Positions 1 through 64,000 of a stretch of DNA of 64,000 nucleotides are shown here, piece after piece; position 1 is the first letter of the stretch, and each line of letters starts with the position of its first letter. The stretch is from Gemmobacter megaterium (GTDB lineage: Bacteria > Pseudomonadota > Alphaproteobacteria > Rhodobacterales > Rhodobacteraceae), in NCBI RefSeq assembly GCF_900156815.1, contig NZ_FTOT01000004.1, positions 186,001-250,000 on the forward strand. Direction: 5' to 3'. Below the pieces are notes generated by a model. The model did not search any database. It saw only the letters and a program-made list of their open reading frames with translations, and was not told where the DNA came from. Made by a program: the position numbers and the translations under genes.

Positions 1-53
1 CCCGCCCCAAAACCACCAAGGCGACCACCGCAAAGACCTCCGCCGCCAACTGA
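1..53 (+). CDS. C-terminal tail of an upstream gene (partial)
   Basis: Only the last 16 codons and a TGA at 51-53 are inside the window, in the frame beginning at base 3. The visible tail (RPKTTKATTAKTSAAN) is rich in Lys, Thr and Ala, like the low-complexity ends of phasins, PHA-regulators or histone-like proteins. Such tails are not diagnostic, so no function is assigned. The call rests only on composition and an in-frame stop and could be chance. Confidence 0.35.
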   Translation, partial: RPKTTKATTAKTSAAN

Positions 54-229
54 GACCGCCGCCACGCCCGTTGCCTGGCCGCCACGGCGCGGCAGCGCAC
101 GGCCGTGGGCCGCGCCGGGCGCGGGCGCCCGGCAGGGCCGCGCAGGGGCGGCGCGCACTGACCTGTTGCCGACGCCTGAGCCCTGCCCTAGACCAGAGGC
201 ATCTGCCTTGCATGTCTCCGGGAGCGCCG

Positions 230-1381
230 ATGATCCTGACCCTGGCCGTTTCGGGCTATCGCAGCCTGCGCGACATCGTCCTGCCGCTGGACAGGCTGAC
301 GGTGGTTACAGGCGCGAACGGGACGGGCAAATCCTCGTTGTATCGGGCCCTGCGGTTGCTGGCAGAGGTCGCGCAGGGGCGGGCCATCGGATCGCTGGCC
401 GCCGAGGGCGGGCTGGGCTCTACCCTGTGGGCCGGGCCGGAAACCATATCGCGCGCGATGCACCGCGGCGAGGTCGCCGTGCAAGGCACCGTCCGCAAGG
501 ATCGCGTCGCGCTGAAGCTGGGGTTTGCCGCCGACGACTACGGATATGCCGTCGACCTTGGCCTGCCCGTGGCCGGGGCCAGCGCCTTTGCCCAGGACCC
601 CGAGATCAAGACCGAAGCCGTCTGGGTCGGAGAGTGCCTCAACCGCCACAATGTCATCGCGGAACGCACCAATACGCTGGTACGTGCCCGCGGAGACAAG
701 GGCGCATGGCTGCATCTGGCAACCGGACTGCCGCCCTATGACAGCATGATGACCCATGCCGCCGATGCCGCGACCGCGCCCGAACTGCTGACATTGCGCG
801 ACCGGATGCGGGCATGGCGGTTCTATGACCATCTGCGCACCGACCGCGAGGCGCCGGCCCGCCGGGCCCGTGTCGGCACCCGGACCCCGGTTCTGGCAGG
901 CGATGGCGCCGATCTTGCCGCCGCCATCCAGACCATCCGCGAAGTGGGCGACCACGTGGCCTTTGACACCGCCATCGCCGATGCCTTTCCCGGCGCCCTG
1001 GTCGAGGTGGTGCGGAACGAGGCGCTGTTCGCCGTGCAGATGCGCCAGCACGGGCTGTTGCGGCCGCTGGGCGCGGCGGAACTGTCCGATGGCACGTTGC
1101 GGTTCCTGTTACTGGCGGCGGCGCTGCTGACGCCACGCCCGCCGGAACTGATGGTGCTAAACGAACCCGAAACCAGCCTGCACCCCGATCTGATCGCCCC
1201 CCTTGCCCGGCTGATCGCGGCGGCGGCGCGGACCAGCCAGTTGGTTGTCGTGTCGCACAGCGCCGCACTTGCCGCCGCCTTGGATGCCGAAGGCGCGCTG
1301 ACGCATGACCTTCGCAAGGCGACTGGCGAAACCGTGATCGACGGACACGCCCCCCCACCCTGGGCCTGGCCGAAACGCTGA
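230..1381 (+). CDS. AAA family ATPase (RecF/SMC-like, predicted ABC-type ATPase)
   Basis: A 383-residue cytoplasmic ATPase of the RecF/SMC-like 'AAA_21' type. It begins with the typical beta strand and FRS-like segment (GYRSL, residues 9-13), then Walker A GANGTGKS at 28-35. An ABC-type signature ELSDGT lies near 284, a Walker B ending in NEPETSLHP near 310-318, and a switch His in VVVSHS near 340. No nuclease or TOPRIM domain follows, unlike OLD or GajA-type relatives. The ATG at 230 is chosen over in-frame upstream starts because GGGAG sits just before it and the protein then begins exactly at the ATPase fold. It stands alone, with no partner gene beside it. Its role is unknown; a link to defence or DNA repair is conceivable but not shown. 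Confidence 0.8.
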   Translation: MILTLAVSGYRSLRDIVLPLDRLTVVTGANGTGKSSLYRALRLLAEVAQGRAIGSLAAEGGLGSTLWAGPETISRAMHRGEVAVQGTVRKDRVALKLGFAADDYGYAVDLGLPVAGASAFAQDPEIKTEAVWVGECLNRHNVIAERTNTLVRARGDKGAWLHLATGLPPYDSMMTHAADAATAPELLTLRDRMRAWRFYDHLRTDREAPARRARVGTRTPVLAGDGADLAAAIQTIREVGDHVAFDTAIADAFPGALVEVVRNEALFAVQMRQHGLLRPLGAAELSDGTLRFLLLAAALLTPRPPELMVLNEPETSLHPDLIAPLARLIAAAARTSQLVVVSHSAALAAALDAEGALTHDLRKATGETVIDGHAPPPWAWPKR

Positions 1382-1599
1382 CCGCGCGGCCGCGGCCGAC
1401 CGCCTGCGACGCTGCCGCTCGACCTCACCGGAGGCGCGGCCCTGTGGCGGGTCGGCCGCGATCATGCGGTTCGCAGGGCGCAGCCCGGCCACGTCCGGGC
1501 ATTCCTGCACAGCCGAAGCGCGATAATCCATGTGACGCTTGCCGGATCGGCGCAGTAAAACCCTTGCACCAGAGAAGTGACTGGCCAAGGGAGGACTTC

Positions 1600-2682
1600 A
1601 TGCACAGACGCTCGTTCATCAAAGGGGCGGGGCTGGCTGCGGCTGCGACCACCGTCGCGGCGCCCGCCATCGCGCAATCCATGCCGAAGATCAGCTGGCG
1701 CCTGACGTCCAGCTATCCGAAAAGCCTCGATACGCTCTATGGTATCAGCGAGCATCTGTCGAAGCGCATCGCCGAAATCACCGATGGCAATTTCACCATC
1801 CAGCCATTCGCGGCGGGCGAGCTTGTCGGCGGGCTTCAGGCGCTGGACGCGGTGCAGGAAGGCACCGTCGAATGCGCGCATACGCTGTCGAGCTTCTACA
1901 TCGGCAAGGATCCGACGTTCCAGTTCGACACCTCGCTGCCCTTTGGCCTGAACACCCGTCAGCATGTGGGCTGGCTGTACTATGGTGGCGGGCGCGAACT
2001 GGTCAACGAATTCATGGCCGGCTACAACATCCACGCCATTCCCGCTGGCAACACCGGCGCCCAGATGGGTGGCTGGTATCGCAAGGAAATCAACTCGCTG
2101 GCCGATCTCAGCGGCTTGAAAATGCGCATCGCGGGCATGGGCGGCACCATCATGGCGCGTCTGGGCGTGGTGCCGCAGCAGATCGCGGGGGGCGACATCT
2201 ATTCGGCGCTGGAGCGTGGCACGCTGGACGCCGCCGAATTCTCGGGCCCCTATGACGATGAAAAGCTGGGCTTCTACAAGGTTGCCAAATACTACTATGC
2301 CCCCGGCTGGTGGGAGGGCACGGCCAACGCCTCGCTCTACATCAACAAGGAAAAGTGGGACAGCCTGCCGCCCGCCTATCAGGCCGCGCTGGAAACCATC
2401 TCCTGCGAGACGATGACGCATTGCCTGGCGAAATACGACGCCAACAACCCCGAGGCCTTGTACCGCCTTGCGGCACAGGGCACGGAACTGCGCGTGTTCC
2501 CGCAGGATCTGCTGGAGGCGGGCTACTCGGCCTCGCGCGAGGTCTATACGGAATACGCGGCGCAGAATCCGGCCTTCAAGAAGATGTACGACCAATGGTC
2601 GGCCTATACCGAAAAGCAGCGTGTCTGGAACCGTCTGGCCGAATTGCCGTTCGACGGCTTCCTTGCCAGCAAGGTCCGGTGA
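1600..2682 (+). CDS. TRAP transporter substrate-binding protein, DctP family (TakP-like, 2-oxo acids)
   Basis: A 360-residue periplasmic binding protein of the DctP/TakP family, which captures organic acids for TRAP transporters. The start at 1600 follows a clear GGGAGG ribosome site and gives a twin-arginine signal (MHRRSFIKGAG, then APAIAQ at the cleavage site). The body closely follows TakP of Rhodobacter, which binds pyruvate and other 2-oxo acids: the GNTGAQMGGW(Y/F)R segment, GVVPQQIAGGDIY, GTLDAAEF.GPYDDEKLGF and PGWWEG are all present. No TRAP membrane subunits (DctQ/DctM) lie next to it, so it must use a permease encoded elsewhere. It precedes a 2-oxoacid-producing and oxidising operon, which fits uptake of branched or other 2-oxo/hydroxy acids. 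The ligand is inferred from similarity and context. Confidence 0.88.
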   Translation: MHRRSFIKGAGLAAAATTVAAPAIAQSMPKISWRLTSSYPKSLDTLYGISEHLSKRIAEITDGNFTIQPFAAGELVGGLQALDAVQEGTVECAHTLSSFYIGKDPTFQFDTSLPFGLNTRQHVGWLYYGGGRELVNEFMAGYNIHAIPAGNTGAQMGGWYRKEINSLADLSGLKMRIAGMGGTIMARLGVVPQQIAGGDIYSALERGTLDAAEFSGPYDDEKLGFYKVAKYYYAPGWWEGTANASLYINKEKWDSLPPAYQAALETISCETMTHCLAKYDANNPEALYRLAAQGTELRVFPQDLLEAGYSASREVYTEYAAQNPAFKKMYDQWSAYTEKQRVWNRLAELPFDGFLASKVR

Positions 2683-2816
2683 TCTGACCACCGGGGCGCG
2701 CCAGACGCCGCGCCCCGGCCCCTTCCCGCGCCCCCGCCACGCATTGCACCCCACCCCCAACGCGGCCCTGCGGGCGCGCGTCCGGCCCAGCCATGCCCGC
2801 CAACAGGATTTCCGCC

Positions 2817-4673
2817 ATGCCCGAACTTCGCTCCAGACGCACCACCGCCGGCAAGGACCGCAGCTTTGCCCGTTCGCTCTGGCGGGCGACCGGGATGACG
2901 GATGGCGATTTCGGCAAGCCCATCGTCGCGGTCGTCAATTCGTTCACCCAGTTCGTGCCGGGGCACGTCCATCTGCGCGATCTGGGCAAGCTGGTCGCCG
3001 ACGAGGTGCACCGCGCGGGTGGCGTGGCGAAAGAGATGAACACCATCGCCGTCGATGACGGTATCGCCATGGGCCATGACGGGATGCTCTACTCGCTGCC
3101 CTCGCGCGATCTGATCGCCGACAGCGTGGAATACATGGTCGAGGCGCATCGCGCCGATGCGCTGGTCTGCATTTCCAACTGCGACAAGATCACCCCCGGA
3201 ATGCTGATGGCGGCGCTGCGGCTGAACATACCGGCCGTCTTCGTCTCGGGCGGGCCGATGGAGGCGGGCAAGGTGACATGGGCCGACAAGGATGCTCGCA
3301 TCTCGGCCATCGACCCCTATATCGTGCAAAGCGATCCTGACTCTGGCGATGACAAGGTGCAGGAATTCGAACGCAGCGCCTGCCCGACCTGCGGGTCTTG
3401 CGCGGGCATGTTCACCGCCAATTCGATGAACTGCCTGGTCGAGGCGCTGGGGCTGGGGCTGCCGGGCAACGGCACCCTGCTGGCGACCCATGCCGACCGC
3501 GAACAGCTGTTCCTGCAATCGGCCCGGCTGATCGTGGATCTGTGCCGCCGATATTACGGCGCGGATGATGCCAGCGTCCTGCCCCGGTCCATCGCCAGCT
3601 TTGGCGCGTTCGAGAATGCGATGCGGATGGACGTGGCCATGGGCGGATCCACAAACACGGTTCTGCACCTGCTGGCCGCCGCGCAAGAGGGCGAAATTCC
3701 CTTTACCATGCAGGACATCGACCGGATTTCCCGGTCCACCCCGCATCTGTCCAAGGTCTCGCCCTCGACCGCCGACTGGTACATGGAGGATGTGCACCGC
3801 GCAGGCGGCGTGTTCCGCCTGCTGGGGGAACTGGACCGTCTGGGCGTGATCAACCGCGATGTGCCCACGGTGCATTCCGCCACGCTGGGCGAGGCGATCG
3901 AGCGGCTGGACATCCGCCGCAACCCATCGCCCGAAGTGCTGGAGTTCTACCGCGCGGCGCCCGGCGGCATCCCGTCGCTGCGGGCATTTTCGCAGAACCG
4001 CCGCTATCCCACCGCCGACACCGACCCGGTGAACGGCTGCATCCACGATGGCCCCAACGCCTATTCGCAGGATGGCGGGTTGGCGGTGCTGTATGGCAAT
4101 CTGGCAGAGGACGGCTGCATCGTGAAGGTGGCGGGCGTCGATGCCTCGATCCTGAATTTCCGCGGCGTGGCGCGGGTGTTCGATGACGAAGACCCTGCCG
4201 AAGCCGCCATTCTGGACGGCACCATCCAGCCCGGCGATGCCATCATCCTGCGCTACGAGGGGCCGCGCGGTGGGCCTGGGATGCGCGAGATGCTGAAGCT
4301 GACCACCATCCTGCGCGCCCGCGGCATGGACAAGACCGTCGCGCTGATCACCGATGGCCGTTTTTCGGGCGGCAGCGCCGGCCTGTCCATCGGCCATGTC
4401 TCGCCCGAGGCGGCCAGCGGCGGGGTCATCGGCCTTGTCCAGGATGGCGACCCGATTATGATCGACATTCCGAACCGCCGCATCGACGTGGATCTGACGC
4501 CCGGCATTCTGGCCACCCGCCGCGCCGCGATGGAGGCCCTGGGCGAGGCCGCCTGGCGCCCCGCGACCCAGCGTCCGCGCGTCATTTCCACCGCCTTGCG
4601 GCTTTATGCGGCCTTTGTCACCTCGGCGGCCCAGGGGGCCGTGCGCGATGCCGAACGCCTGCGCCGTTCCTGA
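2817..4673 (+). CDS. ilvD: dihydroxy-acid dehydratase
   Basis: An iron-sulfur dehydratase converting 2,3-dihydroxy-isovalerate or -methylvalerate to the 2-oxo acid, the third step of Val/Ile synthesis. The 618-residue product follows E. coli IlvD throughout: [18 protein letters not shown] near the N terminus, the cluster cysteines in [11 protein letters not shown] and PTCGSCSGMF-like segments, [15 protein letters not shown], and [18 protein letters not shown] near the C terminus. The start at 2817 (MPELRSRRT) matches the family's N terminus and has a weak AGGA; an ATG at 2793 adds eight unrelated residues. It is followed after 12 bases by a D-2-hydroxyacid dehydrogenase and then the branched-chain 2-oxoacid dehydrogenase genes. 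The setting is catabolic, which is unusual for IlvD; sugar-acid dehydratases of the same superfamily are less likely given the close match. Confidence 0.93.
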
Positions 4674-4685
4674 CCGGAGACGACC

Positions 4686-6071
4686 ATGACCCTGCCCCCC
4701 CGCGACATCGAAGGCGCCTGCGCGGCCCTGACCGAACGCTTTGGCAACCGGCTGGACCGCAGCCTTGGCAGCCGCCGCACCCATACCCATACCGTGACCT
4801 ATCTTGCGCCGGAACTGCCCGATGCCGTGCTGAAGGCAGAGACGGCAGAGGAGGTGGCAGCGGCTGTTGCCATCTGTGCCCGCCACCGGATGCCGGTCAT
4901 TGCCTTTGGTGCCGGGTCGTCGCTGGAAGGGCATCTGAACGCGCCGCAGGGGGGGCTGTCCATCGACCTGGCAGGGATGGATCAGGTGGTGTCCGTCTCG
5001 ACCGAGGACATGACCGTGACCGTCCAGCCCGGCATCACGCGCGAGGCGCTGAACTCCTGGCTGCGCGATACAGGGCTGTTCTTTCCCATCGACCCCGGTG
5101 CCAATGCGTCCATCGGGGGCATGGCGGCCACGCGCGCCTCGGGCACCACGGCGGTGCGCTATGGCACGATGAAGGACAATGTCCTGACCGTGCAGGCCGC
5201 CATGGCCGATGGCCGCCTGATCCGCACGGCACAGCGCGCGAAAAAGACGTCGGCCGGGTATGACCTGACGCGGCTGCTGGTCGGGTCCGAAGGCACGCTG
5301 GGCGTGATGACCGAAATCACCCTGAAGCTCTATCCGATCCCGGAGGTCATCGGCTCTGGCACCTGCACATTCGCCAGCGTCAAGGATGCCTGCACCACCG
5401 TCATCGAGACGATCCAGTCCGCCGTGCCGATGGCCCGTGTCGAACTGCTGGACGAGGCACAGGTGGCCGCCTGCAACGCCTATTCAAGGCTGGGCCTGCC
5501 GGTCGCGCCCACGCTGTTCGTGGAGTTCCACGGCAGCCCGGCCGAGGTTCAGGCCCAGACCGACACGTTCCGCGCCATTGCCGAAGGGAACGGAGCCAAG
5601 GGGTTTGCCTGGTCGCCCGACCCTGCGCAACGCGGCAAGCTGTGGCAGGCGCGGCACGATGCCTATTGGGCCGCCGCCGCCGCTGCGCCGGACAAGCAGG
5701 TGTTTTCCACCGATGTCTGCGTGCCGATCTCTCGCCTTGCCGATTGCGTGGTGGAAACCCAGGACGATCTGGTGCAGCACGGGCTGACCGGGCCCATCCT
5801 GGGGCATGTCGGCGATGGCAATTTCCACGTCCTGCTGACGCTGGATCCCGCCCGACCCGACGAGGTGGCGGCGGTCGATGCCTTTACCGCGCGTCTTGTG
5901 GCGCGGGCGATTGCCATGGGCGGCACCTCGACCGGTGAACATGGCGTGGGTCAGCGCAAGGCCCCCTATCTGCGCAAGGAACTGGGCGACGCGGTGGATT
6001 TCATGGCCGCCATCAAACAGGCGCTGGATCCGCAGAACATTCTGAATCCGGGAAAATACGGCTTCGCCTGA
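4686..6071 (+). CDS. FAD-linked D-lactate dehydrogenase (cytochrome) / D-2-hydroxyacid dehydrogenase
   Basis: A 461-residue flavoprotein of the FAD_binding_4 / FAD-oxidase C family. It oxidises D-2-hydroxy acids to 2-oxo acids and passes electrons to the respiratory chain. The PCMH-type FAD domain shows FGAGSSLEGH near residues 78-87 and PGANASIGGM....SGTTAVRYG near 137-161. The C-terminal domain has GHVGDGNFH near 374 and STGEHGVGQRK near 415, which carry the catalytic and metal-binding residues of D-lactate dehydrogenases, and ends with DPQNILNPGK. Twelve bases separate it from ilvD and 24 from the E1 alpha gene, so it is in the same transcript. Context suggests its substrate may be a branched-chain D-2-hydroxy acid rather than lactate. 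The yeast Dld1-type enzyme is the nearest known relative by motif. Confidence 0.87.
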   Translation: MTLPPRDIEGACAALTERFGNRLDRSLGSRRTHTHTVTYLAPELPDAVLKAETAEEVAAAVAICARHRMPVIAFGAGSSLEGHLNAPQGGLSIDLAGMDQVVSVSTEDMTVTVQPGITREALNSWLRDTGLFFPIDPGANASIGGMAATRASGTTAVRYGTMKDNVLTVQAAMADGRLIRTAQRAKKTSAGYDLTRLLVGSEGTLGVMTEITLKLYPIPEVIGSGTCTFASVKDACTTVIETIQSAVPMARVELLDEAQVAACNAYSRLGLPVAPTLFVEFHGSPAEVQAQTDTFRAIAEGNGAKGFAWSPDPAQRGKLWQARHDAYWAAAAAAPDKQVFSTDVCVPISRLADCVVETQDDLVQHGLTGPILGHVGDGNFHVLLTLDPARPDEVAAVDAFTARLVARAIAMGGTSTGEHGVGQRKAPYLRKELGDAVDFMAAIKQALDPQNILNPGKYGFA

Positions 6072-6095
6072 CGGCCCGCTTCCAAGGAACCCGAC

Positions 6096-7337
6096 ATGGA
6101 CAAGACCCCGAAGATCCGGCTGCATGTGCCCGATCCCCCTGCCCGCCCCGGCGAGGCGCCGAACTTTGACTACCTGCCGATGGCCGCCCCCGGCGAGACC
6201 CGGATGCCCGCGCTGGACGAACCCGCCGAGGCGATGCGCGACATGCCCTGGGGCCTTGTGCGGCTGATGGACGGCAAGGGCGGCGCGATAGGCCCCTGGG
6301 CCGACTGGCTGGGCGCGGTGGACCCCGACATGTTGCGCAAGGGCCTGCGCGACATGATGACGACCCGCACCATCGACCGCCGGATGCAGATGGCCCAGCG
6401 GCAGGGCAAAACCACCAACCACGCCCAATGCACCGGCGAAGAGGCGATTGCCTGCGGCTTTCAGTCGGTGCTGGCACAGGGCGACATGAACTTTCCCACC
6501 TATCGCCAGCAGGGGCTGCTGTTTGCGGCAGGCTATCCGATCCACCTGTACATGAACCAGGTGTTCGGCAATGCGGGCGATCCGATCCAGGGGCGCCAAC
6601 TGGCCGTGATGACCTCGGCCAAGGATCACGGGTTTTTCTCGATCTCGGGCAATCTGGCCACGCAATTCGTGCAGGCGGTGGGCTGGGCCATGGGATCGGC
6701 CATTGCCGAAGATACCCGGATCGCCGCGGGCTGGATCGGCGATGGCGCGGCGGCCGAAGGGGACTTTCATTGGGCGATGCTGTTCGCCTCGGTCTACAAG
6801 CCTCCTGTGGTGCTGAATCTGGTCAACAACCAATGGGCCATTTCCACCTTTGCCGGTCTGACGGGGGGCGGATCGCAGCCCTTTGCCACGCGGGGCATCG
6901 GCTATGGGTTGCCTGCGATCCGGGTGGACGGGAATGATTATCTGGCCGTGCTGGCGGTCTCGAAATGGGTGACGGAACGGGCGCGGCAGGGCCATGGCCC
7001 GACCTTTGTCGAATGGCTGACCTATCGCGCGGCCTCGCACACCACATCGGATGACGCCGGGGTCTACCGCGCCAAGGACGAGGCGGCGGCCTGGCCGCTG
7101 GGCGACCCGATCGAACGGCTGAAGCAGCATCTGATCGCCATGGGCGAATGGTCGGACGAACGCCATGACCAGGCGCAGGCGGAAATCGAGGATCATGTGA
7201 AGGCCGAACAGAAGATCGCGGAATCCTTTGGCACCATGCTGGACGGCGGCACGGCCCCGGCGGGCGCCATGTTCAGCGATGTCTACAAGGACATGCCGGA
7301 AAACCTGCGCCGCCAGCGCCAGAAAGCGGGGATCTGA
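6096..7337 (+). CDS. bkdA1: branched-chain 2-oxoacid dehydrogenase E1, alpha subunit
   Basis: The thiamine-diphosphate-binding alpha subunit of the complex that decarboxylates 2-oxo acids from Val, Leu and Ile. The 413-residue length matches Pseudomonas BkdA1 (about 410). The ThDP motif runs from GDGAAAEGDFH to NNQWAIST (near residues 210-245). The phosphorylation-loop-like RAASHTTSDD follows near 310. The N-terminal arm (PNFDYLPM) is typical of the bacterial branched-chain enzyme and not of pyruvate E1 alpha. The beta subunit starts 2 bases downstream, so the two are made together. Its position after IlvD and a 2-hydroxyacid dehydrogenase puts it directly after two enzymes that make its substrates. 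Confidence 0.93.
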   Translation: MDKTPKIRLHVPDPPARPGEAPNFDYLPMAAPGETRMPALDEPAEAMRDMPWGLVRLMDGKGGAIGPWADWLGAVDPDMLRKGLRDMMTTRTIDRRMQMAQRQGKTTNHAQCTGEEAIACGFQSVLAQGDMNFPTYRQQGLLFAAGYPIHLYMNQVFGNAGDPIQGRQLAVMTSAKDHGFFSISGNLATQFVQAVGWAMGSAIAEDTRIAAGWIGDGAAAEGDFHWAMLFASVYKPPVVLNLVNNQWAISTFAGLTGGGSQPFATRGIGYGLPAIRVDGNDYLAVLAVSKWVTERARQGHGPTFVEWLTYRAASHTTSDDAGVYRAKDEAAAWPLGDPIERLKQHLIAMGEWSDERHDQAQAEIEDHVKAEQKIAESFGTMLDGGTAPAGAMFSDVYKDMPENLRRQRQKAGI

Positions 7338-7339
7338 CC

Positions 7340-8353
7340 ATGGCACGCATGACGATGATCGAGGCCGTCCGCGATGCGATGGACGTCAAGATGGGCCAGG
7401 ATTCCCGCGTGGTCGTCTTTGGCGAGGATGTGGGGTATTTTGGCGGTGTGTTTCGCTGCACGCAAGGGTTGCAGGCGAAATACGGCAAGACCCGCTGTTT
7501 CGACACGCCGATTGCCGAAGGTGGCATCGTGGGCGTGGCCGTGGGGATGGCCACCTATGGCCTGCGGCCCTGCGTGGAAATCCAGTTCGCGGATTATGTC
7601 TTTCCCGCCTATGACCAGATCACCCAGGAAGCGGCGCGGATGCGCTATCGCTCGGCCGGGCAGTTCACCTGCCCCATGGTGATCCGGATGCCCACGGGCG
7701 GCGGCATCTTTGGCGGCCAGACCCATTCGCAAAGCCCCGAGGCCTGTTTCACCCATTCCACCGGCCTCAAGGTGGTAATCCCCTCGAATCCCTATGATGC
7801 CAAGGGCTTGCTGATCTCGGCCATCGAGGATGACGATCCCGTCATCTTTCTGGAGCCCAAGCGCCTCTACAACGGCCCCTTTGATGGCCACCATGACCAG
7901 AAGGTGGTGCCCTGGTCGGCGCATGAGCTGGGCGAGGTGCCCGAGGGGCATTATACCGTGCCGCTGGGCAAGGCGGTGGTGCGCCGTCCCGGTCAGGCGG
8001 TGACGGTGCTGGCCTATGGCACGATGGTCCATGTGGCGCTGGCCGCTGCCGCCGAATCCGGCATCGACGCCGAGGTGATCGACCTGCGCACGCTGGTGCC
8101 GATCGACTACGAGACCATCGAGACCTCGGTGGCGAAAACCGGGCGCTGCGTGATCGTGCACGAGGCAACGCAGACCAGCGGCTTCGGCGCCGAGCTGTCG
8201 GCCATCGTGCAAGAGGCGTGTTTCTGGCATCTGGAGGCGCCGATCACACGGGTGGCGGGCTACGATACACCATACCCCTATGCGCAGGAATGGCTGTACT
8301 TTCCCGGCCCCGACCGGGTGGCGCAAGCCCTGCGCGATGTGATGGAGGGCTGA
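7340..8353 (+). CDS. bkdA2: branched-chain 2-oxoacid dehydrogenase E1, beta subunit
   Basis: The 337-residue beta subunit of E1. It contributes the pyrimidine-binding domain for ThDP (FGEDVGYFGGVFRCT near residues 28-42, then the conserved FDTPIAE.GIVG), and the C-terminal transketolase domain (VIDLRTLVPID, HEATQTSGFGAE). It follows the alpha gene by 2 bases and precedes E2 by 3, so the three genes are translationally linked. The length matches BkdA2 (about 339). A pyruvate dehydrogenase beta would normally sit with its own E2 and lack the branched-chain-type alpha partner, so that reading is less likely. Confidence 0.92.
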   Translation: MARMTMIEAVRDAMDVKMGQDSRVVVFGEDVGYFGGVFRCTQGLQAKYGKTRCFDTPIAEGGIVGVAVGMATYGLRPCVEIQFADYVFPAYDQITQEAARMRYRSAGQFTCPMVIRMPTGGGIFGGQTHSQSPEACFTHSTGLKVVIPSNPYDAKGLLISAIEDDDPVIFLEPKRLYNGPFDGHHDQKVVPWSAHELGEVPEGHYTVPLGKAVVRRPGQAVTVLAYGTMVHVALAAAAESGIDAEVIDLRTLVPIDYETIETSVAKTGRCVIVHEATQTSGFGAELSAIVQEACFWHLEAPITRVAGYDTPYPYAQEWLYFPGPDRVAQALRDVMEG

Positions 8354-8356
8354 GCC

Positions 8357-9625
8357 ATGGGCATTCGCACGATCAAGATGCCGGACATCGGCGAAGGCAT
8401 CGCCGAAGCGGAACTGGTGGAATGGCTGGTCGCCCCCGGCGATCTGATCGCCGAGGATCAGCCGCTGGCCGCCGTGATGACCGACAAGGCAACGGTGGAA
8501 ATCCCCGCGACCTTTGGCGGCAAGGTGGTCGAACTGGGCGGCGAGGTGGGCAAGGTGATCGCCATCGGTGCCGCGCTGATCCGCATCGAGGTGGACGGCG
8601 AGGGGGATGGGGCAGAACCCGCCCCCAAGACGGAACCGGCCAAGGCCGAGCCACCGGCCCCCGCTGCGCCGGTGCCTCCTGCCCCGCAACCCAAACCCGC
8701 CGCTGCCCCGCCCGCTGCCACCGCCCGCGCGCCACGCCCCGAAGGCGAGGCGCCGCTTGCCTCGCCCGCCGTCCGCGCCCGCGCCCGCGATGCCGGGATC
8801 GACCTGCGCGCTGTGCCCGGCACCGGCCCGGCGGGTCGCATCACCCATGCCGATCTGGACGCGGTATTCGCCGCTGGCCCCGGTGCGGCGTCGGCCACCG
8901 CCGCCCGCCAGCGCGACCTGACGGTCAGGCAGATCAAGGTCGTCGGCCTGCGCCGGATGATCGCGGACAAGATGTCCACCTCGCGCAGCCGCATCCCGCA
9001 TATCACCTATGTCGAGGATGTGGATGCCACCAGGCTGGAAGACCTGCGCGAAACGATGAACCGCTCGCGCACCGAGGGACAGCCCAAGCTGACCCTGCTG
9101 CCCTTTCTGATCCGCGCCATGGTGATCGCCATCCGCGACGAGCCGGTGGTGAACGCCCGTTTCGATGACGATGCCGGGATCGTGCACCAGTATGGCGCCG
9201 TTCATGCCGGGATCGCCGTGCAGACCCAGACCGGGCTGGTCGTGGCCAACCTGCGCCATGCCGAGGCACGCGGCCTGTGGGATCTGGCGGGTGAACTGGC
9301 CCGGCTGGCCGAGGCCGGGCGCAAGGGCACGCTGACACGCGACGAGTTGACGGGCAGCACCATCACCATCACCTCGTTGGGGCCGATGGGCGGCATCTCG
9401 CATACCCCGATCATCAACCACCCCGAGGTCGCCATTGTCGGCGTGAACAAGATGCAGATCCGCCCGGTCTGGGATGGCAACGGCTTTGTCCCGCGCAAGG
9501 TGATGAATCTGTCCTCCAGCTTTGACCACCGCATTGTCGATGGCTGGAACGCCGCAACCTTTGTCCAGCGGATCAAGGGCTTGCTGGAAGAACCCGCCCT
9601 GTTGTTCACCGGTGGCGAGGCATGA
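8357..9625 (+). CDS. bkdB: branched-chain 2-oxoacid dehydrogenase E2, dihydrolipoamide acyltransferase
   Basis: The core acyltransferase, moving the acyl group from lipoate to CoA. Domain order: a single lipoyl domain (residues 3-78) with the lipoylated Lys44 in MTDKATVEI; an Ala/Pro-rich linker; the peripheral-subunit-binding domain around 138-175 (ASPAVRARARDAGIDL...GRITHADL); and the catalytic domain to the end, with His391 and Asp395 in SFDHRIVDG. The 422-residue length fits BkdB-type E2. The final ATGA overlaps the start of the E3 gene, coupling their translation. Confidence 0.93.
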   Translation: MGIRTIKMPDIGEGIAEAELVEWLVAPGDLIAEDQPLAAVMTDKATVEIPATFGGKVVELGGEVGKVIAIGAALIRIEVDGEGDGAEPAPKTEPAKAEPPAPAAPVPPAPQPKPAAAPPAATARAPRPEGEAPLASPAVRARARDAGIDLRAVPGTGPAGRITHADLDAVFAAGPGAASATAARQRDLTVRQIKVVGLRRMIADKMSTSRSRIPHITYVEDVDATRLEDLRETMNRSRTEGQPKLTLLPFLIRAMVIAIRDEPVVNARFDDDAGIVHQYGAVHAGIAVQTQTGLVVANLRHAEARGLWDLAGELARLAEAGRKGTLTRDELTGSTITITSLGPMGGISHTPIINHPEVAIVGVNKMQIRPVWDGNGFVPRKVMNLSSSFDHRIVDGWNAATFVQRIKGLLEEPALLFTGGEA

Positions 9626-10992
9626 GAACGATCGCCTGCCAACTGCTGGTCATCGGCGCAGGCCCCGGCGGCTATGTCGCCGCGATCCGGGCAGGACAAC
9701 GCGGCCTGGATACCGTGGTGGTCGAGGCCGCCCAGCCCGGCGGCACCTGCCTGAACATCGGCTGCATTCCGTCGAAGGCGGTGATCCATCTGGCCGAGGA
9801 ATTCCACCGCGCGACCGAACTGACCCACGATAACCCGCTGGGGATTTCGGCCGGTGCGCCCGGCATCGACCTGACCAAGGGCATGGCGTGGAAGGATGGC
9901 ATCGTATCCAGGCTGACCGGCGGGGTGGCCGGTTTGATGAGAAAGGCAAAGGTGCGCGTGGTCACGGGCCGGGCGCGGTTCGTCGATGGCAAGACCGTCG
10001 CGGTGGACACCCCCGAGGGCCCAGTCACGGTCAAGGCGAAAACGGTGATCATCGCCACCGGATCGGTGCCGGTGGAGCTGCCCTTCCTGCCTTTTGGCGG
10101 GCGCGTGCTGTCCTCGACCGGGGCGCTGGCGCTGACCGAGGTGCCGAAATCGCTGGCGGTGGTGGGCGGCGGCTATATCGGGCTGGAGCTGGGCACGGCC
10201 TTTGCCAAGCTGGGCGCCAAGGTCACGGTGATCGAGGCCGGGGAACGCATCCTGCCCGCCTATGATGCGGATCTGACCGCACCCGTCGCCGCCCGGCTGG
10301 CCGCGCTGGGGGTCACGGTGCTGACCGGCACGCAGGCGCTGGGGCTGAGCGACAGCGGGCTGACTGTACGGGGGCCAGACGGCGCGGCAGAGGTTGCGGC
10401 GCAAAAGGTGCTGGTCACGGTTGGCCGCCGCCCGAACACTGCCGGGATCGAGCCGTTGGGTCTGACGATGGACGGCCCCTTCCTGCGGGTCGATGACCGG
10501 ATGCGCACCTCGATGACCGGAATTCTGGCGATCGGCGATGTGACGGGCGAGCCGATGTTGGCCCATCGCGCCATGGCGCAGGCCGAAATCGCGGTGGACA
10601 CTGCCGCAGGCGGCCGGGCCGCCTGGGACAAGCGCGCCATGCCCGCCATCTGTTTTACCGACCCCGAACTCGTCACCGTCGGCCAGTCGCCGTCCGAAGC
10701 GGGCGACGCCGCGCGCAGCGACAGCTTTCCCTTCAAGGCCAATGGCCGGGCGATGACCCTGGGCCGCGAGGATGGGTTCATCCGCGTCGTCTCGCGCAAG
10801 GACAACGGGCTGGTGCTGGGCGTGCAGGCGGTGGGGGCGGGTATCTCCGAACTGGCCGCCGCCTTTGCCCTGGCGATCGAGATGGGGGCAACGGTGCAGG
10901 ACATTGCCGGAACCATCCATGCCCATCCCACCCAGGGCGAAGCGTTTCCAGAGGCCGCGCTGAAGGCGTTTGGCCATGCGCTGCACATCTAA
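9622..10992 (+). CDS. lpdV: dihydrolipoyl dehydrogenase (E3) of the branched-chain complex
   Basis: The flavoprotein that reoxidises dihydrolipoate and reduces NAD+. It has an N-terminal FAD fold (GAGPGG, residues 12-17), redox-active Cys43 and Cys48 in GGTCLNIGCIPSK, and a second nucleotide fold (VVGGGYIGLELG near 170-181). The dimerisation domain ends with the His-Glu pair in HAHPTQGEAFPEA. At 456 residues it is full length. The start ATG overlaps the E2 stop by four bases, so this E3 is dedicated to the operon; a general lpd for pyruvate and 2-oxoglutarate complexes should exist elsewhere. Confidence 0.93.
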   Translation: MRTIACQLLVIGAGPGGYVAAIRAGQRGLDTVVVEAAQPGGTCLNIGCIPSKAVIHLAEEFHRATELTHDNPLGISAGAPGIDLTKGMAWKDGIVSRLTGGVAGLMRKAKVRVVTGRARFVDGKTVAVDTPEGPVTVKAKTVIIATGSVPVELPFLPFGGRVLSSTGALALTEVPKSLAVVGGGYIGLELGTAFAKLGAKVTVIEAGERILPAYDADLTAPVAARLAALGVTVLTGTQALGLSDSGLTVRGPDGAAEVAAQKVLVTVGRRPNTAGIEPLGLTMDGPFLRVDDRMRTSMTGILAIGDVTGEPMLAHRAMAQAEIAVDTAAGGRAAWDKRAMPAICFTDPELVTVGQSPSEAGDAARSDSFPFKANGRAMTLGREDGFIRVVSRKDNGLVLGVQAVGAGISELAAAFALAIEMGATVQDIAGTIHAHPTQGEAFPEAALKAFGHALHI

Positions 10993-11002
10993 GGGACGAT
11001 CC

Positions 11003-12157
11003 ATGACCTATCAGCCGCTTGCCCAACCCCACGGCCCCGTCAACGCCAACCGCATCGCCGCAGCGGTGGAATTTGCCGACCGCGTTCTTGCCCCGCAAGG
11101 CGAGGCCTGGGATACCGGCACCGCCAGCCCGGAATCCGCGCTGCGCGAGGCGATCTCCATGTTCACCGGCACGGCAATCCCGCGCGATCTGGGCGGTTTT
11201 GGCGATGGTGTGGCCACTCAGCTGCGCATCTATGAGGAGCTCGCCCGGCGCGACATGGGGTTCACCTGTGCATTGGCGGTGCATACCAATGTGACAGTGG
11301 CCATGTCGCTGTCGCCCAATGCCGCCTTGCGCGCGGCGGCACTGCCCCGGCTGATCTCTGGTCAGGCGGTGGGGGCGTTTCTGCTGACCGAACCGGGGGC
11401 CGGATCGGATGCCACGGCAATCACCACCCATGCCCAGCGGGTGACGGGCGGCTATGCGGTCAGCGGGCGCAAGGCATGGGTCACGAACGGACTATATGCC
11501 GACATCTTTGCCGCCTTTTGCCAGACCGAACCCGGCAGCGGCGCGCGTGGCGTGACCGCGCTTGGCTTTGCACGCGGCGACAGCGGGGTGCTGGTGGAAC
11601 CGGCGCTGGACCTGATGGGGTCGGCCGCCATGGGCACCACCGACCTGACCTTTGACGGCGCCTTTGCCCCGGATACGGCCGTGGCCTTCGCCCCCGGTAC
11701 CGCGTTCAAGGCCGCCATGTACGGCATCGACGTCGCCCGGCTGGGCGTGGCCGCGATGTGCAACGGGGCGGCCATGGGCGCGATGGACCGCGCGCTGGCC
11801 TATGCCGCAGGGCGGTCCACCTTTGGCAAGCCGGTGATCGACCATCAGGGGATGCAATGGATTCTGGCCGATGCCGCCACCGCGATCGAGGCCAGCCGCA
11901 GCCTGACCTTTCAGGCCGCCCGCCACTTCGAGACCGGCACGCCCGACGCCACGCTGACCGCCCATGCCAAGAAGCTGGGCACCCGCAGCGCCTTTGACAC
12001 GATCAGCCAGACGATGCGGGCGCTGGGAGCCAATGCGCTGAAGCGTGAAAACGGATTTGCCCGCCAGTTGGCCGCCGTACGCATCGCGGAATGCATGGAT
12101 GGCACAGGAGAGATCATGAACATCGTCATCGGGCGGGCCCTGCGGGCGCAGGGCTGA
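11003..12157 (+). CDS. acyl-CoA dehydrogenase family protein
   Basis: A 384-residue FAD acyl-CoA dehydrogenase, the likely next step after the 2-oxoacid dehydrogenase complex (acyl-CoA to enoyl-CoA). The N-terminal helical domain is followed by the middle beta domain (LTEPGAGSDATAI near 127-139, then GRKAWVTNG) and the C-terminal helical domain (GRSTFGKPVIDHQ near 270). In most family members the catalytic Glu lies in a Y/LEGT motif near the C terminus; here the matching segment is CMDGTGEIMN, with Asp in that place. The start at 11003 has AGGGA six bases upstream; the longer reading frame merely overlaps the E3 gene. Isobutyryl- or 2-methylbutyryl-CoA are reasonable substrates by context only. 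Confidence 0.85.
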   Translation: MTYQPLAQPHGPVNANRIAAAVEFADRVLAPQGEAWDTGTASPESALREAISMFTGTAIPRDLGGFGDGVATQLRIYEELARRDMGFTCALAVHTNVTVAMSLSPNAALRAAALPRLISGQAVGAFLLTEPGAGSDATAITTHAQRVTGGYAVSGRKAWVTNGLYADIFAAFCQTEPGSGARGVTALGFARGDSGVLVEPALDLMGSAAMGTTDLTFDGAFAPDTAVAFAPGTAFKAAMYGIDVARLGVAAMCNGAAMGAMDRALAYAAGRSTFGKPVIDHQGMQWILADAATAIEASRSLTFQAARHFETGTPDATLTAHAKKLGTRSAFDTISQTMRALGANALKRENGFARQLAAVRIAECMDGTGEIMNIVIGRALRAQG

Positions 12158-12175
12158 AACCCGCTGCACGAAACG

Positions 12176-12215
12176 CAAAGGCCCGGCCAGCATGTCCTTG
12201 CCGACCGGGCCTTTG
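12176..12215. terminator. bidirectional intrinsic terminator between convergent genes
   Basis: A perfect 11-base inverted repeat, CAAAGGCCCGG at 12176-12186 and CCGGGCCTTTG at 12205-12215, encloses an 18-base loop. The outer arms end in AAA and TTT, so it can act for transcripts from either side. It lies between the acyl-CoA dehydrogenase stop (12157) and the stop of the opposite-strand L,D-transpeptidase gene (12243). Confidence 0.75.
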
Positions 12216-12242
12216 GTTGCACCTTGCACCCGCGAGGGGGGG

Positions 12243-12998
12243 TTATTCCAGCCCCATTGCCCGGCGACGTTCGGCCAGCGCAAGCTCGGTACGGGCCAGG
12301 AATTCGGCATCCGCCGCCAACGAGGCATCGACAGCCGCATCGCCTTCCAGCAGCCGGGATTCGGCGACACTGCGGATCTTGATCGTCGCGCGGCTGGGCA
12401 CACGTTCGTACAGATCAAGGATGTCCTGGTTGTACAGCCGGATACAGCCCGCCGACGTGGCATGACCGATAGACGTGTAGTCCCCCGTGCCATGGATGCG
12501 GAACATCGTGTCCTTGCCGCCACGATAGAGATAGAGCGCCCGCGCACCCAGCGGATTGTCCGGCCCTGGCCCCATGCCATCGGCAAGATCGGCATACAGC
12601 TCGGGCTGGGTGCGGATCATGTTGCGGGTCGGTGTCCACGACGGCCATTCGGCCTTGCGTCCGACATAGGTGGTCGATCGCAGCCCGCGGCCTTCGGCAC
12701 CTACGGCAATCCGGTACCGCTCTGCCGTGCCGTCGTCGCCGACAAGGTACAGCAGCTTGACATGCGGATCGACCACGATCGTCCCCGGCGCCTCGGTCCC
12801 GGCGTAGCTGACGGTGGTCCGGCGGTTTTGCAGCGGCGCGAAATCGGGCGGCACGGCGGCGATGGTAAATCCTCCATCCTCGACCGTGCCATAGCCCGGA
12901 ACTTCAAGCGGGGCGGGCGGCGGGGCCGCGCCACAGGCCGCCAACAGGGCAGCAAGGGCAAAGGCCGACAGGGTACGGATGGCAGGAATGGCAAACAC
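12243..12998 (-). CDS. L,D-transpeptidase (YkuD) lipoprotein
   Basis: A cell-envelope cross-linking enzyme of the YkuD family, forming 3-3 peptidoglycan bonds or attaching proteins to the wall. The catalytic segment is HGTGDYTSIGHATSAGCIRLYN, with the conserved His, Ser and catalytic Cys. I place the start at a GTG (12998) preceded by AGGGA, which gives a compact lipoprotein signal ending LAAC; the Cys becomes residue 22. An ATG at 13052 would add 18 residues that do not look like part of a signal peptide. A Pro/Ala-rich linker follows the lipid-anchor Cys, and the C terminus is a charged helix. The gene faces the upstream operon and is not visibly part of it. Confidence 0.87.
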   Translation of the reverse strand: MFAIPAIRTLSAFALAALLAACGAAPPPAPLEVPGYGTVEDGGFTIAAVPPDFAPLQNRRTTVSYAGTEAPGTIVVDPHVKLLYLVGDDGTAERYRIAVGAEGRGLRSTTYVGRKAEWPSWTPTRNMIRTQPELYADLADGMGPGPDNPLGARALYLYRGGKDTMFRIHGTGDYTSIGHATSAGCIRLYNQDILDLYERVPSRATIKIRSVAESRLLEGDAAVDASLAADAEFLARTELALAERRRAMGLE

Positions 12999-13103
12999 GG
13001 GCAATGTCCCTTTTGTGACGTATCCGGGACTCGGTGCCCGGTTGGCAGGCATTTGCGCAGGGAAAGCGTGGCAAGGTCAAGCCCTTGCACACGACCAGCG
13101 CGG

Positions 13104-14018
13104 TCAGTGCCGCCGGGTGCGGCCCAGTTGCGCCTCGCGGAGCAGGACAAACAGGCCAGATGCGACGACGATGGCCGCACCGACAAGCGTCGTCGGCCGC
13201 GGAACCTCGCCCCAGATCAGCCAGCCAAGGGCCATCGCCCAGACCAGAGCCGTATAGCGAAACGGCGTGGTGAATCCGACCTCGCCCACACGCATGACGC
13301 GAATGATGAAGATATACCCGATGTTGACCAGCACCGCCGCCAGCACCAGAATCGGCAGAACCGCAAGCGGCACGGGCTGCCAGGGCGTACCAAGCGACAG
13401 GACCGCGCCCGTCGCCATCACCGCAACCGATGCCACAAGCGCCACCCCCACCGATGGAACATCCGCAGGCAAACGGCGGGTCGAGAGGTCACGCACGACG
13501 ATGAACCCCACCGAAATCAGCGCCACCACCGCCGCCATGTTCAGACCCTCGGTTCCCGGTTGCACGATCAACAACACACCGGCAAAGCCGACGACAATCG
13601 CAAGGCCGCGCCGCCAGCCGACCTTTTCCCCCATGAACAGCGCCGCCCCGGCCGTCACCGCCAGGGGGGCGGATTGCAGGATGGCCGACAAGGCGCCCAG
13701 CGGCATATTCACCAGCGCATAGAAAAAGGTCAGCGTTGCGCCGATTTCTCCGGCCGTGCGCAGGCTGATCACGCGCCACGAGTCGCGCAGTCGGGTCAGG
13801 TTGATGCCGCCGAACAGCCGCCCCAGCACCAGCAACAGGGGCACCGTGACCACCCCGCGCAACGTCACCGCCTGATACAGCGGGATATGGCCGATCACCA
13901 CCTTCATGCAGGCGTCGCCAAGGATAAAGGCCGCCATGGCAACAAGCATGAAACCCGCGCCCTTGATATTGTCCGACACGGGCGCTGCCGAGCGCCCAGC
14001 CCCGACAGGCTGCACCAT
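13104..14018 (-). CDS. DMT family transporter (EamA domain)
   Basis: A 304-residue inner-membrane protein of the drug/metabolite transporter superfamily, made of two EamA halves of about five helices each. Hydrophobic runs include GFMLVAMAAFILG near the N terminus, AIVVGFAGVLLIV in the middle and TLVGAAIVVASGLFVLL at the end. The helix-linking MGEKVGWRRG loop between halves is typical. The ATG at 14018 is taken because GGGGAGGG precedes it; upstream in-frame codons are unlike the family. The substrate is not predictable; members export amino acids, metabolites or cofactors. Confidence 0.85.
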   Translation of the reverse strand: MVQPVGAGRSAAPVSDNIKGAGFMLVAMAAFILGDACMKVVIGHIPLYQAVTLRGVVTVPLLLVLGRLFGGINLTRLRDSWRVISLRTAGEIGATLTFFYALVNMPLGALSAILQSAPLAVTAGAALFMGEKVGWRRGLAIVVGFAGVLLIVQPGTEGLNMAAVVALISVGFIVVRDLSTRRLPADVPSVGVALVASVAVMATGAVLSLGTPWQPVPLAVLPILVLAAVLVNIGYIFIIRVMRVGEVGFTTPFRYTALVWAMALGWLIWGEVPRPTTLVGAAIVVASGLFVLLREAQLGRTRRH

Positions 14019-14220
14019 GATTCCCTCCCCGCCGGACGCGGCGTCCGGTACCTGCCTCGCTACCCCTGCGGCAGGCCGCAAACAATGGCAGACCCCTGGC
14101 AGGCACACATGATTTTCGGTGATGCGACGCATCGCATGGGTCGATGTGTTCTGCGGGGCAGCCAGCAGCCCGGCGGGTCGGCCTGCCCCGGTGGTGCCCT
14201 CGCCCGCCCTTGCCGGGCGG

Positions 14221-14895
14221 TCAGCGCCGGGGCTTGCCCTTCCAGGTGTTCAGCCAGGCGACAAAACGCCCCCAGAGTCCGCGCGCCCGGCCACGCGCCT
14301 CGTCCGCGCGGGCATCCATCGCATCGAACCTGTCGCCGACCTCGTCCACCAGCGGGTCGATCATGCGCTCGCGGAACTGCGCCAGCATCCGCCAGATCAG
14401 CACGACCAGCCCGGCCAGCAGGATCAGGATGAGGATAGAATCCCACGGCACGATCGTTTCATCGGGGCCAGACACCTGCCGCACGGCGATGGCGTTGGGA
14501 AAGATGGTAAAGAACTCGTTCCGCCAACCATAATGCTTGATCGCCACCCATTTCGGCGCCTCGGACTGCGAGACAAGCGAGGTGGAGACCGCCTGAAGGT
14601 TGTAGCTGTTGAACTTGAAATACGGCGGCCAGCCCCAGCCGGTATCCTCGTTGCGATAGACCATCGGGCGCCCGTTGGGCCGCACGGTCTGGATGAAGAA
14701 CACGTCGCGCGTCAGGCCGCCGGTCGCAGTGCCGACATCGGGGCCGGACCAGAAGAACGAATTCTCGCCAAAGTCGATGCGGCGGGTTTCGGTGCCGACC
14801 ACGCGCACGATGTCGGTCTGCGGCAGGGTGTAGTGCAGGACCGTCACCACCAGCAGCACCAGTGTGGTCCAGAACCCTCGTTTCAGCCAGCGCAT
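14221..14895 (-). CDS. DUF1523-type membrane protein, last gene of the unknown cluster
   Basis: A 224-residue membrane protein that I recognise as resembling DUF1523, a family found mainly in Rhodobacterales; its function is not known. A transmembrane helix near residues 8-24 is followed by a roughly 120-residue extracytoplasmic domain (RIDFGENSFFWSGPD, GWGWPPYFKFNSYN). A second helix follows near 150-167 (SILILILLAGLVVLIW), then a charged cytoplasmic tail with coiled-coil character. The ATG at 14895 has GAGGA upstream; a GTG three codons earlier is a weaker option. It ends a seven-gene same-strand run beginning at 21287, and starts 13 bases after the small membrane protein gene. Confidence 0.75.
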   Translation of the reverse strand: MRWLKRGFWTTLVLLVVTVLHYTLPQTDIVRVVGTETRRIDFGENSFFWSGPDVGTATGGLTRDVFFIQTVRPNGRPMVYRNEDTGWGWPPYFKFNSYNLQAVSTSLVSQSEAPKWVAIKHYGWRNEFFTIFPNAIAVRQVSGPDETIVPWDSILILILLAGLVVLIWRMLAQFRERMIDPLVDEVGDRFDAMDARADEARGRARGLWGRFVAWLNTWKGKPRR

Positions 14896-14907
14896 CACAC
14901 CCACTCC

Positions 14908-15174
14908 TCAGGAAAAGTTCAGCACATAGATCAGCACACCGATCACCACCAGCGGCACGATGTAGACGCCCCACAGCAAACGGCGGCGCAGCGATTTCTG
15001 GTAGCGGGCCATGCCTGCCTCGACATAGGCGGTCCGCTCGCCCTCGCCCTGCCCTGCATCCCAGCGTTTCTCCAGCCGCTCGCGTTCCAGCGACCGGGCA
15101 AAGACGGATATCAGCACATACAGCACCGAAAGCCCGATCAGCAGAAAGATCCCAAGCCGCAGAAAACCGATCAT
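14908..15174 (-). CDS. small two-helix membrane protein of the unknown cluster
   Basis: An 88-residue protein with a transmembrane helix at its N terminus (LGIFLLIGLSVLYVLISVF, about residues 5-23) and another at its C terminus (WGVYIVPLVVIGVLIYVL). A basic and acidic cytoplasmic loop of about 45 residues joins them. The start at 15174 has AAGGGAG and overlaps the stop of the 457-residue protein by four bases, showing tight coupling. I do not recognise a family. The shape suggests a membrane anchor or accessory subunit for its operon partners. Confidence 0.72.
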   Translation of the reverse strand: MIGFLRLGIFLLIGLSVLYVLISVFARSLERERLEKRWDAGQGEGERTAYVEAGMARYQKSLRRRLLWGVYIVPLVVIGVLIYVLNFS

Positions 15175-16544
15175 CGCCGCTCCCTTGCCACAGCGCCCCA
15201 TGGGCCGACCGCCCGGATGGGCGTTCCCGTCCACGGCCCGGCAACGCGCGGGGCAGAGCGGGGCGTCTCGTCCATCGCCGGTTCGGGGCCGAACAGGGCA
15301 GCACGCGCCCCGGCCTTGTCGATCTTGTATTCCCGTTCCAGAAATTCCGCCACCCAGCCGCGCTTGGCATCAGACCATTGCGCATAGCTGTGGTAGAACA
15401 GTTCCTTGTGGCAGATATACATCTGCCGCACATCCAGCGGCGAAAGCTCCGACAGCAGCATGTTGACCAGCCCCTTGTCCGGCCCCTGCACCGCGCGCAA
15501 GAGATAGAAATACGCCGGATGGTCAGAGCTGATCTGCGGCCAGTCGCCGCCCGTTTCGGCCCATCGCAGGACGGCAGCCAGCCCGGTGAATTCCTCGGGC
15601 AGCGCGCTGCCCAGCTTGCGCGCGATCTGGCGCAGATCGGCGCGGGTGGCCCCCGACAGATCAAGGCCCAGCTTGTCCGCCGCGGCGACCAGAACGAAAT
15701 CCATCTTCTGGCGCAACAGCGCGGCGGTATCGACGTTGCGCGCGGTCACGATGCTTTCGACCAGCGCGTTCTTGGCCAGCCAATCCGCCAGCATGTTCCT
15801 GCTCCGCAGCCAGATCACCTGACCGATGGGCAACGCGCCCAGCGACTCGGGCGGGGCCACGCTGATCGCGGCCGGGGCGGCGGCCTTGCGGAAGATATAG
15901 AGGCCGCCGAAATGGCTGGTCCAGAAATTCGCCTGTTCGAACCCCATGGCCGGCAGGGCAATGGGCACGCGGGTCACGTCGCCGGTTTTTTTCGCCAGCC
16001 CGATCATGTCAGCAATCAGCACATCATCGCGCCAGCCATCGGGTTCGGTGCGGAAACGTTCGATCAGCGTCGTCAGCTTGCCCGCATCGGCGACATGGCG
16101 GCCGATGGTATCGGCCTCGACCGTGATGCGGCGGATGTCGAACAGCCGCGCGGGGTTCGACAGCTCATAGACCGAATTCTGCAATTCCCCCGCCACCGCA
16201 TCCCGCGCGGTCAAGGCGAACAGTTGCGATTCATTGGCGTCGATGAACTGGCGCAGGATGCCGCGGGCGGTGGAGAATTTGGCATTCAGCAGCGGCGCAT
16301 GTTTCTGCGCCGTGCTCAGCAGGATGAATTGCCGGTTGGCGCCGTCGGGGTTGAGATACAGATCATCCCCCAGCTCGTCGCCCACTTCGGGCGAATAGCC
16401 GGAAATGTCGATGTGGAAATCCTGAAGCTGCGTTTCCCGCCCGGTCAGGTGTTTGAGCGCACGGTTGTAGCGCGTGACAAGCGCCGGGCTGGCGATTTCG
16501 ACAAGGTTGCCGAACATCAGGCCCTTTTCGATGAGGCGTTTCAT
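15171..16544 (-). CDS. conserved hypothetical protein (DUF6638-like)
   Basis: A 457-residue soluble protein with no signal peptide and no clear membrane helix. I recall similar proteins in Rhodobacterales under an uncharacterised family (DUF6638), but cannot verify that here. Visible features are an N-terminal motif MKRLIEKGLMFGNLVEI, a long alpha/beta body with SGYSPEVGDELGD and FYHSYAQWSDAKRGW, and a Pro-rich C-terminal tail. The start at 16544 is favoured because the frame upstream is encoded by the palindromic repeat. That ATG overlaps the stop of the DUF559 gene, and its own stop overlaps the next small membrane gene. Its constant partners in this window are the AAA+ ATPase and the membrane proteins. 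Confidence 0.7.
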   Translation of the reverse strand: MKRLIEKGLMFGNLVEIASPALVTRYNRALKHLTGRETQLQDFHIDISGYSPEVGDELGDDLYLNPDGANRQFILLSTAQKHAPLLNAKFSTARGILRQFIDANESQLFALTARDAVAGELQNSVYELSNPARLFDIRRITVEADTIGRHVADAGKLTTLIERFRTEPDGWRDDVLIADMIGLAKKTGDVTRVPIALPAMGFEQANFWTSHFGGLYIFRKAAAPAAISVAPPESLGALPIGQVIWLRSRNMLADWLAKNALVESIVTARNVDTAALLRQKMDFVLVAAADKLGLDLSGATRADLRQIARKLGSALPEEFTGLAAVLRWAETGGDWPQISSDHPAYFYLLRAVQGPDKGLVNMLLSELSPLDVRQMYICHKELFYHSYAQWSDAKRGWVAEFLEREYKIDKAGARAALFGPEPAMDETPRSAPRVAGPWTGTPIRAVGPWGAVARERR

Positions 16545-17047
16545 GGCTGGAGTCCTGTCTGGCCGCCGGGGTGGTGCGGGCTGCCCCCCTCCCCCATCCC
16601 CTCCCCACGAGGGGGAGGGGAGGCGCCGGGTTTCCATCGCGGCGCGCCGGTGCAGTGCCGGGTGGCCCCCTCCCCCCTTGTGGGGGAGGGAGGGGGTGGG
16701 GGGGCCGCTTCAATCGCCTCAAGGATCACCTGCATGACGCCATCCAGATTATCCTCAATCTCGCGGTTCCAGAACCGGAGCAGCCGTAACCCCTGAAGGG
16801 CGAACCAGGCGTCCCTGACGGCATCTTTCGACCCGCCATGCCCGCCGCCGTCCGCCTCGATCACCAGACGGCGGCCGAAATCGCAAAAATCAGCAATGTA
16901 GGAGCCAACCGGCGCCTGCCGGCGAAACCGGGTGCCGATCAGGCGGTTGAGCTCGCGCAGTTGCGTCCAGAGCCGGCGCTCTTGGCGGGTCATATCCAGG
17001 CGCAGCGCCTTTGCCTGGTCGCGCGTATGCGGGGCGATACGGGTCAT
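16541..17047 (-). CDS. DUF559 endonuclease-like protein with a repeat-encoded tail
   Basis: A 168-residue protein whose first 113 residues form a DUF559 domain, related to very-short-patch-repair (Vsr-like) endonucleases. Visible are ARxLR...ER.LW.QLR at the start, the core YIADFCDFGRRLVIEADGGGHGG (residues 50-72, with Asp53, Glu64 and Asp66 as likely metal ligands) and LRLLRFWNREIEDN. Family proteins usually end here at 115-125 residues. The remaining 55 residues are Pro/Gly-rich and encoded by the GC-rich palindromic repeat at 16583-16706. The gene overlaps the next gene by four bases and lies 7 bases after the AAA+ gene, so it is inside the operon. DUF559 genes are often mobile passengers. 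Confidence 0.78.
   Translation of the reverse strand: MTRIAPHTRDQAKALRLDMTRQERRLWTQLRELNRLIGTRFRRQAPVGSYIADFCDFGRRLVIEADGGGHGGSKDAVRDAWFALQGLRLLRFWNREIEDNLDGVMQVILEAIEAAPPPPPSPTRGEGATRHCTGAPRWKPGASPPPRGEGMGEGGSPHHPGGQTGLQP
16583..16706. repeat. GC-rich palindromic repeat element, copy 1 (inside DUF559 gene)
   Basis: A 124-base element made of two G/C-run modules in opposite orientation. The left module contains CTCCCCACGAGGGGGAGGGG and the right one CCCCCCTTGTGGGGGAGGG, around a 42-base spacer, so the whole can fold into a long hairpin. A second copy lies at 39879-40003 with nearly identical arms and a diverged spacer that shares CCATCG in inverted orientation. Here it is read through as the C-terminal tail of the DUF559 protein on the minus strand. 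It stays open in several frames. Confidence 0.85.
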
Positions 17048-17054
17048 GTGACGC

Positions 17055-18989
17055 TCACCCCCGCCCCTCGAGATACCGTCGTCTGGCTTCCTCGGTCCGG
17101 CCCATGTCGCGGACCATGTTGGCAATCGCCACTTCGTCCGATTTGTCGGCATAGCGGAATTCGCTGTCGGCATAGCGGTTGATTTCCTGCACCACCATCT
17201 CAACCGTGATCGGGCGGACCATTTCGCGCAGCATCGCGGTCTTGCGGTCATAGGGCTGGAACAGGAACAGATCGGGCTGTTCCATCCATGCGTCGGGCAG
17301 GTCCACATCCATCGCCCGCACCTTGACCGCATCGGTGATATTCTTGATCGCGCGGCCAGTAAAGCGCGGGTCGGCGGTCTGGATCGCCTTGAGATAGCTG
17401 CCGAGTTTCGCCAGCGTGTCCAGCGGGCCAAGCTCTGCCGCCACCCTGTCCCATACGGCGCGCAACCCGCCCTCGTGCGGCAGGTTGTGGGCGGCGAAAC
17501 TGTCGGCCACCGCGCGCTGGATGGCCTGGGCCGCGAACAGGTCATGCGCGCCCAGGGGAATGGCGTGGTTCTTGCCCAGCAGCAGCGACAGGATGTCGAT
17601 GTAATCCTCGCGCGACTGGGGGCCATCGACCAGGAAGCGCGCGCCCGCGCGCTGGCGCAGCGCGTCATCCACATTCTCGGGAAAATTCGAGAACATGCCA
17701 AAGGTGCAGTTGCCGCGCACGACGGTGTTGGCACCTGCAAACGCCTCCATGAACACCGCCGTCACCTCTTGCTGGCCGGCGCTGGACTGGCGGTCGCCGC
17801 GCTTGCCGGCGATCTGGTCGATATCGTCGATGGTGCCAAAGCCGATCACCGCCGGGTCAAAAATGTTCGTGATGAAGGATTTCGCGTTCTGGCCCGATTT
17901 GCCCTGATAGCTGTCGATCTGGTCGATGCTGAAATTCTGGTAGCGGAACGGATAGCCCGCCACCTTGCAATAGTCGTTCAGCAGCCCGGCCATCATCTGG
18001 ATCAGCGTGGTCTTGCCGGTTCCCGGTGCGCCATCGCCCATGAAGGTGAAGATGAAGCCGCCCAGTTCGGCAAAGGGGTTCAGCTTGCGGTCGAAGTCGT
18101 AGGCCATCAGCATCTTGGCCAGTTTCATCGCCTGATATTTGGCAATGTGGTTGCCGATCACCTCGGAGGGTTTCTTGAACGCCATGGTCAGCGTGGTGCC
18201 GCGCGCCTTGCGGGCCGGGGCAAAGCCCGCGATGGTCAGCCCGTCGGCCTCGACTTGCCAGCTTGCCTGGGTGAAGGGCGCCAGGCGCGGCGCGGTTTCG
18301 GCGCGAGCCTGCGCCTTGGTCATCACCCCCTCGGCAAAGGCGGCAAGGGTGGCCAGCAGGCGGCTGTCATCACTGCCGAAGGCGGCGATGTCCTGATCGA
18401 GTTCCCACAGGGCCCCATGCAGGGCCAGAGCAGCGTTGTCGGTCAACACCTCCTCGACACCGCCGATATCGACGGTGGTCTCGCCCAGATGGGGCGCCAC
18501 CAGATAGGCCAGCGCATTGGCAAAGGTATGCAGGACCGCCAGCGCCTCGGCCGCCAGGAGTTCGGTGAATTCGGCGCGGCGGGGCGCAGGCAGCCGCGAT
18601 TCGAGATTGGCCTTTTTGAGTTCGACCAGCCCGGTGCGGTCGGAATAGGTCTCGCCCATCGCGAGAGCAATCGCCAGCGCCCGGCGCAACGCCTGGGTGG
18701 CAGAGGCGCTGGCGGGGGTGGGCAGGCCATCCTCGGCCACAGCGCCGATCCGGTCCAGCACATGAACGGTGCCCGGCCGCACGGCAGGCCGCGTGACCAG
18801 CCCCGGTGTCGTGGAGCGAAAGCGCGATCTGGCGGGAATCCCGGCAGAACGCTCGGGCGCCGGTTCGGCGCTGCGGGCAGTCGCCAGGCGGGGCGCGTGA
18901 TCAAATCCCTGCAGCAGGGCAAGTGCGGCGGCGTAATGGGCGCGGATCGATTCCTCGCGCAGTTCCATCGTATCGCGGGGGCTGGACAT
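17055..18989 (-). CDS. AAA+ ATPase of the unknown cluster
   Basis: A 644-residue ATPase. The first 290 residues are Ala-rich helices with no recognised domain. A AAA+ module then has Walker A GDGAPGTGKTT near 316-326, a Walker B-like stretch ending GFGTIDDIDQ near 381-390, a sensor-1 region MFSNFPEN near 428, and the likely arginine finger in RQRAGARF near 440. The Walker B carries Asp-Asp in place of the usual Asp-Glu. The C-terminal helical lid is followed by about 100 residues ending near 644. The ATG at 18989 has GAGG six bases upstream. It is the only energy-using enzyme among its operon partners (coiled-coil protein, two hypotheticals, two membrane proteins), so it probably powers their joint activity. 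No family name beyond AAA+ is claimed. Confidence 0.8.
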   Translation of the reverse strand: MSSPRDTMELREESIRAHYAAALALLQGFDHAPRLATARSAEPAPERSAGIPARSRFRSTTPGLVTRPAVRPGTVHVLDRIGAVAEDGLPTPASASATQALRRALAIALAMGETYSDRTGLVELKKANLESRLPAPRRAEFTELLAAEALAVLHTFANALAYLVAPHLGETTVDIGGVEEVLTDNAALALHGALWELDQDIAAFGSDDSRLLATLAAFAEGVMTKAQARAETAPRLAPFTQASWQVEADGLTIAGFAPARKARGTTLTMAFKKPSEVIGNHIAKYQAMKLAKMLMAYDFDRKLNPFAELGGFIFTFMGDGAPGTGKTTLIQMMAGLLNDYCKVAGYPFRYQNFSIDQIDSYQGKSGQNAKSFITNIFDPAVIGFGTIDDIDQIAGKRGDRQSSAGQQEVTAVFMEAFAGANTVVRGNCTFGMFSNFPENVDDALRQRAGARFLVDGPQSREDYIDILSLLLGKNHAIPLGAHDLFAAQAIQRAVADSFAAHNLPHEGGLRAVWDRVAAELGPLDTLAKLGSYLKAIQTADPRFTGRAIKNITDAVKVRAMDVDLPDAWMEQPDLFLFQPYDRKTAMLREMVRPITVEMVVQEINRYADSEFRYADKSDEVAIANMVRDMGRTEEARRRYLEGRG

Positions 18990-19034
18990 GGCGAACCTCG
19001 GGTCAGGCGGAGAGGCCGGGGGTTTCACCCCCGG

Positions 19035-19064
19035 ACCCCCAGGGTATTTGGGGCAAGATGAAAG
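19035..19064. repeat. short dispersed repeat, copy 1
   Basis: An intergenic motif reading ACCCCCAGGGTATTTGGGGC then AAGATGAAAG, between the 375-residue hypothetical gene and the AAA+ gene. Related copies occur at 37593-37616 and 41943-41966 (core GGTATTT..GGCAAGATGAAA). No gene function is evident. Confidence 0.55.
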
Positions 19065-19074
19065 GGGGCCGCAT

Positions 19075-20202
19075 TCAGCGGACCTTCATCACATGGCCGG
19101 CCGGAGCGACCACGAAACGGGTAACGTCATGAAAACCGGGCGGATTGCGTTCGGCCAGCACCTGATAGGGGCGCTCGGGCAGGATGACGAAACGGTGGGT
19201 GGCACTGGCGCCGGTTTCGGCGCCGCGCCCCATGAAGGGGTCAAGGGCGAAGGTCTGGCGTTCCGCAGTGGAGAACCAGCCGGTCTTTTCCCGCTGGCTG
19301 CCCGAAGCGGTCAGCACCTCCAGCGTCCAGACCAGCGACCAGTCCTGGCCTTCGGGCGCGCGGGCCTCGGCCAGCACTTCGCCGATAGGGCCCGATTGCA
19401 GGGTGAAGGCGCTGGAATACATCGGGCCAAGGTGCAGGCGTTTCAGATGCTTGGGGTGCAGATCGTCGTAATCGGTGTCGAAGCCCTGGGCAATCGTCAG
19501 CAGTTTCAGCCCGTTCAGCGACTGCGCCATCAGATGCGACTGCGCGGCCGGCCAGCGGCGGTCATCCCTGGGCAGCGGGACGCGCCCCGAATCCTCGACC
19601 TGCATCAGATAGATGACCGGCAGATTGACCAGCGTGTCATAGACCGCCCATGACAACAGCCAGGTGCGCCGCTGCCCGTCGTCCCCGGCCAGCCACTGGG
19701 CCTGTACGTCATTGCGTGCCAGAAACAGGCCGCCCTGCACCAGCATCTGGTAATAGAGCCGCTGGGCGAGGCTGTATTGCAGCCCCGTCGGCAAGGTATG
19801 TTCGCCGACGATCTGGCGGATCATCCGGTCCTTGAGCTCATCCTCGGAGGGAAGCGCCGCCAGATGCCCCATGGCCTGGGCGGTGTCATTGGCCATGAAC
19901 AGCAGTTCCGCCGCGACGGGAAATCCGCTTTCGTGCCGGTCGAAGGCCAGCCGTTGCCGGATTCCGGCCCCTTCGGCCCGGCCCGTCATCAGATATTTCA
20001 GCGACAGCGCCTGAAAGCTGCGCTGAAGCGCCTCCATATAGCCGCCCATCAGGCGCAGTTCGGGGCGGCTCAGATGGCCATCGCGTTCCAGTTCCGCCGC
20101 GACGCGCGGCATATGGCCGGTGATCCGGTCGAACTTGGCAAAATAGCGCCGGGCGGCAAGGTCATCGTAGAGTTCGGTATGGTCAGGGGCTTGATCGACC
20201 AT
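19075..20202 (-). CDS. conserved hypothetical protein of the unknown cluster
   Basis: A 375-residue, apparently cytoplasmic protein without a signal peptide or membrane helix. I do not recognise the family. The sequence is mainly helical in its first two thirds (for example GYMEALQRSFQALSLKYLM and LAQRLYYQMLVQGGLFLARN). It ends in a beta-rich part with TGWFSTAERQTFALDPFMGRG and a final FVVAPAGHVMKVR. Its start lies 9 bases after the stop of the coiled-coil gene and the AAA+ gene follows 86 bases later. It is therefore likely a subunit or regulator acting with those two. Confidence 0.7.
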   Translation of the reverse strand: MVDQAPDHTELYDDLAARRYFAKFDRITGHMPRVAAELERDGHLSRPELRLMGGYMEALQRSFQALSLKYLMTGRAEGAGIRQRLAFDRHESGFPVAAELLFMANDTAQAMGHLAALPSEDELKDRMIRQIVGEHTLPTGLQYSLAQRLYYQMLVQGGLFLARNDVQAQWLAGDDGQRRTWLLSWAVYDTLVNLPVIYLMQVEDSGRVPLPRDDRRWPAAQSHLMAQSLNGLKLLTIAQGFDTDYDDLHPKHLKRLHLGPMYSSAFTLQSGPIGEVLAEARAPEGQDWSLVWTLEVLTASGSQREKTGWFSTAERQTFALDPFMGRGAETGASATHRFVILPERPYQVLAERNPPGFHDVTRFVVAPAGHVMKVR

Positions 20203-20210
20203 GGGGCGCG

Positions 20211-21287
20211 TCAGTTCTGCCCGTAGAGGTTCTTGTCGTGCTTTTCGACGATCCGGGCAAAGCGGCGGGCAAAGCGTTCATCGGCCTTGGCCTTCTGTTC
20301 CAGAACCTTGCGGGCAAAGACCATGTGGTCCTCGTGCGCTTCGAGCATGTCGGCCATGCGCTGGTTGGTGGCGGTGCCAATGGCGGCCATGGCGGTCTGG
20401 GCCTCTTTGTCGGTCTGGACGCCGATTTCGTTGATGCGGTGCGCGACATCCTGTTGCTGGGCGGTTTTCAGCGACTTGACCAGCGCATCATACAAGACGA
20501 CGCGCTGCTTGGTATCGGTTTGCAGCTTGTTGATCAGCACCAGTTGGGTCGCCGCCTGATTGGTAAGCGAGTCGACCCAGGTCTTGCCCTTTTCGATATA
20601 GCGCTCCAGCGTCTGGGATTTCGCCAGCATCACCTGTTCGTCCTGCACCAGCGCATTGTGACGCGCGTTCAGGGCCGCCAGATCGGTCTCGAGCCGGGTG
20701 CGCGCGGCGGCGTCCTGTTCGACCGAGATCCGGTTTTCCAGTTCGATCAGCCGGGGATCCAGTGCCGCGATTTCGGCCCGTACAGCTTCCAGTTGGCCCA
20801 CCACCGTCTCGCGGTCGGTCAGGGTTTCGCCAAGATTGCCTTCGACCTTGACCTTCTGCTCGTTCAGCAGATCGAGTTGCGATTGCAGCAGGCGCACGAT
20901 CACGTCGGATTTGGCGATCAGATCCTGCAACTTGGTGTCGATGGACGCGGTGCGCAGGCGTTCCTGGCGCAGCGATTCGGATTTGCCGCGCGAGAAGACG
21001 CCGATAAAGCTCTCCCAGCCGGTCTTGCTGCGCATCTCGTCGAAATCCTTCGAGAAGGCGGCCGTCACATCATCCAGCCCCATGATGAGCTCGGCGATAT
21101 TCGCGTTCATCAGTTCGGTGTGTTGGTGAACATCTTCCAGCGTTGCGGTTTCGATGTCGATCTCGGGGCCGTCCTGCGCGATCTTGGCCCGCGCTTCCTC
21201 GACCCTGGCGGTCACGGCGGAGATCCGGGTCTGCGCCTTGGCGACCTCTTCCTGGCTCTTGCGGATTGCGGCATCGAAATCGGCCAT
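20211..21287 (-). CDS. coiled-coil protein, first gene of the unknown cluster (TelA-like architecture)
   Basis: A 358-residue, strongly helical protein with no signal sequence, rich in heptad-like Leu/Ala/Glu/Lys patterns. A first coiled coil covers about residues 5-40 and a long one about 115-245 (RLIELENRISVEQDAAARTR and neighbours). The segment TNQAATQLVLINKLQTDTKQ and its general layout recall TelA/KlaA 'toxic anion resistance' proteins, but the match is weak and I do not assign that family. A central GWESFIGVFSRGKSESLRQE loop looks distinctive. It is the promoter-proximal gene of a seven-gene minus-strand run and faces the divergent M20 amidohydrolase gene. Confidence 0.72.
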   Translation of the reverse strand: MADFDAAIRKSQEEVAKAQTRISAVTARVEEARAKIAQDGPEIDIETATLEDVHQHTELMNANIAELIMGLDDVTAAFSKDFDEMRSKTGWESFIGVFSRGKSESLRQERLRTASIDTKLQDLIAKSDVIVRLLQSQLDLLNEQKVKVEGNLGETLTDRETVVGQLEAVRAEIAALDPRLIELENRISVEQDAAARTRLETDLAALNARHNALVQDEQVMLAKSQTLERYIEKGKTWVDSLTNQAATQLVLINKLQTDTKQRVVLYDALVKSLKTAQQQDVAHRINEIGVQTDKEAQTAMAAIGTATNQRMADMLEAHEDHMVFARKVLEQKAKADERFARRFARIVEKHDKNLYGQN

Positions 21288-21410
21288 GGGATACTCCTGC
21301 GGAAAATACGTTCACCTGATTTGGGAAGCGTTATCGCAAATTGCATCCCCAGCGTCATCCGCTTTCATGCTCTTGCAAGGGACGTCGCGCTGGCGCATCG
21401 TGCGCGCACC

Positions 21411-22685
21411 ATGACCGAAGACCGCATCCTCTCCGAAATCACCGCGCGCCGCGATGACCTGATCGCGCTGACGCAAGACCTCATCCGCATTCCGACGCTG
21501 AATCCGCCGGGGCGCAACTACCGGGAAATCTGCGATTATCTTGCCGCCCGGCTGGAACCCAAGGGTTTCACAGTGGAATTCATCCGGGCCCATGGCGCAC
21601 CGGGCGACAGCGAGACCTATCCGCGCTGGAACCTGCTGGCACGGCGCGAGGGCGGGCAGCCCGGCGAATGCGTGCATTTCAACAGCCACCATGACGTGGT
21701 CGAGGTCGGCCACGGCTGGACCAGGGATCCGTTCGGTGGCGAACTGGCCGATGGCAAGATCTATGGCCGCGGCGCCTGCGACATGAAGGGCGGCCTTGCC
21801 GCCAGCATCATCGCCGCCGAGGCCTTTATCGCCGCCTGCCCCGAGTTCAAGGGCGCGGTCGAGATTTCCGCGACCGCCGACGAGGAATCGGGCGGGTTCG
21901 GCGGCGTGGCCTATATGGCGCAAAAGGGCTATTTCAGCCCGGATCGCGTGCAGCATGTCATCATCCCGGAGCCGCTGCACAAGGACCGTATCTGCCTGGG
22001 CCACCGGGGCGTATGGTGGGCGGAAATCGAAACCAAGGGGCGCATCGCCCATGGCTCGATGCCCTTTCTGGGCGACAGCGCGATCCGCCATATGGGCGCG
22101 GTGCTCGAACAGATGGAACACCAGCTTTATCCATTGTTGACCACCAAGCACACGGCCATGCCGGTGATCCCCGCCGGGGCCCGGCAATCGACCATGAACA
22201 TCAACTCGATCCATGGTGGCGAGCCGGAACCCGAGCCGGGCTTTACCGGCCTGCCAGCGCCCTGTGTGGCCGACCGCTGCCGCATCATCATCGACCGTCG
22301 CTTCCTGATCGAGGAAGACATCAAGGACGTGAAGGGCGAGATCTCGACCCTGCTGGAGCGGGTCAAGGCGCAGCGGCCCAGTTTCGAATACGAGGTGCGC
22401 GACCTGTTCGAAGTGCAGCCCAGCATGACCGACGAATCCGCCCCCGTGGTGCGGACCGTCGCCGGCGCCATCGCCAAGGTTCTGGGCAAACACGCGGAAT
22501 ATGTCGTTTCGCCAGGCACTTATGACCAAAAGCACATCGACCGCATCGGCAAGCTGAAGAACTGCATCGCCTATGGGCCGGGCGTATTGGATCTGGCGCA
22601 CCAGCCGGACGAATGGATCGGCGTGGACGACATGATGGACAGCGCGCGGGTCATGGCGTTGACCCTGAAAGAGTTGCTTTTGTAA
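21411..22685 (+). CDS. M20 family metallohydrolase (ArgE/DapE-type deacylase)
   Basis: A 424-residue zinc-dependent amidohydrolase of the M20 family, removing acyl groups from amino acids or cleaving small peptides. The metal-binding residues are visible: His93 and Asp95 in SHHDVV, Asp124 in GRGACDMKGG, the catalytic/metal pair Glu158-Glu159 in ADEESGG, and a His near the C terminus. The dimerisation domain includes GRIAHGSMPF and QSTMNINSI. The ATG at 21411 is chosen for fit to the family; no strong ribosome site precedes it. A family-5 binding protein gene follows after 67 bases, suggesting the enzyme processes an imported peptide-like compound. ArgE, DapE or N-acylamino acid hydrolase are all possible. 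Confidence 0.82.
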   Translation: MTEDRILSEITARRDDLIALTQDLIRIPTLNPPGRNYREICDYLAARLEPKGFTVEFIRAHGAPGDSETYPRWNLLARREGGQPGECVHFNSHHDVVEVGHGWTRDPFGGELADGKIYGRGACDMKGGLAASIIAAEAFIAACPEFKGAVEISATADEESGGFGGVAYMAQKGYFSPDRVQHVIIPEPLHKDRICLGHRGVWWAEIETKGRIAHGSMPFLGDSAIRHMGAVLEQMEHQLYPLLTTKHTAMPVIPAGARQSTMNINSIHGGEPEPEPGFTGLPAPCVADRCRIIIDRRFLIEEDIKDVKGEISTLLERVKAQRPSFEYEVRDLFEVQPSMTDESAPVVRTVAGAIAKVLGKHAEYVVSPGTYDQKHIDRIGKLKNCIAYGPGVLDLAHQPDEWIGVDDMMDSARVMALTLKELLL

Positions 22686-22752
22686 CTGCTTTCTGGCCTG
22701 ATCCCACCATCACAACAAGGGGCGCAATGCCCCGCGACACGGAGGTTATCCC

Positions 22753-24219
22753 ATGTTCAACCGTATGAAACTCTCGGTGGCGGCGCTGGCGCTGATGGCC
22801 GGTTCCGCGCTGGCGCAGGACAGCGTCACCGTGGGTCTGGTGCTGGAGCCGCCGAACCTCGACCCGACCTCGGGCGCGGCGGCGGCGATCCGCGAAGTTA
22901 CCCAGATCAACATCTTCGAGGGTCTCACCCGCTTTGGCCCGGATGGTTCGATCCATCCGCTTCTGGCCAAGAGCTGGGACGTCGAGGAAGACGGCAAGGT
23001 CTGGGTCTTTCACCTGAACGACGGCGTGAAATTCCATGACGGCACCACGATGGATGCCGAGGACGTCAAGTTCAGCCTGGAACGCGCCACCGCCGAAGGC
23101 AGCACCAACGCCCAAAAGCAGCTTTTCGCCAATATCGAGACCGTCGAGGTGGTGGATCCGCTGACGGTGAAGATCACCATGAAGGCGCCCACGGGCAATT
23201 TCGATTTCAACATGGCCTGGGGCGATGCGGTCATCATGGGGCCGGAATCCGTGGCTGGCAATGCGACCAACCCGGTCGGCACCGGCGCCTTCAAGTTCGT
23301 GAAATGGACCCAGGGCGATTCCATCGAACTGGCGGCCAACCCGGACTACTGGGGCGAAAAACCGGCCCTGGCCCGCGCCACCTTCAAGATCATTTCCGAC
23401 CCGACCGCCGCCTTCAACGCCATGATGACCGGCGAAGTGGACTATTTCCCCAACTTCCCCGCCCCCGAGACGCTGGCCCAGTTCGAAGGCAACCCGGAGT
23501 TCCAGGTTCTCCAGGGCTCGACAGAGGGTGAGACGATCCTTGCCATGAACAACCGGCAGGCGCCGCTGGACAATGTAAAGGTCCGCCAGGCCATCGCCCA
23601 TGCGGTGAACCGCCAGGAGGTGATCGACGGAGCCATGTTCGGCTATGGCACCCCCATCGGCACCCATTTCGCCCCGCACCACCCGGACTACGTGGATCTG
23701 ACCGGCCTTTCGGCCCATGATCCTGAAAAGACCAAGGCCCTGCTGGCCGAGGCCGGCGTGGAAAACCTGAAACTGCGGCTGGCCCTGCCCCCGCCGACCT
23801 ATGCGCGCCGCGGCGGCGAGATCATTGCCGCACAACTGCGGGCCGTCGGGGTCGAGACCGAGATCTCCAACCTCGAATGGGCGCAATGGCTGGAACAGGT
23901 GTTCCGCGGCAAGGATTTCGACCTGACCATCATCAGCCATGTCGAGCCGATGGACATCAACATCTACGCCCGGCCCGATTATTACTTCCAGTATGGCAAG
24001 CCGGAATTCGTCGCCCTGATCGACGAACTGGCCGTGACGGTCGATCCGGACAAGCGCTCGGATCTGACCAAGGCCGCGCAGGAGATGATCGCGCAGGACT
24101 ATGTGAACGTCTATCTGTTCCAACTTGCCAAGGCGGGCGTCGCCAAGGCCGGGCTCAAGGGGCTGTGGGAAAACTGGCCTGCGCCGATCGACGATCTGAC
24201 GGCGATGTCCTGGGAATGA
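22753..24219 (+). CDS. ABC transporter substrate-binding protein, family 5 (peptide/nickel type)
   Basis: A 488-residue periplasmic binding protein of the DppA/OppA family. A classic signal peptide (MFNRMKLSVAALALMAGSALA) is followed by the family core: LDPTSGAAAA, WVFHLNDGVKFHDGTTMDAEDV, NPVGTGAFKFVKW, and DNVKVRQAIAHAVNR. GGAGG lies seven bases before the ATG. No permease or ATPase gene is adjacent, so it is an orphan receptor or shares a transporter elsewhere. Its neighbour, an M20 deacylase, hints that the ligand is a short peptide or acylated amino acid. Confidence 0.88.
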   Translation: MFNRMKLSVAALALMAGSALAQDSVTVGLVLEPPNLDPTSGAAAAIREVTQINIFEGLTRFGPDGSIHPLLAKSWDVEEDGKVWVFHLNDGVKFHDGTTMDAEDVKFSLERATAEGSTNAQKQLFANIETVEVVDPLTVKITMKAPTGNFDFNMAWGDAVIMGPESVAGNATNPVGTGAFKFVKWTQGDSIELAANPDYWGEKPALARATFKIISDPTAAFNAMMTGEVDYFPNFPAPETLAQFEGNPEFQVLQGSTEGETILAMNNRQAPLDNVKVRQAIAHAVNRQEVIDGAMFGYGTPIGTHFAPHHPDYVDLTGLSAHDPEKTKALLAEAGVENLKLRLALPPPTYARRGGEIIAAQLRAVGVETEISNLEWAQWLEQVFRGKDFDLTIISHVEPMDINIYARPDYYFQYGKPEFVALIDELAVTVDPDKRSDLTKAAQEMIAQDYVNVYLFQLAKAGVAKAGLKGLWENWPAPIDDLTAMSWE

Positions 24220-24226
24220 TCCCATC

Positions 24227-24255
24227 GGCAGGGGGGATCCCCCCCTGCCTCTTTC
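24227..24255. terminator. intrinsic terminator after the binding-protein gene
   Basis: A ten-base perfect stem, GGCAGGGGGG at 24227-24236 and CCCCCCTGCC at 24240-24249, with loop ATC, lies 8 bases after the stop codon and is followed by TCTTTCC. A nearly identical hairpin stands at 28317-28338. Confidence 0.6.
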
Positions 24256-24310
24256 CGCTGTGATCGACCGATCCTGCGGGGAACGTTACGGTTGGCCCGC
24301 CAACCGGATC

Positions 24311-24332
24311 AGGGGGCACAAAGCCCCCTTTT
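24311..24332 (+). terminator. second intrinsic terminator, with T-run
   Basis: A seven-base stem, AGGGGGC at 24311-24317 and GCCCCCT at 24323-24329, loop ACAAA, runs straight into TTTT. It lies between the convergent binding-protein and cupin genes and is oriented to stop rightward transcription. Confidence 0.65.
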
Positions 24333-24347
24333 GCTGAACCGGCCCGC

Positions 24348-24686
24348 TCAGGCCAGGATCACATAGTCCTTCACCGTGGTTTCGATCACCTCCCAGGTGC
24401 CGGAGAATCCGGGGCGGATGATCCAGCGGTCCCCGGTTTTCAGAACTGTCTCGCTGCCCTGATCATCCGTCAGGACAGAATGGCCCGATAGGATATGGAC
24501 ATATTCCCACTCGTCATAGGCCACGCGCCACTTGCCCGGCGTCGATTGCCAGATCCCGGCGAACAGCGCCCCGCGCTCTTCGACATTCCAGGTGGTATGT
24601 ACCGGATCCCCGGCCACCAGACGCGACGGATCCGGGCGCGACGTTTGCGGCACAACACTTTCGCGGTGCAGTGGAACTGGATTCAC
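24348..24686 (-). CDS. cupin domain protein (DUF861 / cupin_3 type)
   Basis: A 112-residue single-domain cupin, a small beta-barrel of the DUF861 group that includes ureidoglycolate-related and EutQ-like proteins. Visible are TTWNVEERGALFAGIWQSTP, then WRVAYDEWEYVHILSG with the conserved YxEWEYCHIL-like core, and GDRWIIRPGFSGTWEV. Translation starts at a GTG (24686) with GAGGG five bases upstream. It lies 36 bases after the LysR gene on the same strand. Its function is not predictable from sequence. Confidence 0.8.
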   Translation of the reverse strand: MNPVPLHRESVVPQTSRPDPSRLVAGDPVHTTWNVEERGALFAGIWQSTPGKWRVAYDEWEYVHILSGHSVLTDDQGSETVLKTGDRWIIRPGFSGTWEVIETTVKDYVILA

Positions 24687-24721
24687 GTGACCCTCATGCA
24701 GATGAATGGGGCAGACTGGCG

Positions 24722-25630
24722 CTAGTCTGCGAAAAAGGTGCTGCGGCTCTTGCGCACCTCGGACTGGATGAATTCGGCCACGGCCTGCACCCGGGCCAGA
24801 TTGCGGTTGTCCTCGTGGATCATCAGCCAGAGTTCCCGGTCGATCTGGAATTCGACCGGAACCGGGACAAATTCGGGCCGCCCGTCCACCACGAAATCGG
24901 GCAGAAACCCGATGCCCTGCCCGGCCAGAACCGCATTGATCTGCGCCAACAGGTTCGAGCTGGCAAACCGCGCCCGGACCTTGCCGGGCAACAAGGGCAG
25001 AAAATCGACGGGCGGTTCGGTGCCCAGATTCTCGACATAACCGATGATCGGCGCAGCCTGGAGCGCCTCGAAACTGCGGGGCAGTTCATGCAGGTCGCAA
25101 TAGCTGCGGCTGGCATAAAGGCGGATGCGATATTCCGTCAACTTGCGCGCCGTCAGCCGTCCGGTCGCGGGTTTTTGCAGCCCGATGACAATATCCACCT
25201 CGCGGTCGGCCAGGCTGTAGCGCGTTTGCGATGGATAAAGCTGGACCCGCAATTCCGGGTGATCGGTGCAAAGCTGCGCTAGCCGAGGCGCCAGAAAGAT
25301 GCTGCCAAACCCGTCCGGCGCGGCCACCCGCACCGTGCCGCGCAATTCATCGTTGCGGTTGGTGATCTCGCCTTCGCACCGGATCAGCGCGCTTTCCATC
25401 TGCTGCGCCAGTTCCACCACCCGCGCCCCGGCCGCCGTGGTCGAATAGCCCGACCGGGTGCGGTTGAACAGCGCCGTGTTCAGCAGTTGCTCCAGCCTGC
25501 TGACCCGACGGCTGACTGTGGTGTGGTCCACGCGCAACTGCTGCGCCGCCCCCGAAACCGAGCGCGCCCGCGCAACGGCCAGAACATAGCGCAGATCGTC
25601 CCACTGGAACCTGTCCTGTGCATGTTGCAT
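24722..25630 (-). CDS. LysR family transcriptional regulator
   Basis: A 302-residue DNA-binding regulator. The N-terminal winged helix-turn-helix is clear (RSVSGAAQQLRVDHTTVSRR, about residues 23-42, with RLEQLLNTALFNR after it). The effector-binding domain has the usual two-lobe pattern (VRVAAPDGFGSIFLAP; DIVIGL; GIGFLPDFVV). The start at 25630 (MQHAQDRFQWDDLRYVLAV) fits the family N terminus, although the AGGA before it touches the ATG; a GTG twelve codons upstream is possible. It shares a strand with the downstream cupin and may control it or the adjacent transporter. No operator could be assigned. Confidence 0.87.
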   Translation of the reverse strand: MQHAQDRFQWDDLRYVLAVARARSVSGAAQQLRVDHTTVSRRVSRLEQLLNTALFNRTRSGYSTTAAGARVVELAQQMESALIRCEGEITNRNDELRGTVRVAAPDGFGSIFLAPRLAQLCTDHPELRVQLYPSQTRYSLADREVDIVIGLQKPATGRLTARKLTEYRIRLYASRSYCDLHELPRSFEALQAAPIIGYVENLGTEPPVDFLPLLPGKVRARFASSNLLAQINAVLAGQGIGFLPDFVVDGRPEFVPVPVEFQIDRELWLMIHEDNRNLARVQAVAEFIQSEVRKSRSTFFAD

Positions 25631-25767
25631 TCCTGCACACCCGTCCAGCGTTGCCACGTTGCCCTGTCGTCTGCCGGCTGTCGCCATGCCCGGCAGCGCG
25701 GCATGTTTGCAGGCTTTTGCCCGAATGGAAAGGGGAAGGGCAAGAACGCGATCGCGGGGGGCGCTGG

Positions 25768-26133
25768 CTATGCGCAGCGCGCGCCCCACCACATCCGCAC
25801 AGGCGCATCGGCCGCCAGCGCCAGATCGTGGCACTGGCCCGCCGCACACACTCGCCACCCCGAAGGCGTGGCGCCGGAACTTGCCAGCACAACCAGTTTC
25901 TGCGGCGGCACCTGCACCCGGTACCGCCAGCCGCCCGGCACGCGCCAGGCTCCGTCGGGGATCTCCATCCCGGCGCCGGGGCCGGCGATCCGGGCTTCGA
26001 CAGGGTGCAGGCCCTCGGGGCCGGCGACCCAGCTTTCCTCCCACTGGGTGCGGGTGACGGAATGGGTCCATTCCAGGGTGAACCTGTCCGCTGCCAGCGC
26101 CAGAATGGCGCCGGCAGCAGCCACGCACAGCAT
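25768..26133 (-). CDS. DUF1850 domain protein (TAXI-TRAP accessory)
   Basis: A 121-residue protein matching DUF1850 in outline: an N-terminal hydrophobic segment (LCVAAAGAILALAA), then FTLEWTHSVTRTQWEESWV, in which the WxHSVE/TRxxWxE signature is typical, and a C-terminal Cys-containing region. DUF1850 genes are commonly found beside fused-permease TAXI TRAP transporters, as here; their role is not established. Its ATG overlaps the stop of the permease gene by one base (TGATG), so it is co-translated with the permease. Confidence 0.8.
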   Translation of the reverse strand: MLCVAAAGAILALAADRFTLEWTHSVTRTQWEESWVAGPEGLHPVEARIAGPGAGMEIPDGAWRVPGGWRYRVQVPPQKLVVLASSGATPSGWRVCAAGQCHDLALAADAPVRMWWGARCA

Positions 26134-28244
26134 CAGGCGGCCACCGGCATGGAGGGCTTGCCGCGATGACGCAACAGATGCTGCACCACAAAGGCAATCC
26201 CCAGCGCAAAGCCTGCCAGATCGGTTTCCATGCCCGGCGTGACCAGCAAGATGCCTGCTCCCAGCGCCATCGCGCGCTCCCACATGGCGGCCGGTGCGAC
26301 GAGGAAGCCGACAACCGCCACACCCCACAGCCCGACCGCAAACGCCGCCTGCGCCAGTGTCCACAGGAACTCTGCCCAATAGCCGAAGGTTTCGGCAAAG
26401 AACGACCCCGGATAGGGCTCTTGCAACATCAGCACCGGCGAATAGACGGCGATGAACGGCATGACGAACCCGGCAATCGCAAGTTTGGTCGCGTCGATGG
26501 AAATGCGCAGCCCCGACACCTTTGCCATCGGTGCCGCGGCGAAACAGGCCAGCGCGACAGGCGGGGTCAGGTCCGCCATGATGCCAAAGTAGAACACGAA
26601 CATATGGCTGACCAGCAGCGGCACGCCCAGTTGTTCCAGCGCAGGCCCGGCCAGCGACGAGGTGATGATGTAGTTCGGAATCGTCGGAATCCCCATGCCC
26701 AGGATCAGGCAGGTGATCATCACCAGCACCAGCGACAGGAAGAGGTTGTTCTCGCCAATACGGATCACGGCACCGATAAAGGTCGAGGCGATGCCGGTCA
26801 GCGTCAGCGTTCCGATCACGATGCCGACGATGGCGCAAGCGGCCGCGACCGGCAGCGCATTGCGCGCACCCTGTGCCAGCGAATCCCGCACGATCACCAG
26901 CGCCTGCCGCCCGCCCCGCAGCACCACACAGGCCGCCAGCAGCACGCCGATCACGATCATCAGCAGGTTGACGCCGAACTTGAGGAACGCCGCCGATGCC
27001 AGCCCCAGGGCGATCCAGAAGGCAAAGCGGAAGGCAACCGGCCCGATGGTGGCCGCGATGGCCATGCCCAGGATCAGCACCACGACCAGCGCCAGCGCCA
27101 TGGACCCGGCAAAGATCGGCGTATAGTTGGCAAACAGCATATAGACCAGCGCGCCCAGCGGGATCAGCAGCATCCACTGTTTCTTCAACGCCTGCCACGG
27201 GCTGGGCAGTTCGTTGCGGGGCAGGCCCAGCAGGCCGTGCTTGCCCGATTCCAGATACACGCTCCAGAAACACACGCCGAAGTACAGCAGCGCGGGCACG
27301 ATAGCGGCGCGCACCACATCGCCATAGGGCAGGTTCAGCGTTTCGGCCATGATGAAGGCGACCGCACCCATCACCGGCGGCAGGATCTGCCCGCCCATCG
27401 AGGCAGTCGCCTCGATCCCGCCGGCAAAGGCGGGGCGAAAGCCGGATTTCTTCATCAACGGAATGGTGAATTGCCCCGAGGCCACCACATTGGCGACGCC
27501 CGAACCCGAGATGGTGCCCATCAGCGCCGAGGACAGCGTGCAGACCTGCGCCGCGCCACCGCGCCAGTGCCCGACAAGGCCAAGCGCAACGTCGTTGAAC
27601 AGATCCAGCATCCCGGCGCGTTCCAGAAACGCCGCAAAGACCACGAAGATGAAGATATAGGCCGACGACACATAGACCGGAGAGCCATAGATCCCCTCGG
27701 TGCCAAAGCCGAAATGCTCGATCAGCATGTCCCAGTCATAGCCGCGATGGCCCAGCAGCCCCGGCAGGTGCTGCCCCCAGGCGCAATAGGCAAGGAAGAT
27801 CCCGGCAATGATCGCCAGCGGCCAGCCCATCAGCCGCCGCGCCAGCCAGAACACCAGCGCCATCAGGACGGCACCGACGATCAGATCCGCCGTGGTCAGG
27901 AAATTCGACCGCAGGATCAGATCCTTGTAGAACACCCAGTTGTACAGGCCCGTGCCAAACCCGAGTATGCCCAGCACCCAGTAAACCCCTTGCCCCATGC
28001 GGGTCTTGGCCAGCAGGTTGCCGATCAGCACGAACCCCAGCAGCAGCAGGAATCCGACATGCATGGCCCGGACGATCTGGCTGGCCAGCGCGCCATAGGC
28101 CGCCACCCAAAGTTGGAACAGGGAAAAGGTAAAGGCGATCCAGAAGGCGATGCGGCCCGGCAGGCCGGTGCCGAAACCGGGGGGCAGGCCCTCGACCTTT
28201 TCGTCGGCGGTAGGGGTATCCTTGGAATGGGGCAACTGGCTCAT
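26133..28244 (-). CDS. TRAP transporter fused permease (4TM + 12TM)
   Basis: A 703-residue membrane protein that joins the small (DctQ-like) and large (DctM-like) TRAP permease subunits, as is usual for TAXI systems. It drives solute uptake with a sodium or proton gradient. It has about 16 hydrophobic segments. The large-domain hallmarks are GSGVANVVASGQFTIPLM, GGQILPPVMGAVAFIMAE, and LGMGIPTIPNYIITSSLAGP near residue 510. The N terminus is cytoplasmic and polar. GAGGA precedes the ATG. It is downstream of its binding protein across a hairpin that probably lowers its expression relative to the receptor. Confidence 0.92.
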   Translation of the reverse strand: MSQLPHSKDTPTADEKVEGLPPGFGTGLPGRIAFWIAFTFSLFQLWVAAYGALASQIVRAMHVGFLLLLGFVLIGNLLAKTRMGQGVYWVLGILGFGTGLYNWVFYKDLILRSNFLTTADLIVGAVLMALVFWLARRLMGWPLAIIAGIFLAYCAWGQHLPGLLGHRGYDWDMLIEHFGFGTEGIYGSPVYVSSAYIFIFVVFAAFLERAGMLDLFNDVALGLVGHWRGGAAQVCTLSSALMGTISGSGVANVVASGQFTIPLMKKSGFRPAFAGGIEATASMGGQILPPVMGAVAFIMAETLNLPYGDVVRAAIVPALLYFGVCFWSVYLESGKHGLLGLPRNELPSPWQALKKQWMLLIPLGALVYMLFANYTPIFAGSMALALVVVLILGMAIAATIGPVAFRFAFWIALGLASAAFLKFGVNLLMIVIGVLLAACVVLRGGRQALVIVRDSLAQGARNALPVAAACAIVGIVIGTLTLTGIASTFIGAVIRIGENNLFLSLVLVMITCLILGMGIPTIPNYIITSSLAGPALEQLGVPLLVSHMFVFYFGIMADLTPPVALACFAAAPMAKVSGLRISIDATKLAIAGFVMPFIAVYSPVLMLQEPYPGSFFAETFGYWAEFLWTLAQAAFAVGLWGVAVVGFLVAPAAMWERAMALGAGILLVTPGMETDLAGFALGIAFVVQHLLRHRGKPSMPVAA

Positions 28245-28316
28245 GGCGTTTCCTCGTGGCCGGGAAGAGAGACGAAGGAACGCGCCGGGCTGGCCCGCGC
28301 GTTCCCGCTGGGGTCA

Positions 28317-28338
28317 GGCAGGGGGGATGCCCCCTGCC
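28317..28338. promoter_or_regulatory. intercistronic stem-loop between TRAP receptor and permease
   Basis: A nine-base perfect stem, GGCAGGGGG at 28317-28325 and CCCCCTGCC at 28330-28338, with a four-base loop and no T-run. It lies in the 104-base gap between the binding-protein stop and the permease start. Such hairpins often stabilise or partly terminate the upstream message so that more receptor than permease is made. It is nearly the same hairpin as at 24227-24249. Confidence 0.55.
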
Positions 28339-28348
28339 CGTCCGCCCG

Positions 28349-29305
28349 TCACTTCAGGACGCCGATTTCGCGGTAGTACTTTTCAGCACCCGGATGCAGC
28401 GGGATCGGCAGCGCCTGCACCGCCTTTGCCGGATCCAGCGCCGAGGCCGCCGAATGGGCCGCGCGCAGCTTGTCGATGTTTTCAAACATCAGTTTGGTCA
28501 TCTGGTAGACGGTTTCTTCGGACACCTTCTCCGACGTGACCAGAATGTTCGTCACTGCGGCCGTCGGCACTTCGGCATCCTGGCCATTGTAGGTGCCCGC
28601 GGGGATCACTGCCGCCTTGTAGGGCGCCCCGATGGAATTCACGATCTCGGCAGGAATCGAAACGATGGTGATCTCGTGGGTGGTGGACAGATCCTTGATG
28701 AAGGCGGCCCCCAACCCCGAGGATTGCAGCGTCGATTGCAACTGGCGGTTCTTGATCAGTTCGGCGGATTCCGAATAGGGCAGATATTCCACCTTGCCCA
28801 TGTCGCCATAGCTCATGCCAGCCGCGGCAAAGATGGCGCGGGCGTTCAACTCGGTGCCCGAGGCCGGGGCGCCGACGGAAATGGTCTTGCCCTTGAGATC
28901 GGCAATGGTTTCGATCCCGGCCGATTTCTCGGCGATGATCTGGATGTAGTTGTCATACATCCCGCCAATGGCGCGCAGATTGGTCAGCGGCGCCTTGAAG
29001 CCCGCTTCCTCGCGGCCTTCCCAGCCTGCCATCACGGAATCGCCCAGAGCAAAGGCCACTTCGCCCCGGCCAGCCGCCAGCAGGTTCAGGTTCTCGACCG
29101 ATGCCTTGGTGGCCTGCACCTGGGTCCGCGCGCCCGAGATGCCACCGGCATACAGCTCCGACAGCGCCACACCCAGCGGATAATAGACGCCCGAGGTGCC
29201 GCCGGTCAGCACGTTGATGAATTCGGCCCGCGCCGCCGTGGCGCTCAGACCGACGCTGGCCGCGCCGAGTGCGGCGCCCGCGATGATGGTGAACATGCGA
29301 GTCAT
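28349..29305 (-). CDS. TAXI family TRAP transporter solute-binding protein
   Basis: A 318-residue periplasmic receptor of the TAXI (TRAP-associated extracytoplasmic immunogenic) type. The signal peptide MTRMFTIIAGAALGAASVGL ends at ATAARA. The TAXI core is clear: LTGGTSGVYYPLGVALSELY, VQATKASVENLNLLAAGRGE, FALGDSVMAGW, and GKTISVGAPASGTELNARAI. A GGGAGGGG site precedes the ATG. It is separated from the two-component genes by 274 bases that contain two matched palindromes, so it probably starts its own regulated transcript. Known TAXI ligands include glutamate and other organic acids; the ligand here is unknown. Confidence 0.92.
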   Translation of the reverse strand: MTRMFTIIAGAALGAASVGLSATAARAEFINVLTGGTSGVYYPLGVALSELYAGGISGARTQVQATKASVENLNLLAAGRGEVAFALGDSVMAGWEGREEAGFKAPLTNLRAIGGMYDNYIQIIAEKSAGIETIADLKGKTISVGAPASGTELNARAIFAAAGMSYGDMGKVEYLPYSESAELIKNRQLQSTLQSSGLGAAFIKDLSTTHEITIVSIPAEIVNSIGAPYKAAVIPAGTYNGQDAEVPTAAVTNILVTSEKVSEETVYQMTKLMFENIDKLRAAHSAASALDPAKAVQALPIPLHPGAEKYYREIGVLK

Positions 29306-29467
29306 GGGTATTCCCCTCCCTTGTGAATCGACCTTCAGGGTGGGCGCCCGAACGGCATGAACGAAGCATTTTTTTCAAGGCGCCCGTTTCTCGGGCGGTT
29401 CTGGCGAAAATTCACCGGAAACAAGGCGGTAACAAAATCGTTGCCTGCGCGTGATCTGGCCCGGTGC

Positions 29468-29512
29468 TGGCGGAATTCCGCCAGGGCGCCCAGGGCTGGC
29501 GAAATTCCGCCC
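29468..29512. promoter_or_regulatory. two matched palindromes upstream of the TAXI receptor gene (possible regulator sites)
   Basis: TGGCGGAATTCCGCCA at 29468-29483 is a perfect 16-base palindrome. TGGCGAAATTCCGCCC at 29497-29512 is a near copy, with centres 29 bases apart, close to three helical turns. They lie 160-210 bases upstream of the receptor gene's start on the minus strand, the usual place for activator sites. A weaker half-match begins at 29402. The NtrC-type regulator encoded just upstream is the obvious candidate to bind them. No sigma-54 promoter could be found between them and the gene. Confidence 0.55.
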
Positions 29513-29579
29513 GCGTTCCGGTGCCGGGTCGAGGATGCGGGACAGGCGCGCGTAATGCCGGAGCGGGCCGCGCGCCGTC

Positions 29580-30929
29580 TCAGGCGCCGTCCCCCTCCCG
29601 CAAGCCATAGCGGGCGATCTTTTCGTTCAACGTGCGGCGCGGCACCCCCAGAAGCTCCGCCGCCGCCGCCGAAGACCCGCCACACCGTGCCAGCGCCTCG
29701 GCAATCACCTGCGCCTCGAACACCGCCACGCGGCGCGGCAAGGGCAGCCGGTCATCCGGGGTCGCACTGGGCATCGGCCCCCGCCCGGAATCGTCGCGCA
29801 GTCCCAACACGTGACGTTCTGCCGCCGCCTGCAGCTGCGGCAGGTTGCCGGGCCAGGCACGGGCGCGCAACACCTCCATCTCGGCAGGGCCGGGTTCGGG
29901 CGCAGGGCGGCGGAACCGGGCCGCCGCCTCGGTCAGGAACTGGGCATAAAGCGCCGCAATATCCTCGGGCCGTTCCGCAAGCGAGGGCACACGCAGCCCC
30001 GCACTGGACAGGCGGAAGTACAGATCCTGCCGGAACCCGCCTTGCCGTGCCTGTCCGGCCAGATCACCCGTGGTAGAGGCGATCAGCCTTACATCCACCG
30101 GGCGCGGCGCATTGCCCCCCAGCCGCACGACCGCACGGTCCTGCAACACGCGGATCAGACGGGCCTGCAACCCGGACGACAGCGCCTGGATACCGGCCAG
30201 ATAGATCGTGCCGCCCGTGGCGAATTCGAACCGGCTCGCGCGCTCGGTGCTGGTGCCCGGCAAGGCGCCGCGTTCATGCCCGAACAGTTCCGCCTCCAGC
30301 GCCCCTTCGGGAATCGCGGCGCAATCCAACGCGACAAACTGCCGTCGCGCCCGGCGCGAAATGTCGTGGATCAGCCGCGCCAGCGTTTCGCGCCCGGTGC
30401 CCGCGTCGCCTGTCAGCAACAGATCGACGGGCACATCGGCCAGTTGCAACACCGCCTCGCGCAGATGGGCCATGGCGGGCGAACGCCCGATCAGGCGCTG
30501 GTCCACCCGGTCGCGGCGTGTCTGCGGGGCGCGGGCCTGGGCGATCTCGCGCCGCAGGCGGCGCCATTCGACGGCACGGTCCAGCACCGCCACCAGATAT
30601 TCGGCCATATAGGGCTTTTCGATGAAATCATGCGCACCTTCGCGCATCGCCGCCACCGCAACCGGCACATCGGCATGGGCCGACATCAGGATGACAGGCA
30701 GATCGGCATCACGCGCGCGCAGGCCCGCCATCAGCCTGTCGCCGGGCAGATCGGGCATCCGCAGATCCGTCAGCACCACATCGCAACGCGCCGGATCAAT
30801 CTCGGCCAGGGCGCGCACCGGGTCGGACCATGTGGCCACGGCAAAGCCAGAACTTTCCAGCCAATCCGCCGCCGCTGCGCACAGGTCGGGTTCGTCATCG
30901 ACAAAGGCAATCTGTCCGCGACTGGTCAT
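29580..30929 (-). CDS. NtrC/DctD-type response regulator with degenerate AAA+ motifs
   Basis: A 449-residue regulator: receiver domain (residues 5-120, phosphoacceptor Asp55 in VLTDLRMPD), AAA+ central domain (about 145-375) and a C-terminal Fis-type helix-turn-helix (SSAAAAELLGVPRRTLNEKI). The centre is badly altered. Walker A reads GDAGTGRE with Arg180 replacing the essential Lys. The sigma-54 contact loop is GALPGT (221-226) in place of GAFTGA. Walker B is TIYLAG in place of a sequence ending LDE, and the sensor-1 Asn is lost (ASTTGDL). The arginine-finger region FRQDLYFRL is intact. It therefore probably neither hydrolyses ATP nor activates sigma-54 polymerase. The start overlaps the kinase stop (ATGA). 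DctD-type control of the adjacent TAXI transporter is the likely job. Confidence 0.88.
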   Translation of the reverse strand: MTSRGQIAFVDDEPDLCAAAADWLESSGFAVATWSDPVRALAEIDPARCDVVLTDLRMPDLPGDRLMAGLRARDADLPVILMSAHADVPVAVAAMREGAHDFIEKPYMAEYLVAVLDRAVEWRRLRREIAQARAPQTRRDRVDQRLIGRSPAMAHLREAVLQLADVPVDLLLTGDAGTGRETLARLIHDISRRARRQFVALDCAAIPEGALEAELFGHERGALPGTSTERASRFEFATGGTIYLAGIQALSSGLQARLIRVLQDRAVVRLGGNAPRPVDVRLIASTTGDLAGQARQGGFRQDLYFRLSSAGLRVPSLAERPEDIAALYAQFLTEAAARFRRPAPEPGPAEMEVLRARAWPGNLPQLQAAAERHVLGLRDDSGRGPMPSATPDDRLPLPRRVAVFEAQVIAEALARCGGSSAAAAELLGVPRRTLNEKIARYGLREGDGA

Positions 30930-32740
30930 GCCGCCCGCCCCCTGGCCAGCGCGACAGGCAGGCGCACCGTGGCGGTGGTGCCGGTGGCATCCGTCCCGAA
31001 CCGCAGGCTGCCCTGCATCTGTTCCAGGAGCGATTGCACGATATACAGGCCAAGGCCCAACCCTTCGCCGGTGCGGGTGGTGACAAAGGGTTCCATCACG
31101 TCGTCAAGCAACTCGGGCGGAATGCCGGGGCCGGTGTCGGTGATCGTGATCTCCACCGCGTCGGGTCCACCTGCGACGGCCACCACAACCCGCCGGGGGC
31201 GGTCGGCGCGGGCCGTCGCCTCCAGCGCATTCAGCATCAGATTGGTCAGCACCTGTTCCAGACGCGGCCCGTCCCCCTGCACGGCGGGCAAGGCCGCGCG
31301 GGGCAGGTCAAGCCTTGCGCCCAGTTCCCGCGCGCGCGGCTGCACCAGTTCCGCCGCCACCGTCAGAACGGGTTCCAGCCCCACGGGGCCCAGCGCCACC
31401 GGCACCTGACGGCTGCCAAATCCGCGCAGCCGCGCGACAACCCCCTGCAACCGGCGCAGCATCGACCGCGACCGCCCCAGGGCCGGGGCCAGCCGGTCCG
31501 CCGCACCGCGGGCCCCATGCAGTTCTGCCGCGGCAAGGTTGTTGTCCAGCGCCGACAGCGACTGTCCCACCTCGTGCACGATGGCCGCCGACATGCGGCC
31601 CAGCACGGCCAGCTTGGCCGAATGGATCAGACTTTCCTGGGTGCGCCGCAACTCCGCCTCGGCCCGCCGCCGCTCCTCGACCTCTGCGGCCAGTTCGCGG
31701 GTACGTTCCTCGACCCGCGCCTCCAGCCGGTCGGCCTCGACCAGACGCAGGCGCAGGATCTGGCGGCGCTGCATCACCACCAGCGCAAAGGCCGACAGCA
31801 GGAACCCCGCCGCCGCCGTCACCGCCGCCACCAACAGCGCCTGGGTCCGGGCCTCGGCCATCGGCAGCGCCTGCAACAGCCGCCAGTCGGTGCCCGGAAC
31901 CATACCAAAGCCAAGCCGCACCTGCCCCTGCCCCGCACGTGACATCACCCGATCCTCGACCGGTAACGGCTCTGCCTCGGCCAGGGACAGCCCGGCATAG
32001 CGTTGCTCCTGCGCGATACGGTCCAGCCGCTGCGGGTCCAGCGGGGCCAGCGGGCGAAAGCGCCAGCCGGGCACCGAGGACAGAAACACCACCCCATCGG
32101 CATCCGCCACCGCCGCAAGTTCCCCCGCGCGGGACCAGGCGGCCTCCATTCCGCCCAGATCCATCTTGACCACCGCAACCCCGCCCGGCGCATCGGCAGG
32201 CCCAAGCCGCGCCGACAGAAAGGCGCCGGGCCGCCCGGTTGTCACGCCGATGGCATAGTAATGCGCCGCGCCCTGCCGCATGGCCTGAAGGAAATAGGGG
32301 CGAAAGCTGTAGTTCATGCCCACGAAACTGCCCGGCTCGTTCCAGTTCGATGCGGCCAGCGTCAGGCCGCTGGGCGCGACAAGATACACTTCGTCCGCGC
32401 CGGTCAGATCGCGCATCCGTTGCAGATACCCGTTGGCCGCCGCCACAGCCGATGCATCGCCGGGACGATCCAGCGCCGCCCACAGGCGCGGATCCTCGCC
32501 CAGCACGCGCGGCAGATGGCGCAGGCGCTCCACCTCGGAGCCAAGCCCGTGGGCGGTGATCGACAGGCGGTCCTCCAGCCGGGCATCGAGGGCGCCCAGC
32601 CCGTTGCGCCAACTGGCCATGCCCGCCGCCCCCGCAGCCAACACAGACACCAGCGCCATCGCGCCCAGCACCGCGACGCGCGGCGGCGCAATGCCGGGCG
32701 CGGCAGGCGGTGCGGCCCTCTGTGCGGCTCGTTCGGTCAT
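30926..32740 (-). CDS. DctB-like sensor histidine kinase
   Basis: A 604-residue membrane kinase. TM1 lies near residues 22-43, a large periplasmic double-Cache-like sensor spans about 45-300 ([16 protein letters not shown] is a typical dCache segment), and TM2 lies near 302-323. A coiled coil follows at 335-385 and then the H box, VHEVGQSL, with phosphorylated His389. The ATPase domain has N ([11 protein letters not shown]), G1 (DTGPGIP) and G2 ([11 protein letters not shown]) boxes. C4-dicarboxylate kinases of the DctB class share this layout. AAAGGA stands before the start. It forms a translationally coupled pair with the regulator and is divergent from phnC. Confidence 0.88.
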
Positions 32741-32820
32741 GCCGGTCCTTTCGCTTGCGATGGCACCGAGTGTTATCGGCCCCCACCCCGGCGGGCAAGC
32801 GTCGCAAAACCTTCAACGAA

Positions 32821-32838
32821 CCGTCGGCGGCCTGTCAC
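32821..32838 (+). promoter_or_regulatory. possible Pho box upstream of phnC
   Basis: CTGTCAC at 32832-32838 is a good PhoB half-site. CCGTCGG sits exactly 11 bases earlier and a weaker CCTTCAA another 11 bases before that, the spacing PhoB uses. It lies 42 bases before the phnC start. Only one of the three repeats is strong, so this is a tentative call supported by the usual phosphate control of phosphonate transport genes. Confidence 0.3.
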
Positions 32839-32880
32839 AGCCCGCGCCTAGGACTCGCCCCGACGCAAGCCGGAGGCACC

Positions 32881-33699
32881 ATGCTGGACGTTCGAAACCT
32901 GACCCGCATCTTCGGAACCCGCGCGGCGGTGGATCATGTCAGCTTTGCCGTGGACCGCCCCGCCTTTGTCGGGATCATCGGGCGCTCGGGGGCGGGCAAG
33001 TCCACATTGCTGCGCATGATGAACCGGCTGACCGATGCCAGTTCGGGGCAGATTCTGGTCGACGGGCAGGATGTGCTGGCCCTGCGTGGCGCTGATCGCC
33101 GCCAATGGCAAGGCAACTGCGCGATGATCTTTCAGCAGTTCAACCTTGTTCCCCGTATGGATGTGGCCTCGAACGTGCTGCACGGCATCCTGTCGCGGCG
33201 CTCGACCCTGGCCACCATGTTCAACCTGTGGCCCCGTGCCGACATCCTCAAGGCGCTGGAGATCCTCGACCGGCTGGGCATTGCCGAACAGGCCCCCAAA
33301 CGCGCCGAGGCGCTGTCGGGCGGCCAGCAGCAGCGCGTCGCCATCGCCCGCGCGCTGATGCAGGATCCCAGGATCATCCTGGCCGACGAACCCATCGCCA
33401 GCCTTGATCCGATGAACGCCCAGGTGGTGATGGACACGCTGAAACGCATCAATGTCGAGGATGGCCGCATGGTCATCGCCAACCTGCACACGCTGGACAC
33501 CGCGCGGCGCTATTGCGACCGCGTGATCGGAATGCGCGACGGCCGGGTGGTGTTCGACGGGACGCCCGACCAGCTGTCCACCGGCGTCGCGCGCGACATC
33601 TATGGCGCCGATGCCAGCTTCAATGAATCCGCCACTTCGACCGCTATTCCCACCGAAACGGCCCCCGACCGCGCCTATGCGGACCGGATGCTGAGCTGA
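32881..33699 (+). CDS. phnC: phosphonate ABC transporter ATP-binding protein
   Basis: A 272-residue ATPase of the phosphonate importer. Walker A is GRSGAGKST (near residues 35-43), the Q-loop [14 protein letters not shown] is characteristic of PhnC, the signature is [15 protein letters not shown], Walker B is [13 protein letters not shown], and the switch His is in NLHTLD. The start at 32881 has GGAGG six bases upstream. About 25 low-complexity residues follow the end of the usual fold. It opens the run phnC-phnD-phnE-phnE-hexapeptide gene. Confidence 0.95.
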
Positions 33700-33727
33700 T
33701 CCCGTAACCCCACCCATGGAGCACCCC

Positions 33728-34636
33728 ATGAAAACGCTTGCCGCCACCCTGCTGGCCGCCACCACCGCCCTTGCCTCGGCCGCCTCGGCCCAGGGCATCA
33801 CCCAGTTCAACATCGGCATTCTGGGCGGCGAAAACGCGCAGGACCGCATGGTTTCGACCGAGTGCCTGCGCAGCAAGACCGAAGAACTGCTTGGCGTGCC
33901 AGTCAAGCTGTTCACCCCGGCCGACTATGACGGCGTGATCCAGGGCCTGCTGGGCGGGACGCTGGACTATGCCTGGCTGGGCGCCTCGGCCTATGCCAAG
34001 ACCTATCTGACCAACCCCGAGGCGGTCGAAGTGCTGCTGACCAAGCAGAACGTGGACGGCACGACCGGCTATTACGCCATCGGCTTTGCCCGTGCGGATT
34101 CGGGCATCCGGTCCATGGCCGACGCCAAGGGCAAGTCCTTTGCCTTTGCCGATCCCAACTCGACCTCGGGCTATCTGGTGCCGGGTGCGGAACTGACGGA
34201 AACCTTCGGACCGCTGGAGCAGTATTTCTCGGAAGTGCGCTTTTCTGGCGGGCACGAGCAGTCCATCGTCGGCGTGGCAAACGGCGATTTCGCGGCCGGC
34301 GTGTCCTGGGCCGATGGTCTGGGCAACTGGGAAGACGGGTTCAACTCGGGCGCATTTCGCAAGGCATCGGATTCCGGTCTGGTGGACATGAACGACCTGA
34401 CCGAGATCTGGCGGTCCAAGCTGATCCCCGAAGGGCCGATGGTGATCCGCAAGTCCCTGCCGCAAGACGTCAAGGACAAGATGTTCGCCATGCTGGACAC
34501 GATGTGGGAAACCGATCCGGCCTGCGGCTACAACGTGGCCGCTGGCGACGCCAAGGATTTCGTTCCGGTGAAACACGAGGATTATCTGGGCATCATCGCG
34601 GCGCGGAAGTTGCAGGAATCCGCCAGGAAAAACTGA
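33728..34636 (+). CDS. phnD: phosphonate ABC transporter substrate-binding protein
   Basis: A 302-residue periplasmic receptor for phosphonates. The signal peptide (MKTLAATLLAATTALASAASA) precedes the conserved IGILGGENAQDRM. Typical PhnD segments follow: YDGVIQGLLGGTLDYAWLG, and ADPNSTSGYLVPG, which forms part of the phosphonate pocket. The ATG at 33728 with GGAG six bases upstream is preferred over one four codons earlier. It lies between phnC and the two permease genes. Confidence 0.95.
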   Translation: MKTLAATLLAATTALASAASAQGITQFNIGILGGENAQDRMVSTECLRSKTEELLGVPVKLFTPADYDGVIQGLLGGTLDYAWLGASAYAKTYLTNPEAVEVLLTKQNVDGTTGYYAIGFARADSGIRSMADAKGKSFAFADPNSTSGYLVPGAELTETFGPLEQYFSEVRFSGGHEQSIVGVANGDFAAGVSWADGLGNWEDGFNSGAFRKASDSGLVDMNDLTEIWRSKLIPEGPMVIRKSLPQDVKDKMFAMLDTMWETDPACGYNVAAGDAKDFVPVKHEDYLGIIAARKLQESARKN

Positions 34637-34715
34637 GTTTTCAAGCGCCTCTGCCGTGTCCTCCCTGTCCGGGGGCACGGCAATTTCATATCCGCCCCCA
34701 GCCACGAGAGATCCC

Positions 34716-35591
34716 ATGGTCGACATAGCCTTCGGACCCAAGCGGGATCCGCACCCCGACCCCGGCCCCGCAGGCGCCGCCTATCTGGACCTGGTGCGCC
34801 GCCGCCGCATGTATGGCGGGATCCTGGTGGTGCTGTTCGTGGCGCTGATGGCCTCGGGGTTCCGGCTGACCGAAAGCCGCAATGCTGGCGGCTTCTGGCA
34901 AGGGCTGCCGCAGGTCTTCGATTTTCCCGCCGAAGTGCTGGCCGAGGCCTGGGACAAGCGCGCGAACCTGCCGGAGTTGTTTCTGGACCACCTCCCCGCG
35001 CTGATCGAGACATTGAACATCGCCGCCGTGTCCACCCTGCTTGGCGGATTGGCGGGGATGATGCTGGCCTTGTTGTCCACCCGCGGGCTGGCGCGCTGGC
35101 CGCGCCTGACGCCACTGTTCCGCCGCGCGATGGATGCCAGCCGTGCCATCCCCGAAATCGTCATCGCGCTTGTGCTGATCTATATCCTTGGCGGCGGCCC
35201 GGTGCCTGCGGTGGCGGCCATCGCGCTGCATACGGCGGGCGCGCTGGGAAAGCTGTTTTCCGAAGTGGCCGAGAATGCCGACCTGAAGCCGGTCGAGGGG
35301 CTTGCCTCGACCGGGGCGACCTGGGGGCAGCAGATGTATCTGGGCGTGATCCCGCAGGTGGCGCCGAACTGGATGTCCTATGCGCTGATGCGCTTTGAAA
35401 TCAACGTGCGGGCCAGCGCGATCCTTGGCTTCGTCGGCTCGGGCGGCATCGGCTATGACCTCAAGATCGCCATGCAATGGGGCATGGGCCGCTATGACGA
35501 GGTGGTGGCGATCTTTCTGCTGCTGTTCCTGGCCATCGTCGCCATCGACCGGCTGTCCGACCACGCGCGCCACCGTCTGGTGAAAGGCTGA
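34716..35591 (+). CDS. phnE: phosphonate ABC transporter permease, first subunit
   Basis: A 291-residue inner-membrane permease with about six helices, starting with GGILVVLFVALMASG near residue 37. The ATPase-contact (EAA) loop is GLASTGATWGQQMYLGVIPQVAP, and GFVGSGGIGYDL is typical of PhnE. The start at 34716 (GAGAGA upstream) is preferred to a GTG 20 codons earlier. A second, longer permease starts 4 bases after its stop, so the channel is likely a heterodimer. Confidence 0.93.
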   Translation: MVDIAFGPKRDPHPDPGPAGAAYLDLVRRRRMYGGILVVLFVALMASGFRLTESRNAGGFWQGLPQVFDFPAEVLAEAWDKRANLPELFLDHLPALIETLNIAAVSTLLGGLAGMMLALLSTRGLARWPRLTPLFRRAMDASRAIPEIVIALVLIYILGGGPVPAVAAIALHTAGALGKLFSEVAENADLKPVEGLASTGATWGQQMYLGVIPQVAPNWMSYALMRFEINVRASAILGFVGSGGIGYDLKIAMQWGMGRYDEVVAIFLLLFLAIVAIDRLSDHARHRLVKG

Positions 35592-35595
35592 TCCC

Positions 35596-36921
35596 ATGAG
35601 CACCGCAACCCTGTCGCCCATGCAGACCGAAACCGTGACGGCCCTGTTCGCCCGCCGCCGCCTGCTGTCCTTTGCGGTTCCGGCGGCGATCCTGGCCTAT
35701 CTGCTGTATGCCGCCGTGGCCTTTGATCTGGCCGGGCTGGCGGCCCGCGCCCGGATGGACAACGCCGCCATCCTGCTGTCGGATTTCCTGTCGCACAAGA
35801 CACATGTGACACGCGACAACCGCAGCGGCGCGCTGAGCGTCTCGATCGAGGGCGACACCAAGGCGGTCTATCCTGCCGACCGTCTGCCAGGGTGGATCAC
35901 TGCGTCGGGGGACGTCACCACGGTCGATCTGGGCGGCGGCCATCTGGTCACCTATGACACCCAGGGCGCGCGCTATGTCGTTCCCGGCTATGGCACGGTG
36001 GACATTCGCCCGGCAGACACCGAGCTGCACCTGACCGCCCCCCTGCCGCTGCCCGACTGGATCAACGCATCGGCCAACCGGGTCACGGTGACAACCGACG
36101 CGGGTCGCTTCACCTATACCCGGTCCAAGGTCGAGGTGTTCCGCTATTCCCCCGGTTGGGAAATGTTCTTCTTCACGCTGGACAGCCCGTTCCACTACAT
36201 GACCTGGGGGGAACTGGCGGGCGCGGCGCTGTGGGGGGAACGGGTGCGGGCCGATATGCCCAACATCGCCGCCATGGCGCAGGATTTCTGGACCAACCGG
36301 GTCTGGCGGCATGGCGATGTGGCCTGGGCCATGTCGGAAACCGTGCTGATGGCGTTTCTGGGCACCTTTGGTGCGGCTCTGGTCGCGCTGCCGCTGGGCT
36401 TTCTGGCCGCGCGCAACATGAACCCGCTGGCCCCCGTGCGCTTTGGCCTGCGCCGGGTGTTCGATTTCATCCGCGGGGTGGACGGGCTGATCTGGACGAT
36501 CATCCTGGCCCGCGCCTTCGGGCCCGGCCCGATGACCGGATCATTGGCCATTTTGCTGACGGACACCGGAAGCTTTGGCAAGATGTTCTCCGAAGCCTTG
36601 GAGAACATTGACGAAAAGCAGGTGGAAGGTGTGCGGTCCACCGGCGCCGATACCCTGCAACGGGCGCGGTTCGGCGTGCTGCCGCAAGTGATGCCGGTGC
36701 TGCTGAGCCAGGTGCTGTATTTCCTGGAATCCAACACGCGCGGCGCCACGGTGATCGGGGCCATCGTCGGCGGCGGCATCGGGCTGTTGCTGACCCAGGC
36801 GATCCAGACCCAGAAGGAATGGGAGGATGTCGCCTATTACATGGTGCTGATCGTGTTGACCGTGATGGCGATGGACAGCCTGTCGGGCTGGCTGCGCCGC
36901 AAGCTGATCAAGGGGGAATGA
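35596..36921 (+). CDS. phnE: phosphonate ABC transporter permease, second (long) subunit
   Basis: A 441-residue PhnE paralogue, well above the 260-300 residues of a simple PhnE. A first helix near residues 23-43 is followed by a roughly 140-residue extracytoplasmic domain rich in beta strands (TTVDLGGGHLVTYDT, RVTVTTDAGRFTY). The usual permease core comes after it, with EAA loop GVRSTGADTLQRARFGVLPQV and TVIGAIVGGGIGLLL. Long second permeases of this kind are known in alphaproteobacterial phn operons. The function of the added domain is unknown; contact with PhnD is possible. Confidence 0.9.
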   Translation: MSTATLSPMQTETVTALFARRRLLSFAVPAAILAYLLYAAVAFDLAGLAARARMDNAAILLSDFLSHKTHVTRDNRSGALSVSIEGDTKAVYPADRLPGWITASGDVTTVDLGGGHLVTYDTQGARYVVPGYGTVDIRPADTELHLTAPLPLPDWINASANRVTVTTDAGRFTYTRSKVEVFRYSPGWEMFFFTLDSPFHYMTWGELAGAALWGERVRADMPNIAAMAQDFWTNRVWRHGDVAWAMSETVLMAFLGTFGAALVALPLGFLAARNMNPLAPVRFGLRRVFDFIRGVDGLIWTIILARAFGPGPMTGSLAILLTDTGSFGKMFSEALENIDEKQVEGVRSTGADTLQRARFGVLPQVMPVLLSQVLYFLESNTRGATVIGAIVGGGIGLLLTQAIQTQKEWEDVAYYMVLIVLTVMAMDSLSGWLRRKLIKGE

Positions 36922-36924
36922 CCA

Positions 36925-37539
36925 ATGCCCAAGCTGTCCCCCGACGCCCCAGTCCTGCATCCCGGCGCGCAGGTGGTGAATTCCACCTTTGGCGGCTGGT
37001 GCGAGATTGGCCAGGGCGCCCGCATCCAGAATTCCGCATTCGGCGACTATGCCTATTGCGACCGGCTGGCCGACATTGCCAACACGACGGTCGGCAAGTT
37101 CTCGAACATCGCCGCACTGACCCGGATCGGGCCGACCGACCATCCGATCGGGCACGCGGCCCTGCATCATTTCACCTACCGCTCGTCGTATTACTGGGAA
37201 GACCTGGAGGATGACGCCGCATTCTTTGCCGCCCGTTCGGCACGGCGTACGGTGTTGGGGCCGGATTGCTGGATCGGCCATGGCGCGATCATCAAGCCCG
37301 AGGTGACGGTAGGCATGGGCGCCATCGTGGCGGCCGGGGCGGTGGTCACGCGGGATGTGGCGCCCTTTGCCATCGTCGCCGGATGCCCGGCAGTCCCGAT
37401 CCGCGACCGTTTTCCGCCGTACCTGGCCGAACGGCTGGCAACCCTGGCCTGGTGGGACTGGAGCCATGACCGCCTGCGCGAGGCGCTGCCCGATTTCCGC
37501 CGCTTGGGTGCCGAAGCCTTTGTGGAGAAATACCGCTAA
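36925..37539 (+). CDS. phosphonate-cluster hexapeptide-repeat acetyltransferase
   Basis: A 204-residue left-handed beta-helix protein of the transferase hexapeptide family that is regularly tied to phn genes. Imperfect hexapeptide turns run through about residues 10-50 and 100-150 (VLGPDCWIGHGAIIKPEVTV, GAIVAAGAVVTRDV), interrupted by a loop with GPTDHPIGHAALHHFTYRSS. It resembles chloramphenicol/serine acetyltransferases, so acetylation of a phosphonate or an amino group is plausible, perhaps as a functional stand-in for PhnO. It begins 3 bases after phnE and ends that operon. Confidence 0.85.
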   Translation: MPKLSPDAPVLHPGAQVVNSTFGGWCEIGQGARIQNSAFGDYAYCDRLADIANTTVGKFSNIAALTRIGPTDHPIGHAALHHFTYRSSYYWEDLEDDAAFFAARSARRTVLGPDCWIGHGAIIKPEVTVGMGAIVAAGAVVTRDVAPFAIVAGCPAVPIRDRFPPYLAERLATLAWWDWSHDRLREALPDFRRLGAEAFVEKYR

Positions 37540-37592
37540 GGCGTGACGCCGCGCTGCCCCCTGGGGCCAACGGCCCGCGTCACGGGCAAGGC

Positions 37593-37616
37593 ACCCCCAA
37601 GATATCTGCCGCAAGG
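37593..37616. repeat. short dispersed repeat, copy 2
   Basis: ACCCCCAAGATATCTGCCGC followed by AAGG in the 96-base gap between the convergent hexapeptide and phnF genes. It is a diverged version of the motif at 19035-19064. Confidence 0.4.
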
Positions 37617-37635
37617 CGACGCCGCGCCCTGTCGC

Positions 37636-38346
37636 TCAATCCGGCGCGACGGTCAGCGTCACGCGGTCGCCTGCAAACCAGGTGGTGCCATATTCCACCG
37701 GCACGCCCATCGTATCCACGTTGATGGCGACCGAGCGCAGGATCGGCGCGCCCTCGGGAAGTTCAAGCACAAGCGCAAGCACCGTCGGGGCCAGTTTCGC
37801 CGTCAGACGGGTCTGCGCGCGCGTGTAATCAGGCAGGCCACAGGCGGCCAGCGCGGCGGTGATGGATTGCCGGTCCCCGATATGGCGCAAGAAGTCGGGA
37901 AAGCGCACCGCGTCAAAGACGGACCGGAAGGCCGCCAGCGGCTGCCCGTCCACCAGCGAGACCCCTTCCACGACATGCACCGACGCACCGGGGGCCAGGC
38001 GCAGCGCCTCTGCCTCCTTGCTGTTGGCGCCACGGGTATCAAGCAGCGTCAGCCGACGCGACGGCGTGCGGCCCGAGTCGCTGACCGCCTGGTGGAACCG
38101 CACGCGGCGCCCCAGGGCATACTCCGTCGGGCGCGCCGTGACAAAGGCGCCAGCCCCCCGCCGGGTCCGTATCGTCCCGGCCTGCACCAGTGCCGACAAC
38201 GCATGGCGCACGGTGTGGCGGTTGACGCCAAAGCGTGCGGCCAGGTCGGCCTCGGTCGGCAGGCGGTCGCCGGGATGGTAATGTCCCTTGGCGATTTCCG
38301 ACGAAAGCGTGTCGGCGATGGCGGTCCAGATCGGCGCTCTGGGCAT
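37636..38346 (-). CDS. phnF: GntR/HutC-type regulator of phosphonate metabolism
   Basis: A 236-residue repressor. The GntR winged helix-turn-helix covers about residues 5-70 (GDRLPTEADLAARFGVNRHT, VRHALSALVQAGTIRTRRG), followed by a UTRA effector domain with LVDGQPLAAFRSV. It is transcribed away from phnG; the 111-base gap between them holds a repeated TTGTATAG motif that is the likely binding site. It probably represses phnG-N and itself until phosphonate is present. Confidence 0.92.
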   Translation of the reverse strand: MPRAPIWTAIADTLSSEIAKGHYHPGDRLPTEADLAARFGVNRHTVRHALSALVQAGTIRTRRGAGAFVTARPTEYALGRRVRFHQAVSDSGRTPSRRLTLLDTRGANSKEAEALRLAPGASVHVVEGVSLVDGQPLAAFRSVFDAVRFPDFLRHIGDRQSITAALAACGLPDYTRAQTRLTAKLAPTVLALVLELPEGAPILRSVAINVDTMGVPVEYGTTWFAGDRVTLTVAPD

Positions 38347-38405
38347 GGTGTCACCAAAATTTCACGAAACGAGGGTTGAGGACTCAGGGCTGGGCGCGTA
38401 TGGAT

Positions 38406-38433
38406 TTGTATAGTTGTATAGTAATCTAGACAT
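38406..38433. promoter_or_regulatory. probable PhnF operator in the phnF-phnG gap
   Basis: TTGTATAG occurs twice in tandem (38406-38413, 38414-38421). The second copy also forms an inverted repeat with CTAGACA at 38426-38432 (TGTATAG-TAAT-CTAGACA, 6 of 7 pairs). GntR/HutC proteins bind inverted repeats of this kind, and the TA-rich block stands out in GC-rich DNA. It sits 25-50 bases before phnG and 60-90 before phnF, so one site could serve both promoters. Confidence 0.6.
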
Positions 38434-38457
38434 ATCCGCAAGCTTGTCGAGGCCGGA

Positions 38458-38904
38458 ATGCCCCATACCCCTGAACCCGATGCACGCCGCGCCTGGATCT
38501 CTGTGCTGGCCAAGGCGCCGCCCGCGCAGCTGGCCGGCCTGATGCCGGACCTGGCGCCCCATACCTGCCTGCGTCCGCCCGAGATTGGCACGGTCATGGT
38601 GCAGGGCCGCGCCGGAGGAACCGGGGCGCGCTTCAACCTTGGCGAGATGACGGTGACGCGCTGTTCGGTGCAACTGGCCTGCGGCACTGTGGGCCATGCC
38701 TGTGTGCAGGGCCGCGACAAGGATCACGCCCGCCGCGCGGCGCTGGCCGATGCGATGCTGCAAACCGATGCGGGGCCAGAGCTTGAGGCCGGGGTACTGG
38801 CCCCGCTGCGCCATGCGGCTGCGGCAGCGCGCGCCGCCCGAGCGGCAAAGGCGGCGGGAACGCGCGTCGAATTCTTCACCATGGTGCGCGGGGAAGACCA
38901 ATGA
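38458..38904 (+). CDS. phnG: carbon-phosphorus lyase core subunit PhnG
   Basis: A 148-residue subunit of the PhnGHIJ core complex, which with PhnI and PhnM forms the ribosyl 5-phosphonate triphosphate used for C-P bond cleavage. It opens with R..W..vLA, then PPEIGTVMVQGRAGGTGARFNLGEMTVTRC, whose FNLGE(M/A)TVTRC core is diagnostic. The protein ends with RVEFFTMVRGED. Its last bases overlap the phnH start (ATGA). It is the first gene of phnGHI-fosX-JKL-N. Confidence 0.94.
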   Translation: MPHTPEPDARRAWISVLAKAPPAQLAGLMPDLAPHTCLRPPEIGTVMVQGRAGGTGARFNLGEMTVTRCSVQLACGTVGHACVQGRDKDHARRAALADAMLQTDAGPELEAGVLAPLRHAAAAARAARAAKAAGTRVEFFTMVRGEDQ

Positions 38905-39467
38905 GCGCCCTTCTGACTGGCGGCTTTGCCGATCCGGCGGTGCAATCGGCCCATGCGTTCCGCGCCCTGCTGGAGGCGATGGCGCGACCGGGCCGGATTT
39001 TCCCTGTGTCCGGCGCCACACCGCCCGCGCCCCTGTCTGTTGCGGCCGGGGTCGCCCTGCTGGTGCTGACCGACAGCACCACCCCGGTGCATCTGGCCGG
39101 GGCCGCCGATTGCGCGGCGGTGCGCGGCTGGATCGCCTTTCACACCGGCGCACCGCTGGTCGCTGCCGAGGCGGCACACTTCGCACTGGGGACATGGGCG
39201 GCGCTGGCCCCCGCCGCGCGCTTTCGCCGGGGAGAGCCTGCCTATCCCGACCGTTCGGCCACGCTGATCGTCGAGGTCGGTCATCTGGCCAATGCCGGCG
39301 CCCGCCTGACCGGGCCGGGGATCGCCACGGACATACGGTTGAGCCTGCCCGAGACCGCAGCCTTTCAGGCCAACCGTGGCCTGTACCCGCTGGGGTTCGA
39401 TACCATCCTGACCTGTGGCGACCGGCTGGCCGCCCTGCCCCGCAGCACCCGCGTGGAGGATATCTGA
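38901..39467 (+). CDS. phnH: carbon-phosphorus lyase core subunit PhnH
   Basis: A 188-residue subunit of the same core, with a PLP-transferase-like fold that lacks catalytic residues. Diagnostic segments are GFADPAVQSAHAFRALLEAM, ARPGRIF, and the C-terminal GFDTILTCGDRLAALPRSTR. It overlaps phnG by four bases and its stop overlaps the phnI start by one, so production of these subunits is balanced by coupling. Confidence 0.94.
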   Translation: MSALLTGGFADPAVQSAHAFRALLEAMARPGRIFPVSGATPPAPLSVAAGVALLVLTDSTTPVHLAGAADCAAVRGWIAFHTGAPLVAAEAAHFALGTWAALAPAARFRRGEPAYPDRSATLIVEVGHLANAGARLTGPGIATDIRLSLPETAAFQANRGLYPLGFDTILTCGDRLAALPRSTRVEDI

Positions 39468-40645
39468 TGTATGTTGCCGTCAAAGGGGGCGAGCGCGCGA
39501 TTGATGCCGCCCATGACTGGCTGGCAGAGGAGCGGCGCGGCGATCTGTCGGTGCCCGAACTGACCATCCCGCAGATCCGCGAGCAGATGGCCCTGGCGGT
39601 GAACCGGGTGATGGCCGAAGGGTCGCTCTACGATCCCGATCTGGCGGCGCTGGCGATCAAGCAGGCGCGCGGCGACCTGATCGAGGCCGTGTTCCTGATC
39701 CGCGCCTATCGCACCACCCTGCCACGCTTTGGCGCCTCGTGCCCGGTCGATACGGCGGCGATGGCGGTGGACCGGCGGGTTTCGGCAACCTTCAAGGATT
39801 TGCCCGGCGGGCAGGTACTGGGGCCGACCTTCGACTATACCCACCGGCTGCTGGATTTCGCGCTGATGGCCGAGGGGGCGCCCCCCTCCCCCATCCCCTC
39901 CCCACAAGGGGGAGGGGAGGCGCACAGCGGGACACGCGGGGCAACGATGGCGGGCCAGGTGCCCCCCTCCCCCCTTGTGGGGGAGGGAGGGGGAGGGGGG
40001 GCGCCCCCGGACCCCGTTCCCCATGTCACCGGCCTGCTGGATCGCGACGGGCTGATCGAACCCGCGCACCCCGATGAAGCGGCGCCGCGCGATCTGACAC
40101 GCGAGCCACTGGAATTGCCCGCCAGCCGCGCGCTGCGGCTGCAAGCACTGGCGCGGGCGGACGAGGGATTCACCCTGTCGCTGGCCTATTCCACCCAGCG
40201 CGGCTACGGCCGCACCCATGCCTTTGTCGGCGAGTTGCGCATCGGCATGGTGGCGGTGGAGGTCGAGTTGCCGGAACTGGGCTTTGCCGTCGAGATCGGC
40301 GAGATCGAGTTGACCGAATGCGAGACGGTCAACCAGTTCAAGGGTTCCAGGACCGAACCGCCGCAGTTCACCCGCGGCTATGGCCTTGTGATGGGCCAGT
40401 CGGAACGTAAGGCGATTTCCATGAGCCTGGTGGACCGCGCCCTGCGCTGGCAGGAACTGGGCGAGGATTTCATCGGGGCGCCTGCGCAGGACGAGGAATT
40501 CGTGCTGTCGCATTGCGACAACATCCAGGCGACCGGATTTCTGGAACATATCAAGCTGCCGCATTACGTGGATTTCCAGGCCGAGCTGGAATTGGTCCGT
40601 CGCCTGCGGCGCGAGGCCCTGGCGGTGCGGGAGGCGGCAGAATGA
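39467..40645 (+). CDS. phnI: carbon-phosphorus lyase core subunit PhnI with in-frame repeat insertion
   Basis: The nucleosidase-like subunit, 392 residues here against about 355-370 in relatives. The conserved body is present: MYVAVKGGERAI, IRAYRTTLPRFG, RRVSATFKDLPGGQVLGPTF, then AYSTQRGYGRTHAF, GYGLVMGQSERKAISM, and PAQDEEFVLSHCDNI near the end. Between the FDYTHRLLDFALMAEG segment and the next conserved block, residues about 137-180 are Pro/Gly-rich and are encoded by the palindromic repeat at 39879-40003. The frame stays open, and the site corresponds to a length-variable loop, so the enzyme is probably functional. The ATG at 39467 overlaps the phnH stop (TGATG); the stop overlaps fosX (ATGA). 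Confidence 0.93.
   Translation: MYVAVKGGERAIDAAHDWLAEERRGDLSVPELTIPQIREQMALAVNRVMAEGSLYDPDLAALAIKQARGDLIEAVFLIRAYRTTLPRFGASCPVDTAAMAVDRRVSATFKDLPGGQVLGPTFDYTHRLLDFALMAEGAPPSPIPSPQGGGEAHSGTRGATMAGQVPPSPLVGEGGGGGAPPDPVPHVTGLLDRDGLIEPAHPDEAAPRDLTREPLELPASRALRLQALARADEGFTLSLAYSTQRGYGRTHAFVGELRIGMVAVEVELPELGFAVEIGEIELTECETVNQFKGSRTEPPQFTRGYGLVMGQSERKAISMSLVDRALRWQELGEDFIGAPAQDEEFVLSHCDNIQATGFLEHIKLPHYVDFQAELELVRRLRREALAVREAAE
39879..40003. repeat. GC-rich palindromic repeat element, copy 2 (inside phnI)
   Basis: A 125-base element with the same two-module plan as copy 1 at 16583-16706. It has CTCCCCACAAGGGGGAGGGG on the left and CCCCCCTTGTGGGGGAGGG on the right, around a 41-base spacer. The left modules of the two copies differ by one base. 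Here the element is read as PPSPIPSPQGGGEA, a spacer, then PPSPLVGEGGGGG inside PhnI. It resembles protein-invading palindromic elements known from Rickettsia in behaviour, not in sequence. Confidence 0.88.
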
Positions 40646-41061
40646 GCAGCGGCCTGTCGCATGTGACCTTTGTCGTCGCGGATCTGGACCGGATGCAAAG
40701 GGTACTGGAGCAGGTGTTCGGTGCGCGCTGTGTGTATGACAGCGGCGACGACACCTTTTCGCTGTCGGCCGAGCGGTTCTTCCTGATCGGCGAAACCTGG
40801 GTTGCCATCATGCAGGGCGATCCGCTGCCGTCGCGCAGCTACAACCATGCGGCCTTCAAGGTTGACGATGCGGACATCGAAGGTTGCCGCGCCCGCATCC
40901 TTGATCTGGGACTCGAGATCCGTCCCGAAAGGCCAAGGGTCGCAGGCGAAGGGCGGTCGATCTACTTTTACGGCCCCGACAACCACCTTTTCGAAGTGCA
41001 TTCCGGCACCTTGCAGGACCGGCTTGCACGCTATGCGCAGGGCAAGGAGACGGCGCAATGA
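40642..41061 (+). CDS. fosX: FosX-type fosfomycin hydrolase (VOC family)
   Basis: A 139-residue vicinal-oxygen-chelate enzyme. The metal ligands of FosX/FosA fall exactly in place: His7, His69 and Glu118. Glu44, the general base that sets the water-using FosX apart from thiol-using FosA, is also present in LSAERFF. FosX hydrates the epoxide of fosfomycin, itself a phosphonate; the enzyme from Mesorhizobium loti is likewise encoded in a phn cluster. Both ends overlap neighbours by ATGA (phnI before, phnJ after), so it is a fixed part of the operon. It may protect PhnJ or feed an epoxyphosphonate product into the pathway, rather than act as acquired resistance. Confidence 0.88.
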   Translation: MSSGLSHVTFVVADLDRMQRVLEQVFGARCVYDSGDDTFSLSAERFFLIGETWVAIMQGDPLPSRSYNHAAFKVDDADIEGCRARILDLGLEIRPERPRVAGEGRSIYFYGPDNHLFEVHSGTLQDRLARYAQGKETAQ

Positions 41062-41927
41062 CCGACCACGCCTATAACTTCGCCTATCTGGATGAACAGA
41101 CCAAGCGGATGATCCGGCGCGCGCTGCTCAAGGCGCTGGCGATGCCGGGCTATCAGGTGCCCTTTGCCAGCCGCGAGATGCCCATGCCCTATGGCTGGGG
41201 CACCGGCGGGGTGCAGGTGACGGCGGCCTGCCTGACGCCCGATGACAGGCTGAAGGTGATCGACCAGGGCGCAGATGACACGACCAATGCAGTGTCGATC
41301 CGCCGGTTCTTTCAGCGCACCGCAGGGGTGGCAGTGACCGAGGCGACAGTCGAGGCGACGCTGATCCAGACCCGCCACCGCATTCCCGAACAGCCGCTGA
41401 GCGAAGGGCAGATCCTTGTCTATCAGGTGCCGATCCCGGAACCCTTGCGCTTTCTGGAACCGCGCGAGACCGAAACGCGCAAGATGCACGAGCTGGAAGA
41501 ATACGGCCTGATGCATGTGAAGCTGTACGAAGACATCGCCCGGCATGGCGAAATTGCGACCAGCTATGCCTATCCTGTGAAGGTGGAAGGGCGCTATGTC
41601 ATGGACCCCTCGCCGATCCCGAAATTCGACAACCCCAAGCTGGCCGGAAATCCCGCGATCCAGTTGTTCGGGGCCGGGCGCGAGGCGCGGATCCATGCCC
41701 TGCCGCCCTATTGCGATGTGGTGAGCCTGGATTTCGAGGATCATCCCTTTGTCGCCTCCAAGGCCGACGCGTGCTGCGACCTGTGCGGATCGGGCACCAG
41801 CTATCTGGACGAGGTGATCACGGATGACAGGGGCAGCCGGATGTTCGTCTGTTCCGACACCGACTATTGCACCAGCCGCCGGGCCGAGGGCCAACGCGGG
41901 CGGCTTTCGCCCGAGGGGCGCGCGTGA
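41058..41927 (+). CDS. phnJ: alpha-D-ribose 1-methylphosphonate 5-phosphate C-P-lyase
   Basis: The radical-SAM catalytic subunit that breaks the carbon-phosphorus bond. The 289-residue protein keeps the four conserved cysteines at 240, 243, 265 and 271 (CDLCGSG; FVCSDTDYC), one position off E. coli PhnJ numbering. The N terminus FAYLDEQTKRMIRRALLKAL and GWGTGGVQVTAACL are diagnostic. It overlaps fosX by four bases and phnK by one. Confidence 0.96.
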   Translation: MTDHAYNFAYLDEQTKRMIRRALLKALAMPGYQVPFASREMPMPYGWGTGGVQVTAACLTPDDRLKVIDQGADDTTNAVSIRRFFQRTAGVAVTEATVEATLIQTRHRIPEQPLSEGQILVYQVPIPEPLRFLEPRETETRKMHELEEYGLMHVKLYEDIARHGEIATSYAYPVKVEGRYVMDPSPIPKFDNPKLAGNPAIQLFGAGREARIHALPPYCDVVSLDFEDHPFVASKADACCDLCGSGTSYLDEVITDDRGSRMFVCSDTDYCTSRRAEGQRGRLSPEGRA

Positions 41928-42721
41928 TGGGGGCCGGGGAATTGGGTATTTTTGGCAAGATGAAACTGCAACCGCTGCTGTCTGTGCAAGGTCTGACCAA
42001 GCGCTATGGCGCGCGGATCGGCTGCGCGGATGTGTCGTTCGATCTGTGGCCGGGCGAGGTGCTGGGGATCGTGGGGGAAAGCGGGTCGGGCAAGTCGACG
42101 CTGCTGTCCTGTCTGGCGGGTCATCAACGGCCTGATCTGGGGCGGATCCTCTATGATGGCGACGATGTGCTGGCGCTGTCCGAGGCGGCGTGGCGGCGGC
42201 TGTTGCGGGGCGACTGGGCCTATGTCCATCAGAACCCGCGCGACGGTTTGCGCATGGGGGTCAGTGCGGGGGGCAATGTCGGGGAACGGCTGATGGGGAC
42301 GGGCGCGCGGCATTATGGTGCGATCCGCGCCACGGCGACCGACTGGCTGGGGCGGGTGGAGATTGCCGCTGACCGCATCGACGACCGGCCCAGCGCATTT
42401 TCGGGTGGGATGCAGCAACGGTTGCAGATCGCCCGCAATCTGGTCACTGGCCCCCGGCTGGTGTTCATGGACGAGCCGACAGGGGGGCTGGACGTGTCGG
42501 TGCAGGCGCGGTTGCTGGATCTGTTGCGCGGATTGGTGCGCGATCTGGGCCTGTCGGTGGTGATCGTGACGCATGATCTTGCGGTGGTGCGGTTGCTGGC
42601 CGACCGGCTGATGGTGATGAAATCGGGGCGGGTGGTGGAAACCGGCCTGACCGATCAGGTTCTGGACGATCCGCAGCATGGCTATACGCAGCTGCTTGTG
42701 TCCTCTGTCCTACAGGTGTGA
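41927..42721 (+). CDS. phnK: phosphonate C-P lyase system protein PhnK (ABC-type ATPase)
   Basis: A 264-residue ABC-type ATPase that docks on the PhnGHIJ core. It has Walker A GESGSGKST, the distinctive YVHQNPRDGLRMGVSAGGN stretch, signature FSGGMQQRLQIARNL, and Walker B LVFMDEPTGGLDVS. I use the ATG at 41927 because GAGGGG precedes it and it overlaps the phnJ stop (TGATG). An ATG at 41960 matches the usual family N terminus (MKLQPLLSV) but has no ribosome site. The extra N-terminal residues are encoded by a short dispersed repeat. It is not a transporter subunit despite its fold. Confidence 0.93.
   Translation: MGAGELGIFGKMKLQPLLSVQGLTKRYGARIGCADVSFDLWPGEVLGIVGESGSGKSTLLSCLAGHQRPDLGRILYDGDDVLALSEAAWRRLLRGDWAYVHQNPRDGLRMGVSAGGNVGERLMGTGARHYGAIRATATDWLGRVEIAADRIDDRPSAFSGGMQQRLQIARNLVTGPRLVFMDEPTGGLDVSVQARLLDLLRGLVRDLGLSVVIVTHDLAVVRLLADRLMVMKSGRVVETGLTDQVLDDPQHGYTQLLVSSVLQV
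41943..41966. repeat. short dispersed repeat, copy 3 (phnJ-phnK junction)
   Basis: TGGGTATTTTTGGCAAGATG followed by AAAC overlaps the beginning of phnK and supplies one of its two possible start codons. It shares the core GGTATTT..GGCAAGATGAAA with 19035-19064. Confidence 0.5.
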
Positions 42722-42724
42722 GCG

Positions 42725-43408
42725 ATGATCGAGGTGAGCAATCTGTCCAAGGCCTTTACCCTGCACAATCAGGGTGGCGCGGTCATTCCGGTGATGGCGG
42801 GCGCGGCGCTGCGCGTGGCGCCGGGCGAATGTGTGGGGCTGGTGGGCCAGTCGGGGGCGGGCAAGTCGACGCTGATGCGGATGGTCTATGGCAATTATCT
42901 GGCGGCGGGCGGCCGCATCCTTGTCGGTGGGGTCGATGTGGTGACGGCAGAGCCGCGGCAGATCATTGCATTGCGGCGCGAGGTGCTGGGCTATGTCAGC
43001 CAGTTCCTGCGCGTGGTGCCGCGGGTTCCCACCATAGAGGTGGTGGCCGACCCGTTGTTGCGGCTGGGTATCCCGGCGGATCAGGCGCGCGACCGCGCGG
43101 CGGCCTTGCTGGCGCGGCTGAACATTCCCGAACGGCTGTGGGGCCTGTCGCCCACCACCTTTTCGGGGGGCGAGCAGCAGCGGGTGAATATCGCGCGCGG
43201 CTTTGCCCATGGCTATCCGGCGTTGTTGCTGGATGAGCCGACCGCCAGTCTGGATGCCGCCAACCGCGCGGTGGTGCTGGAACTGATCGGCGAGGCCAAG
43301 GCACGCGGGGCCGCGATCCTGGGCATTTTCCATGACGAGGGCGCGCGGGCGCAGGTCTGTGACCGGCTGGTGGACGTCACCGCCTTTACGCCCGCGCGGG
43401 TGGCATGA
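42725..43408 (+). CDS. phnL: phosphonate C-P lyase system protein PhnL (ABC-type ATPase)
   Basis: A 227-residue ABC-type ATPase paired with PhnK on the C-P lyase core. It starts [17 protein letters not shown], where the family has the same FTLHxQGG segment. Walker A is GQSGAGKST, the signature [14 protein letters not shown], and Walker [12 protein letters not shown]. The switch region FHDEG carries the His. It begins 3 bases after phnK. Confidence 0.94.
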
Positions 43409-43418
43409 GGCGGGTGGC

Positions 43419-43946
43419 ATGAGGCCGGTGGCTGTGGTCGGCCCCTCGGGGGCGGGCAAGGATACGCTGATGGCCGCGGCCTGTGCGGCCGATCCGCGCA
43501 TCCGTGCGGCCCGGCGGGTGATCACCCGACCGTCCGAGGCCGGGGGCGAGGATTTCGACGGTGTCACCGAGGCGGTCTTTGCCGCGCGGGCCGAGGCTGG
43601 AGATTTCGCACTGCACTGGCGGGCGCACGGGCTGGGCTATGGCATTCCGGCCACCGAACTGGCTGGGGGCGGGATCGTGCTGTTCAACGCCTCGCGCGCC
43701 GTGCTGGGCGCAGCGGCGGCGCAGTTTCCCGGCCTGCGCGTCGTGCTGGTGACGGCACCACCCGAGGTGCTGGCGGCCCGGCTGGCCGGGCGGGGCCGGG
43801 AAAGCGGCGCAGATCAGGCCGCACGGCTGGCGCGGGCGGGCTTTGCGTTGCCAGACGGGCTGGATGTGGCCGTGGTGCAAAACGACGCCAGCCCCGAGGT
43901 GGGGCTGGCCCGGTTCATGGCTGCGCTTCAGCCAGAAAGGGTGTAG
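43419..43946 (+). CDS. phnN: ribose 1,5-bisphosphokinase
   Basis: A 175-residue kinase that phosphorylates ribose 1,5-bisphosphate to PRPP, the last step of C-P lyase ribose recycling. The guanylate-kinase-like fold starts at VVGPSGAGKDTLM (Walker A, residues 8-16). RRVITRPSEAGGEDFDGV and FALHWRAHGLGYGIP are diagnostic for PhnN. The start at 43419 has GAGG upstream; a frame extending into phnL is discounted. It converges with the DUF1045-type gene, and their ends overlap by 19 bases. Confidence 0.92.
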   Translation: MRPVAVVGPSGAGKDTLMAAACAADPRIRAARRVITRPSEAGGEDFDGVTEAVFAARAEAGDFALHWRAHGLGYGIPATELAGGGIVLFNASRAVLGAAAAQFPGLRVVLVTAPPEVLAARLAGRGRESGADQAARLARAGFALPDGLDVAVVQNDASPEVGLARFMAALQPERV

Positions 43947-44608
43947 CGGTGCAGCAGGTGAAAGCGCCCGTCCATTGCCTCACCGAACAGGCACAGATCG
44001 GCAACCCGGATGGGGCGCGGCAACAGGGGGGCGAAATGCGCCTCCAGCGCGGTCGCTGCCTTTGCCGCCTGCTCCCCGGCCAGCCGGTCGGTCAGCGTCA
44101 GGTGAAAGCGGAACTCTTCCATCACAAAGGGATAGCCCCAGCGATAGAGCAATTCCCTCTGGCGCAGGCTGAGCCGTTCGGGGCGGCGCCGGGCGATCTC
44201 GTCCGCGGTCAGGGGCGCGCGCAAAGGGTCCAGCCCCTCGACCACCGCAGCCGCCAGGGTGCGCAGTGTGGCGGCATCGCCGTCGGGCACCAGCGCAAGG
44301 AAACCGTCAAGGTTCTTCAGCCGCAGCCCCGGCAGTTCGACCGGCGCCAGCCGGGCACACAGATCGGCCATGGCACCTTGCAGCGCGGCCAGATCGACAC
44401 CATCCGCCAGCCGGAAGGGCGGCTTGATGGTGCCGTGAAAGCCGTATTTGCGCGGATCGCGGGTGATCGCCGCGGCGTCCAGCCCCAGATCGGGCGGAGC
44501 GACCGGCTGGCCGCGGGCCGCATCCCAGCCCAGCCAGTGGCTGGCGCGATCCCAGAAGTCCCCGGCCGGCGGGGCGTAATACACGGCAAAGCGTTTCATC
44601 TGATCCAT
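43928..44608 (-). CDS. DUF1045 phosphonate-cluster protein (2H phosphoesterase-like)
   Basis: A 226-residue soluble protein of the DUF1045 family, which is found with phn genes. Two H-x-T motifs, FHGTIKPPF near residue 58 and FHLTLTDRL near 170, define the 2H phosphoesterase superfamily, whose members open cyclic phosphates. The C-P lyase pathway produces a 1,2-cyclic phosphate normally opened by PhnP, and no phnP is present here. A PhnP-like role is therefore a good inference, not a demonstrated one. It is divergent from phnM across a perfect CTGTCAC palindrome. Confidence 0.82.
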   Translation of the reverse strand: MDQMKRFAVYYAPPAGDFWDRASHWLGWDAARGQPVAPPDLGLDAAAITRDPRKYGFHGTIKPPFRLADGVDLAALQGAMADLCARLAPVELPGLRLKNLDGFLALVPDGDAATLRTLAAAVVEGLDPLRAPLTADEIARRRPERLSLRQRELLYRWGYPFVMEEFRFHLTLTDRLAGEQAAKAATALEAHFAPLLPRPIRVADLCLFGEAMDGRFHLLHRYTLSG

Positions 44609-44629
44609 GGCGCAGCCCCTAGCGGCCCA

Positions 44630-44649
44630 CTGTCACACGGGCGTGACAG
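44630..44649. promoter_or_regulatory. CTGTCAC palindrome between DUF1045 gene and phnM
   Basis: CTGTCAC at 44630-44636 and GTGACAG at 44643-44649 make a perfect seven-base inverted repeat with a six-base spacer. CTGTCAC is the PhoB half-site, and the same heptamer occurs upstream of phnC at 32832. PhoB normally uses direct repeats, so another dimeric regulator is also possible. The site lies 22-41 bases before the DUF1045-type gene and 55-74 before phnM. Confidence 0.5.
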
Positions 44650-44703
44650 TCGGATGCCATTCAGCCCGCCCGCGCCCCCGACCGCAAGACAGGACGACCC
44701 AAG

Positions 44704-45846
44704 ATGACCGATACGATCCTTGCCAATGCCCAGATTGTCCTGCCGGACGAGGTGATCCACGGTGCCATCCGCCTGTCGCAGGGCCGCATCCGCGCGATTG
44801 ATCCCGGCCCGGCGGTGCCTGCGGGTGCCATGGATTGCGGTGGCGATCTGGTGATGCCGGGGCTGGTGGAGCTGCATACCGATAACCTTGAGCGCCACAT
44901 GCAGCCGCGCCCCAGGGTAAGCTGGCCGCATATGGCGGCGATCATTGCGCATGATGCGGAACTGGCCAGCGTCGGCATCACCACGGTGTTCGATGCGCTG
45001 CGCGTGGGGTCGGTGGTCAACAGTGCGACCAACTATGGCGAATATGCCCGTGGGCTGGCAGACGAGATCCTGGGCCTGCGCGCCAGCGGGGCGCTGCGGG
45101 TCAGCCATTTCCTGCATCTGCGCGCCGAGGTCTGTTCCGAGACGCTGGTCGCGGAAATGGCCAAGTTCGGCCCTGCGGACCGGATCGGGATCGTCAGCCT
45201 GATGGACCACACCCCCGGCGAGAGGCAGTTCCGCGATCTGTCCAAGCTCAAGGACTATGTCTGCGGCAAACACGGCCTGTCCGACGAAGGCTTTGTCGCC
45301 CATGTTGCCAGCCAGCGCGCGCTGCGCGACCGGCTGGGCGCCTTGCACGAGGCGACGGCGGTTGCCGAGGCGCGGCGCTATGGCGCGGTGCTGGCCAGCC
45401 ATGACGACACCACCGCCGGGCATGTGGCGACGTCGAAATCGCATGACGTGCATTTTGCCGAATTCCCCACCACGGTCGAGGCCGCGCAGGCCTGCCGCAC
45501 TCATGGCATCGGGGTAATGATGGGCGCGCCCAACCTGATCCGGGGCGGGTCGCATTCGGGCAATGTGGCGGCGGCCGATCTGGCGGGGATGGACCTTCTG
45601 GACATCCTGTCATCGGATTACGTGCCCTCGTCGCTGCTGTCGGGGGCGCTGATGCTGGGCGATCTGTGGGGCAACATGGCGCGCGGCATTGCCACCGTCA
45701 CGGCGGCACCCGCCAGGGCGACGGGATTGCAGGACCGGGGCCGTCTGGCGCCCGGCGCACGGGCCGATGTGATCCGCGTGGCGCGGATCGGCGATGCGGG
45801 GGCGGCGGTGCGCGGTGTCTGGGTGCAGGGCAACCGCGTTGGCTGA
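44704..45846 (+). CDS. phnM: alpha-D-ribose 1-methylphosphonate 5-triphosphate diphosphatase
   Basis: A 380-residue metal-dependent amidohydrolase-fold enzyme that releases pyrophosphate from the triphosphate intermediate of the C-P lyase pathway. Diagnostic parts are MPGLVELHTDNLERHMQPRP, whose His is a metal ligand, SLMDHTPGERQF, LASHDDTTAGHV, and DILSSDYVPSSLL. It is separated from phnGHIJKLN by the opposite-strand DUF1045-type gene and has its own upstream palindrome. AGGA stands near the start. Confidence 0.94.
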   Translation: MTDTILANAQIVLPDEVIHGAIRLSQGRIRAIDPGPAVPAGAMDCGGDLVMPGLVELHTDNLERHMQPRPRVSWPHMAAIIAHDAELASVGITTVFDALRVGSVVNSATNYGEYARGLADEILGLRASGALRVSHFLHLRAEVCSETLVAEMAKFGPADRIGIVSLMDHTPGERQFRDLSKLKDYVCGKHGLSDEGFVAHVASQRALRDRLGALHEATAVAEARRYGAVLASHDDTTAGHVATSKSHDVHFAEFPTTVEAAQACRTHGIGVMMGAPNLIRGGSHSGNVAAADLAGMDLLDILSSDYVPSSLLSGALMLGDLWGNMARGIATVTAAPARATGLQDRGRLAPGARADVIRVARIGDAGAAVRGVWVQGNRVG

Positions 45847-45905
45847 CCTTGCCCTGTGGCGCGCGGCGTGAAACCCTGCTGCCGTCCCCTGACACGGAGC
45901 GTTCC

Positions 45906-46295
45906 ATGACCTTGCGCCACCTGCTGCCCGCCACCATCGCCCGGCCTCTGGCCGCCTACAGCCACGGCGTGGAAATCGCGGCCGGGGCGCGGCTGGTGCT
46001 GTGTTCGGGCCAGTTGGCCATCGGGCCGCAGGGCGATGTGCCCGAAGATGCCGGGGCCCAAGCCGAGCGCTGCTTTGCCAACGGCGCCGCGATCCTGGCC
46101 GAGGCAGGCATGACCCTGGCCGATGTGGTGCGGATCAACGCCTATGTCACCGACCGGGCGCATATGGCCCCCTATATGGCGGTGCGCGACCGGCTGTTTG
46201 CGCAACCTGCCCCGGCCTCGACCCTGATGATCGTGACGGGTTTCACCCGGCCCGAGTTCAAGGTGGAAATAGAGTTGCTGGCCGCCCGGCCCTGA
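45906..46295 (+). CDS. RidA family protein (YjgF/YER057c/UK114)
   Basis: A 129-residue protein of the RidA family; classical members hydrolyse reactive enamine/imine intermediates. Visible are LVLCSGQLAIGPQGDVPEDA, the central helix AILAEAGMTLADVVRINAYV, and the last strand FKVEIELLAARP. A conserved Arg is expected in the active site; the segment FTRPEFKVEIE provides one. The ATG at 45906 has GGAG upstream. It follows phnM by 59 bases and precedes the catabolic operon across a hairpin, and could belong to either by function. Several RidA subfamilies act on ring-opening products such as ureidoacrylate. Confidence 0.85.
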   Translation: MTLRHLLPATIARPLAAYSHGVEIAAGARLVLCSGQLAIGPQGDVPEDAGAQAERCFANGAAILAEAGMTLADVVRINAYVTDRAHMAPYMAVRDRLFAQPAPASTLMIVTGFTRPEFKVEIELLAARP

Positions 46296-46334
46296 CCCTT
46301 CGCCGATTGCAACCTGCCCTGTCGCCGGGCGCGA

Positions 46335-46375
46335 CGCCGCATTGTTGGGCAACGATGCGGCGCTGCGGCATTTTT
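46335..46375 (+). terminator. strong hairpin after the RidA gene (probable terminator)
   Basis: CGCCGCAT at 46335-46342 pairs with ATGCGGCG at 46355-46362. An inner GTTG/CAAC pair extends this to about 13 base pairs with a two-base loop. A run of five T residues follows at 46371-46375, eight bases beyond the stem. That spacing is longer than ideal, so partial or factor-assisted termination is possible. Confidence 0.5.
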
Positions 46376-46444
46376 ACCGACGCTCTGTGGCGGCAGGTCT
46401 GGCCCATGCGGGGCGGCCAGGGCCAGTCTACGACATGCGAACAC

Positions 46445-46463
46445 TTGCTCGATAATCGGACAA
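46445..46463. promoter_or_regulatory. operator-like palindrome at the head of the catabolic operon
   Basis: The 19-base sequence TTGCTCGATAATCGGACAA is an imperfect palindrome (TTG..CGAT-A-ATCG..CAA, arms 7 of 9 paired). It ends 4 bases before the creatininase-like gene's ATG. GATAAT inside it looks like a -10 box; transcription would then start a few bases before the ATG, giving a nearly leaderless message. That agrees with the lack of a ribosome site. A repressor bound here, perhaps the IclR protein encoded in the operon, would block the promoter. Confidence 0.45.
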
Positions 46464-46467
46464 CCCC

Positions 46468-47253
46468 ATGCCCCTGCGCCACTGGTCAGATCTGAAGACC
46501 ACCGATTTCGCCACGCTGGATCCGGATCGGACCGTGGCCCTGCTGCCCGTGGGCGCCACGGAACAGCACGGGCCGCATCTGCCGCTGTCCACCGATTCCG
46601 TGCTGGCAGAGGGCATGGCGCGGCTGGCCGCCACCGCAGCCACCGCCCCGGTGCTGGTGCTGCCCACGGTCACGGTGGCAAAATCCGATGAACATATCGG
46701 CTTTCCGGGCACCCTGACGCTGGATGGTCCCACCCTGCTGGCGGTGCTGGAACAGATCGGCGCCTCGGTCGCGCGGGCGGGTGTGCGGCGGCTGGTGTGC
46801 CTGAATGCCCATGGCGGCAATGTGCCGGTGCTGCACCTGCTGGCGCGCAGCTTGCGGCTGCGGCACGACATGCTGGTGGCCACCGCAGGCTGGGTGTCGA
46901 TGGGCTTTCCCGACGGCGCGGTTCCGGCGCCCGAACAGACCGAGGGCATTCACGGCGGGCTGGTGGAAACGGCGGCGATGCTGCATTTCCGGCCCGATCT
47001 GGTGGACATGACCCAGGCAAGGTACTTTCGCCCCGCCTCGGCCGATATCGCGCAGCGCAATCAGGTGCTGCGGATGCTGGGGCCGGTCGGCCTGGGCTGG
47101 CGGGCCGAGGATCTGCACCCTGACGGCGCCGCTGGCGATGCGCGCGGTGCCACCGCCGAACTGGGCGCCCGTCTTGCCGACCATGCCGCGCGCCGGTTCG
47201 GGCTGCTGCTGGACGAGGTGGCCGCCCTTGCGCTGCCGGCACGACGCGCATGA
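46468..47253 (+). CDS. creatininase family amidohydrolase
   Basis: A 261-residue metal-dependent hydrolase of the creatininase/arylmalonamide family, whose members open cyclic amides such as creatinine or cleave formamide-type bonds. The metal-binding motif PVGATEQHGPHLPLSTDS (residues 27-44, with Glu32, His34 and Asp43) is clear. NAHGGN lies near 113 and IHGGLVETAAML near 160. There is no ribosome site before the ATG. Its stop overlaps the amidohydrolase start by four bases. As the first gene of a ten-gene operon it probably acts on the imported ring compound or an intermediate; true creatininase is only one option. Confidence 0.85.
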   Translation: MPLRHWSDLKTTDFATLDPDRTVALLPVGATEQHGPHLPLSTDSVLAEGMARLAATAATAPVLVLPTVTVAKSDEHIGFPGTLTLDGPTLLAVLEQIGASVARAGVRRLVCLNAHGGNVPVLHLLARSLRLRHDMLVATAGWVSMGFPDGAVPAPEQTEGIHGGLVETAAMLHFRPDLVDMTQARYFRPASADIAQRNQVLRMLGPVGLGWRAEDLHPDGAAGDARGATAELGARLADHAARRFGLLLDEVAALALPARRA

Positions 47254-48500
47254 CCGACCCCTTGCCCCTTGCCGACCTGCTGTTGCGCAATCTGGTGCTG
47301 CCCGCCGCGCTGTGCGACGGGCTGGAGGGCACCGATCTGGGCGACGGGCTGATGCGGGCCGATCTGGCGGTGGCCGATGGCCGCATCACCCCGCTGCGCC
47401 CGGCACGGGAAACCCGCGACATGGGCGGGCGCATCGCCGTGCCGGGTCTGGTCGATGCGCATGTGCATCTGGACAAGTCCCTGACCGCGCATCGCACCGG
47501 CGTCAGCCGCACCGGACTGGCCGAGGCGGTGGAATTGTCGATCGCCGACGCGCCGCACCGCACCCTGCCCGACCTGATCGCGCGGATGGACCGGGCCATT
47601 GCCATGGCCCATGCCAATGGCACCGTGGCGCTGCGCAGCCATCTGGACAGCATGGCCGCCCCCGATGACAGCCCGGCATGGCAGGCCTTGGCGGTGATGC
47701 AGGACCGCTGGCACCTGCGGATGCATCTGGAACCCGTGGCCCTGATGCGGATCGACCGCGCGCTGGAGCCGGGATTTGCCGCCCGCTGTGCACAGATCGC
47801 CGCGCGCGGCGGGCTGGCAGGCGGGTATATTCCGCCAGAGGGCTGTGACAGGGCGGCGGTCGATGCCTTTCTGATCCATGCAGGCGATGCCGGGCTTGCG
47901 GTGGATTTCCACGTCGATGAGACGCTGGACCCCGACGCCAGCGGGATCGAAACCGTGCTGGATGCCATTGCCCGTACCGGTTTCGACCGTTCGGTCACTT
48001 TCGGCCATTGCTGCGCGCTGTCGGCCATGGATCGCCTGAAGGCGTTGCACATTGCCGAACGCATGGCCCATGCCGGGGTGCAGGTGTTCGCCCTGCCCCT
48101 GACCAATGCCTTCCTGATGGACCGTTGCCCCGGCACCAGCCCGCGCCTGCGCGGCATGACGTTGGTGCAGGAACTGGCCGCCCTGGGCGTGCCTGTCGGA
48201 TTTGCATCGGACAATGTGCGCGATGCCTTTTACCCCCATGGCAGCTATGACCTGTGGGAAGTGTTCCGCCAGGCGGTGCTGGCCATGCAACTGGAAGCTG
48301 CCCCGCAGGACTGGATCGCCGCCATCACCACCCGCCCCGCCACGGCCATGGGCCGCAGCGCCCGCATTGCCCCCGGTGCCCCGGCGGACCTGATCCTGTT
48401 CGACGCCTGCGACTGGACCGGGCTGTTGTCCCGCGCACATGAAAACCGGCTGGTCCTGCGCGCGGGCCGCCCCCTTGAAAGCCCCCCCGCATGGACCTGA
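47250..48500 (+). CDS. amidohydrolase, cytosine-deaminase/AtzC-like
   Basis: A 416-residue metal-dependent hydrolase of the cytosine-deaminase subgroup (CodA/AtzC), which removes amino groups from pyrimidine or triazine rings or opens cyclic ureides. Metal ligands are His71 and His73 in DAHVHLDKSL, a His in DFHVDET near 213, a His in FGHCCALS near 251, and the Asp of ASDNVRD near 322. The LDKS after the first motif and the FxHVDE motif favour this subgroup over dihydropyrimidinases. It overlaps the genes on both sides (4 and 10 bases). The substrate is unknown. Confidence 0.84.
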   Translation: MTDPLPLADLLLRNLVLPAALCDGLEGTDLGDGLMRADLAVADGRITPLRPARETRDMGGRIAVPGLVDAHVHLDKSLTAHRTGVSRTGLAEAVELSIADAPHRTLPDLIARMDRAIAMAHANGTVALRSHLDSMAAPDDSPAWQALAVMQDRWHLRMHLEPVALMRIDRALEPGFAARCAQIAARGGLAGGYIPPEGCDRAAVDAFLIHAGDAGLAVDFHVDETLDPDASGIETVLDAIARTGFDRSVTFGHCCALSAMDRLKALHIAERMAHAGVQVFALPLTNAFLMDRCPGTSPRLRGMTLVQELAALGVPVGFASDNVRDAFYPHGSYDLWEVFRQAVLAMQLEAAPQDWIAAITTRPATAMGRSARIAPGAPADLILFDACDWTGLLSRAHENRLVLRAGRPLESPPAWT

Positions 48501-49870
48501 CCGCGCTGAAAACCGATCTCGACGGGCTGGACATCGACGACCGCCCCAGCGTGCTGCGGGCAAAGAGCCGCGATTTCTACTGGTATTCGCCCATCCTGAA
48601 ACGCCAGCTGGACGGGATCACCGCCGATCTGGTCATTTCCCCCCGCGACGAGGCCGAGGTGATCCGCGTGCTGTCCGCCTGCTACCGCCACAGGGTGCCG
48701 GTGACGGTGCGGGGTGCAGGGACCGGGAATTATGGCCAGGCCATGCCACTGCAAGGCGGCGTGGTGCTGCACATGCAGCATATGGCAGGCGTCATCGCCC
48801 TGGGCGACGACCATGTGGTCGTCCGCTCTGGAACGGTCATCGACCATATCGAACAGCATCTGCGCCGGAACGGCCGGGAGATCCGGCTGTTCCCGTCCAC
48901 CACGGCCACGGCCACCATCGGCGGGTTCATCGCGGGCGGATCGTCCGGGGTGGGCGCGATCCGCTGGGGGGGCCTGCGCAACCCCGCCAACATCCGCCGC
49001 CTGCGGCTGGTGACCATGGAGGAAACGCCGCGCGTGCTGGACCTGACCGGGCATGACATCCACAAGGCCGCCCATGCCTATGGCGTCAACGGCGTGATGA
49101 CAGAAGTCGAACTGCCGGTGGACCCGGCAGGCGACTGGGTGGATGTGATGATCACGGCGCCAGATTTCATCGCCGCCAACCAGTTGGCGATCGAACTGGG
49201 CGAAGCACTGCTGTTGCGGATGCTGTCCACCTTCGCCGCGCCGGTGCCGGAGTTGTATTTCCAGCGCTACCGCCGCCATGCGGGCACGGGCCGCGCGGTC
49301 CTCGCGCTGATGGTGGCCCGCGACGCGCTGCCCGCGCTGGAGGCCCGCGTCACCGCCTGGCCGGGGGCCGCGATCACCTATCGCGCCGACCGGGCCGATC
49401 CGGCCGAACGCCTGCCCGCGCTGTATGAAATGGCCTGGAACCACACCACCCTGCGCGCCATCCGCATCGACCCCGGCGTGACCTATCTGCAAATGATGTT
49501 CCCGCGCGACCGCATGGCCGAAACCATTGCCGCACTGGAGCTCCGCTTTGGCAACGAACTGATGCTGCATTGCGAATACACACGGTTCAACGGCGTGGTC
49601 AGCCCTGTGGCGATGCCCCTTGTCCGCTTCACGACCGAAAACCGGCTGGAAGAGCTGATACAACTTCTGGAAGCCGAGTTTCCGATCACCGTGTTCAACC
49701 CGCATCGCGTGACACTGGAAGAAGGCGGGATGAAGCGGACCGACCTCTCGCAACTGGACTTCAAGCGCCAGACCGATCCGCTGGGGCTGATGAACCCCGG
49801 CAAGATGATCGCCTGGACCACCCCCGACTGGACGCCGGAAACCGGCAAGAATTTCCTGTTCACCGAATGA
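48491..49870 (+). CDS. FAD-binding oxidoreductase (PCMH/GlcD-type)
   Basis: A 459-residue flavoprotein with an N-terminal PCMH FAD domain: VTVRGAGTGNYGQAMPLQGG near residues 73-92 and STTATATIGGFIAGGSSGVG near 137-156. A C-terminal substrate domain ends in TDPLGLMNPGKMIAW. No signal peptide and no iron-sulfur motif are seen. The family includes glycolate, lactate, vanillyl-alcohol and sugar-acid oxidases. This one differs from the GlcD-like gene at 4686 in lacking the STGEHG motif. Within this operon it probably oxidises an intermediate at a hydroxyl or amine carbon. Confidence 0.83.
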   Translation: MDLTALKTDLDGLDIDDRPSVLRAKSRDFYWYSPILKRQLDGITADLVISPRDEAEVIRVLSACYRHRVPVTVRGAGTGNYGQAMPLQGGVVLHMQHMAGVIALGDDHVVVRSGTVIDHIEQHLRRNGREIRLFPSTTATATIGGFIAGGSSGVGAIRWGGLRNPANIRRLRLVTMEETPRVLDLTGHDIHKAAHAYGVNGVMTEVELPVDPAGDWVDVMITAPDFIAANQLAIELGEALLLRMLSTFAAPVPELYFQRYRRHAGTGRAVLALMVARDALPALEARVTAWPGAAITYRADRADPAERLPALYEMAWNHTTLRAIRIDPGVTYLQMMFPRDRMAETIAALELRFGNELMLHCEYTRFNGVVSPVAMPLVRFTTENRLEELIQLLEAEFPITVFNPHRVTLEEGGMKRTDLSQLDFKRQTDPLGLMNPGKMIAWTTPDWTPETGKNFLFTE

Positions 49871-49880
49871 AGGCCCCACG

Positions 49881-50462
49881 ATGAAGGTGCATGTCATCTA
49901 CGCCCACCCGCAGCCCGACAGCCTGAATGCCACGCTGCATCGCACCGTGGTTCAGGCGCTGACCGAGGCCGGGCATCAGGTGGACGATCTGGATCTGTAT
50001 GCCGAAGGGTTCGACCCTGTGTTGACCCGTGCAGACCGCGATATCTATCACGATGTGCCTGCCAACCGGGCGCGGGTGGACGGGTATGTCCAGCGCCTGC
50101 AAGCCTGCGATGCGGTGGTGTTGTGCCATCCGGTGTGGAATTTCGGCTGGCCTGCAATCCTGAAAGGGTATTTCGACAAGGTGTTCCTGCCCGATGTCTC
50201 GTTCAGGATGCACGATGGCCAGGTGTCGCCAGGGTTGCAGAACATCCGCAAGCTGGCCACCGTGACCACCTATGGGTCGAAACGCTGGCGGGCCTGGTTT
50301 CTGGGCGATGCGCCCCGGCGGAATGCCACCCGGTTTCTGCGGGTATGCTGCAATCCGATGGTAAAGGTCAGCTATCATGCCCTATACGACATGAACAACG
50401 TAAGCCGTGCCGAAACCGACGCCTATGTCGCCCGTGTACGCGCGGCGATGCTGAAATTCTGA
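49881..50462 (+). CDS. NAD(P)H-dependent flavodoxin-fold oxidoreductase (NQO1/KefF/MdaB-like)
   Basis: A 193-residue flavodoxin-like FMN/FAD reductase. It starts VHVIYAHPQPDSLNATLHRT, the phosphate-binding turn of the family. The flavin and substrate loop HPVWNFGWPAILKGYFDKVF lies near residues 89-108, and TVTTYGSKRW follows. It may supply reduced flavin or reduce a quinone-like intermediate for its operon partners. Its stop overlaps a possible ATPase start codon. Confidence 0.84.
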   Translation: MKVHVIYAHPQPDSLNATLHRTVVQALTEAGHQVDDLDLYAEGFDPVLTRADRDIYHDVPANRARVDGYVQRLQACDAVVLCHPVWNFGWPAILKGYFDKVFLPDVSFRMHDGQVSPGLQNIRKLATVTTYGSKRWRAWFLGDAPRRNATRFLRVCCNPMVKVSYHALYDMNNVSRAETDAYVARVRAAMLKF

Positions 50463-50473
50463 TGGAAGCTGCC

Positions 50474-51214
50474 ATGACTGCCCCTGCCCTGCGGTTCGAC
50501 AACGTGTCGATGCAATATCCCGATGGCACTGTTGCGCTGGCGGGGGTGGATCTGTCGGTGGCGCCGGGCGAATTCGTCTCGGTCGTCGGGCCGTCGGGTT
50601 GTGGGAAATCGACGTTGCTGAAACTCGCCTCGGGGCTGGAAACCCATACCGGGGGCGAGATCTGGGTGGACCGGGCCAGTCTGGGATACACGTTTCAGGA
50701 TGCGACCCTGCTGCCCTGGCGCACGGTGCTGCCCAATGTGGAACTGCTGATGGAGCTGCGCGGCGTGCCGGCAGCCGAACGCCGACGGATCGCGCTGGAA
50801 CAGATCGACCTTGTCGGGCTGAACGGGTTCGAGAACCATTATCCCAAGCGGCTGTCGGGCGGAATGCGGATGCGCGCCGCGCTGGCGCGATCCCTGGCGC
50901 TGAATCCGGGGGTGTTCATGTTTGACGAGCCCTTTGGTGCGCTGGATGAGATTACCCGCGAGCGGCTGATCGACGAAGTGATCGGGCTCTATCTGCGCAA
51001 GGGGTTCACCGGCCTGTTCATCACCCATTCCATCCCCGAGGCGGTGTATCTGTCGTCCCGCGTGGTGGTGATGAGCCGGCGCCCCGGCCGGATCATGGCC
51101 GAATTCGACATCCCTTTTGACTGGCCCCGCACCGCAGATCTGCGCTGGAACCCGGATTTCACCCGGCTGGCGGGCGAGGTATCGGTCGCCCTGCGCCGCG
51201 CGATGGAGGATTAG
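50474..51214 (+). CDS. ABC transporter ATP-binding protein (nitrate/sulfonate/taurine type)
   Basis: A 246-residue ATPase of the SsuB/TauB/ThiZ group. It has Walker A GPSGCGKST, the Q-loop YTFQDATLLPWRTVLPN, which is typical of this group, signature LSGGMRMRAALARSL, Walker B VFMFDEPFGALDE, and switch His in FITHSIPEA. I use the ATG at 50474 with GGAAG upstream; one at 50462, overlapping the previous stop, is also possible. With the next two genes it forms an importer. Confidence 0.9.
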   Translation: MTAPALRFDNVSMQYPDGTVALAGVDLSVAPGEFVSVVGPSGCGKSTLLKLASGLETHTGGEIWVDRASLGYTFQDATLLPWRTVLPNVELLMELRGVPAAERRRIALEQIDLVGLNGFENHYPKRLSGGMRMRAALARSLALNPGVFMFDEPFGALDEITRERLIDEVIGLYLRKGFTGLFITHSIPEAVYLSSRVVVMSRRPGRIMAEFDIPFDWPRTADLRWNPDFTRLAGEVSVALRRAMED

Positions 51215-51217
51215 GCC

Positions 51218-52117
51218 ATGACCACCCGCCACGCCCCCCAGCCTGTCGCCCCCCCGCCTGTCACCCGCGCGCCGCGCATTCACCCTGAACGCTTTGCCCC
51301 CGTGCCGGTGGAACAGCCCCCCGGCCCCTTGCGGGCCTTTGTGGCGCTGATGTTGCCGCCGGTGATCATGGGGCTGCTGCTACTGGCGCTGTACGCCTGG
51401 ACCCGCTGGAACCTGCCGCCGCACCGCCAGTTCCTGATGCCATCGGCCCATGGCCTGTGGACCGAGGCGCTGTCCCGCCCCGAGGTGCTGGCCGAATTGT
51501 GGGACCGCAGCCTTGTGACCATCACCATCGCGCTCACCGGGCTTGGGGTGTCGATCCCGCTGGGCATGGCCATCGGCATCGTGATGTTCCGCTTTCACGT
51601 CATGGAACGCGCGGTATTTCCCTATCTGGTGGCGCTGCAATCCATTCCGATCCTGGCGATCATTCCCCTGATCCAGAGCGGGCTTGGCTTCGGCTTCATG
51701 CCCAAGGTGCTGATCGTGGCGCTGTTCACCTTTTTCGCCTTTCCCACCACGCTGCTGTTGGGGCTGAAAAGCCTGGACCGCGGCATCCTGAACCTGTTCC
51801 GCCTGCAAGGGTCCAGTTGGGGGGCAATGCTGTGGAAGGCGGGCCTGCCTTCGGCCGCGCCGGCGCTGTTTGCGGGGTTCCGCATCTCGACCGGCATGGC
51901 GATCATCGGCGCGGTCACGTCGGAACTGTTCTTCCTTGCGGGCAAGGGCGGGCTGGGGCAAATGCTGATCAACGCCAAGACCGACTTCAAGTACGAGCAG
52001 ATGTATGCCGCACTGATCGCATCTTCGGCGTTGTCGATAACGGTGTACCTGGTCTTCACCTGGGCGGGAAACCGCCTGTTCGCAAGCTGGCACGAAAGTG
52101 CCGCCCGCCGGGGCTGA
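51218..52117 (+). CDS. ABC transporter permease (nitrate/sulfonate/taurine type)
   Basis: A 299-residue permease of the SsuC/TauC/ThiX kind. A Pro-rich cytoplasmic N terminus of about 40 residues precedes six helices (first: LMLPPVIMGLLLLALYAW). The ATPase-contact loop is FRLQGSSWGAMLWKAGLPSAAP. Typical late segments are GMAIIGAVTSELF and GKGGLGQML. It starts 3 bases after the ATPase gene. Members of this group import taurine, sulfonates, nitrate, riboflavin or pyrimidine precursors. Confidence 0.9.
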   Translation: MTTRHAPQPVAPPPVTRAPRIHPERFAPVPVEQPPGPLRAFVALMLPPVIMGLLLLALYAWTRWNLPPHRQFLMPSAHGLWTEALSRPEVLAELWDRSLVTITIALTGLGVSIPLGMAIGIVMFRFHVMERAVFPYLVALQSIPILAIIPLIQSGLGFGFMPKVLIVALFTFFAFPTTLLLGLKSLDRGILNLFRLQGSSWGAMLWKAGLPSAAPALFAGFRISTGMAIIGAVTSELFFLAGKGGLGQMLINAKTDFKYEQMYAALIASSALSITVYLVFTWAGNRLFASWHESAARRG

Positions 52118-52166
52118 GCTGCCCCGAACCTGTCGCCTCCTCCTCCAAGAACCACAGGGAACCGCC

Positions 52167-53318
52167 ATGATCAAAGGTCTGCTTTGCGCCGTCGCCACCA
52201 CGACGACCGCGCTTGCCGCGCTGCCTGCCCTTGCCCAGGGCACCACTGCCGAACGCTATGCCACACCGCTGGCCGATGTATGCCCCAGCCCGCTGTATAT
52301 CCAGAAGGACTGGCTGGCGCAGGCCGAACACGGCGGGCTGTACCAGCTGATCGGGCCGGGCGGCGTGATGGAACAGGGCCGCTATACCGGCCCGCTGGGA
52401 TCCACCGGGATCGACCTTGTGATCCTGGAAGGCGGAGGCAACATCGGCCTGGGCGATGGCGAAACCGCCTATTCGGCACTGTTCAACGGCAATTCCAGGG
52501 CAGGCGTCACCCCGCATCTGGGCTTTCAGGAACTGGACAACGCCTTCATCTTTTCCAGGCGGTTCCCGGTGACGGGCGTCTTCACCGCCTTGGACAAGGC
52601 GCCGTCGGGCCTGTTCTGGGATGTCGGCACCTATCCCGAAGGCTTCCATTCGATCGAGGATCTCCGGGCCTTTGCCGCCAGCGGCACGGGGATGATCTAT
52701 GTCTCGACCATCACGCGGACCTTCGGCCTGTATCTGGTGAATTCCGGCGTGCCCAAGGATGTCTTTGTCGAAGGCTATCGCGGCGATGGCGAGAATTTCG
52801 TCACCAGCAACGGAACCTGGCTGAACCAGGGCTTTGTCACATCCGAGGTCTACAAGTACAGCCACGGCAACAACTGGGGCAAGCCGGTCGATGCGGTGAC
52901 GGTGAACGAACTGGGCTATCCCACCTATACCGGCATGTTGGCGGTCGCCAATCACCGGCTGGAGGAACTGGCCCCCTGTCTGACCAGGCTGGTACCGATC
53001 CTGCAACAGGCGCAGGTGGATTACATCACCGCACCCGAGATGGCGAACAAGGTTATCCACGATTTCAACGCCGGTGGATTTGCCACAAGCTGGTGGAAAA
53101 CCTCGATGGAGTTGAACGCCTTTTCCGCCGCCGCGCAAAAGGAACGCGGCATCGTCGGCAACGGCCCCAATGCCACGCTGGGCGATTTCGATATGGATCA
53201 GGTCAAGGCGATGTATGACATCGTGAAACCCTGGCTGGACGAACGCGCCAATCCCGATGTGACGCCCGAGGATGTGGTCACCAACCGCTTCATCGACCCC
53301 GCCATCGGGCTGAAGTGA
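52167..53318 (+). CDS. ABC transporter substrate-binding protein (SsuA/NMT1-like)
   Basis: A 383-residue periplasmic receptor. The signal peptide (MIKGLLCAVATTTTALAALPALA) is followed by CPSPLYIQKDWLAQAEHGGLY, with a SSuA/THI5-like arrangement in outline. Later segments are GFHSIEDLRAFAASGTGMIY and TAPEMANKVIHDFNAGG. It is longer than most SsuA-like proteins (about 320). GGGA stands seven bases before the ATG. It likely delivers the operon's substrate to the adjacent permease; the ligand is not identifiable by eye. Confidence 0.85.
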   Translation: MIKGLLCAVATTTTALAALPALAQGTTAERYATPLADVCPSPLYIQKDWLAQAEHGGLYQLIGPGGVMEQGRYTGPLGSTGIDLVILEGGGNIGLGDGETAYSALFNGNSRAGVTPHLGFQELDNAFIFSRRFPVTGVFTALDKAPSGLFWDVGTYPEGFHSIEDLRAFAASGTGMIYVSTITRTFGLYLVNSGVPKDVFVEGYRGDGENFVTSNGTWLNQGFVTSEVYKYSHGNNWGKPVDAVTVNELGYPTYTGMLAVANHRLEELAPCLTRLVPILQQAQVDYITAPEMANKVIHDFNAGGFATSWWKTSMELNAFSAAAQKERGIVGNGPNATLGDFDMDQVKAMYDIVKPWLDERANPDVTPEDVVTNRFIDPAIGLK

Positions 53319-53319
53319 C

Positions 53320-54159
53320 ATGGCGGCCGTGCTGCTGGACGGTGACGCGCTGGCCGCGACCCTGCGCCGCGACATGGCGGCGGCGGTCGGGCGCCTGCCC
53401 CGCCCGCCGCGCATGGCCACCGTGCTGGTCGGGGATGACCCGGCCAGCCGCGCCTATATCGGGCGCAAACATGCCGATTGCGCCGAACTGGGGATCGCCG
53501 CCGATCTGGTGACCATGCCGGCCGACACGACGCCCGCCGCCCTGCTGGACACGGTTGCGCGGCTGAATGCCGATCACGCGGTGGACGGGTTCTTTGTGCA
53601 GTTTCCGCTGCCCGGCGGGCATGATGCGAGGGCGGTCGCCGCCGCCATCGCCCCGGACAAGGACATCGACGGGCTGGCGCCTGAAAACCTGGGCCGGATG
53701 ATCGCCGGGCTGCCGGGCCTGCGCCCCTGCACGCCAGCCGCCGTGCTGGCGCTGCTGCACCGATATGACGTGCCGCTGGCCGGGCGCCATGTGGTCATCG
53801 TGGGGCGCGGGCTGCTGGTCGGGCGGCCGCTGGCGCTGATGCTGTCGGCGCGGGGCGTCGATGCCACGGTGACGCTGGCCCATTCTGCCACGCCCGACCT
53901 GCCCGCCCAGACCCGCCGCGCCGATGTGGTGATCGCCGCGGCCGGGCAGCCCGGCCTGATCCGCGCCGACATGATCCGCCCCGGCGCCGCCGTGGTGGGC
54001 GTGGGGATCAGCTATGTCGGCGGCCAGATGGTTTCGGACCTTGCCGCCGATGTGGCGGGGGTGGCTGGCCATGTCACCCCGCCGCATGGGTCGGTCGGCG
54101 CCTTGACCCGCGCCATGCTGCTGGCCAACCTGATCGACGCGGTCCGCCGCCATGGCTGA
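53320..54159 (+). CDS. FolD paralogue 1: methylenetetrahydrofolate dehydrogenase/cyclohydrolase-like
   Basis: A 279-residue FolD-family protein; canonical FolD interconverts methylene-, methenyl- and formyl-tetrahydrofolate. The catalytic residues of the folate site are present: Tyr46 and Lys50 (AYIGRK), Gln94 (FVQFPLP) and Asp117 (DKDIDG). The dinucleotide site is altered: GRGLLVGRP lacks the Ser usually found in GRS.xVGxP. The C-terminal signature PVPGGVGPMT reads PPHGSVGALT. It follows the receptor gene by one base and overlaps the IclR gene. It is probably not the housekeeping FolD. It pairs with the paralogue at 54928, which has the opposite defects. Confidence 0.85.
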   Translation: MAAVLLDGDALAATLRRDMAAAVGRLPRPPRMATVLVGDDPASRAYIGRKHADCAELGIAADLVTMPADTTPAALLDTVARLNADHAVDGFFVQFPLPGGHDARAVAAAIAPDKDIDGLAPENLGRMIAGLPGLRPCTPAAVLALLHRYDVPLAGRHVVIVGRGLLVGRPLALMLSARGVDATVTLAHSATPDLPAQTRRADVVIAAAGQPGLIRADMIRPGAAVVGVGISYVGGQMVSDLAADVAGVAGHVTPPHGSVGALTRAMLLANLIDAVRRHG

Positions 54160-54931
54160 CCGCCCCCCCATGGACACCGACAAGGAGGTTTCGTTGACCT
54201 TCGCCAAGGGGCTGGACGTGATCGAAGCCTTTGCCGGGACCGAACGCCGCCTGTCGGTTTCGGAACTGGCCGCCCGAACCGGCCTGAACCGCGCCGTCAC
54301 CCGCCGCCTTGTGCGCACATTGGAAATGAAGGGCTATGCCCGCGCCGACCGGGGGCAGTACGAACTGACACCCCATGTGCTGCGGCTGATCCGCGGCTTC
54401 ATCGAAGGGCGCAGCCTGCCGCAGATCGTGCATCCGATCCTGCGCCGTCTGGCCGAGGAGATTGGCGAATCCACCTCTTTTGCCATGCTGGACGACACCG
54501 AGGCGGTCTATGTCGCCCATGCCTTTCTGCCGTCGCGCTTCACGCTGAACAGGGTAACGGTTGGCTCACGGGTGCCGCTGTTGCCGACAGCGGCGGGGCG
54601 GGTGATCCTGGCCTTTCTGCCTGTGGGGGAACGCGCCGCCCTGACGGCCCGGCTGGCCGCCGCCGCCCCCGCGCCGCAGACCCCGGACGAGGCGCATCGG
54701 ATGGCCACGATCCTGGCCGACTGCCAGCGGCTGGGCTATTGCCTGTCGGACAGCGACTATGTCGAGGGTGTCGCCTCGCTGGCGGTGCCGGTGTTCGACG
54801 GATTGCAGCATGTGACGGGGGCGATCTCGATCATCTTTCCCACCCATGGCCTTGATGCGGCAGAGATTGCCGGACGGATCGCGCCCCGGATGCAGGCGGG
54901 CGCCGCAGAGCTGTCAGGCGCATTGCCATGA
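54152..54931 (+). CDS. IclR family transcriptional regulator
   Basis: A 259-residue regulator: winged helix-turn-helix (LSVSELAARTGLNRAVTRRL, about residues 34-53), then the IclR effector domain with LPTAAGRVILAFL and SDYVEGVASLAVPVFDG. It sits between the two FolD-like genes and overlaps both (8 and 4 bases), so it is made from the operon it probably controls. The ATG at 54152 lacks a ribosome site. A TTG at 54194 has a perfect AAGGAGG five bases upstream and would give a 245-residue protein starting just before FAKGLDVIEAF. That may be the true start. Confidence 0.88.
   Translation: MADRPPMDTDKEVSLTFAKGLDVIEAFAGTERRLSVSELAARTGLNRAVTRRLVRTLEMKGYARADRGQYELTPHVLRLIRGFIEGRSLPQIVHPILRRLAEEIGESTSFAMLDDTEAVYVAHAFLPSRFTLNRVTVGSRVPLLPTAAGRVILAFLPVGERAALTARLAAAAPAPQTPDEAHRMATILADCQRLGYCLSDSDYVEGVASLAVPVFDGLQHVTGAISIIFPTHGLDAAEIAGRIAPRMQAGAAELSGALP
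54182..54196 (+). promoter_or_regulatory. strong internal ribosome site and TTG start in the IclR gene
   Basis: AAGGAGG at 54182-54188, a full anti-16S match, stands five bases before an in-frame TTG at 54194. No such site precedes the annotated ATG. This points to initiation at TTG, or to two forms of the regulator. Confidence 0.5.
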
Positions 54932-55743
54932 CGCAGGTGTTCACGGGATTTGCACTGGCAGAGCGGATTCAGGCCGGGACGCGGGCCATGGTCGGACGGC
55001 TGGGCCGCGCGCCGGTCTGCGTGACGCTGCTGGATCCGGCGAATGGCGCCGCCGCAGCCTATCTGGCCCGCCAGAGCGCCATGGCCGCCAGCGCCGGGGT
55101 GAGGATCTCGGCCAGCGACTGGGGCAACGATCCGGCCGCTCGGCTGGCGGCATATGCCGCCGATCCGGCGGTCGATGCGGTGGCGGCGCTGTTTCCCCTG
55201 CCCCACGGGCTGACACCACAGGCGGTGGCGGCGCTTGTCGGGGCGGAAAAGGATGTCGATGGCCAGCATCCGACCCACGCGGGCGGCCTGCTGCTGGGCG
55301 ATGGTACCACACGCCCCCCCGCGACCGCGCAGGCGGCGCTGCTATGTGCCAGAGAGATTCTGGGGGATCTGCGCGGCGCAGACCTGACACTGGTCGGCGC
55401 CTCGCGGCTGATCGGGCGCCCTCTGGCGATGCTGCTGACCGATGCGGGGGCCACGGTGACGCTGTGCCATGCCGAGACCCGCGATCTGGCGACCCATACG
55501 CGCCGGGCGGATCTGATCGTGACAGCCGCAGGCGTAAAGGGGCTGATCGGGCGCGATCATGTGGCGCCGGGCGGCAGGGTGCTGGATCTGGCGGTCATAC
55601 CGACAGCCGCAGGGCTGGTCGGCGACGCGGACCGGGCGGCGCTGGACAGCCATGCCGCGCTGGTGTCCGCCGTCCCCGATGGCGTGGGGCCAGTGACGAC
55701 GGCCTGCCTGATCGCCAATATCGCCAAGGCCGCGCGAGGCTGA
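54928..55743 (+). CDS. FolD paralogue 2 lacking cyclohydrolase residues
   Basis: A 271-residue FolD-family protein with an intact-looking dinucleotide fold (GASRLIGRPLAMLL) and C-terminal signature (VPDGVGPVTTACL). Two of the three residues needed for cyclohydrolase action are replaced: the Lys after Tyr45 is Gln49 (AYLARQ), and the Gln of VQLPLP is Leu88 (ALFPLP). Asp111 (EKDVDG) remains. It therefore cannot be a normal bifunctional FolD. It may be a dehydrogenase-only partner of paralogue 1, since FolD works as a dimer, or may act on another substrate. It overlaps the IclR stop by four bases and ends the operon. Confidence 0.82.
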   Translation: MTQVFTGFALAERIQAGTRAMVGRLGRAPVCVTLLDPANGAAAAYLARQSAMAASAGVRISASDWGNDPAARLAAYAADPAVDAVAALFPLPHGLTPQAVAALVGAEKDVDGQHPTHAGGLLLGDGTTRPPATAQAALLCAREILGDLRGADLTLVGASRLIGRPLAMLLTDAGATVTLCHAETRDLATHTRRADLIVTAAGVKGLIGRDHVAPGGRVLDLAVIPTAAGLVGDADRAALDSHAALVSAVPDGVGPVTTACLIANIAKAARG

Positions 55744-55869
55744 GGCCCAGGAAAGGCGGCGATCCGCCCCCCTCGGGGCCGGGTGGCGCATTCACCCCCG
55801 GCGGGATCGCCCGGTACCTTGCCGCCCTGTCCGGTGCCCCGGACCCGGCGGGTGCCGGGCGACCGGCGC

Positions 55870-55895
55870 GGTCCGGGCGGCCCGCAGCCCGGACC
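55870..55895. terminator. hairpin between convergent operons
   Basis: GGTCCGGGC at 55870-55878 pairs perfectly with GCCCGGACC at 55887-55895 across an eight-base loop. A smaller GTCCGG/CCGGAC hairpin stands at 55829-55844. Neither has a T-run. They occupy the 197-base gap between the FolD paralogue 2 and monooxygenase stop codons and may end both transcripts. Confidence 0.4.
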
Positions 55896-55940
55896 TGTGT
55901 CAGACCGCGCGCGCCGGGCCGCCCCATCGCCGGGCGGGTA

Positions 55941-57185
55941 TCACCGCATCTGTTCGGTGGCGAACCCGGCGATGCGCGAATAGCCGTTCACGATGGCCTC
56001 GCGTTCGGCCAATGGCATGATCGTCTCCAGATCGTCGAACCGCTGCCCCGGCAGATCGCGGATGCGGGCCTCGACCTCGTCGATCACGCGCTCGGGGCCG
56101 CCCATGCGGTTGCCCGCCACAACCTCGTTGACCGGGCCAAGCCGCGCGGCCTCATAGGCCAGCAGGGCCGCAGCGGGATCGCCGCCCTGTCCGCAGATCT
56201 GCCCCAGCATCCGCGCATCAAGAATGGCCTGCGCCGATCCATTGGCCCCGAACGGATACATCGGATGCGCCGCATCCCCCAGCAGGGTGATGCGGCCGCG
56301 CGTCCAACTGGCCAGCGGGTCGCGGTCGCACATCGGAAAATCCCAGAATACCGGGGTGGCATCCACCATGGCGCGAATATCGGTCTCGGGCACGGTGAAG
56401 TCTTGCAGGATCGGGTGCAGCACCTCGGCCCTGGCCTCGCGGTCCCAGTCCTCGCGGCCGGGGGTGGGGCTGCCGGGGGCGGCTGCGCGGATCACACAGG
56501 CCCAGTTCATCAACTGCGTGCCCGGCGTCTTGCCCGGCCCGATCGGATAGAAGATGAACTTGCGCGTCATGCCCCCGGAATTGATGATCGTGTGCCCGTC
56601 CAGCACCACCGGCCAATCGACAGAGCCGCGCCACAGCAACAGCCCGGACCAGCGCGGCGCGCCCTCGTCGGGGTTCAGGTGGCGGCGCACGGCGGAATGG
56701 ATGCCATCGGCACCAACCAGCACATCGCCATGATCGGTGAAGGTGCTGCCATCGGCGCGGCGGAAGGTGGCGACAACCCCGTCGCCGGTCTCCGTGGCCG
56801 ACTCGAAGGCCGCATCCAGCGTCAGGGTGCCCGCCGGCATCCGCGCCGCCACCGCATCCAGCAGGACGGTATGAATATCGGCGCGATGCGCGGTGATCTG
56901 CGGCACGTCATAGCCCGCCTTCAGGCCGCGCGGCGCATCCCATACCGCCTGACCGCCGCGCGTGCGAAAGATCATGCGGTCGGTACGAACCCCGAGCCGG
57001 TCCAGCGGCGCCATCAGCCCGATCTCGTCCAGCGCCTTGACAGCATGGGGCAGCAGGGTGATGCCGACCCCCAGATGGCCGATTTCGGGCACCTTTTCAT
57101 AGACTTTGCAAGGCACACCTGCCTTGTGCAGAAACAGGGCGGCGGTCAGCCCGCCGATGCCGCCCCCGGCAATGATGACTTTCAT
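55941..57185 (-). CDS. FAD-dependent aromatic monooxygenase (PhzS/6-hydroxynicotinate 3-monooxygenase-like)
   Basis: A 414-residue single-component flavoprotein hydroxylase of the p-hydroxybenzoate hydroxylase class. It has the FAD fold AGGGIGGLTAALFL (residues 6-19), the DG motif VLVGADGIHSAVRR near 155, and the GD motif ITLLGDAAHPMYPFGANG near 292. The last two, with QAILDARML, resemble PhzS and related enzymes that hydroxylate N-heterocyclic acids. It is the last gene of the minus-strand operon. Its likely role is ring hydroxylation or oxidative decarboxylation of the compound first attacked by the molybdenum hydroxylase; that order is inferred. Confidence 0.86.
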   Translation of the reverse strand: MKVIIAGGGIGGLTAALFLHKAGVPCKVYEKVPEIGHLGVGITLLPHAVKALDEIGLMAPLDRLGVRTDRMIFRTRGGQAVWDAPRGLKAGYDVPQITAHRADIHTVLLDAVAARMPAGTLTLDAAFESATETGDGVVATFRRADGSTFTDHGDVLVGADGIHSAVRRHLNPDEGAPRWSGLLLWRGSVDWPVVLDGHTIINSGGMTRKFIFYPIGPGKTPGTQLMNWACVIRAAAPGSPTPGREDWDREARAEVLHPILQDFTVPETDIRAMVDATPVFWDFPMCDRDPLASWTRGRITLLGDAAHPMYPFGANGSAQAILDARMLGQICGQGGDPAAALLAYEAARLGPVNEVVAGNRMGGPERVIDEVEARIRDLPGQRFDDLETIMPLAEREAIVNGYSRIAGFATEQMR

Positions 57186-57188
57186 GGC

Positions 57189-57635
57189 TCAGCCCCTTGC
57201 CCGACGGTCGGCGATGATCTGATCCAGCCAGGGCCCGTCCAGCTCTGGCATCAGCACGACATTTTCCTGTTCGCGCGCATCGTTGCGGGCGGTGATGGCT
57301 GTGGCGGGTTCGGTCATCGACAGGTTGAAGGCGATATGCGGCACCACCGGCGGAATATAGGTGAAGCTGCCGGGCAGCATCAGCGCCTCGTGTTCCAGCT
57401 TGTCACCATAGAGCAGCACAATGGCGCCCGAGACCGTATAGATCGCGGTTTCATAGTCGCGGTGGTAATGGGTTTTCGCCCGCCCGCCGGGACCAAAGGC
57501 GGTCAGGTTCAGCGACAGGTTCCTTGCACCCGTGCTGTTTTCCGACACGCCGAAAAAGGCGGGCATTCCCTGTTTTGCAATTGCGGTGGTCTTGGGGGTG
57601 AAGATCATCACCCTGGTGCCGTCGGGGGTGGTCAT
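57189..57635 (-). CDS. cupin domain protein
   Basis: A 148-residue single-domain cupin. The metal motif HYHRDYETAIYTVSG (His, His, Glu) and PPVVPHIAFN (last His) are visible, so a bound metal is expected. It could be an oxygenase, isomerase or sensor. The start at 57635 has GAGGA; upstream codons of the open frame are shadow sequence of the YciI gene. It lies 14 bases after the YciI gene and 3 before the monooxygenase gene. Confidence 0.83.
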   Translation of the reverse strand: MTTPDGTRVMIFTPKTTAIAKQGMPAFFGVSENSTGARNLSLNLTAFGPGGRAKTHYHRDYETAIYTVSGAIVLLYGDKLEHEALMLPGSFTYIPPVVPHIAFNLSMTEPATAITARNDAREQENVVLMPELDGPWLDQIIADRRARG

Positions 57636-57649
57636 GGCGGAGTCCTCTG

Positions 57650-57937
57650 TCAGGTCTTGGGAAGGGGGGCGCGGTTCCATTGCAGGATACGGGTGTCGGG
57701 GCGCAGGCCCGCGGTGCAATAGGGATCGCCAAGGGCCAGGGCGCGGGCGTCGGCGAGGCTGTCCGCCTCGATCACCCACAGCGAGCCACAGAAGGGCGCA
57801 TCGGCATCGGTGCGCAGACCGCCCGCCTCGGTGATGCGGTCGCGGTGCCGCGCGAGATAGTCGAAATGCGCCGAGGTCAGCGCAGGGTCGAGGTCACGCG
57901 GTTGAATATCGTCGAAGAACAGGGCGATGAAGCGCAT
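57650..57937 (-). CDS. YciI family protein
   Basis: A 95-residue protein of the YCII family, with MRFIALFFDD at the start, the conserved RxxHxxYL-like stretch (TSAHFDYLARHRDRI), SLWVIEADSLADARALALGDPY and the final W. Related proteins fold like muconolactone isomerase and act on lactones or chlorinated muconates in aromatic pathways. That fits a ring-cleavage setting here. It starts 2 bases after livF ends. Confidence 0.82.
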   Translation of the reverse strand: MRFIALFFDDIQPRDLDPALTSAHFDYLARHRDRITEAGGLRTDADAPFCGSLWVIEADSLADARALALGDPYCTAGLRPDTRILQWNRAPLPKT

Positions 57938-57939
57938 GG

Positions 57940-58656
57940 TTACAGTCCCAGATAGGCGCGTCGCACGGCGGGCGCGGCAAGCAGTTCGGCCCCGGTCCCC
58001 GTCATGGCGATGCGGCCGTTTTCCAAAAGGGTGGCGTGGTCGGCGATTTCCAGCGCCACGCGGGCGTTCTGTTCGGCCAGCAGGATGGTAAAGCCCGCCG
58101 CGCGCAGTTCGGCGATGGTGTCGAACACCTTTCGGACCATCACCGGAGCCAGCCCAAGGGTGGGTTCATCCATCAGGATCAGCCGGGGCCGCGCCATCAG
58201 ACCGCGCCCCAGCGCCAGCATCTGCTGTTCGCCCCCCGACATCAGGCCCGCGCGCTGGTGGCGGCGTTCCTGCAAGCGGGGAAACCGGCGATAGACCTCG
58301 GCCAGCATCTCGTCATGTCCGGCGCGGGCCGACGGGGCGATGGCACCAAGGCGCAGGTTCTGCTCCACCGTCATGCCGCCAAAGACCAGGCGGCCCTCGG
58401 GGATCAGCGCCAACCCGCCATCGACCCGCGCATGGCTGGGCAGATGGGCAATGTCGCGGCCCTGAAACAGCACGGTGCCGCTGCGGGGGGCCACCATGCC
58501 GGCAAGGGTTTTCATCAGCGTGGTCTTGCCTGCGCCATTGGCCCCGATCAGCGTGGTGACACTGCCACGCGCCACCGCCAGATCGACGCCGAACAGCACC
58601 TGCACCTGGCCATAGGCCACGCTCAGGTCATGGACGGACAACAGGACATCGGTCAT
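57940..58656 (-). CDS. livF: branched-chain amino acid-type ABC transporter ATP-binding protein LivF
   Basis: A 238-residue ATPase of the HAAT transporter family. It has Walker A GANGAGKTT, the LivF-type stretch LALIPEGRLVFGGMTVEQNL, signature MSGGEQQMLALGRGLM, Walker B LILMDEPTLGLAP, and AEQNA at the switch. Its start overlaps the LivG stop by four bases. Transporters of this class import amides, urea or aromatic acids as well as amino acids. Confidence 0.93.
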   Translation of the reverse strand: MTDVLLSVHDLSVAYGQVQVLFGVDLAVARGSVTTLIGANGAGKTTLMKTLAGMVAPRSGTVLFQGRDIAHLPSHARVDGGLALIPEGRLVFGGMTVEQNLRLGAIAPSARAGHDEMLAEVYRRFPRLQERRHQRAGLMSGGEQQMLALGRGLMARPRLILMDEPTLGLAPVMVRKVFDTIAELRAAGFTILLAEQNARVALEIADHATLLENGRIAMTGTGAELLAAPAVRRAYLGL

Positions 58657-59369
58657 CCGAAATACACCTCTGCCACCTGGGCGTTGCGCCCGATCTCCTG
58701 CGGTGTGCCACTGGCGATTTCCTCGCCGTGGTGCAAGACAAGGATACGGTCGGACAGGGTCATCAGCGCGCCGATGACATGTTCGACGATCACAAAGGTC
58801 AGCCCCCGGTCGCGGCGCAGGCTGGACAGGGTGTCCAGCATGGCGGCAATCTCGGTCGGGTTCAGCCCCGCCATCACCTCGTCCAACATCACCAGCTCGG
58901 CGCCGGTGGCCAGGGCGCGGGCGATTTCCAGCCGCTTCTGCCCCGAGAGCGTCAGGGCCCCGGCCAGCGTATCGCGCTGATCCGCCAGGCCCACGGCTGC
59001 CAGCGCCTCGGCCACCCTGGCCCCGACCTGGGCGCCGCGCAGGGCATGGGCGCCGTACAGCGCCGCGACCCGCACGTTCTCTGCCACGCTCAGCCCGGCC
59101 ATCGGACGCACGATCTGAAAGGTGCGGCATATACCCTGACGACAGATCCGCGCCGGTGACAGGCCGGTCAGCCGCTGGCCCTTGAACAGCACTTCGCCGC
59201 TGGTGGGGGCGGCATGGCCCGCGATCACGCTGAACAGCGTGGTCTTGCCTGCCCCGTTCGCCCCCATCAGCCCCAGGATCTCGCCCTTGGCGACCGACAG
59301 GCTGACATCGTTCAGCGCCACGATGCCGCCGAACCGCTTGGTGATGTGGCGCACCTCCAGCAAGGTCAT
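58653..59369 (-). CDS. livG: branched-chain amino acid-type ABC transporter ATP-binding protein LivG
   Basis: A 238-residue ATPase partner of LivF. It has FGGIVALNDVSLSV at the start, Walker A GANGAGKTT, the LivG-type ICRTFQIVRPMAGLSV Q-loop, and the signature LSGQKRLEIARALA. Walker B is ELVMLDEVMAGLNP, where a Val replaces the usual Pro after DE, and the switch region is IVEHVI. The start at 59369 overlaps the LivM stop by four bases. Confidence 0.93.
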   Translation of the reverse strand: MTLLEVRHITKRFGGIVALNDVSLSVAKGEILGLMGANGAGKTTLFSVIAGHAAPTSGEVLFKGQRLTGLSPARICRQGICRTFQIVRPMAGLSVAENVRVAALYGAHALRGAQVGARVAEALAAVGLADQRDTLAGALTLSGQKRLEIARALATGAELVMLDEVMAGLNPTEIAAMLDTLSSLRRDRGLTFVIVEHVIGALMTLSDRILVLHHGEEIASGTPQEIGRNAQVAEVYFG

Positions 59370-60268
59370 GCGCGGCCCCCCTTGCGGTCCAGCACCCCCG
59401 AGAGCCCTTGCGGGACGAACAGCACAAAGCCGATCAGCGCGGCGCCCAGAACGATCATATAAAGCTGCGGAAAGTTCGACCACAGCGCCTCGGACAGCAG
59501 GGCAAAGCCGATGGCGCCCAGAATGGGGCCGCGCACGCTGTCGGTGCCGCCAACCAGCGCCATGGTGACGATGGTAAAGCTGACCACCGGGTCAAACGCC
59601 TGTCCGGGTTCGAAATAGCCCGTGCGCATCATGGCCAGCGCGCCCACAGCACCGGGAATGGTGGCCGAGGCGATCAGCGCCAGCAGCTTCAGCCGCGCGG
59701 TGGGCACGCCCAGGGTTTCGGCGGCGATCTCATCCTCGCGGATGGCGGCCAGCCCGGCGCCAAAGCGCGAATGCCGCACGGCCCAGGCGCCCAGCGTGGC
59801 GGCCACGGCCAGCCCCACCATCCACCACAACAACGCATCGGGCGACGGTGCGGAAAAGATCATCCGGCCAAAGCTGCCCAGCGCGGATTCGATGCGCATG
59901 ACCACATGGCGCACCAGTTCGGCCAGACCATAGGTCAGGATCACGAAATAGGGGCCGCGCACCCGCAACACCGGCAGGCCCACCACAGCGGCAAAGACCG
60001 CAGGCGCCAGCGCCGCCACCAGCATCACCGCCGGGAACGGCGCCGCATCGACCATCAGCACCGCGACATAGCCGCCGATGCCATAGAATACCGCATGTCC
60101 CAGCGAGATATAGCCGGTGGTCGCCGACAGCATCGACCAGCTTTGCGCAAGCGCGATCCACATGGCGACCTGAAAGGCGATGCCGGTGGCATAGGCATTG
60201 CCACCAAAGGGCGCCGCCACGCCCAGCAGGGCAAGGGCAATCCCGGCAAGGGGCCACAGCGCGCTCAT
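59366..60268 (-). CDS. livM: branched-chain amino acid-type ABC transporter permease LivM
   Basis: A 300-residue permease with eight or more helices. It has the TGYISLGHAVFYGIGGYVA segment typical of LivM, RVRGPYFVILTYGLAELVRHV, the loop AIREDEIAAETLGVPTARLK that contacts the ATPase, and GGTDSVRGPILGAIGFALL. The start at 60268 overlaps the LivH stop by four bases. Confidence 0.93.
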   Translation of the reverse strand: MSALWPLAGIALALLGVAAPFGGNAYATGIAFQVAMWIALAQSWSMLSATTGYISLGHAVFYGIGGYVAVLMVDAAPFPAVMLVAALAPAVFAAVVGLPVLRVRGPYFVILTYGLAELVRHVVMRIESALGSFGRMIFSAPSPDALLWWMVGLAVAATLGAWAVRHSRFGAGLAAIREDEIAAETLGVPTARLKLLALIASATIPGAVGALAMMRTGYFEPGQAFDPVVSFTIVTMALVGGTDSVRGPILGAIGFALLSEALWSNFPQLYMIVLGAALIGFVLFVPQGLSGVLDRKGGRA

Positions 60269-61155
60269 GTCCGCACCGCCTTGGTGAACAGCCCTTCGGG
60301 GCGCAACATCAGCACACCCACGAAAATCCCGTAGATCAGGATCGACCGATACCCCGCAGAGGTCAGCGCGATGCCATAGGTTTCCACCAGCCCCAGCGCA
60401 AAGCCCGCCAGCACCCCCGCGCCGATATTGCCAAGCCCGCCGACGATGATCACCACAAAGGCGACAATGGTGAAGGGAAAGCCCATGAAGGGCGTGATCT
60501 GCTCGGTCATGCTGACCAGCACGCCCGCCATGCCTGCCACGGCGAAACCGGCGCAGATGGTGATCAGTTGCACCCGCTCGATATTCACACCCACGACCTG
60601 CGCGGCATCCTTGCGCTGGATCACCGCGCGCAGGCCCCAGCCGAACAGATGGAACCGCAGAAAGGCCAGCACGCCAAAGCAGATGCCCGCCGCCACCCCC
60701 AGCGTCAGCAGCCGGTTCAGCGTCATGCTGACCCCGCCCCAGGTGATTACCGTATCCAGCCAGCGATAGGCCCGCGGCGAGGCGGTAAAGGCAAGTGCGG
60801 CGGCATTCTGCAAGATGACCGAGATGCCATAGAACAGGATCAGCGAATTCGCCTCGACCCGTTTGGCCAGCGCGGGCTTGGCCAGCATCCGGCGGAACAG
60901 CCCGGCATAGACCGCCCAGCCCAGCCCTGCACACAGAACCGCCGCCAGCACCAGCGCCACCAGCGGCGGCACCGCCCACAGGGTGAACAGCCAGAAGGCG
61001 ACATAGGCGCCGATCATCACCAGATCGCCATGCGCGATGTTGAGCAGCCGCAGCGTGCCATAGACCAGGTTCAGCCCCAGCGCGACCAGCGCGTAAAGCG
61101 AACCCGACACCAGCGCGGCAAACAGAAGCTGCCCCGAAAGGAGGGTATCCACCAT
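60265..61155 (-). CDS. livH: branched-chain amino acid-type ABC transporter permease LivH
   Basis: A 296-residue permease, partner of LivM. Early LivH markers are SLYALVALGLNLVYGTLRLL and NIAHGDLVMIGAYVAF. The ATPase-contact loop is AVIQRKDAAQVVGVNIERVQ, and GGLGNIGAGVLAGFALGLVE follows late in the protein. It starts 58 bases after the binding-protein gene, giving the order receptor-H-M-G-F. Confidence 0.93.
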   Translation of the reverse strand: MVDTLLSGQLLFAALVSGSLYALVALGLNLVYGTLRLLNIAHGDLVMIGAYVAFWLFTLWAVPPLVALVLAAVLCAGLGWAVYAGLFRRMLAKPALAKRVEANSLILFYGISVILQNAAALAFTASPRAYRWLDTVITWGGVSMTLNRLLTLGVAAGICFGVLAFLRFHLFGWGLRAVIQRKDAAQVVGVNIERVQLITICAGFAVAGMAGVLVSMTEQITPFMGFPFTIVAFVVIIVGGLGNIGAGVLAGFALGLVETYGIALTSAGYRSILIYGIFVGVLMLRPEGLFTKAVRT

Positions 61156-61213
61156 GGTTCGGTTTCCGATGTGTCAGGGGGTGCCCCGCCCCACACGGGC
61201 GGGGCCTGCCCGC

Positions 61214-62401
61214 TTACCAGCCCTGTTTCGGGGCGAATTCGGCCGTGGCGATCGCGGGGGGCCAAACCAGTTCGATCTTGCCATCCTGGATCTGGACAAA
61301 GCCGGTGGGCGTCCTGGTGTTCTGCACACCCTCGAACGTCACCTCGCCATTGATCGTCTCGAACGTGCCGGTGGAAATGGCCTCGCGCAGCTTTTCGCGG
61401 TCCAGCCCGGCCTTGGCGACGGCCTGTTGCAGGATTTCCATCGACATCCAGGTGACGGCACTGTCCAGCGCATCGGGTTCCTCGCCGAACTTCGCCACAT
61501 AGGCGTCAAAGAACGCCTTGCCGCGCGGCCAGGCATCGGCCTGCCCCGACCAATGGGCCGAGGACACGATGCCATTGGCACCCGGACCAAAGGCCTTGCG
61601 ATAGGCGTCAATGGTCGGCCCGATCAGCGACAGCACGAATGGTGCCGCGATCCCGAGTTCCCGCGCCTGTCCGGTGAACAGGAAGGCATCGGCAGGATAG
61701 GTCAGCGCCAGAACGGCATCCGGCGCCTTGCCCTTTACCTCGACCAGCATCGAGGTCATGTCCTTGGCATCGGGCGGATAGCTCTGATCGACCAGAACCT
61801 CGATCCCGGCCTCTTTCAGCGCCGGCAGCAGAAAGCTGCGGAATTCCTGCGCATAGGGCAGTTCATTGGCCAGAACGGCCACCGATGTCATGCCGTTGGC
61901 TTTCAGCATGGCGGCCATTTCCGTGCCCATGCTGTCGGGGATGGCCGAGGTGGTAAACCAGATATACCCCGGCGCCACCTTGCGCAGTTGGACAGAGGCG
62001 GCAGTGTTGCCGACCATGGGGAACTTGTAGCGTTGCAGCACCGGCGCCAGCGCCAGATGCATGGGCGTGCCCCAGGGCGCGGCCAGCAGATCAACCTTGT
62101 CCTGGGTGATCAGCCGTTCATAGATGCGCACGGTATTGGCCGGGTTCGACTGGTCGTCATAGCTGACGAATTCCACCGGGCGCTTTTCGCCGCCCGGAAG
62201 TTCCAGTCCGCCGCTTGCGTTCACCTGGTCCTGCCACAGCAGATACGGGTTTTCCTGCGATGGGGCGGCGGCGGCAAAGATGCCGGTGCGCGCGATGGAA
62301 TATCCGATGCGGATGGGATCGGCGGCCAGCTCCGCGCCCGTAGAGGCAAGCGTCATCAACGCCGTCAGCGCGAGTCCCGCCAGACTGTTGGGTCGTTTCA
62401 T
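61214..62401 (-). CDS. ABC transporter substrate-binding protein (LivK/amide-type)
   Basis: A 395-residue periplasmic receptor of the Peripla_BP_6 family. A signal peptide (MKRPNSLAGLALTALMTLAS) is followed by IRIGYSIARTGIFAAAAPSQ and VEFVSYDDQSNPANTVRIYE, both family hallmarks, then LLAAPWGTPMHLALAPVLQR and FTTSAIPDSMGTEMAAMLKA. Receptors of this subgroup bind amides, urea or aromatic acids more often than leucine. The ATG at 62401 (GGAG upstream) is chosen over a frame start 30 codons earlier. It is 121 bases after the molybdenum hydroxylase gene. Confidence 0.9.
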   Translation of the reverse strand: MKRPNSLAGLALTALMTLASTGAELAADPIRIGYSIARTGIFAAAAPSQENPYLLWQDQVNASGGLELPGGEKRPVEFVSYDDQSNPANTVRIYERLITQDKVDLLAAPWGTPMHLALAPVLQRYKFPMVGNTAASVQLRKVAPGYIWFTTSAIPDSMGTEMAAMLKANGMTSVAVLANELPYAQEFRSFLLPALKEAGIEVLVDQSYPPDAKDMTSMLVEVKGKAPDAVLALTYPADAFLFTGQARELGIAAPFVLSLIGPTIDAYRKAFGPGANGIVSSAHWSGQADAWPRGKAFFDAYVAKFGEEPDALDSAVTWMSMEILQQAVAKAGLDREKLREAISTGTFETINGEVTFEGVQNTRTPTGFVQIQDGKIELVWPPAIATAEFAPKQGW

Positions 62402-62522
62402 CGTGTCCTGACTCCTGTTGGGGTGGTCGTGCGCCCCGGTTTTGGTCCGGGGTCGTGTCGTCGTAAGGTGGTCGTGCCGGATCCGGGCCATGCCCGGTGT
62501 CGTCCGATGCGCCGGGGCGGGG

Positions 62523-64000
62523 TCAGCCGCCTGCCCCGGTCATGCCGTTCAGAACCCGTTCGCCGCTGAGCGGCAGGTGGTGGTGCCGGGCCCCCGTGGC
62601 CTGCGCCACCGCATTGGCCACCGCGCCCACGACCGGGTTCAGCCCGATTTCGCCAGCGCCCTTGGCACCGAAGGGGCCGGAGGGTTCGGGATCCTCGATG
62701 ATGTAGGTGTGGATCGCGTCGGGCACGTCGCGCATCGTCGGCACCTTGTAATCCATCAGCGAGGGGTTGGCCAAACGCGCGCCATCCCAGACCATTTCCT
62801 CGACCAGCGCATAGCCGAGCCCCTGGACAAAGCCGCCGTGCAACTGCACCTCGACCAACCTGGGGTTGATGGCCCGGCCCACATCGGCCGCCGACCATGC
62901 CTCGTGCACGCTGACCTGGCCCGACACGGGATCCACATCGACATCCACCCCCATGGCGGCAAAGCTGAACACGCCGATCCGCGGGAACGGCAGGCCCAGC
63001 GCGATGGCGCGCTTGGGGTCATGGGTGGGTTCGTCAAAGACCAATGTGTTCGCGCCCACGATAGGGCCGCCCGCCGCCCAATGCGCACGCCCCGAGATCT
63101 GGGCAAAGGTCAGGTCGGTGTTCGCCCCCTTGCGGCCAATGCGTCCGCCCTCGCGCAGTTCCAGATCCTCGATGGGGCACTCCAGCATCTCGGCGGCGTG
63201 GTCCATCGCCTTGTCCACCACCGCCCTGGCCGCCGCCTTGACCGCGCGCCCGGTGGTATAGGTCACGCGGCTGGCTGTCGTGCCCCAGTTATAGGGCGAC
63301 CCATCGGTATCAGGGCTGGCCACCGCCACACGGTCCAGCGGCACCTTCAGTTCTTCGGCGCAGATCTGGGCCAGCACAGTATCGGACCCCTGCCCGATAT
63401 CCGTGGCGCCGGTGTTGAGCGAGATCGTCCCGTCCTCCAGCATCCGCACGATGGCGCCGGTGCCCAGCAGGCCCGAGATATGCGCCGACACCGCCAGCCC
63501 GAAGTTGCGCGGGCGGCCATCGGCGCGCGGTGTGCTGGCCGCCTGTTCCACCACATCCAGACAACGCGCCAACCCGTTCGAGGCGATCTTTGGCCCGACG
63601 AACCAGGTATCGCCCTCGCGCAGCATGTTCTTGCGGCGCATGGCAAAGGCATCCAGCCCGACCTTTTCAGCGATCTGGTCGATCTGCTGCTCGCCGGCAA
63701 ACAACACCTGCGGGTTACCAAATCCGCGAAAGGCGCCGAACCGCAGTTTGTTGGTATAGACCAGCTGGCCCGACGCCCGCATGTGCGGAATGCGATACGG
63801 CCCGCCGCTCATCAGCAGCGCATAGCCCATCACGCCGGGGCTGTCGTCGGCAAAGGCGCCGCAATCCAGCAACACGCGGCATTCGCGCGCCACCAGCGTG
63901 CCATCCGCCCGTGCCCCGGTCTTCATCCATACCTTGAACGGATGGCGGGCGCGGACCATCTCGAAATCTTCTTCGCGCGACAGGATCATCTTGACCGGGC
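62523..64000 (-). CDS. molybdenum hydroxylase large subunit (xanthine dehydrogenase family), partial
   Basis: The C-terminal 489 or so residues of a molybdopterin-binding subunit; the N terminus lies beyond the window end. Visible are AFRGFGNPQ, with the Arg of the substrate pocket, LNTGATDIGQGSDTV, AWSAADVGRAINPRLVEVQL, and PSGPFGAKGAGEIGLNP, whose Glu is the catalytic base of the family. Such enzymes hydroxylate purines, nicotinate, quinolines or aldehydes at a ring carbon next to nitrogen, using water. The FeS and FAD subunits are not in the window and may lie upstream. Its place at the head of an operon with a monooxygenase, YciI protein and importer supports N-heterocycle breakdown. Confidence 0.92.
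   Translation of the reverse strand, partial: PVKMILSREEDFEMVRARHPFKVWMKTGARADGTLVARECRVLLDCGAFADDSPGVMGYALLMSGGPYRIPHMRASGQLVYTNKLRFGAFRGFGNPQVLFAGEQQIDQIAEKVGLDAFAMRRKNMLREGDTWFVGPKIASNGLARCLDVVEQAASTPRADGRPRNFGLAVSAHISGLLGTGAIVRMLEDGTISLNTGATDIGQGSDTVLAQICAEELKVPLDRVAVASPDTDGSPYNWGTTASRVTYTTGRAVKAAARAVVDKAMDHAAEMLECPIEDLELREGGRIGRKGANTDLTFAQISGRAHWAAGGPIVGANTLVFDEPTHDPKRAIALGLPFPRIGVFSFAAMGVDVDVDPVSGQVSVHEAWSAADVGRAINPRLVEVQLHGGFVQGLGYALVEEMVWDGARLANPSLMDYKVPTMRDVPDAIHTYIIEDPEPSGPFGAKGAGEIGLNPVVGAVANAVAQATGARHHHLPLSGERVLNGMTGAGG

Follow-up and report, generated by a model that had tools for sequence, protein, structure and literature searches.

The two folD-like genes in this stretch of Gemmobacter megaterium DNA, here called FolD1 and FolD2, may be part of a mobile accessory module for the catabolism of folate or a closely related pterin. 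We put this reading forward tentatively. The module would comprise an importer, a flavodoxin-like oxidoreductase, FolD1, FolD2 and, usually, an IclR regulator; the window is the whole 64,000-nucleotide stretch that was analysed, and there the module adjoins further genes, whose products are a flavin oxygenase of the 6V42 type, a deaminase and a hydrolase of the creatininase type (Table 1).

The original prediction of two folD-like genes with an IclR gene between them and an importer ahead of them was borne out: the three open reading frames were found in that order, and ABC importer genes were identified upstream by Pfam. A gap of 1 nt separates the binding-protein gene from FolD1, FolD1 and the IclR gene overlap by 8 nt, and the IclR gene and FolD2 overlap by 4 nt (ATGA). 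This spacing, from the binding-protein gene to FolD2, fits a single operon.

Table 1. Genes of the cluster in the window, with the matches that support their assignment
Feature	Position	Strand	Evidence and remarks
Rid-family (imine deaminase) protein, immediately ahead of the cluster	45666..46295	+	PF01042, 76.4 bits, residues 93-207 of a long ORF; start codon provisional
Creatininase-family amidohydrolase	46468..47253	+	PF02633, 241.7 bits; NCBIfam creatininase 98.2, below the cut-off of 235
Cytosine-deaminase-like amidohydrolase	47250..48500	+	PF07969/PF01979; NF005759, 345.1 bits against a cut-off of 403; best PDB relatives are cytosine deaminases
FAD_binding_4 flavoenzyme, PDB 6V42 homologue	48491..49870	+	508.8 bits to 6v42_A, full length; 50% identity
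Flavodoxin-like NAD(P)H oxidoreductase	49881..50462	+	PF02525, 111.7 bits; present in the same 16/24 loci as FolD2
ABC transporter ATP-binding protein	50456..51214	+	PF00005
ABC transporter permease	51218..52117	+	PF00528
Substrate-binding protein, family without a Pfam match	52167..53318	+	Model of pLDDT 88.3; nearest folds are ThiY, thiamin-binding protein and Thi5
FolD1, catalytic residues intact, signature PHGSVGALTRA	53320..54159	+	279 aa; 18 members
IclR-family regulator	54152..54931	+	PF01614/PF09339
FolD2, Lys to Gln/Leu/Ile, Gln to Leu, signature PDGVGPVTTA	54928..55743	+	271 aa; 15 full members and one fragment

FolD1 scored above the Pfam cut-off for both the catalytic domain (106.1 bits) and the NAD(P)-binding domain (171 bits). 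Alignment confirmed that the folate-site residues Tyr46, Lys50, Gln94 and Asp117 are kept, as had been claimed. Within the family, Tyr50-xxx-Lys54, Gln98, Asp121, Gly261 and Gly264 were each conserved in 18/18 members, and Leu99 in 13/18. With the catalytic set and both key glycines present throughout, FolD1 shows no evident catalytic defect. Its dinucleotide loop (VGRGLLVGRP) does differ, as had been noticed, but resembles that of M. tuberculosis FolD, and a Gly at that place was seen in 4 of 38 comparison FolDs; being of the actinobacterial type, the loop was rejected as a defect. The true departures from canonical FolD (E. coli numbering) are D229G, G242S and G262S, found in 18/18 members, and P260H, found in 17/18. 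The C-terminal signature is altered, as predicted: PGGVGP is absent, and the corresponding motif is HGS[VL]G[APS] in 17 of the 18 members and QGSVGA in one. The best score against an NCBIfam FolD model was 298.2 (cut-off 401), and FolD1 fell below the cut-off for the best 25 of 30 matched models. Entry 1edz, which bears on the comparison with a yeast Mtd1-like dehydrogenase, was a weak match to FolD1.

FolD2 exceeded the Pfam cut-off for the NAD domain (124.8 bits) and fell short of it for the catalytic domain (29.0 against 32.8); it too was below the curated cut-off for the best 25 of 30 matched NCBIfam models. The reported loss of the catalytic Lys (Gln49) and Gln (Leu88) was confirmed, both residues being absent from all 15 homologues: Lys54 is replaced by Gln in 11, Leu in three and Ile in one, and Gln98 by Leu in every member. 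The C terminus had been described as normal and is not, because PDGVGPVTT replaces PGGVGPMT and Gly261 is Asp in 15/15. The equivalent of Gly261 is among seven key human FolD residues listed in a portion of PMC3368264. Four of the seven key human/Leishmania residues are gone from most FolD2 members (Lys, Gln and Gly from 15/15, Leu from 12/15), while Asp121 and Tyr50 are each kept in 14/15 and the NAD(P) loop is near-canonical. In a computed MTHFD2 model described in a passage of PMC9173628, the equivalent Lys holds the pterin oxygen in place and is in contact with the Gln, and in dehydrogenation this Lys is argued there to serve binding more than catalysis. The FolD2 family offers a natural experiment on the FolD active site, with a Lys and a Gln that are considered catalytically important replaced throughout under purifying selection.

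After removal of fourteen rows as duplicates or fragments, FolD1 and FolD2 formed two separate clades in a tree, with support 100, and were not each other's nearest relatives. The term paralogues thus holds in that both lie in one genome, but not in the sense of closest kin, and their separate origins indicate that the pair did not arise as the two halves of a recent duplication. Values of dN/dS were 0.215-0.296 across six pairs (0.215-0.281 for FolD2). Both genes therefore represent conserved families under purifying selection, and the pair is not a product of chance. Simple duplication followed by decay was rejected on the basis of the two clades and these ratios.

The distribution of the genes was followed using the binding protein as bait, so that all counts are conditioned on it and the scan finds only clusters keeping this binding protein. 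One genome scan supplied 22 of the 24 loci compared; the other two are the window and a plasmid. The gene-order table covers L008 and L012-L047, a further 31 scan loci (L048-L078, at most 28% identity) lying outside it; the 24-locus set excludes 14 tabulated loci of at most 49% identity (L032-L045), which contain neither FolD. With the counts corrected for a cross-match of FolD1 in L031 (37%) and a FolD2 fragment in L024, FolD1 was present in 18/24 loci and FolD2 in 16/24, the same 16 that carry the flavodoxin-like oxidoreductase gene. Co-occurrence was strong, FolD2 being accompanied by FolD1 in 16/16 genomes. FolD1 was found without a detected FolD2 in 2/18 genomes (L022/G684 and L031/G692), one of which is a draft and the other has a canonical folD in two frames. 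The 16 pairs were arranged on opposite strands in 11 cases, as neighbours in three (in one direction in the window, L012 and L014), on the same strand about 14 kb apart in one, and on separate contigs in one. Locus L012, from Gemmobacter nectariphilus DSM 15620, carries the complete set of ten cluster genes. A separate canonical folD was found in the G. megaterium genome, on another contig beside a gene named by reading as fhs. No clean case of either gene as the sole folD of a genome was seen: outside the window's genome, FolD1 is accompanied by an intact canonical folD in 16 of 17 genomes, and in the remaining one, Devosia sp. A8/3-2, the canonical gene reads in two frames. In a class sample of 385 genomes either FolD was found only in the window's genome, as was FolD2 alone at E 1e-45 in a family sample of 295, where the only other genome from the genus was negative; further checks used two largely overlapping samples of 71.

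The flavoenzyme lies in the same locus in 13/18 FolD1 genomes and elsewhere in four more (G684, 62%; G685, G687 and G692, 49%), in G685 within a Rhizobium-type cluster. The binding protein and flavoenzyme occur with neither FolD in L008 (plasmid record only), L019, L027 and L047, and a flavoenzyme homologue was found at E 1e-90 in 17 of 372 sampled genomes. Loci and genomes that have the flavoenzyme but no FolD indicate that the core pathway can do without the FolDs. Conversely, Agrobacterium sp. AGB01 has the importer and both FolDs, with flavoenzyme homologues of only 31-33% and no deaminase match at E 1e-30. The neighbours are not constant; among them are hydantoinase, ureidoglycolate-lyase-like, D-amino-acid-dehydrogenase-like, Rieske and glutamine-synthetase-like genes. 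Replacement of FolD2 by DAO was dropped as an idea, since L013, L016, L018, L024 and L026 have both. Genes for phn C-P lyase were present in 5/24 loci.

The window flavoenzyme aligns with 6V42 over 457 columns. The title of that entry, from which alone its function is known here, reads 'flavin oxygenase ... involved in folate catabolism'. The window protein is a full-length homologue of this flavin oxygenase, and, by homology, a putative oxygenase of a folate-derived substrate. The substrate-binding protein had no match at E 0.001 in Pfam and NCBIfam, and a sequence-profile search of the PDB gave nothing convincing (best E 0.53). Its model was closest to thiamin-pyrimidine binders, and these fold relatives bind a formylaminopyrimidine and thiamin.

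A possible pathway can be drawn from these observations. The importer would take up a pterin-type substrate. Reduced C1-folates could have their N5-N10 one-carbon bridge oxidised and hydrolysed by FolD1, whose folate site is intact. FolD2 may catalyse a related NAD(P)-linked reaction of a derivative whose pterin ring has been altered, as suggested by its lost pterin-contacting Lys and Gln and its retained NAD(P) loop, Tyr and Asp. The flavodoxin-like oxidoreductase would probably assist in forming or reducing this derivative. Cutting and opening of the ring system would then fall to the flavin oxygenase, the deaminase and the creatininase-type enzyme. This reading is favoured by the 6V42 homology, the partner genes on Rhizobium pRL12, the binding-protein fold, the FolD residues, the co-occurrence of FolD1, FolD2 and the flavodoxin-like gene, and the presence of the flavoenzyme in 13 plus four of the 18 FolD1 genomes. 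It is weakened by a link to folate that consists of one PDB title and 50% homology, by the gene content of AGB01, by the flavoenzyme loci without FolDs, and by the absence of named C1-gene partners: the general naming of the cluster genes, as distinct from a dedicated search, brought up no purU, fhs or GcvT-like gene. By comparison, purU lies beside folD in Celeribacter and Streptomyces plasmids. The same absence, together with FolD-less members among the Rieske, DAO and glutamine-synthetase-like loci, is why disposal of C1 units after N-demethylation is not favoured as the main role, although L018, L024 and L028 combine both FolDs with Rieske and glutamine-synthetase-like genes.

Repurposing for another substrate, as originally suggested for both enzymes, is plausible for FolD2 and is left open for FolD1. 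A bolder version of the folate module, doubtful but of appreciable weight, makes FolD2 a new NAD(P)-linked enzyme class in the FolD fold. Losing the Lys and Gln that contact the pterin, and gaining an Asp in the signature loop, would have refitted it to process a ring-altered folate intermediate received from the flavodoxin-type reductase. FolD1 and FolD2 would then make up a step devoted to clearing one-carbon units in the bacterial catabolism of vitamin B9, with a folate/pterin ABC importer not recognised before as its supplier.

It is unlikely, though worth serious attention, that FolD2 and perhaps FolD1 act on a non-folate cyclic aminal or amidine derived from another N-heterocycle, the likeness to 6V42 reflecting shared chemistry (heterocycle oxygenation) and not a shared substrate. 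The four key residues missing from most FolD2 members, the varied neighbours, including hydantoinase, ureidoglycolate-lyase-like and Rieske genes, and the creatininase and deaminase scores below curated cut-offs would all fit. Against this, FolD1 retains the catalytic set, FolD2 retains the pterin-head-binding Asp and the p-aminobenzoate-stacking Tyr in 14/15 members each, and the binding-protein fold and flavoenzyme point to pterin-like ligands.

Yeast Mtd1 is a monofunctional NAD(P)-dependent methylene-THF dehydrogenase. An ordinary division of C1-folate labour within a catabolic operon, with FolD2 acting likewise and FolD1 as the cyclohydrolase or a bifunctional partner, is improbable. FolD2 has kept its NAD loop and lost the cyclohydrolase-linked Lys, and the binding role argued for that Lys in dehydrogenation (in the same passage of PMC9173628) is in keeping with such an enzyme; the Gln and Gly261 are lost as well, however, and a second dehydrogenase is not obviously needed since FolD1 and the chromosomal FolD have full catalytic sets. 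Very improbable is a catalytically dead FolD2 serving as a folate or pterin sensor or carrier. The variable replacement of the catalytic Lys would be expected of such a protein, but the near-canonical NAD(P) loop, the Gln to Leu and Gly to Asp changes fixed in 15/15 members and the dN/dS values suggest a specific enzyme rather than decay.

Each FolD active site is contained in one chain. The split, obligate heterodimer of complementary halves with which the pair was first explained is hardly credible, and was rejected as the lead: FolD2 never occurs without FolD1, and the genes are adjacent and codirectional in three loci, but FolD1 has no evident defect for FolD2 to complement, the two families differ in origin, most pairs lie on opposite strands, and the occurrence of FolD1 without FolD2 in two genomes argues against an obligate partnership. 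Moreover, as MTHFD2 dimers join through their NAD domains (in the part of PMC9173628 cited above), one subunit is not obviously able to repair the other.

In a 2025 paper on riboflavin breakdown (PMC12746152), only the catabolic pathways of B6, NAD+ and riboflavin are called well characterised, so that folate catabolism looks open. Neither the FolD pair nor the cluster was found described in titles and the first lines of abstracts, a weak negative because 'FolD' is indistinguishable from 'fold'. The genes of the cluster can be put to the test as a set, since they encode two FolD variants, an importer, and a flavoenzyme that has a homologue of solved structure.

Several known systems can be compared with the cluster. 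FolD1 and FolD2 share the two-domain architecture of FolD by sequence; FolD1 has its catalytic set, and FolD2 lacks Lys54, Gln98 and Gly261. The binding protein is a candidate relative of the ThiY/Thi5 type by fold, its best match being 3ix1 (TM 0.58 of query, 0.71 of target), with 12-14% identity to the two best matches. A closer homologue of 6V42 (719.4 bits) is found on Rhizobium pRL12, and the cluster of this type shares with the window the flavoenzyme, the cytosine-deaminase-like and creatininase genes, the NAD(P)H oxidoreductase, the Rid protein and an ABC importer; it differs in its NMT1-type binding protein, in having PaoABC alongside, and in having no FolD annotated in the stretch compared. 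The FolD of Rhodococcus erythropolis plasmid pLRE138 groups as sister to FolD1 with support 99, and its gene is likewise flanked by an IclR gene, together with NTF2-like genes. Unlike FolD1, it has the signature GGVGP, and its locus differs from that of the window in carrying purU, folP, P450, aminomethyltransferase and aldehyde dehydrogenase genes, with no ABC importer annotated and a FAD-binding oxidoreductase at the edge of the stretch.

The FolD pair is real and conserved. As in the original prediction, two folD-like ORFs (FolD1 and FolD2) are separated by an IclR gene and preceded by an ABC importer. Pfam recognised both FolD domains in FolD1; in FolD2 the NAD domain matched well and the catalytic domain fell under the cut-off. 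The genome contains three PF02882 matches, namely FolD1, FolD2 and a separate canonical folD, which lies on another contig beside fhs (the latter named by reading).

Features of the FolD locus, its surroundings and two related loci
Sequence	Position	Strand	Feature
Window	38901-45846		phn C-P lyase genes
Window	47250-48500	+	cytosine-deaminase-like amidohydrolase
Window	48491-49870	+	flavoenzyme (FAD_binding_4)
Window	49881-50462	+	flavodoxin-like NAD(P)H oxidoreductase
Window	52167-53318	+	substrate-binding protein of the importer
Window	53320-54159	+	FolD1
Window	54152-54931	+	IclR
Window	54928-55743	+	FolD2
Window	55941-62491	-	FAD monooxygenase and cupin genes followed by apparent ABC transporter genes (identified by reading the ORFs)
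L014	13608-14222		SnoaL-like protein
L037	6938-13016		actinobacterial version of the cluster

Matching neither Pfam nor NCBIfam, the binding protein encoded ahead of FolD1 was a clean bait for a locus search. A genome_contigs scan of 84,980 species yielded 67 loci. A set of 24 loci with at least 55% identity was compared (the window, the plasmid record L008, L012-L031, L046 and L047; L021, L022 and L030 are short contigs, and the missing part of L022 was examined separately). FolD1 was present in 18 of the 24 and FolD2 in 16 of these 18: the window, ten in the first flanks, four slightly farther out (L109-L112) and one as a fragment at the end of a contig (L116). The expected co-occurrence was observed, FolD1 accompanying FolD2 in all 16 loci, and no FolD2 without FolD1 was found among the 24; the 16 loci share ancestry, and so represent fewer than 16 independent cases. 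The flavodoxin-like gene was found in the same 16 loci and in none of the other eight. FolD1 occurred without FolD2 in Chelativorans sp. ZYF759, where, in a draft genome, the contig with the remaining cluster has IclR followed by no FolD2 match, and in Devosia sp. A8/3-2. Only in the latter (L115) might one of the pair be the sole folD of its genome: canonical folD is in two frames, possibly through sequencing error, and FolD1 is the only intact copy seen. An intact canonical folD is present in all 16 remaining FolD1 genomes apart from the window's own. Loci L019, L027 and L047 have the binding protein, neither FolD, and one PF02882 match apiece.

In a class sample of 385 genomes, profiles of FolD2 (E 1e-80), FolD1 (E 1e-100) and the binding protein (E 1e-30) each matched the window's own genome only. 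Two matches to the FolD2 profile, both already known with FolD1, came from 71 genomes sampled as the family of G676, and two to the FolD1 profile, both known with FolD2, from 71 sampled as the family of G680; the two samples have most of their genomes in common. Members scored at least 438 bits against the FolD1 profile, versus 357 for the outsiders at hand, and at least 333 against the FolD2 profile, versus 255.

Seven key residues of human FolD (Tyr52, Lys56, Gln100, Leu101, Asp125, Gly273 and Gly276; PMC3368264) were mapped by us to E. coli Tyr50, Lys54, Gln98, Leu99, Asp121, Gly261 and Gly264. Six are invariant in all 18 FolD1 members, including the predicted folate-site Tyr, Lys, Gln and Asp, and Leu99 is kept in 13. 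Changes specific to FolD1 are D229G, G242S and G262S (18/18) and P260H (17/18); among 38 other FolDs, D229 differs in two and P260 in two. The dinucleotide loop of FolD1, described as altered, is a GRG loop of the type found in actinobacterial FolDs, that of M. tuberculosis included. FolD2 lacks the catalytic Lys and Gln in every one of 15 members, as anticipated: Lys54 is replaced by Gln (11), Leu (3) or Ile (1), and Gln98 by Leu throughout. Its C terminus is not normal as had been supposed, since Gly261 is Asp in 15/15. Tyr50 and Asp121 are each retained in 14/15, Gly264 in 15/15 and Leu99 in 3/15. The 38 comparison FolDs keep Lys in 37 cases, and Gln and Gly261 in all. The idea of complementary defects is thus half right on this residue comparison (18 FolD1, 15 FolD2, 38 others): the FolD2 substrate site is rebuilt, but FolD1, with its key residues near-invariant, has no evident catalytic defect.

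In a midpoint-rooted maximum-likelihood tree of 71 FolDs, the FolD1 and FolD2 clades were each monophyletic (support 100). The sister of FolD1 was the FolD of Rhodococcus erythropolis pLRE138 (support 99), within an actinobacterial clade (support 100), and FolD2 formed a separate long branch. In the window FolD2 is 37% identical to FolD1 and 36% to canonical FolD. Among the window, L012 and L014, dN/dS was 0.240-0.296 for FolD1 and 0.215-0.281 for FolD2. IclR, NTF2-like, P450, aminomethyltransferase, folP, purU and aldehyde dehydrogenase genes accompany the pLRE138 FolD (L158), and together they may form a cluster for THF-linked demethylation.

From these patterns we infer that FolD1 probably still acts on C1-folates. 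A computed model of MTHFD2 shows the corresponding Lys anchoring the pterin oxygen and in contact with Gln; the same source doubts a catalytic role of Lys in dehydrogenation and leaves room for one in the cyclohydrolase step (PMC9173628). Because FolD2 lacks both residues while retaining the NAD loop, the stacking Tyr and the pterin-head Asp, the simplest reading is that its substrate would have an altered pterin ring. The flavodoxin-like oxidoreductase, sharing its loci, may produce or reduce that substrate.

Several observations speak against this scheme and mark the FolDs as accessory to the pathway rather than its core. Binding protein and flavoenzyme occur with neither FolD in L008, L019, L027 and L047, and a flavoenzyme homologue was present in 17 of 372 sampled genomes (E 1e-90), a like sample having the FolDs in the window's genome only. 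Conversely, Agrobacterium sp. AGB01 has the module (importer and both FolDs) but neither a deaminase match nor a closely related flavoenzyme. The module is separable from the flavoenzyme cluster, because in Devosia sp. LC5 it lies on a different contig from a Rhizobium-type cluster. Flavoenzyme and deaminase matches elsewhere in the genome suggest the same split in a Rhizobiales isolate (G687) and also in G692, whose module has FolD1 only.

Several neighbouring genes vary. Recognised phn genes just upstream of the cluster were phnH, K, L, N and M; homologues flank the module in L012 and are differently arranged in L023, L025 and L031. The monooxygenase-to-transporter genes downstream were matched only in L012 among the compared loci. 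A SnoaL-like gene, with an apparent signal peptide by reading in L014, adjoins FolD2 in nine genomes (L014, L015, L017, L020, L023, L025, L026, L046 and L112); a search found none in the window. A contig titled Bifidobacterium breve MAG, a label that looks doubtful, carries ABC genes and the gene for a binding protein of 48% identity (L033). The Allorhizocola rhizosphaerae locus L037 combines a deaminase (32%), ABC genes, a related binding protein (34%) and a flavoenzyme (31%) with a carbon-nitrogen hydrolase; FolD had no match within the locus.

A 2024 survey reports a single FolD in most bacteria and archaea, with exceptions (PMC11064299), and according to a 2025 paper, well-characterised catabolic pathways are limited, among the cofactors it treats, to those of B6, NAD+ and riboflavin (PMC12746152). 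Searches of an open-access library, with few subscription journals in it, brought up no paper on this cluster; work on PDB entry 6V42 itself may be in print. Overall, the sequences are best read as a normal-looking FolD and a rebuilt one that arose separately and belong to an accessory module with links to the catabolism of folate or a pterin, a pair of more interest than two broken enzymes.

The flavoenzyme is a full-length relative of 6V42 (508.8 bits; next-best PDB sequence 63.8), entitled 'Crystal structure of the flavin oxygenase with cofactor bound involved in folate catabolism', and Foldseek with its predicted model (pLDDT 78.5) returned 6V42 at 50% identity. The folds nearest to the binding-protein model (pLDDT 88.3) were formylaminopyrimidine-binding and thiamin-binding proteins and Thi5. 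Taken together, the 6V42 homology, the Rhizobium-type clusters and this modelled fold point to a pterin-like substrate, folate being likeliest. The flavoenzyme of Rhizobium johnstonii pRL12 is closer to 6V42 (719.4 bits) than that of the window, and lies in a run of creatininase, LysR, NMT1-type binding protein, ABC, cytosine deaminase, flavoenzyme, NAD(P)H oxidoreductase and RidA genes, which adjoins PaoABC and has no FolD among its annotated genes.
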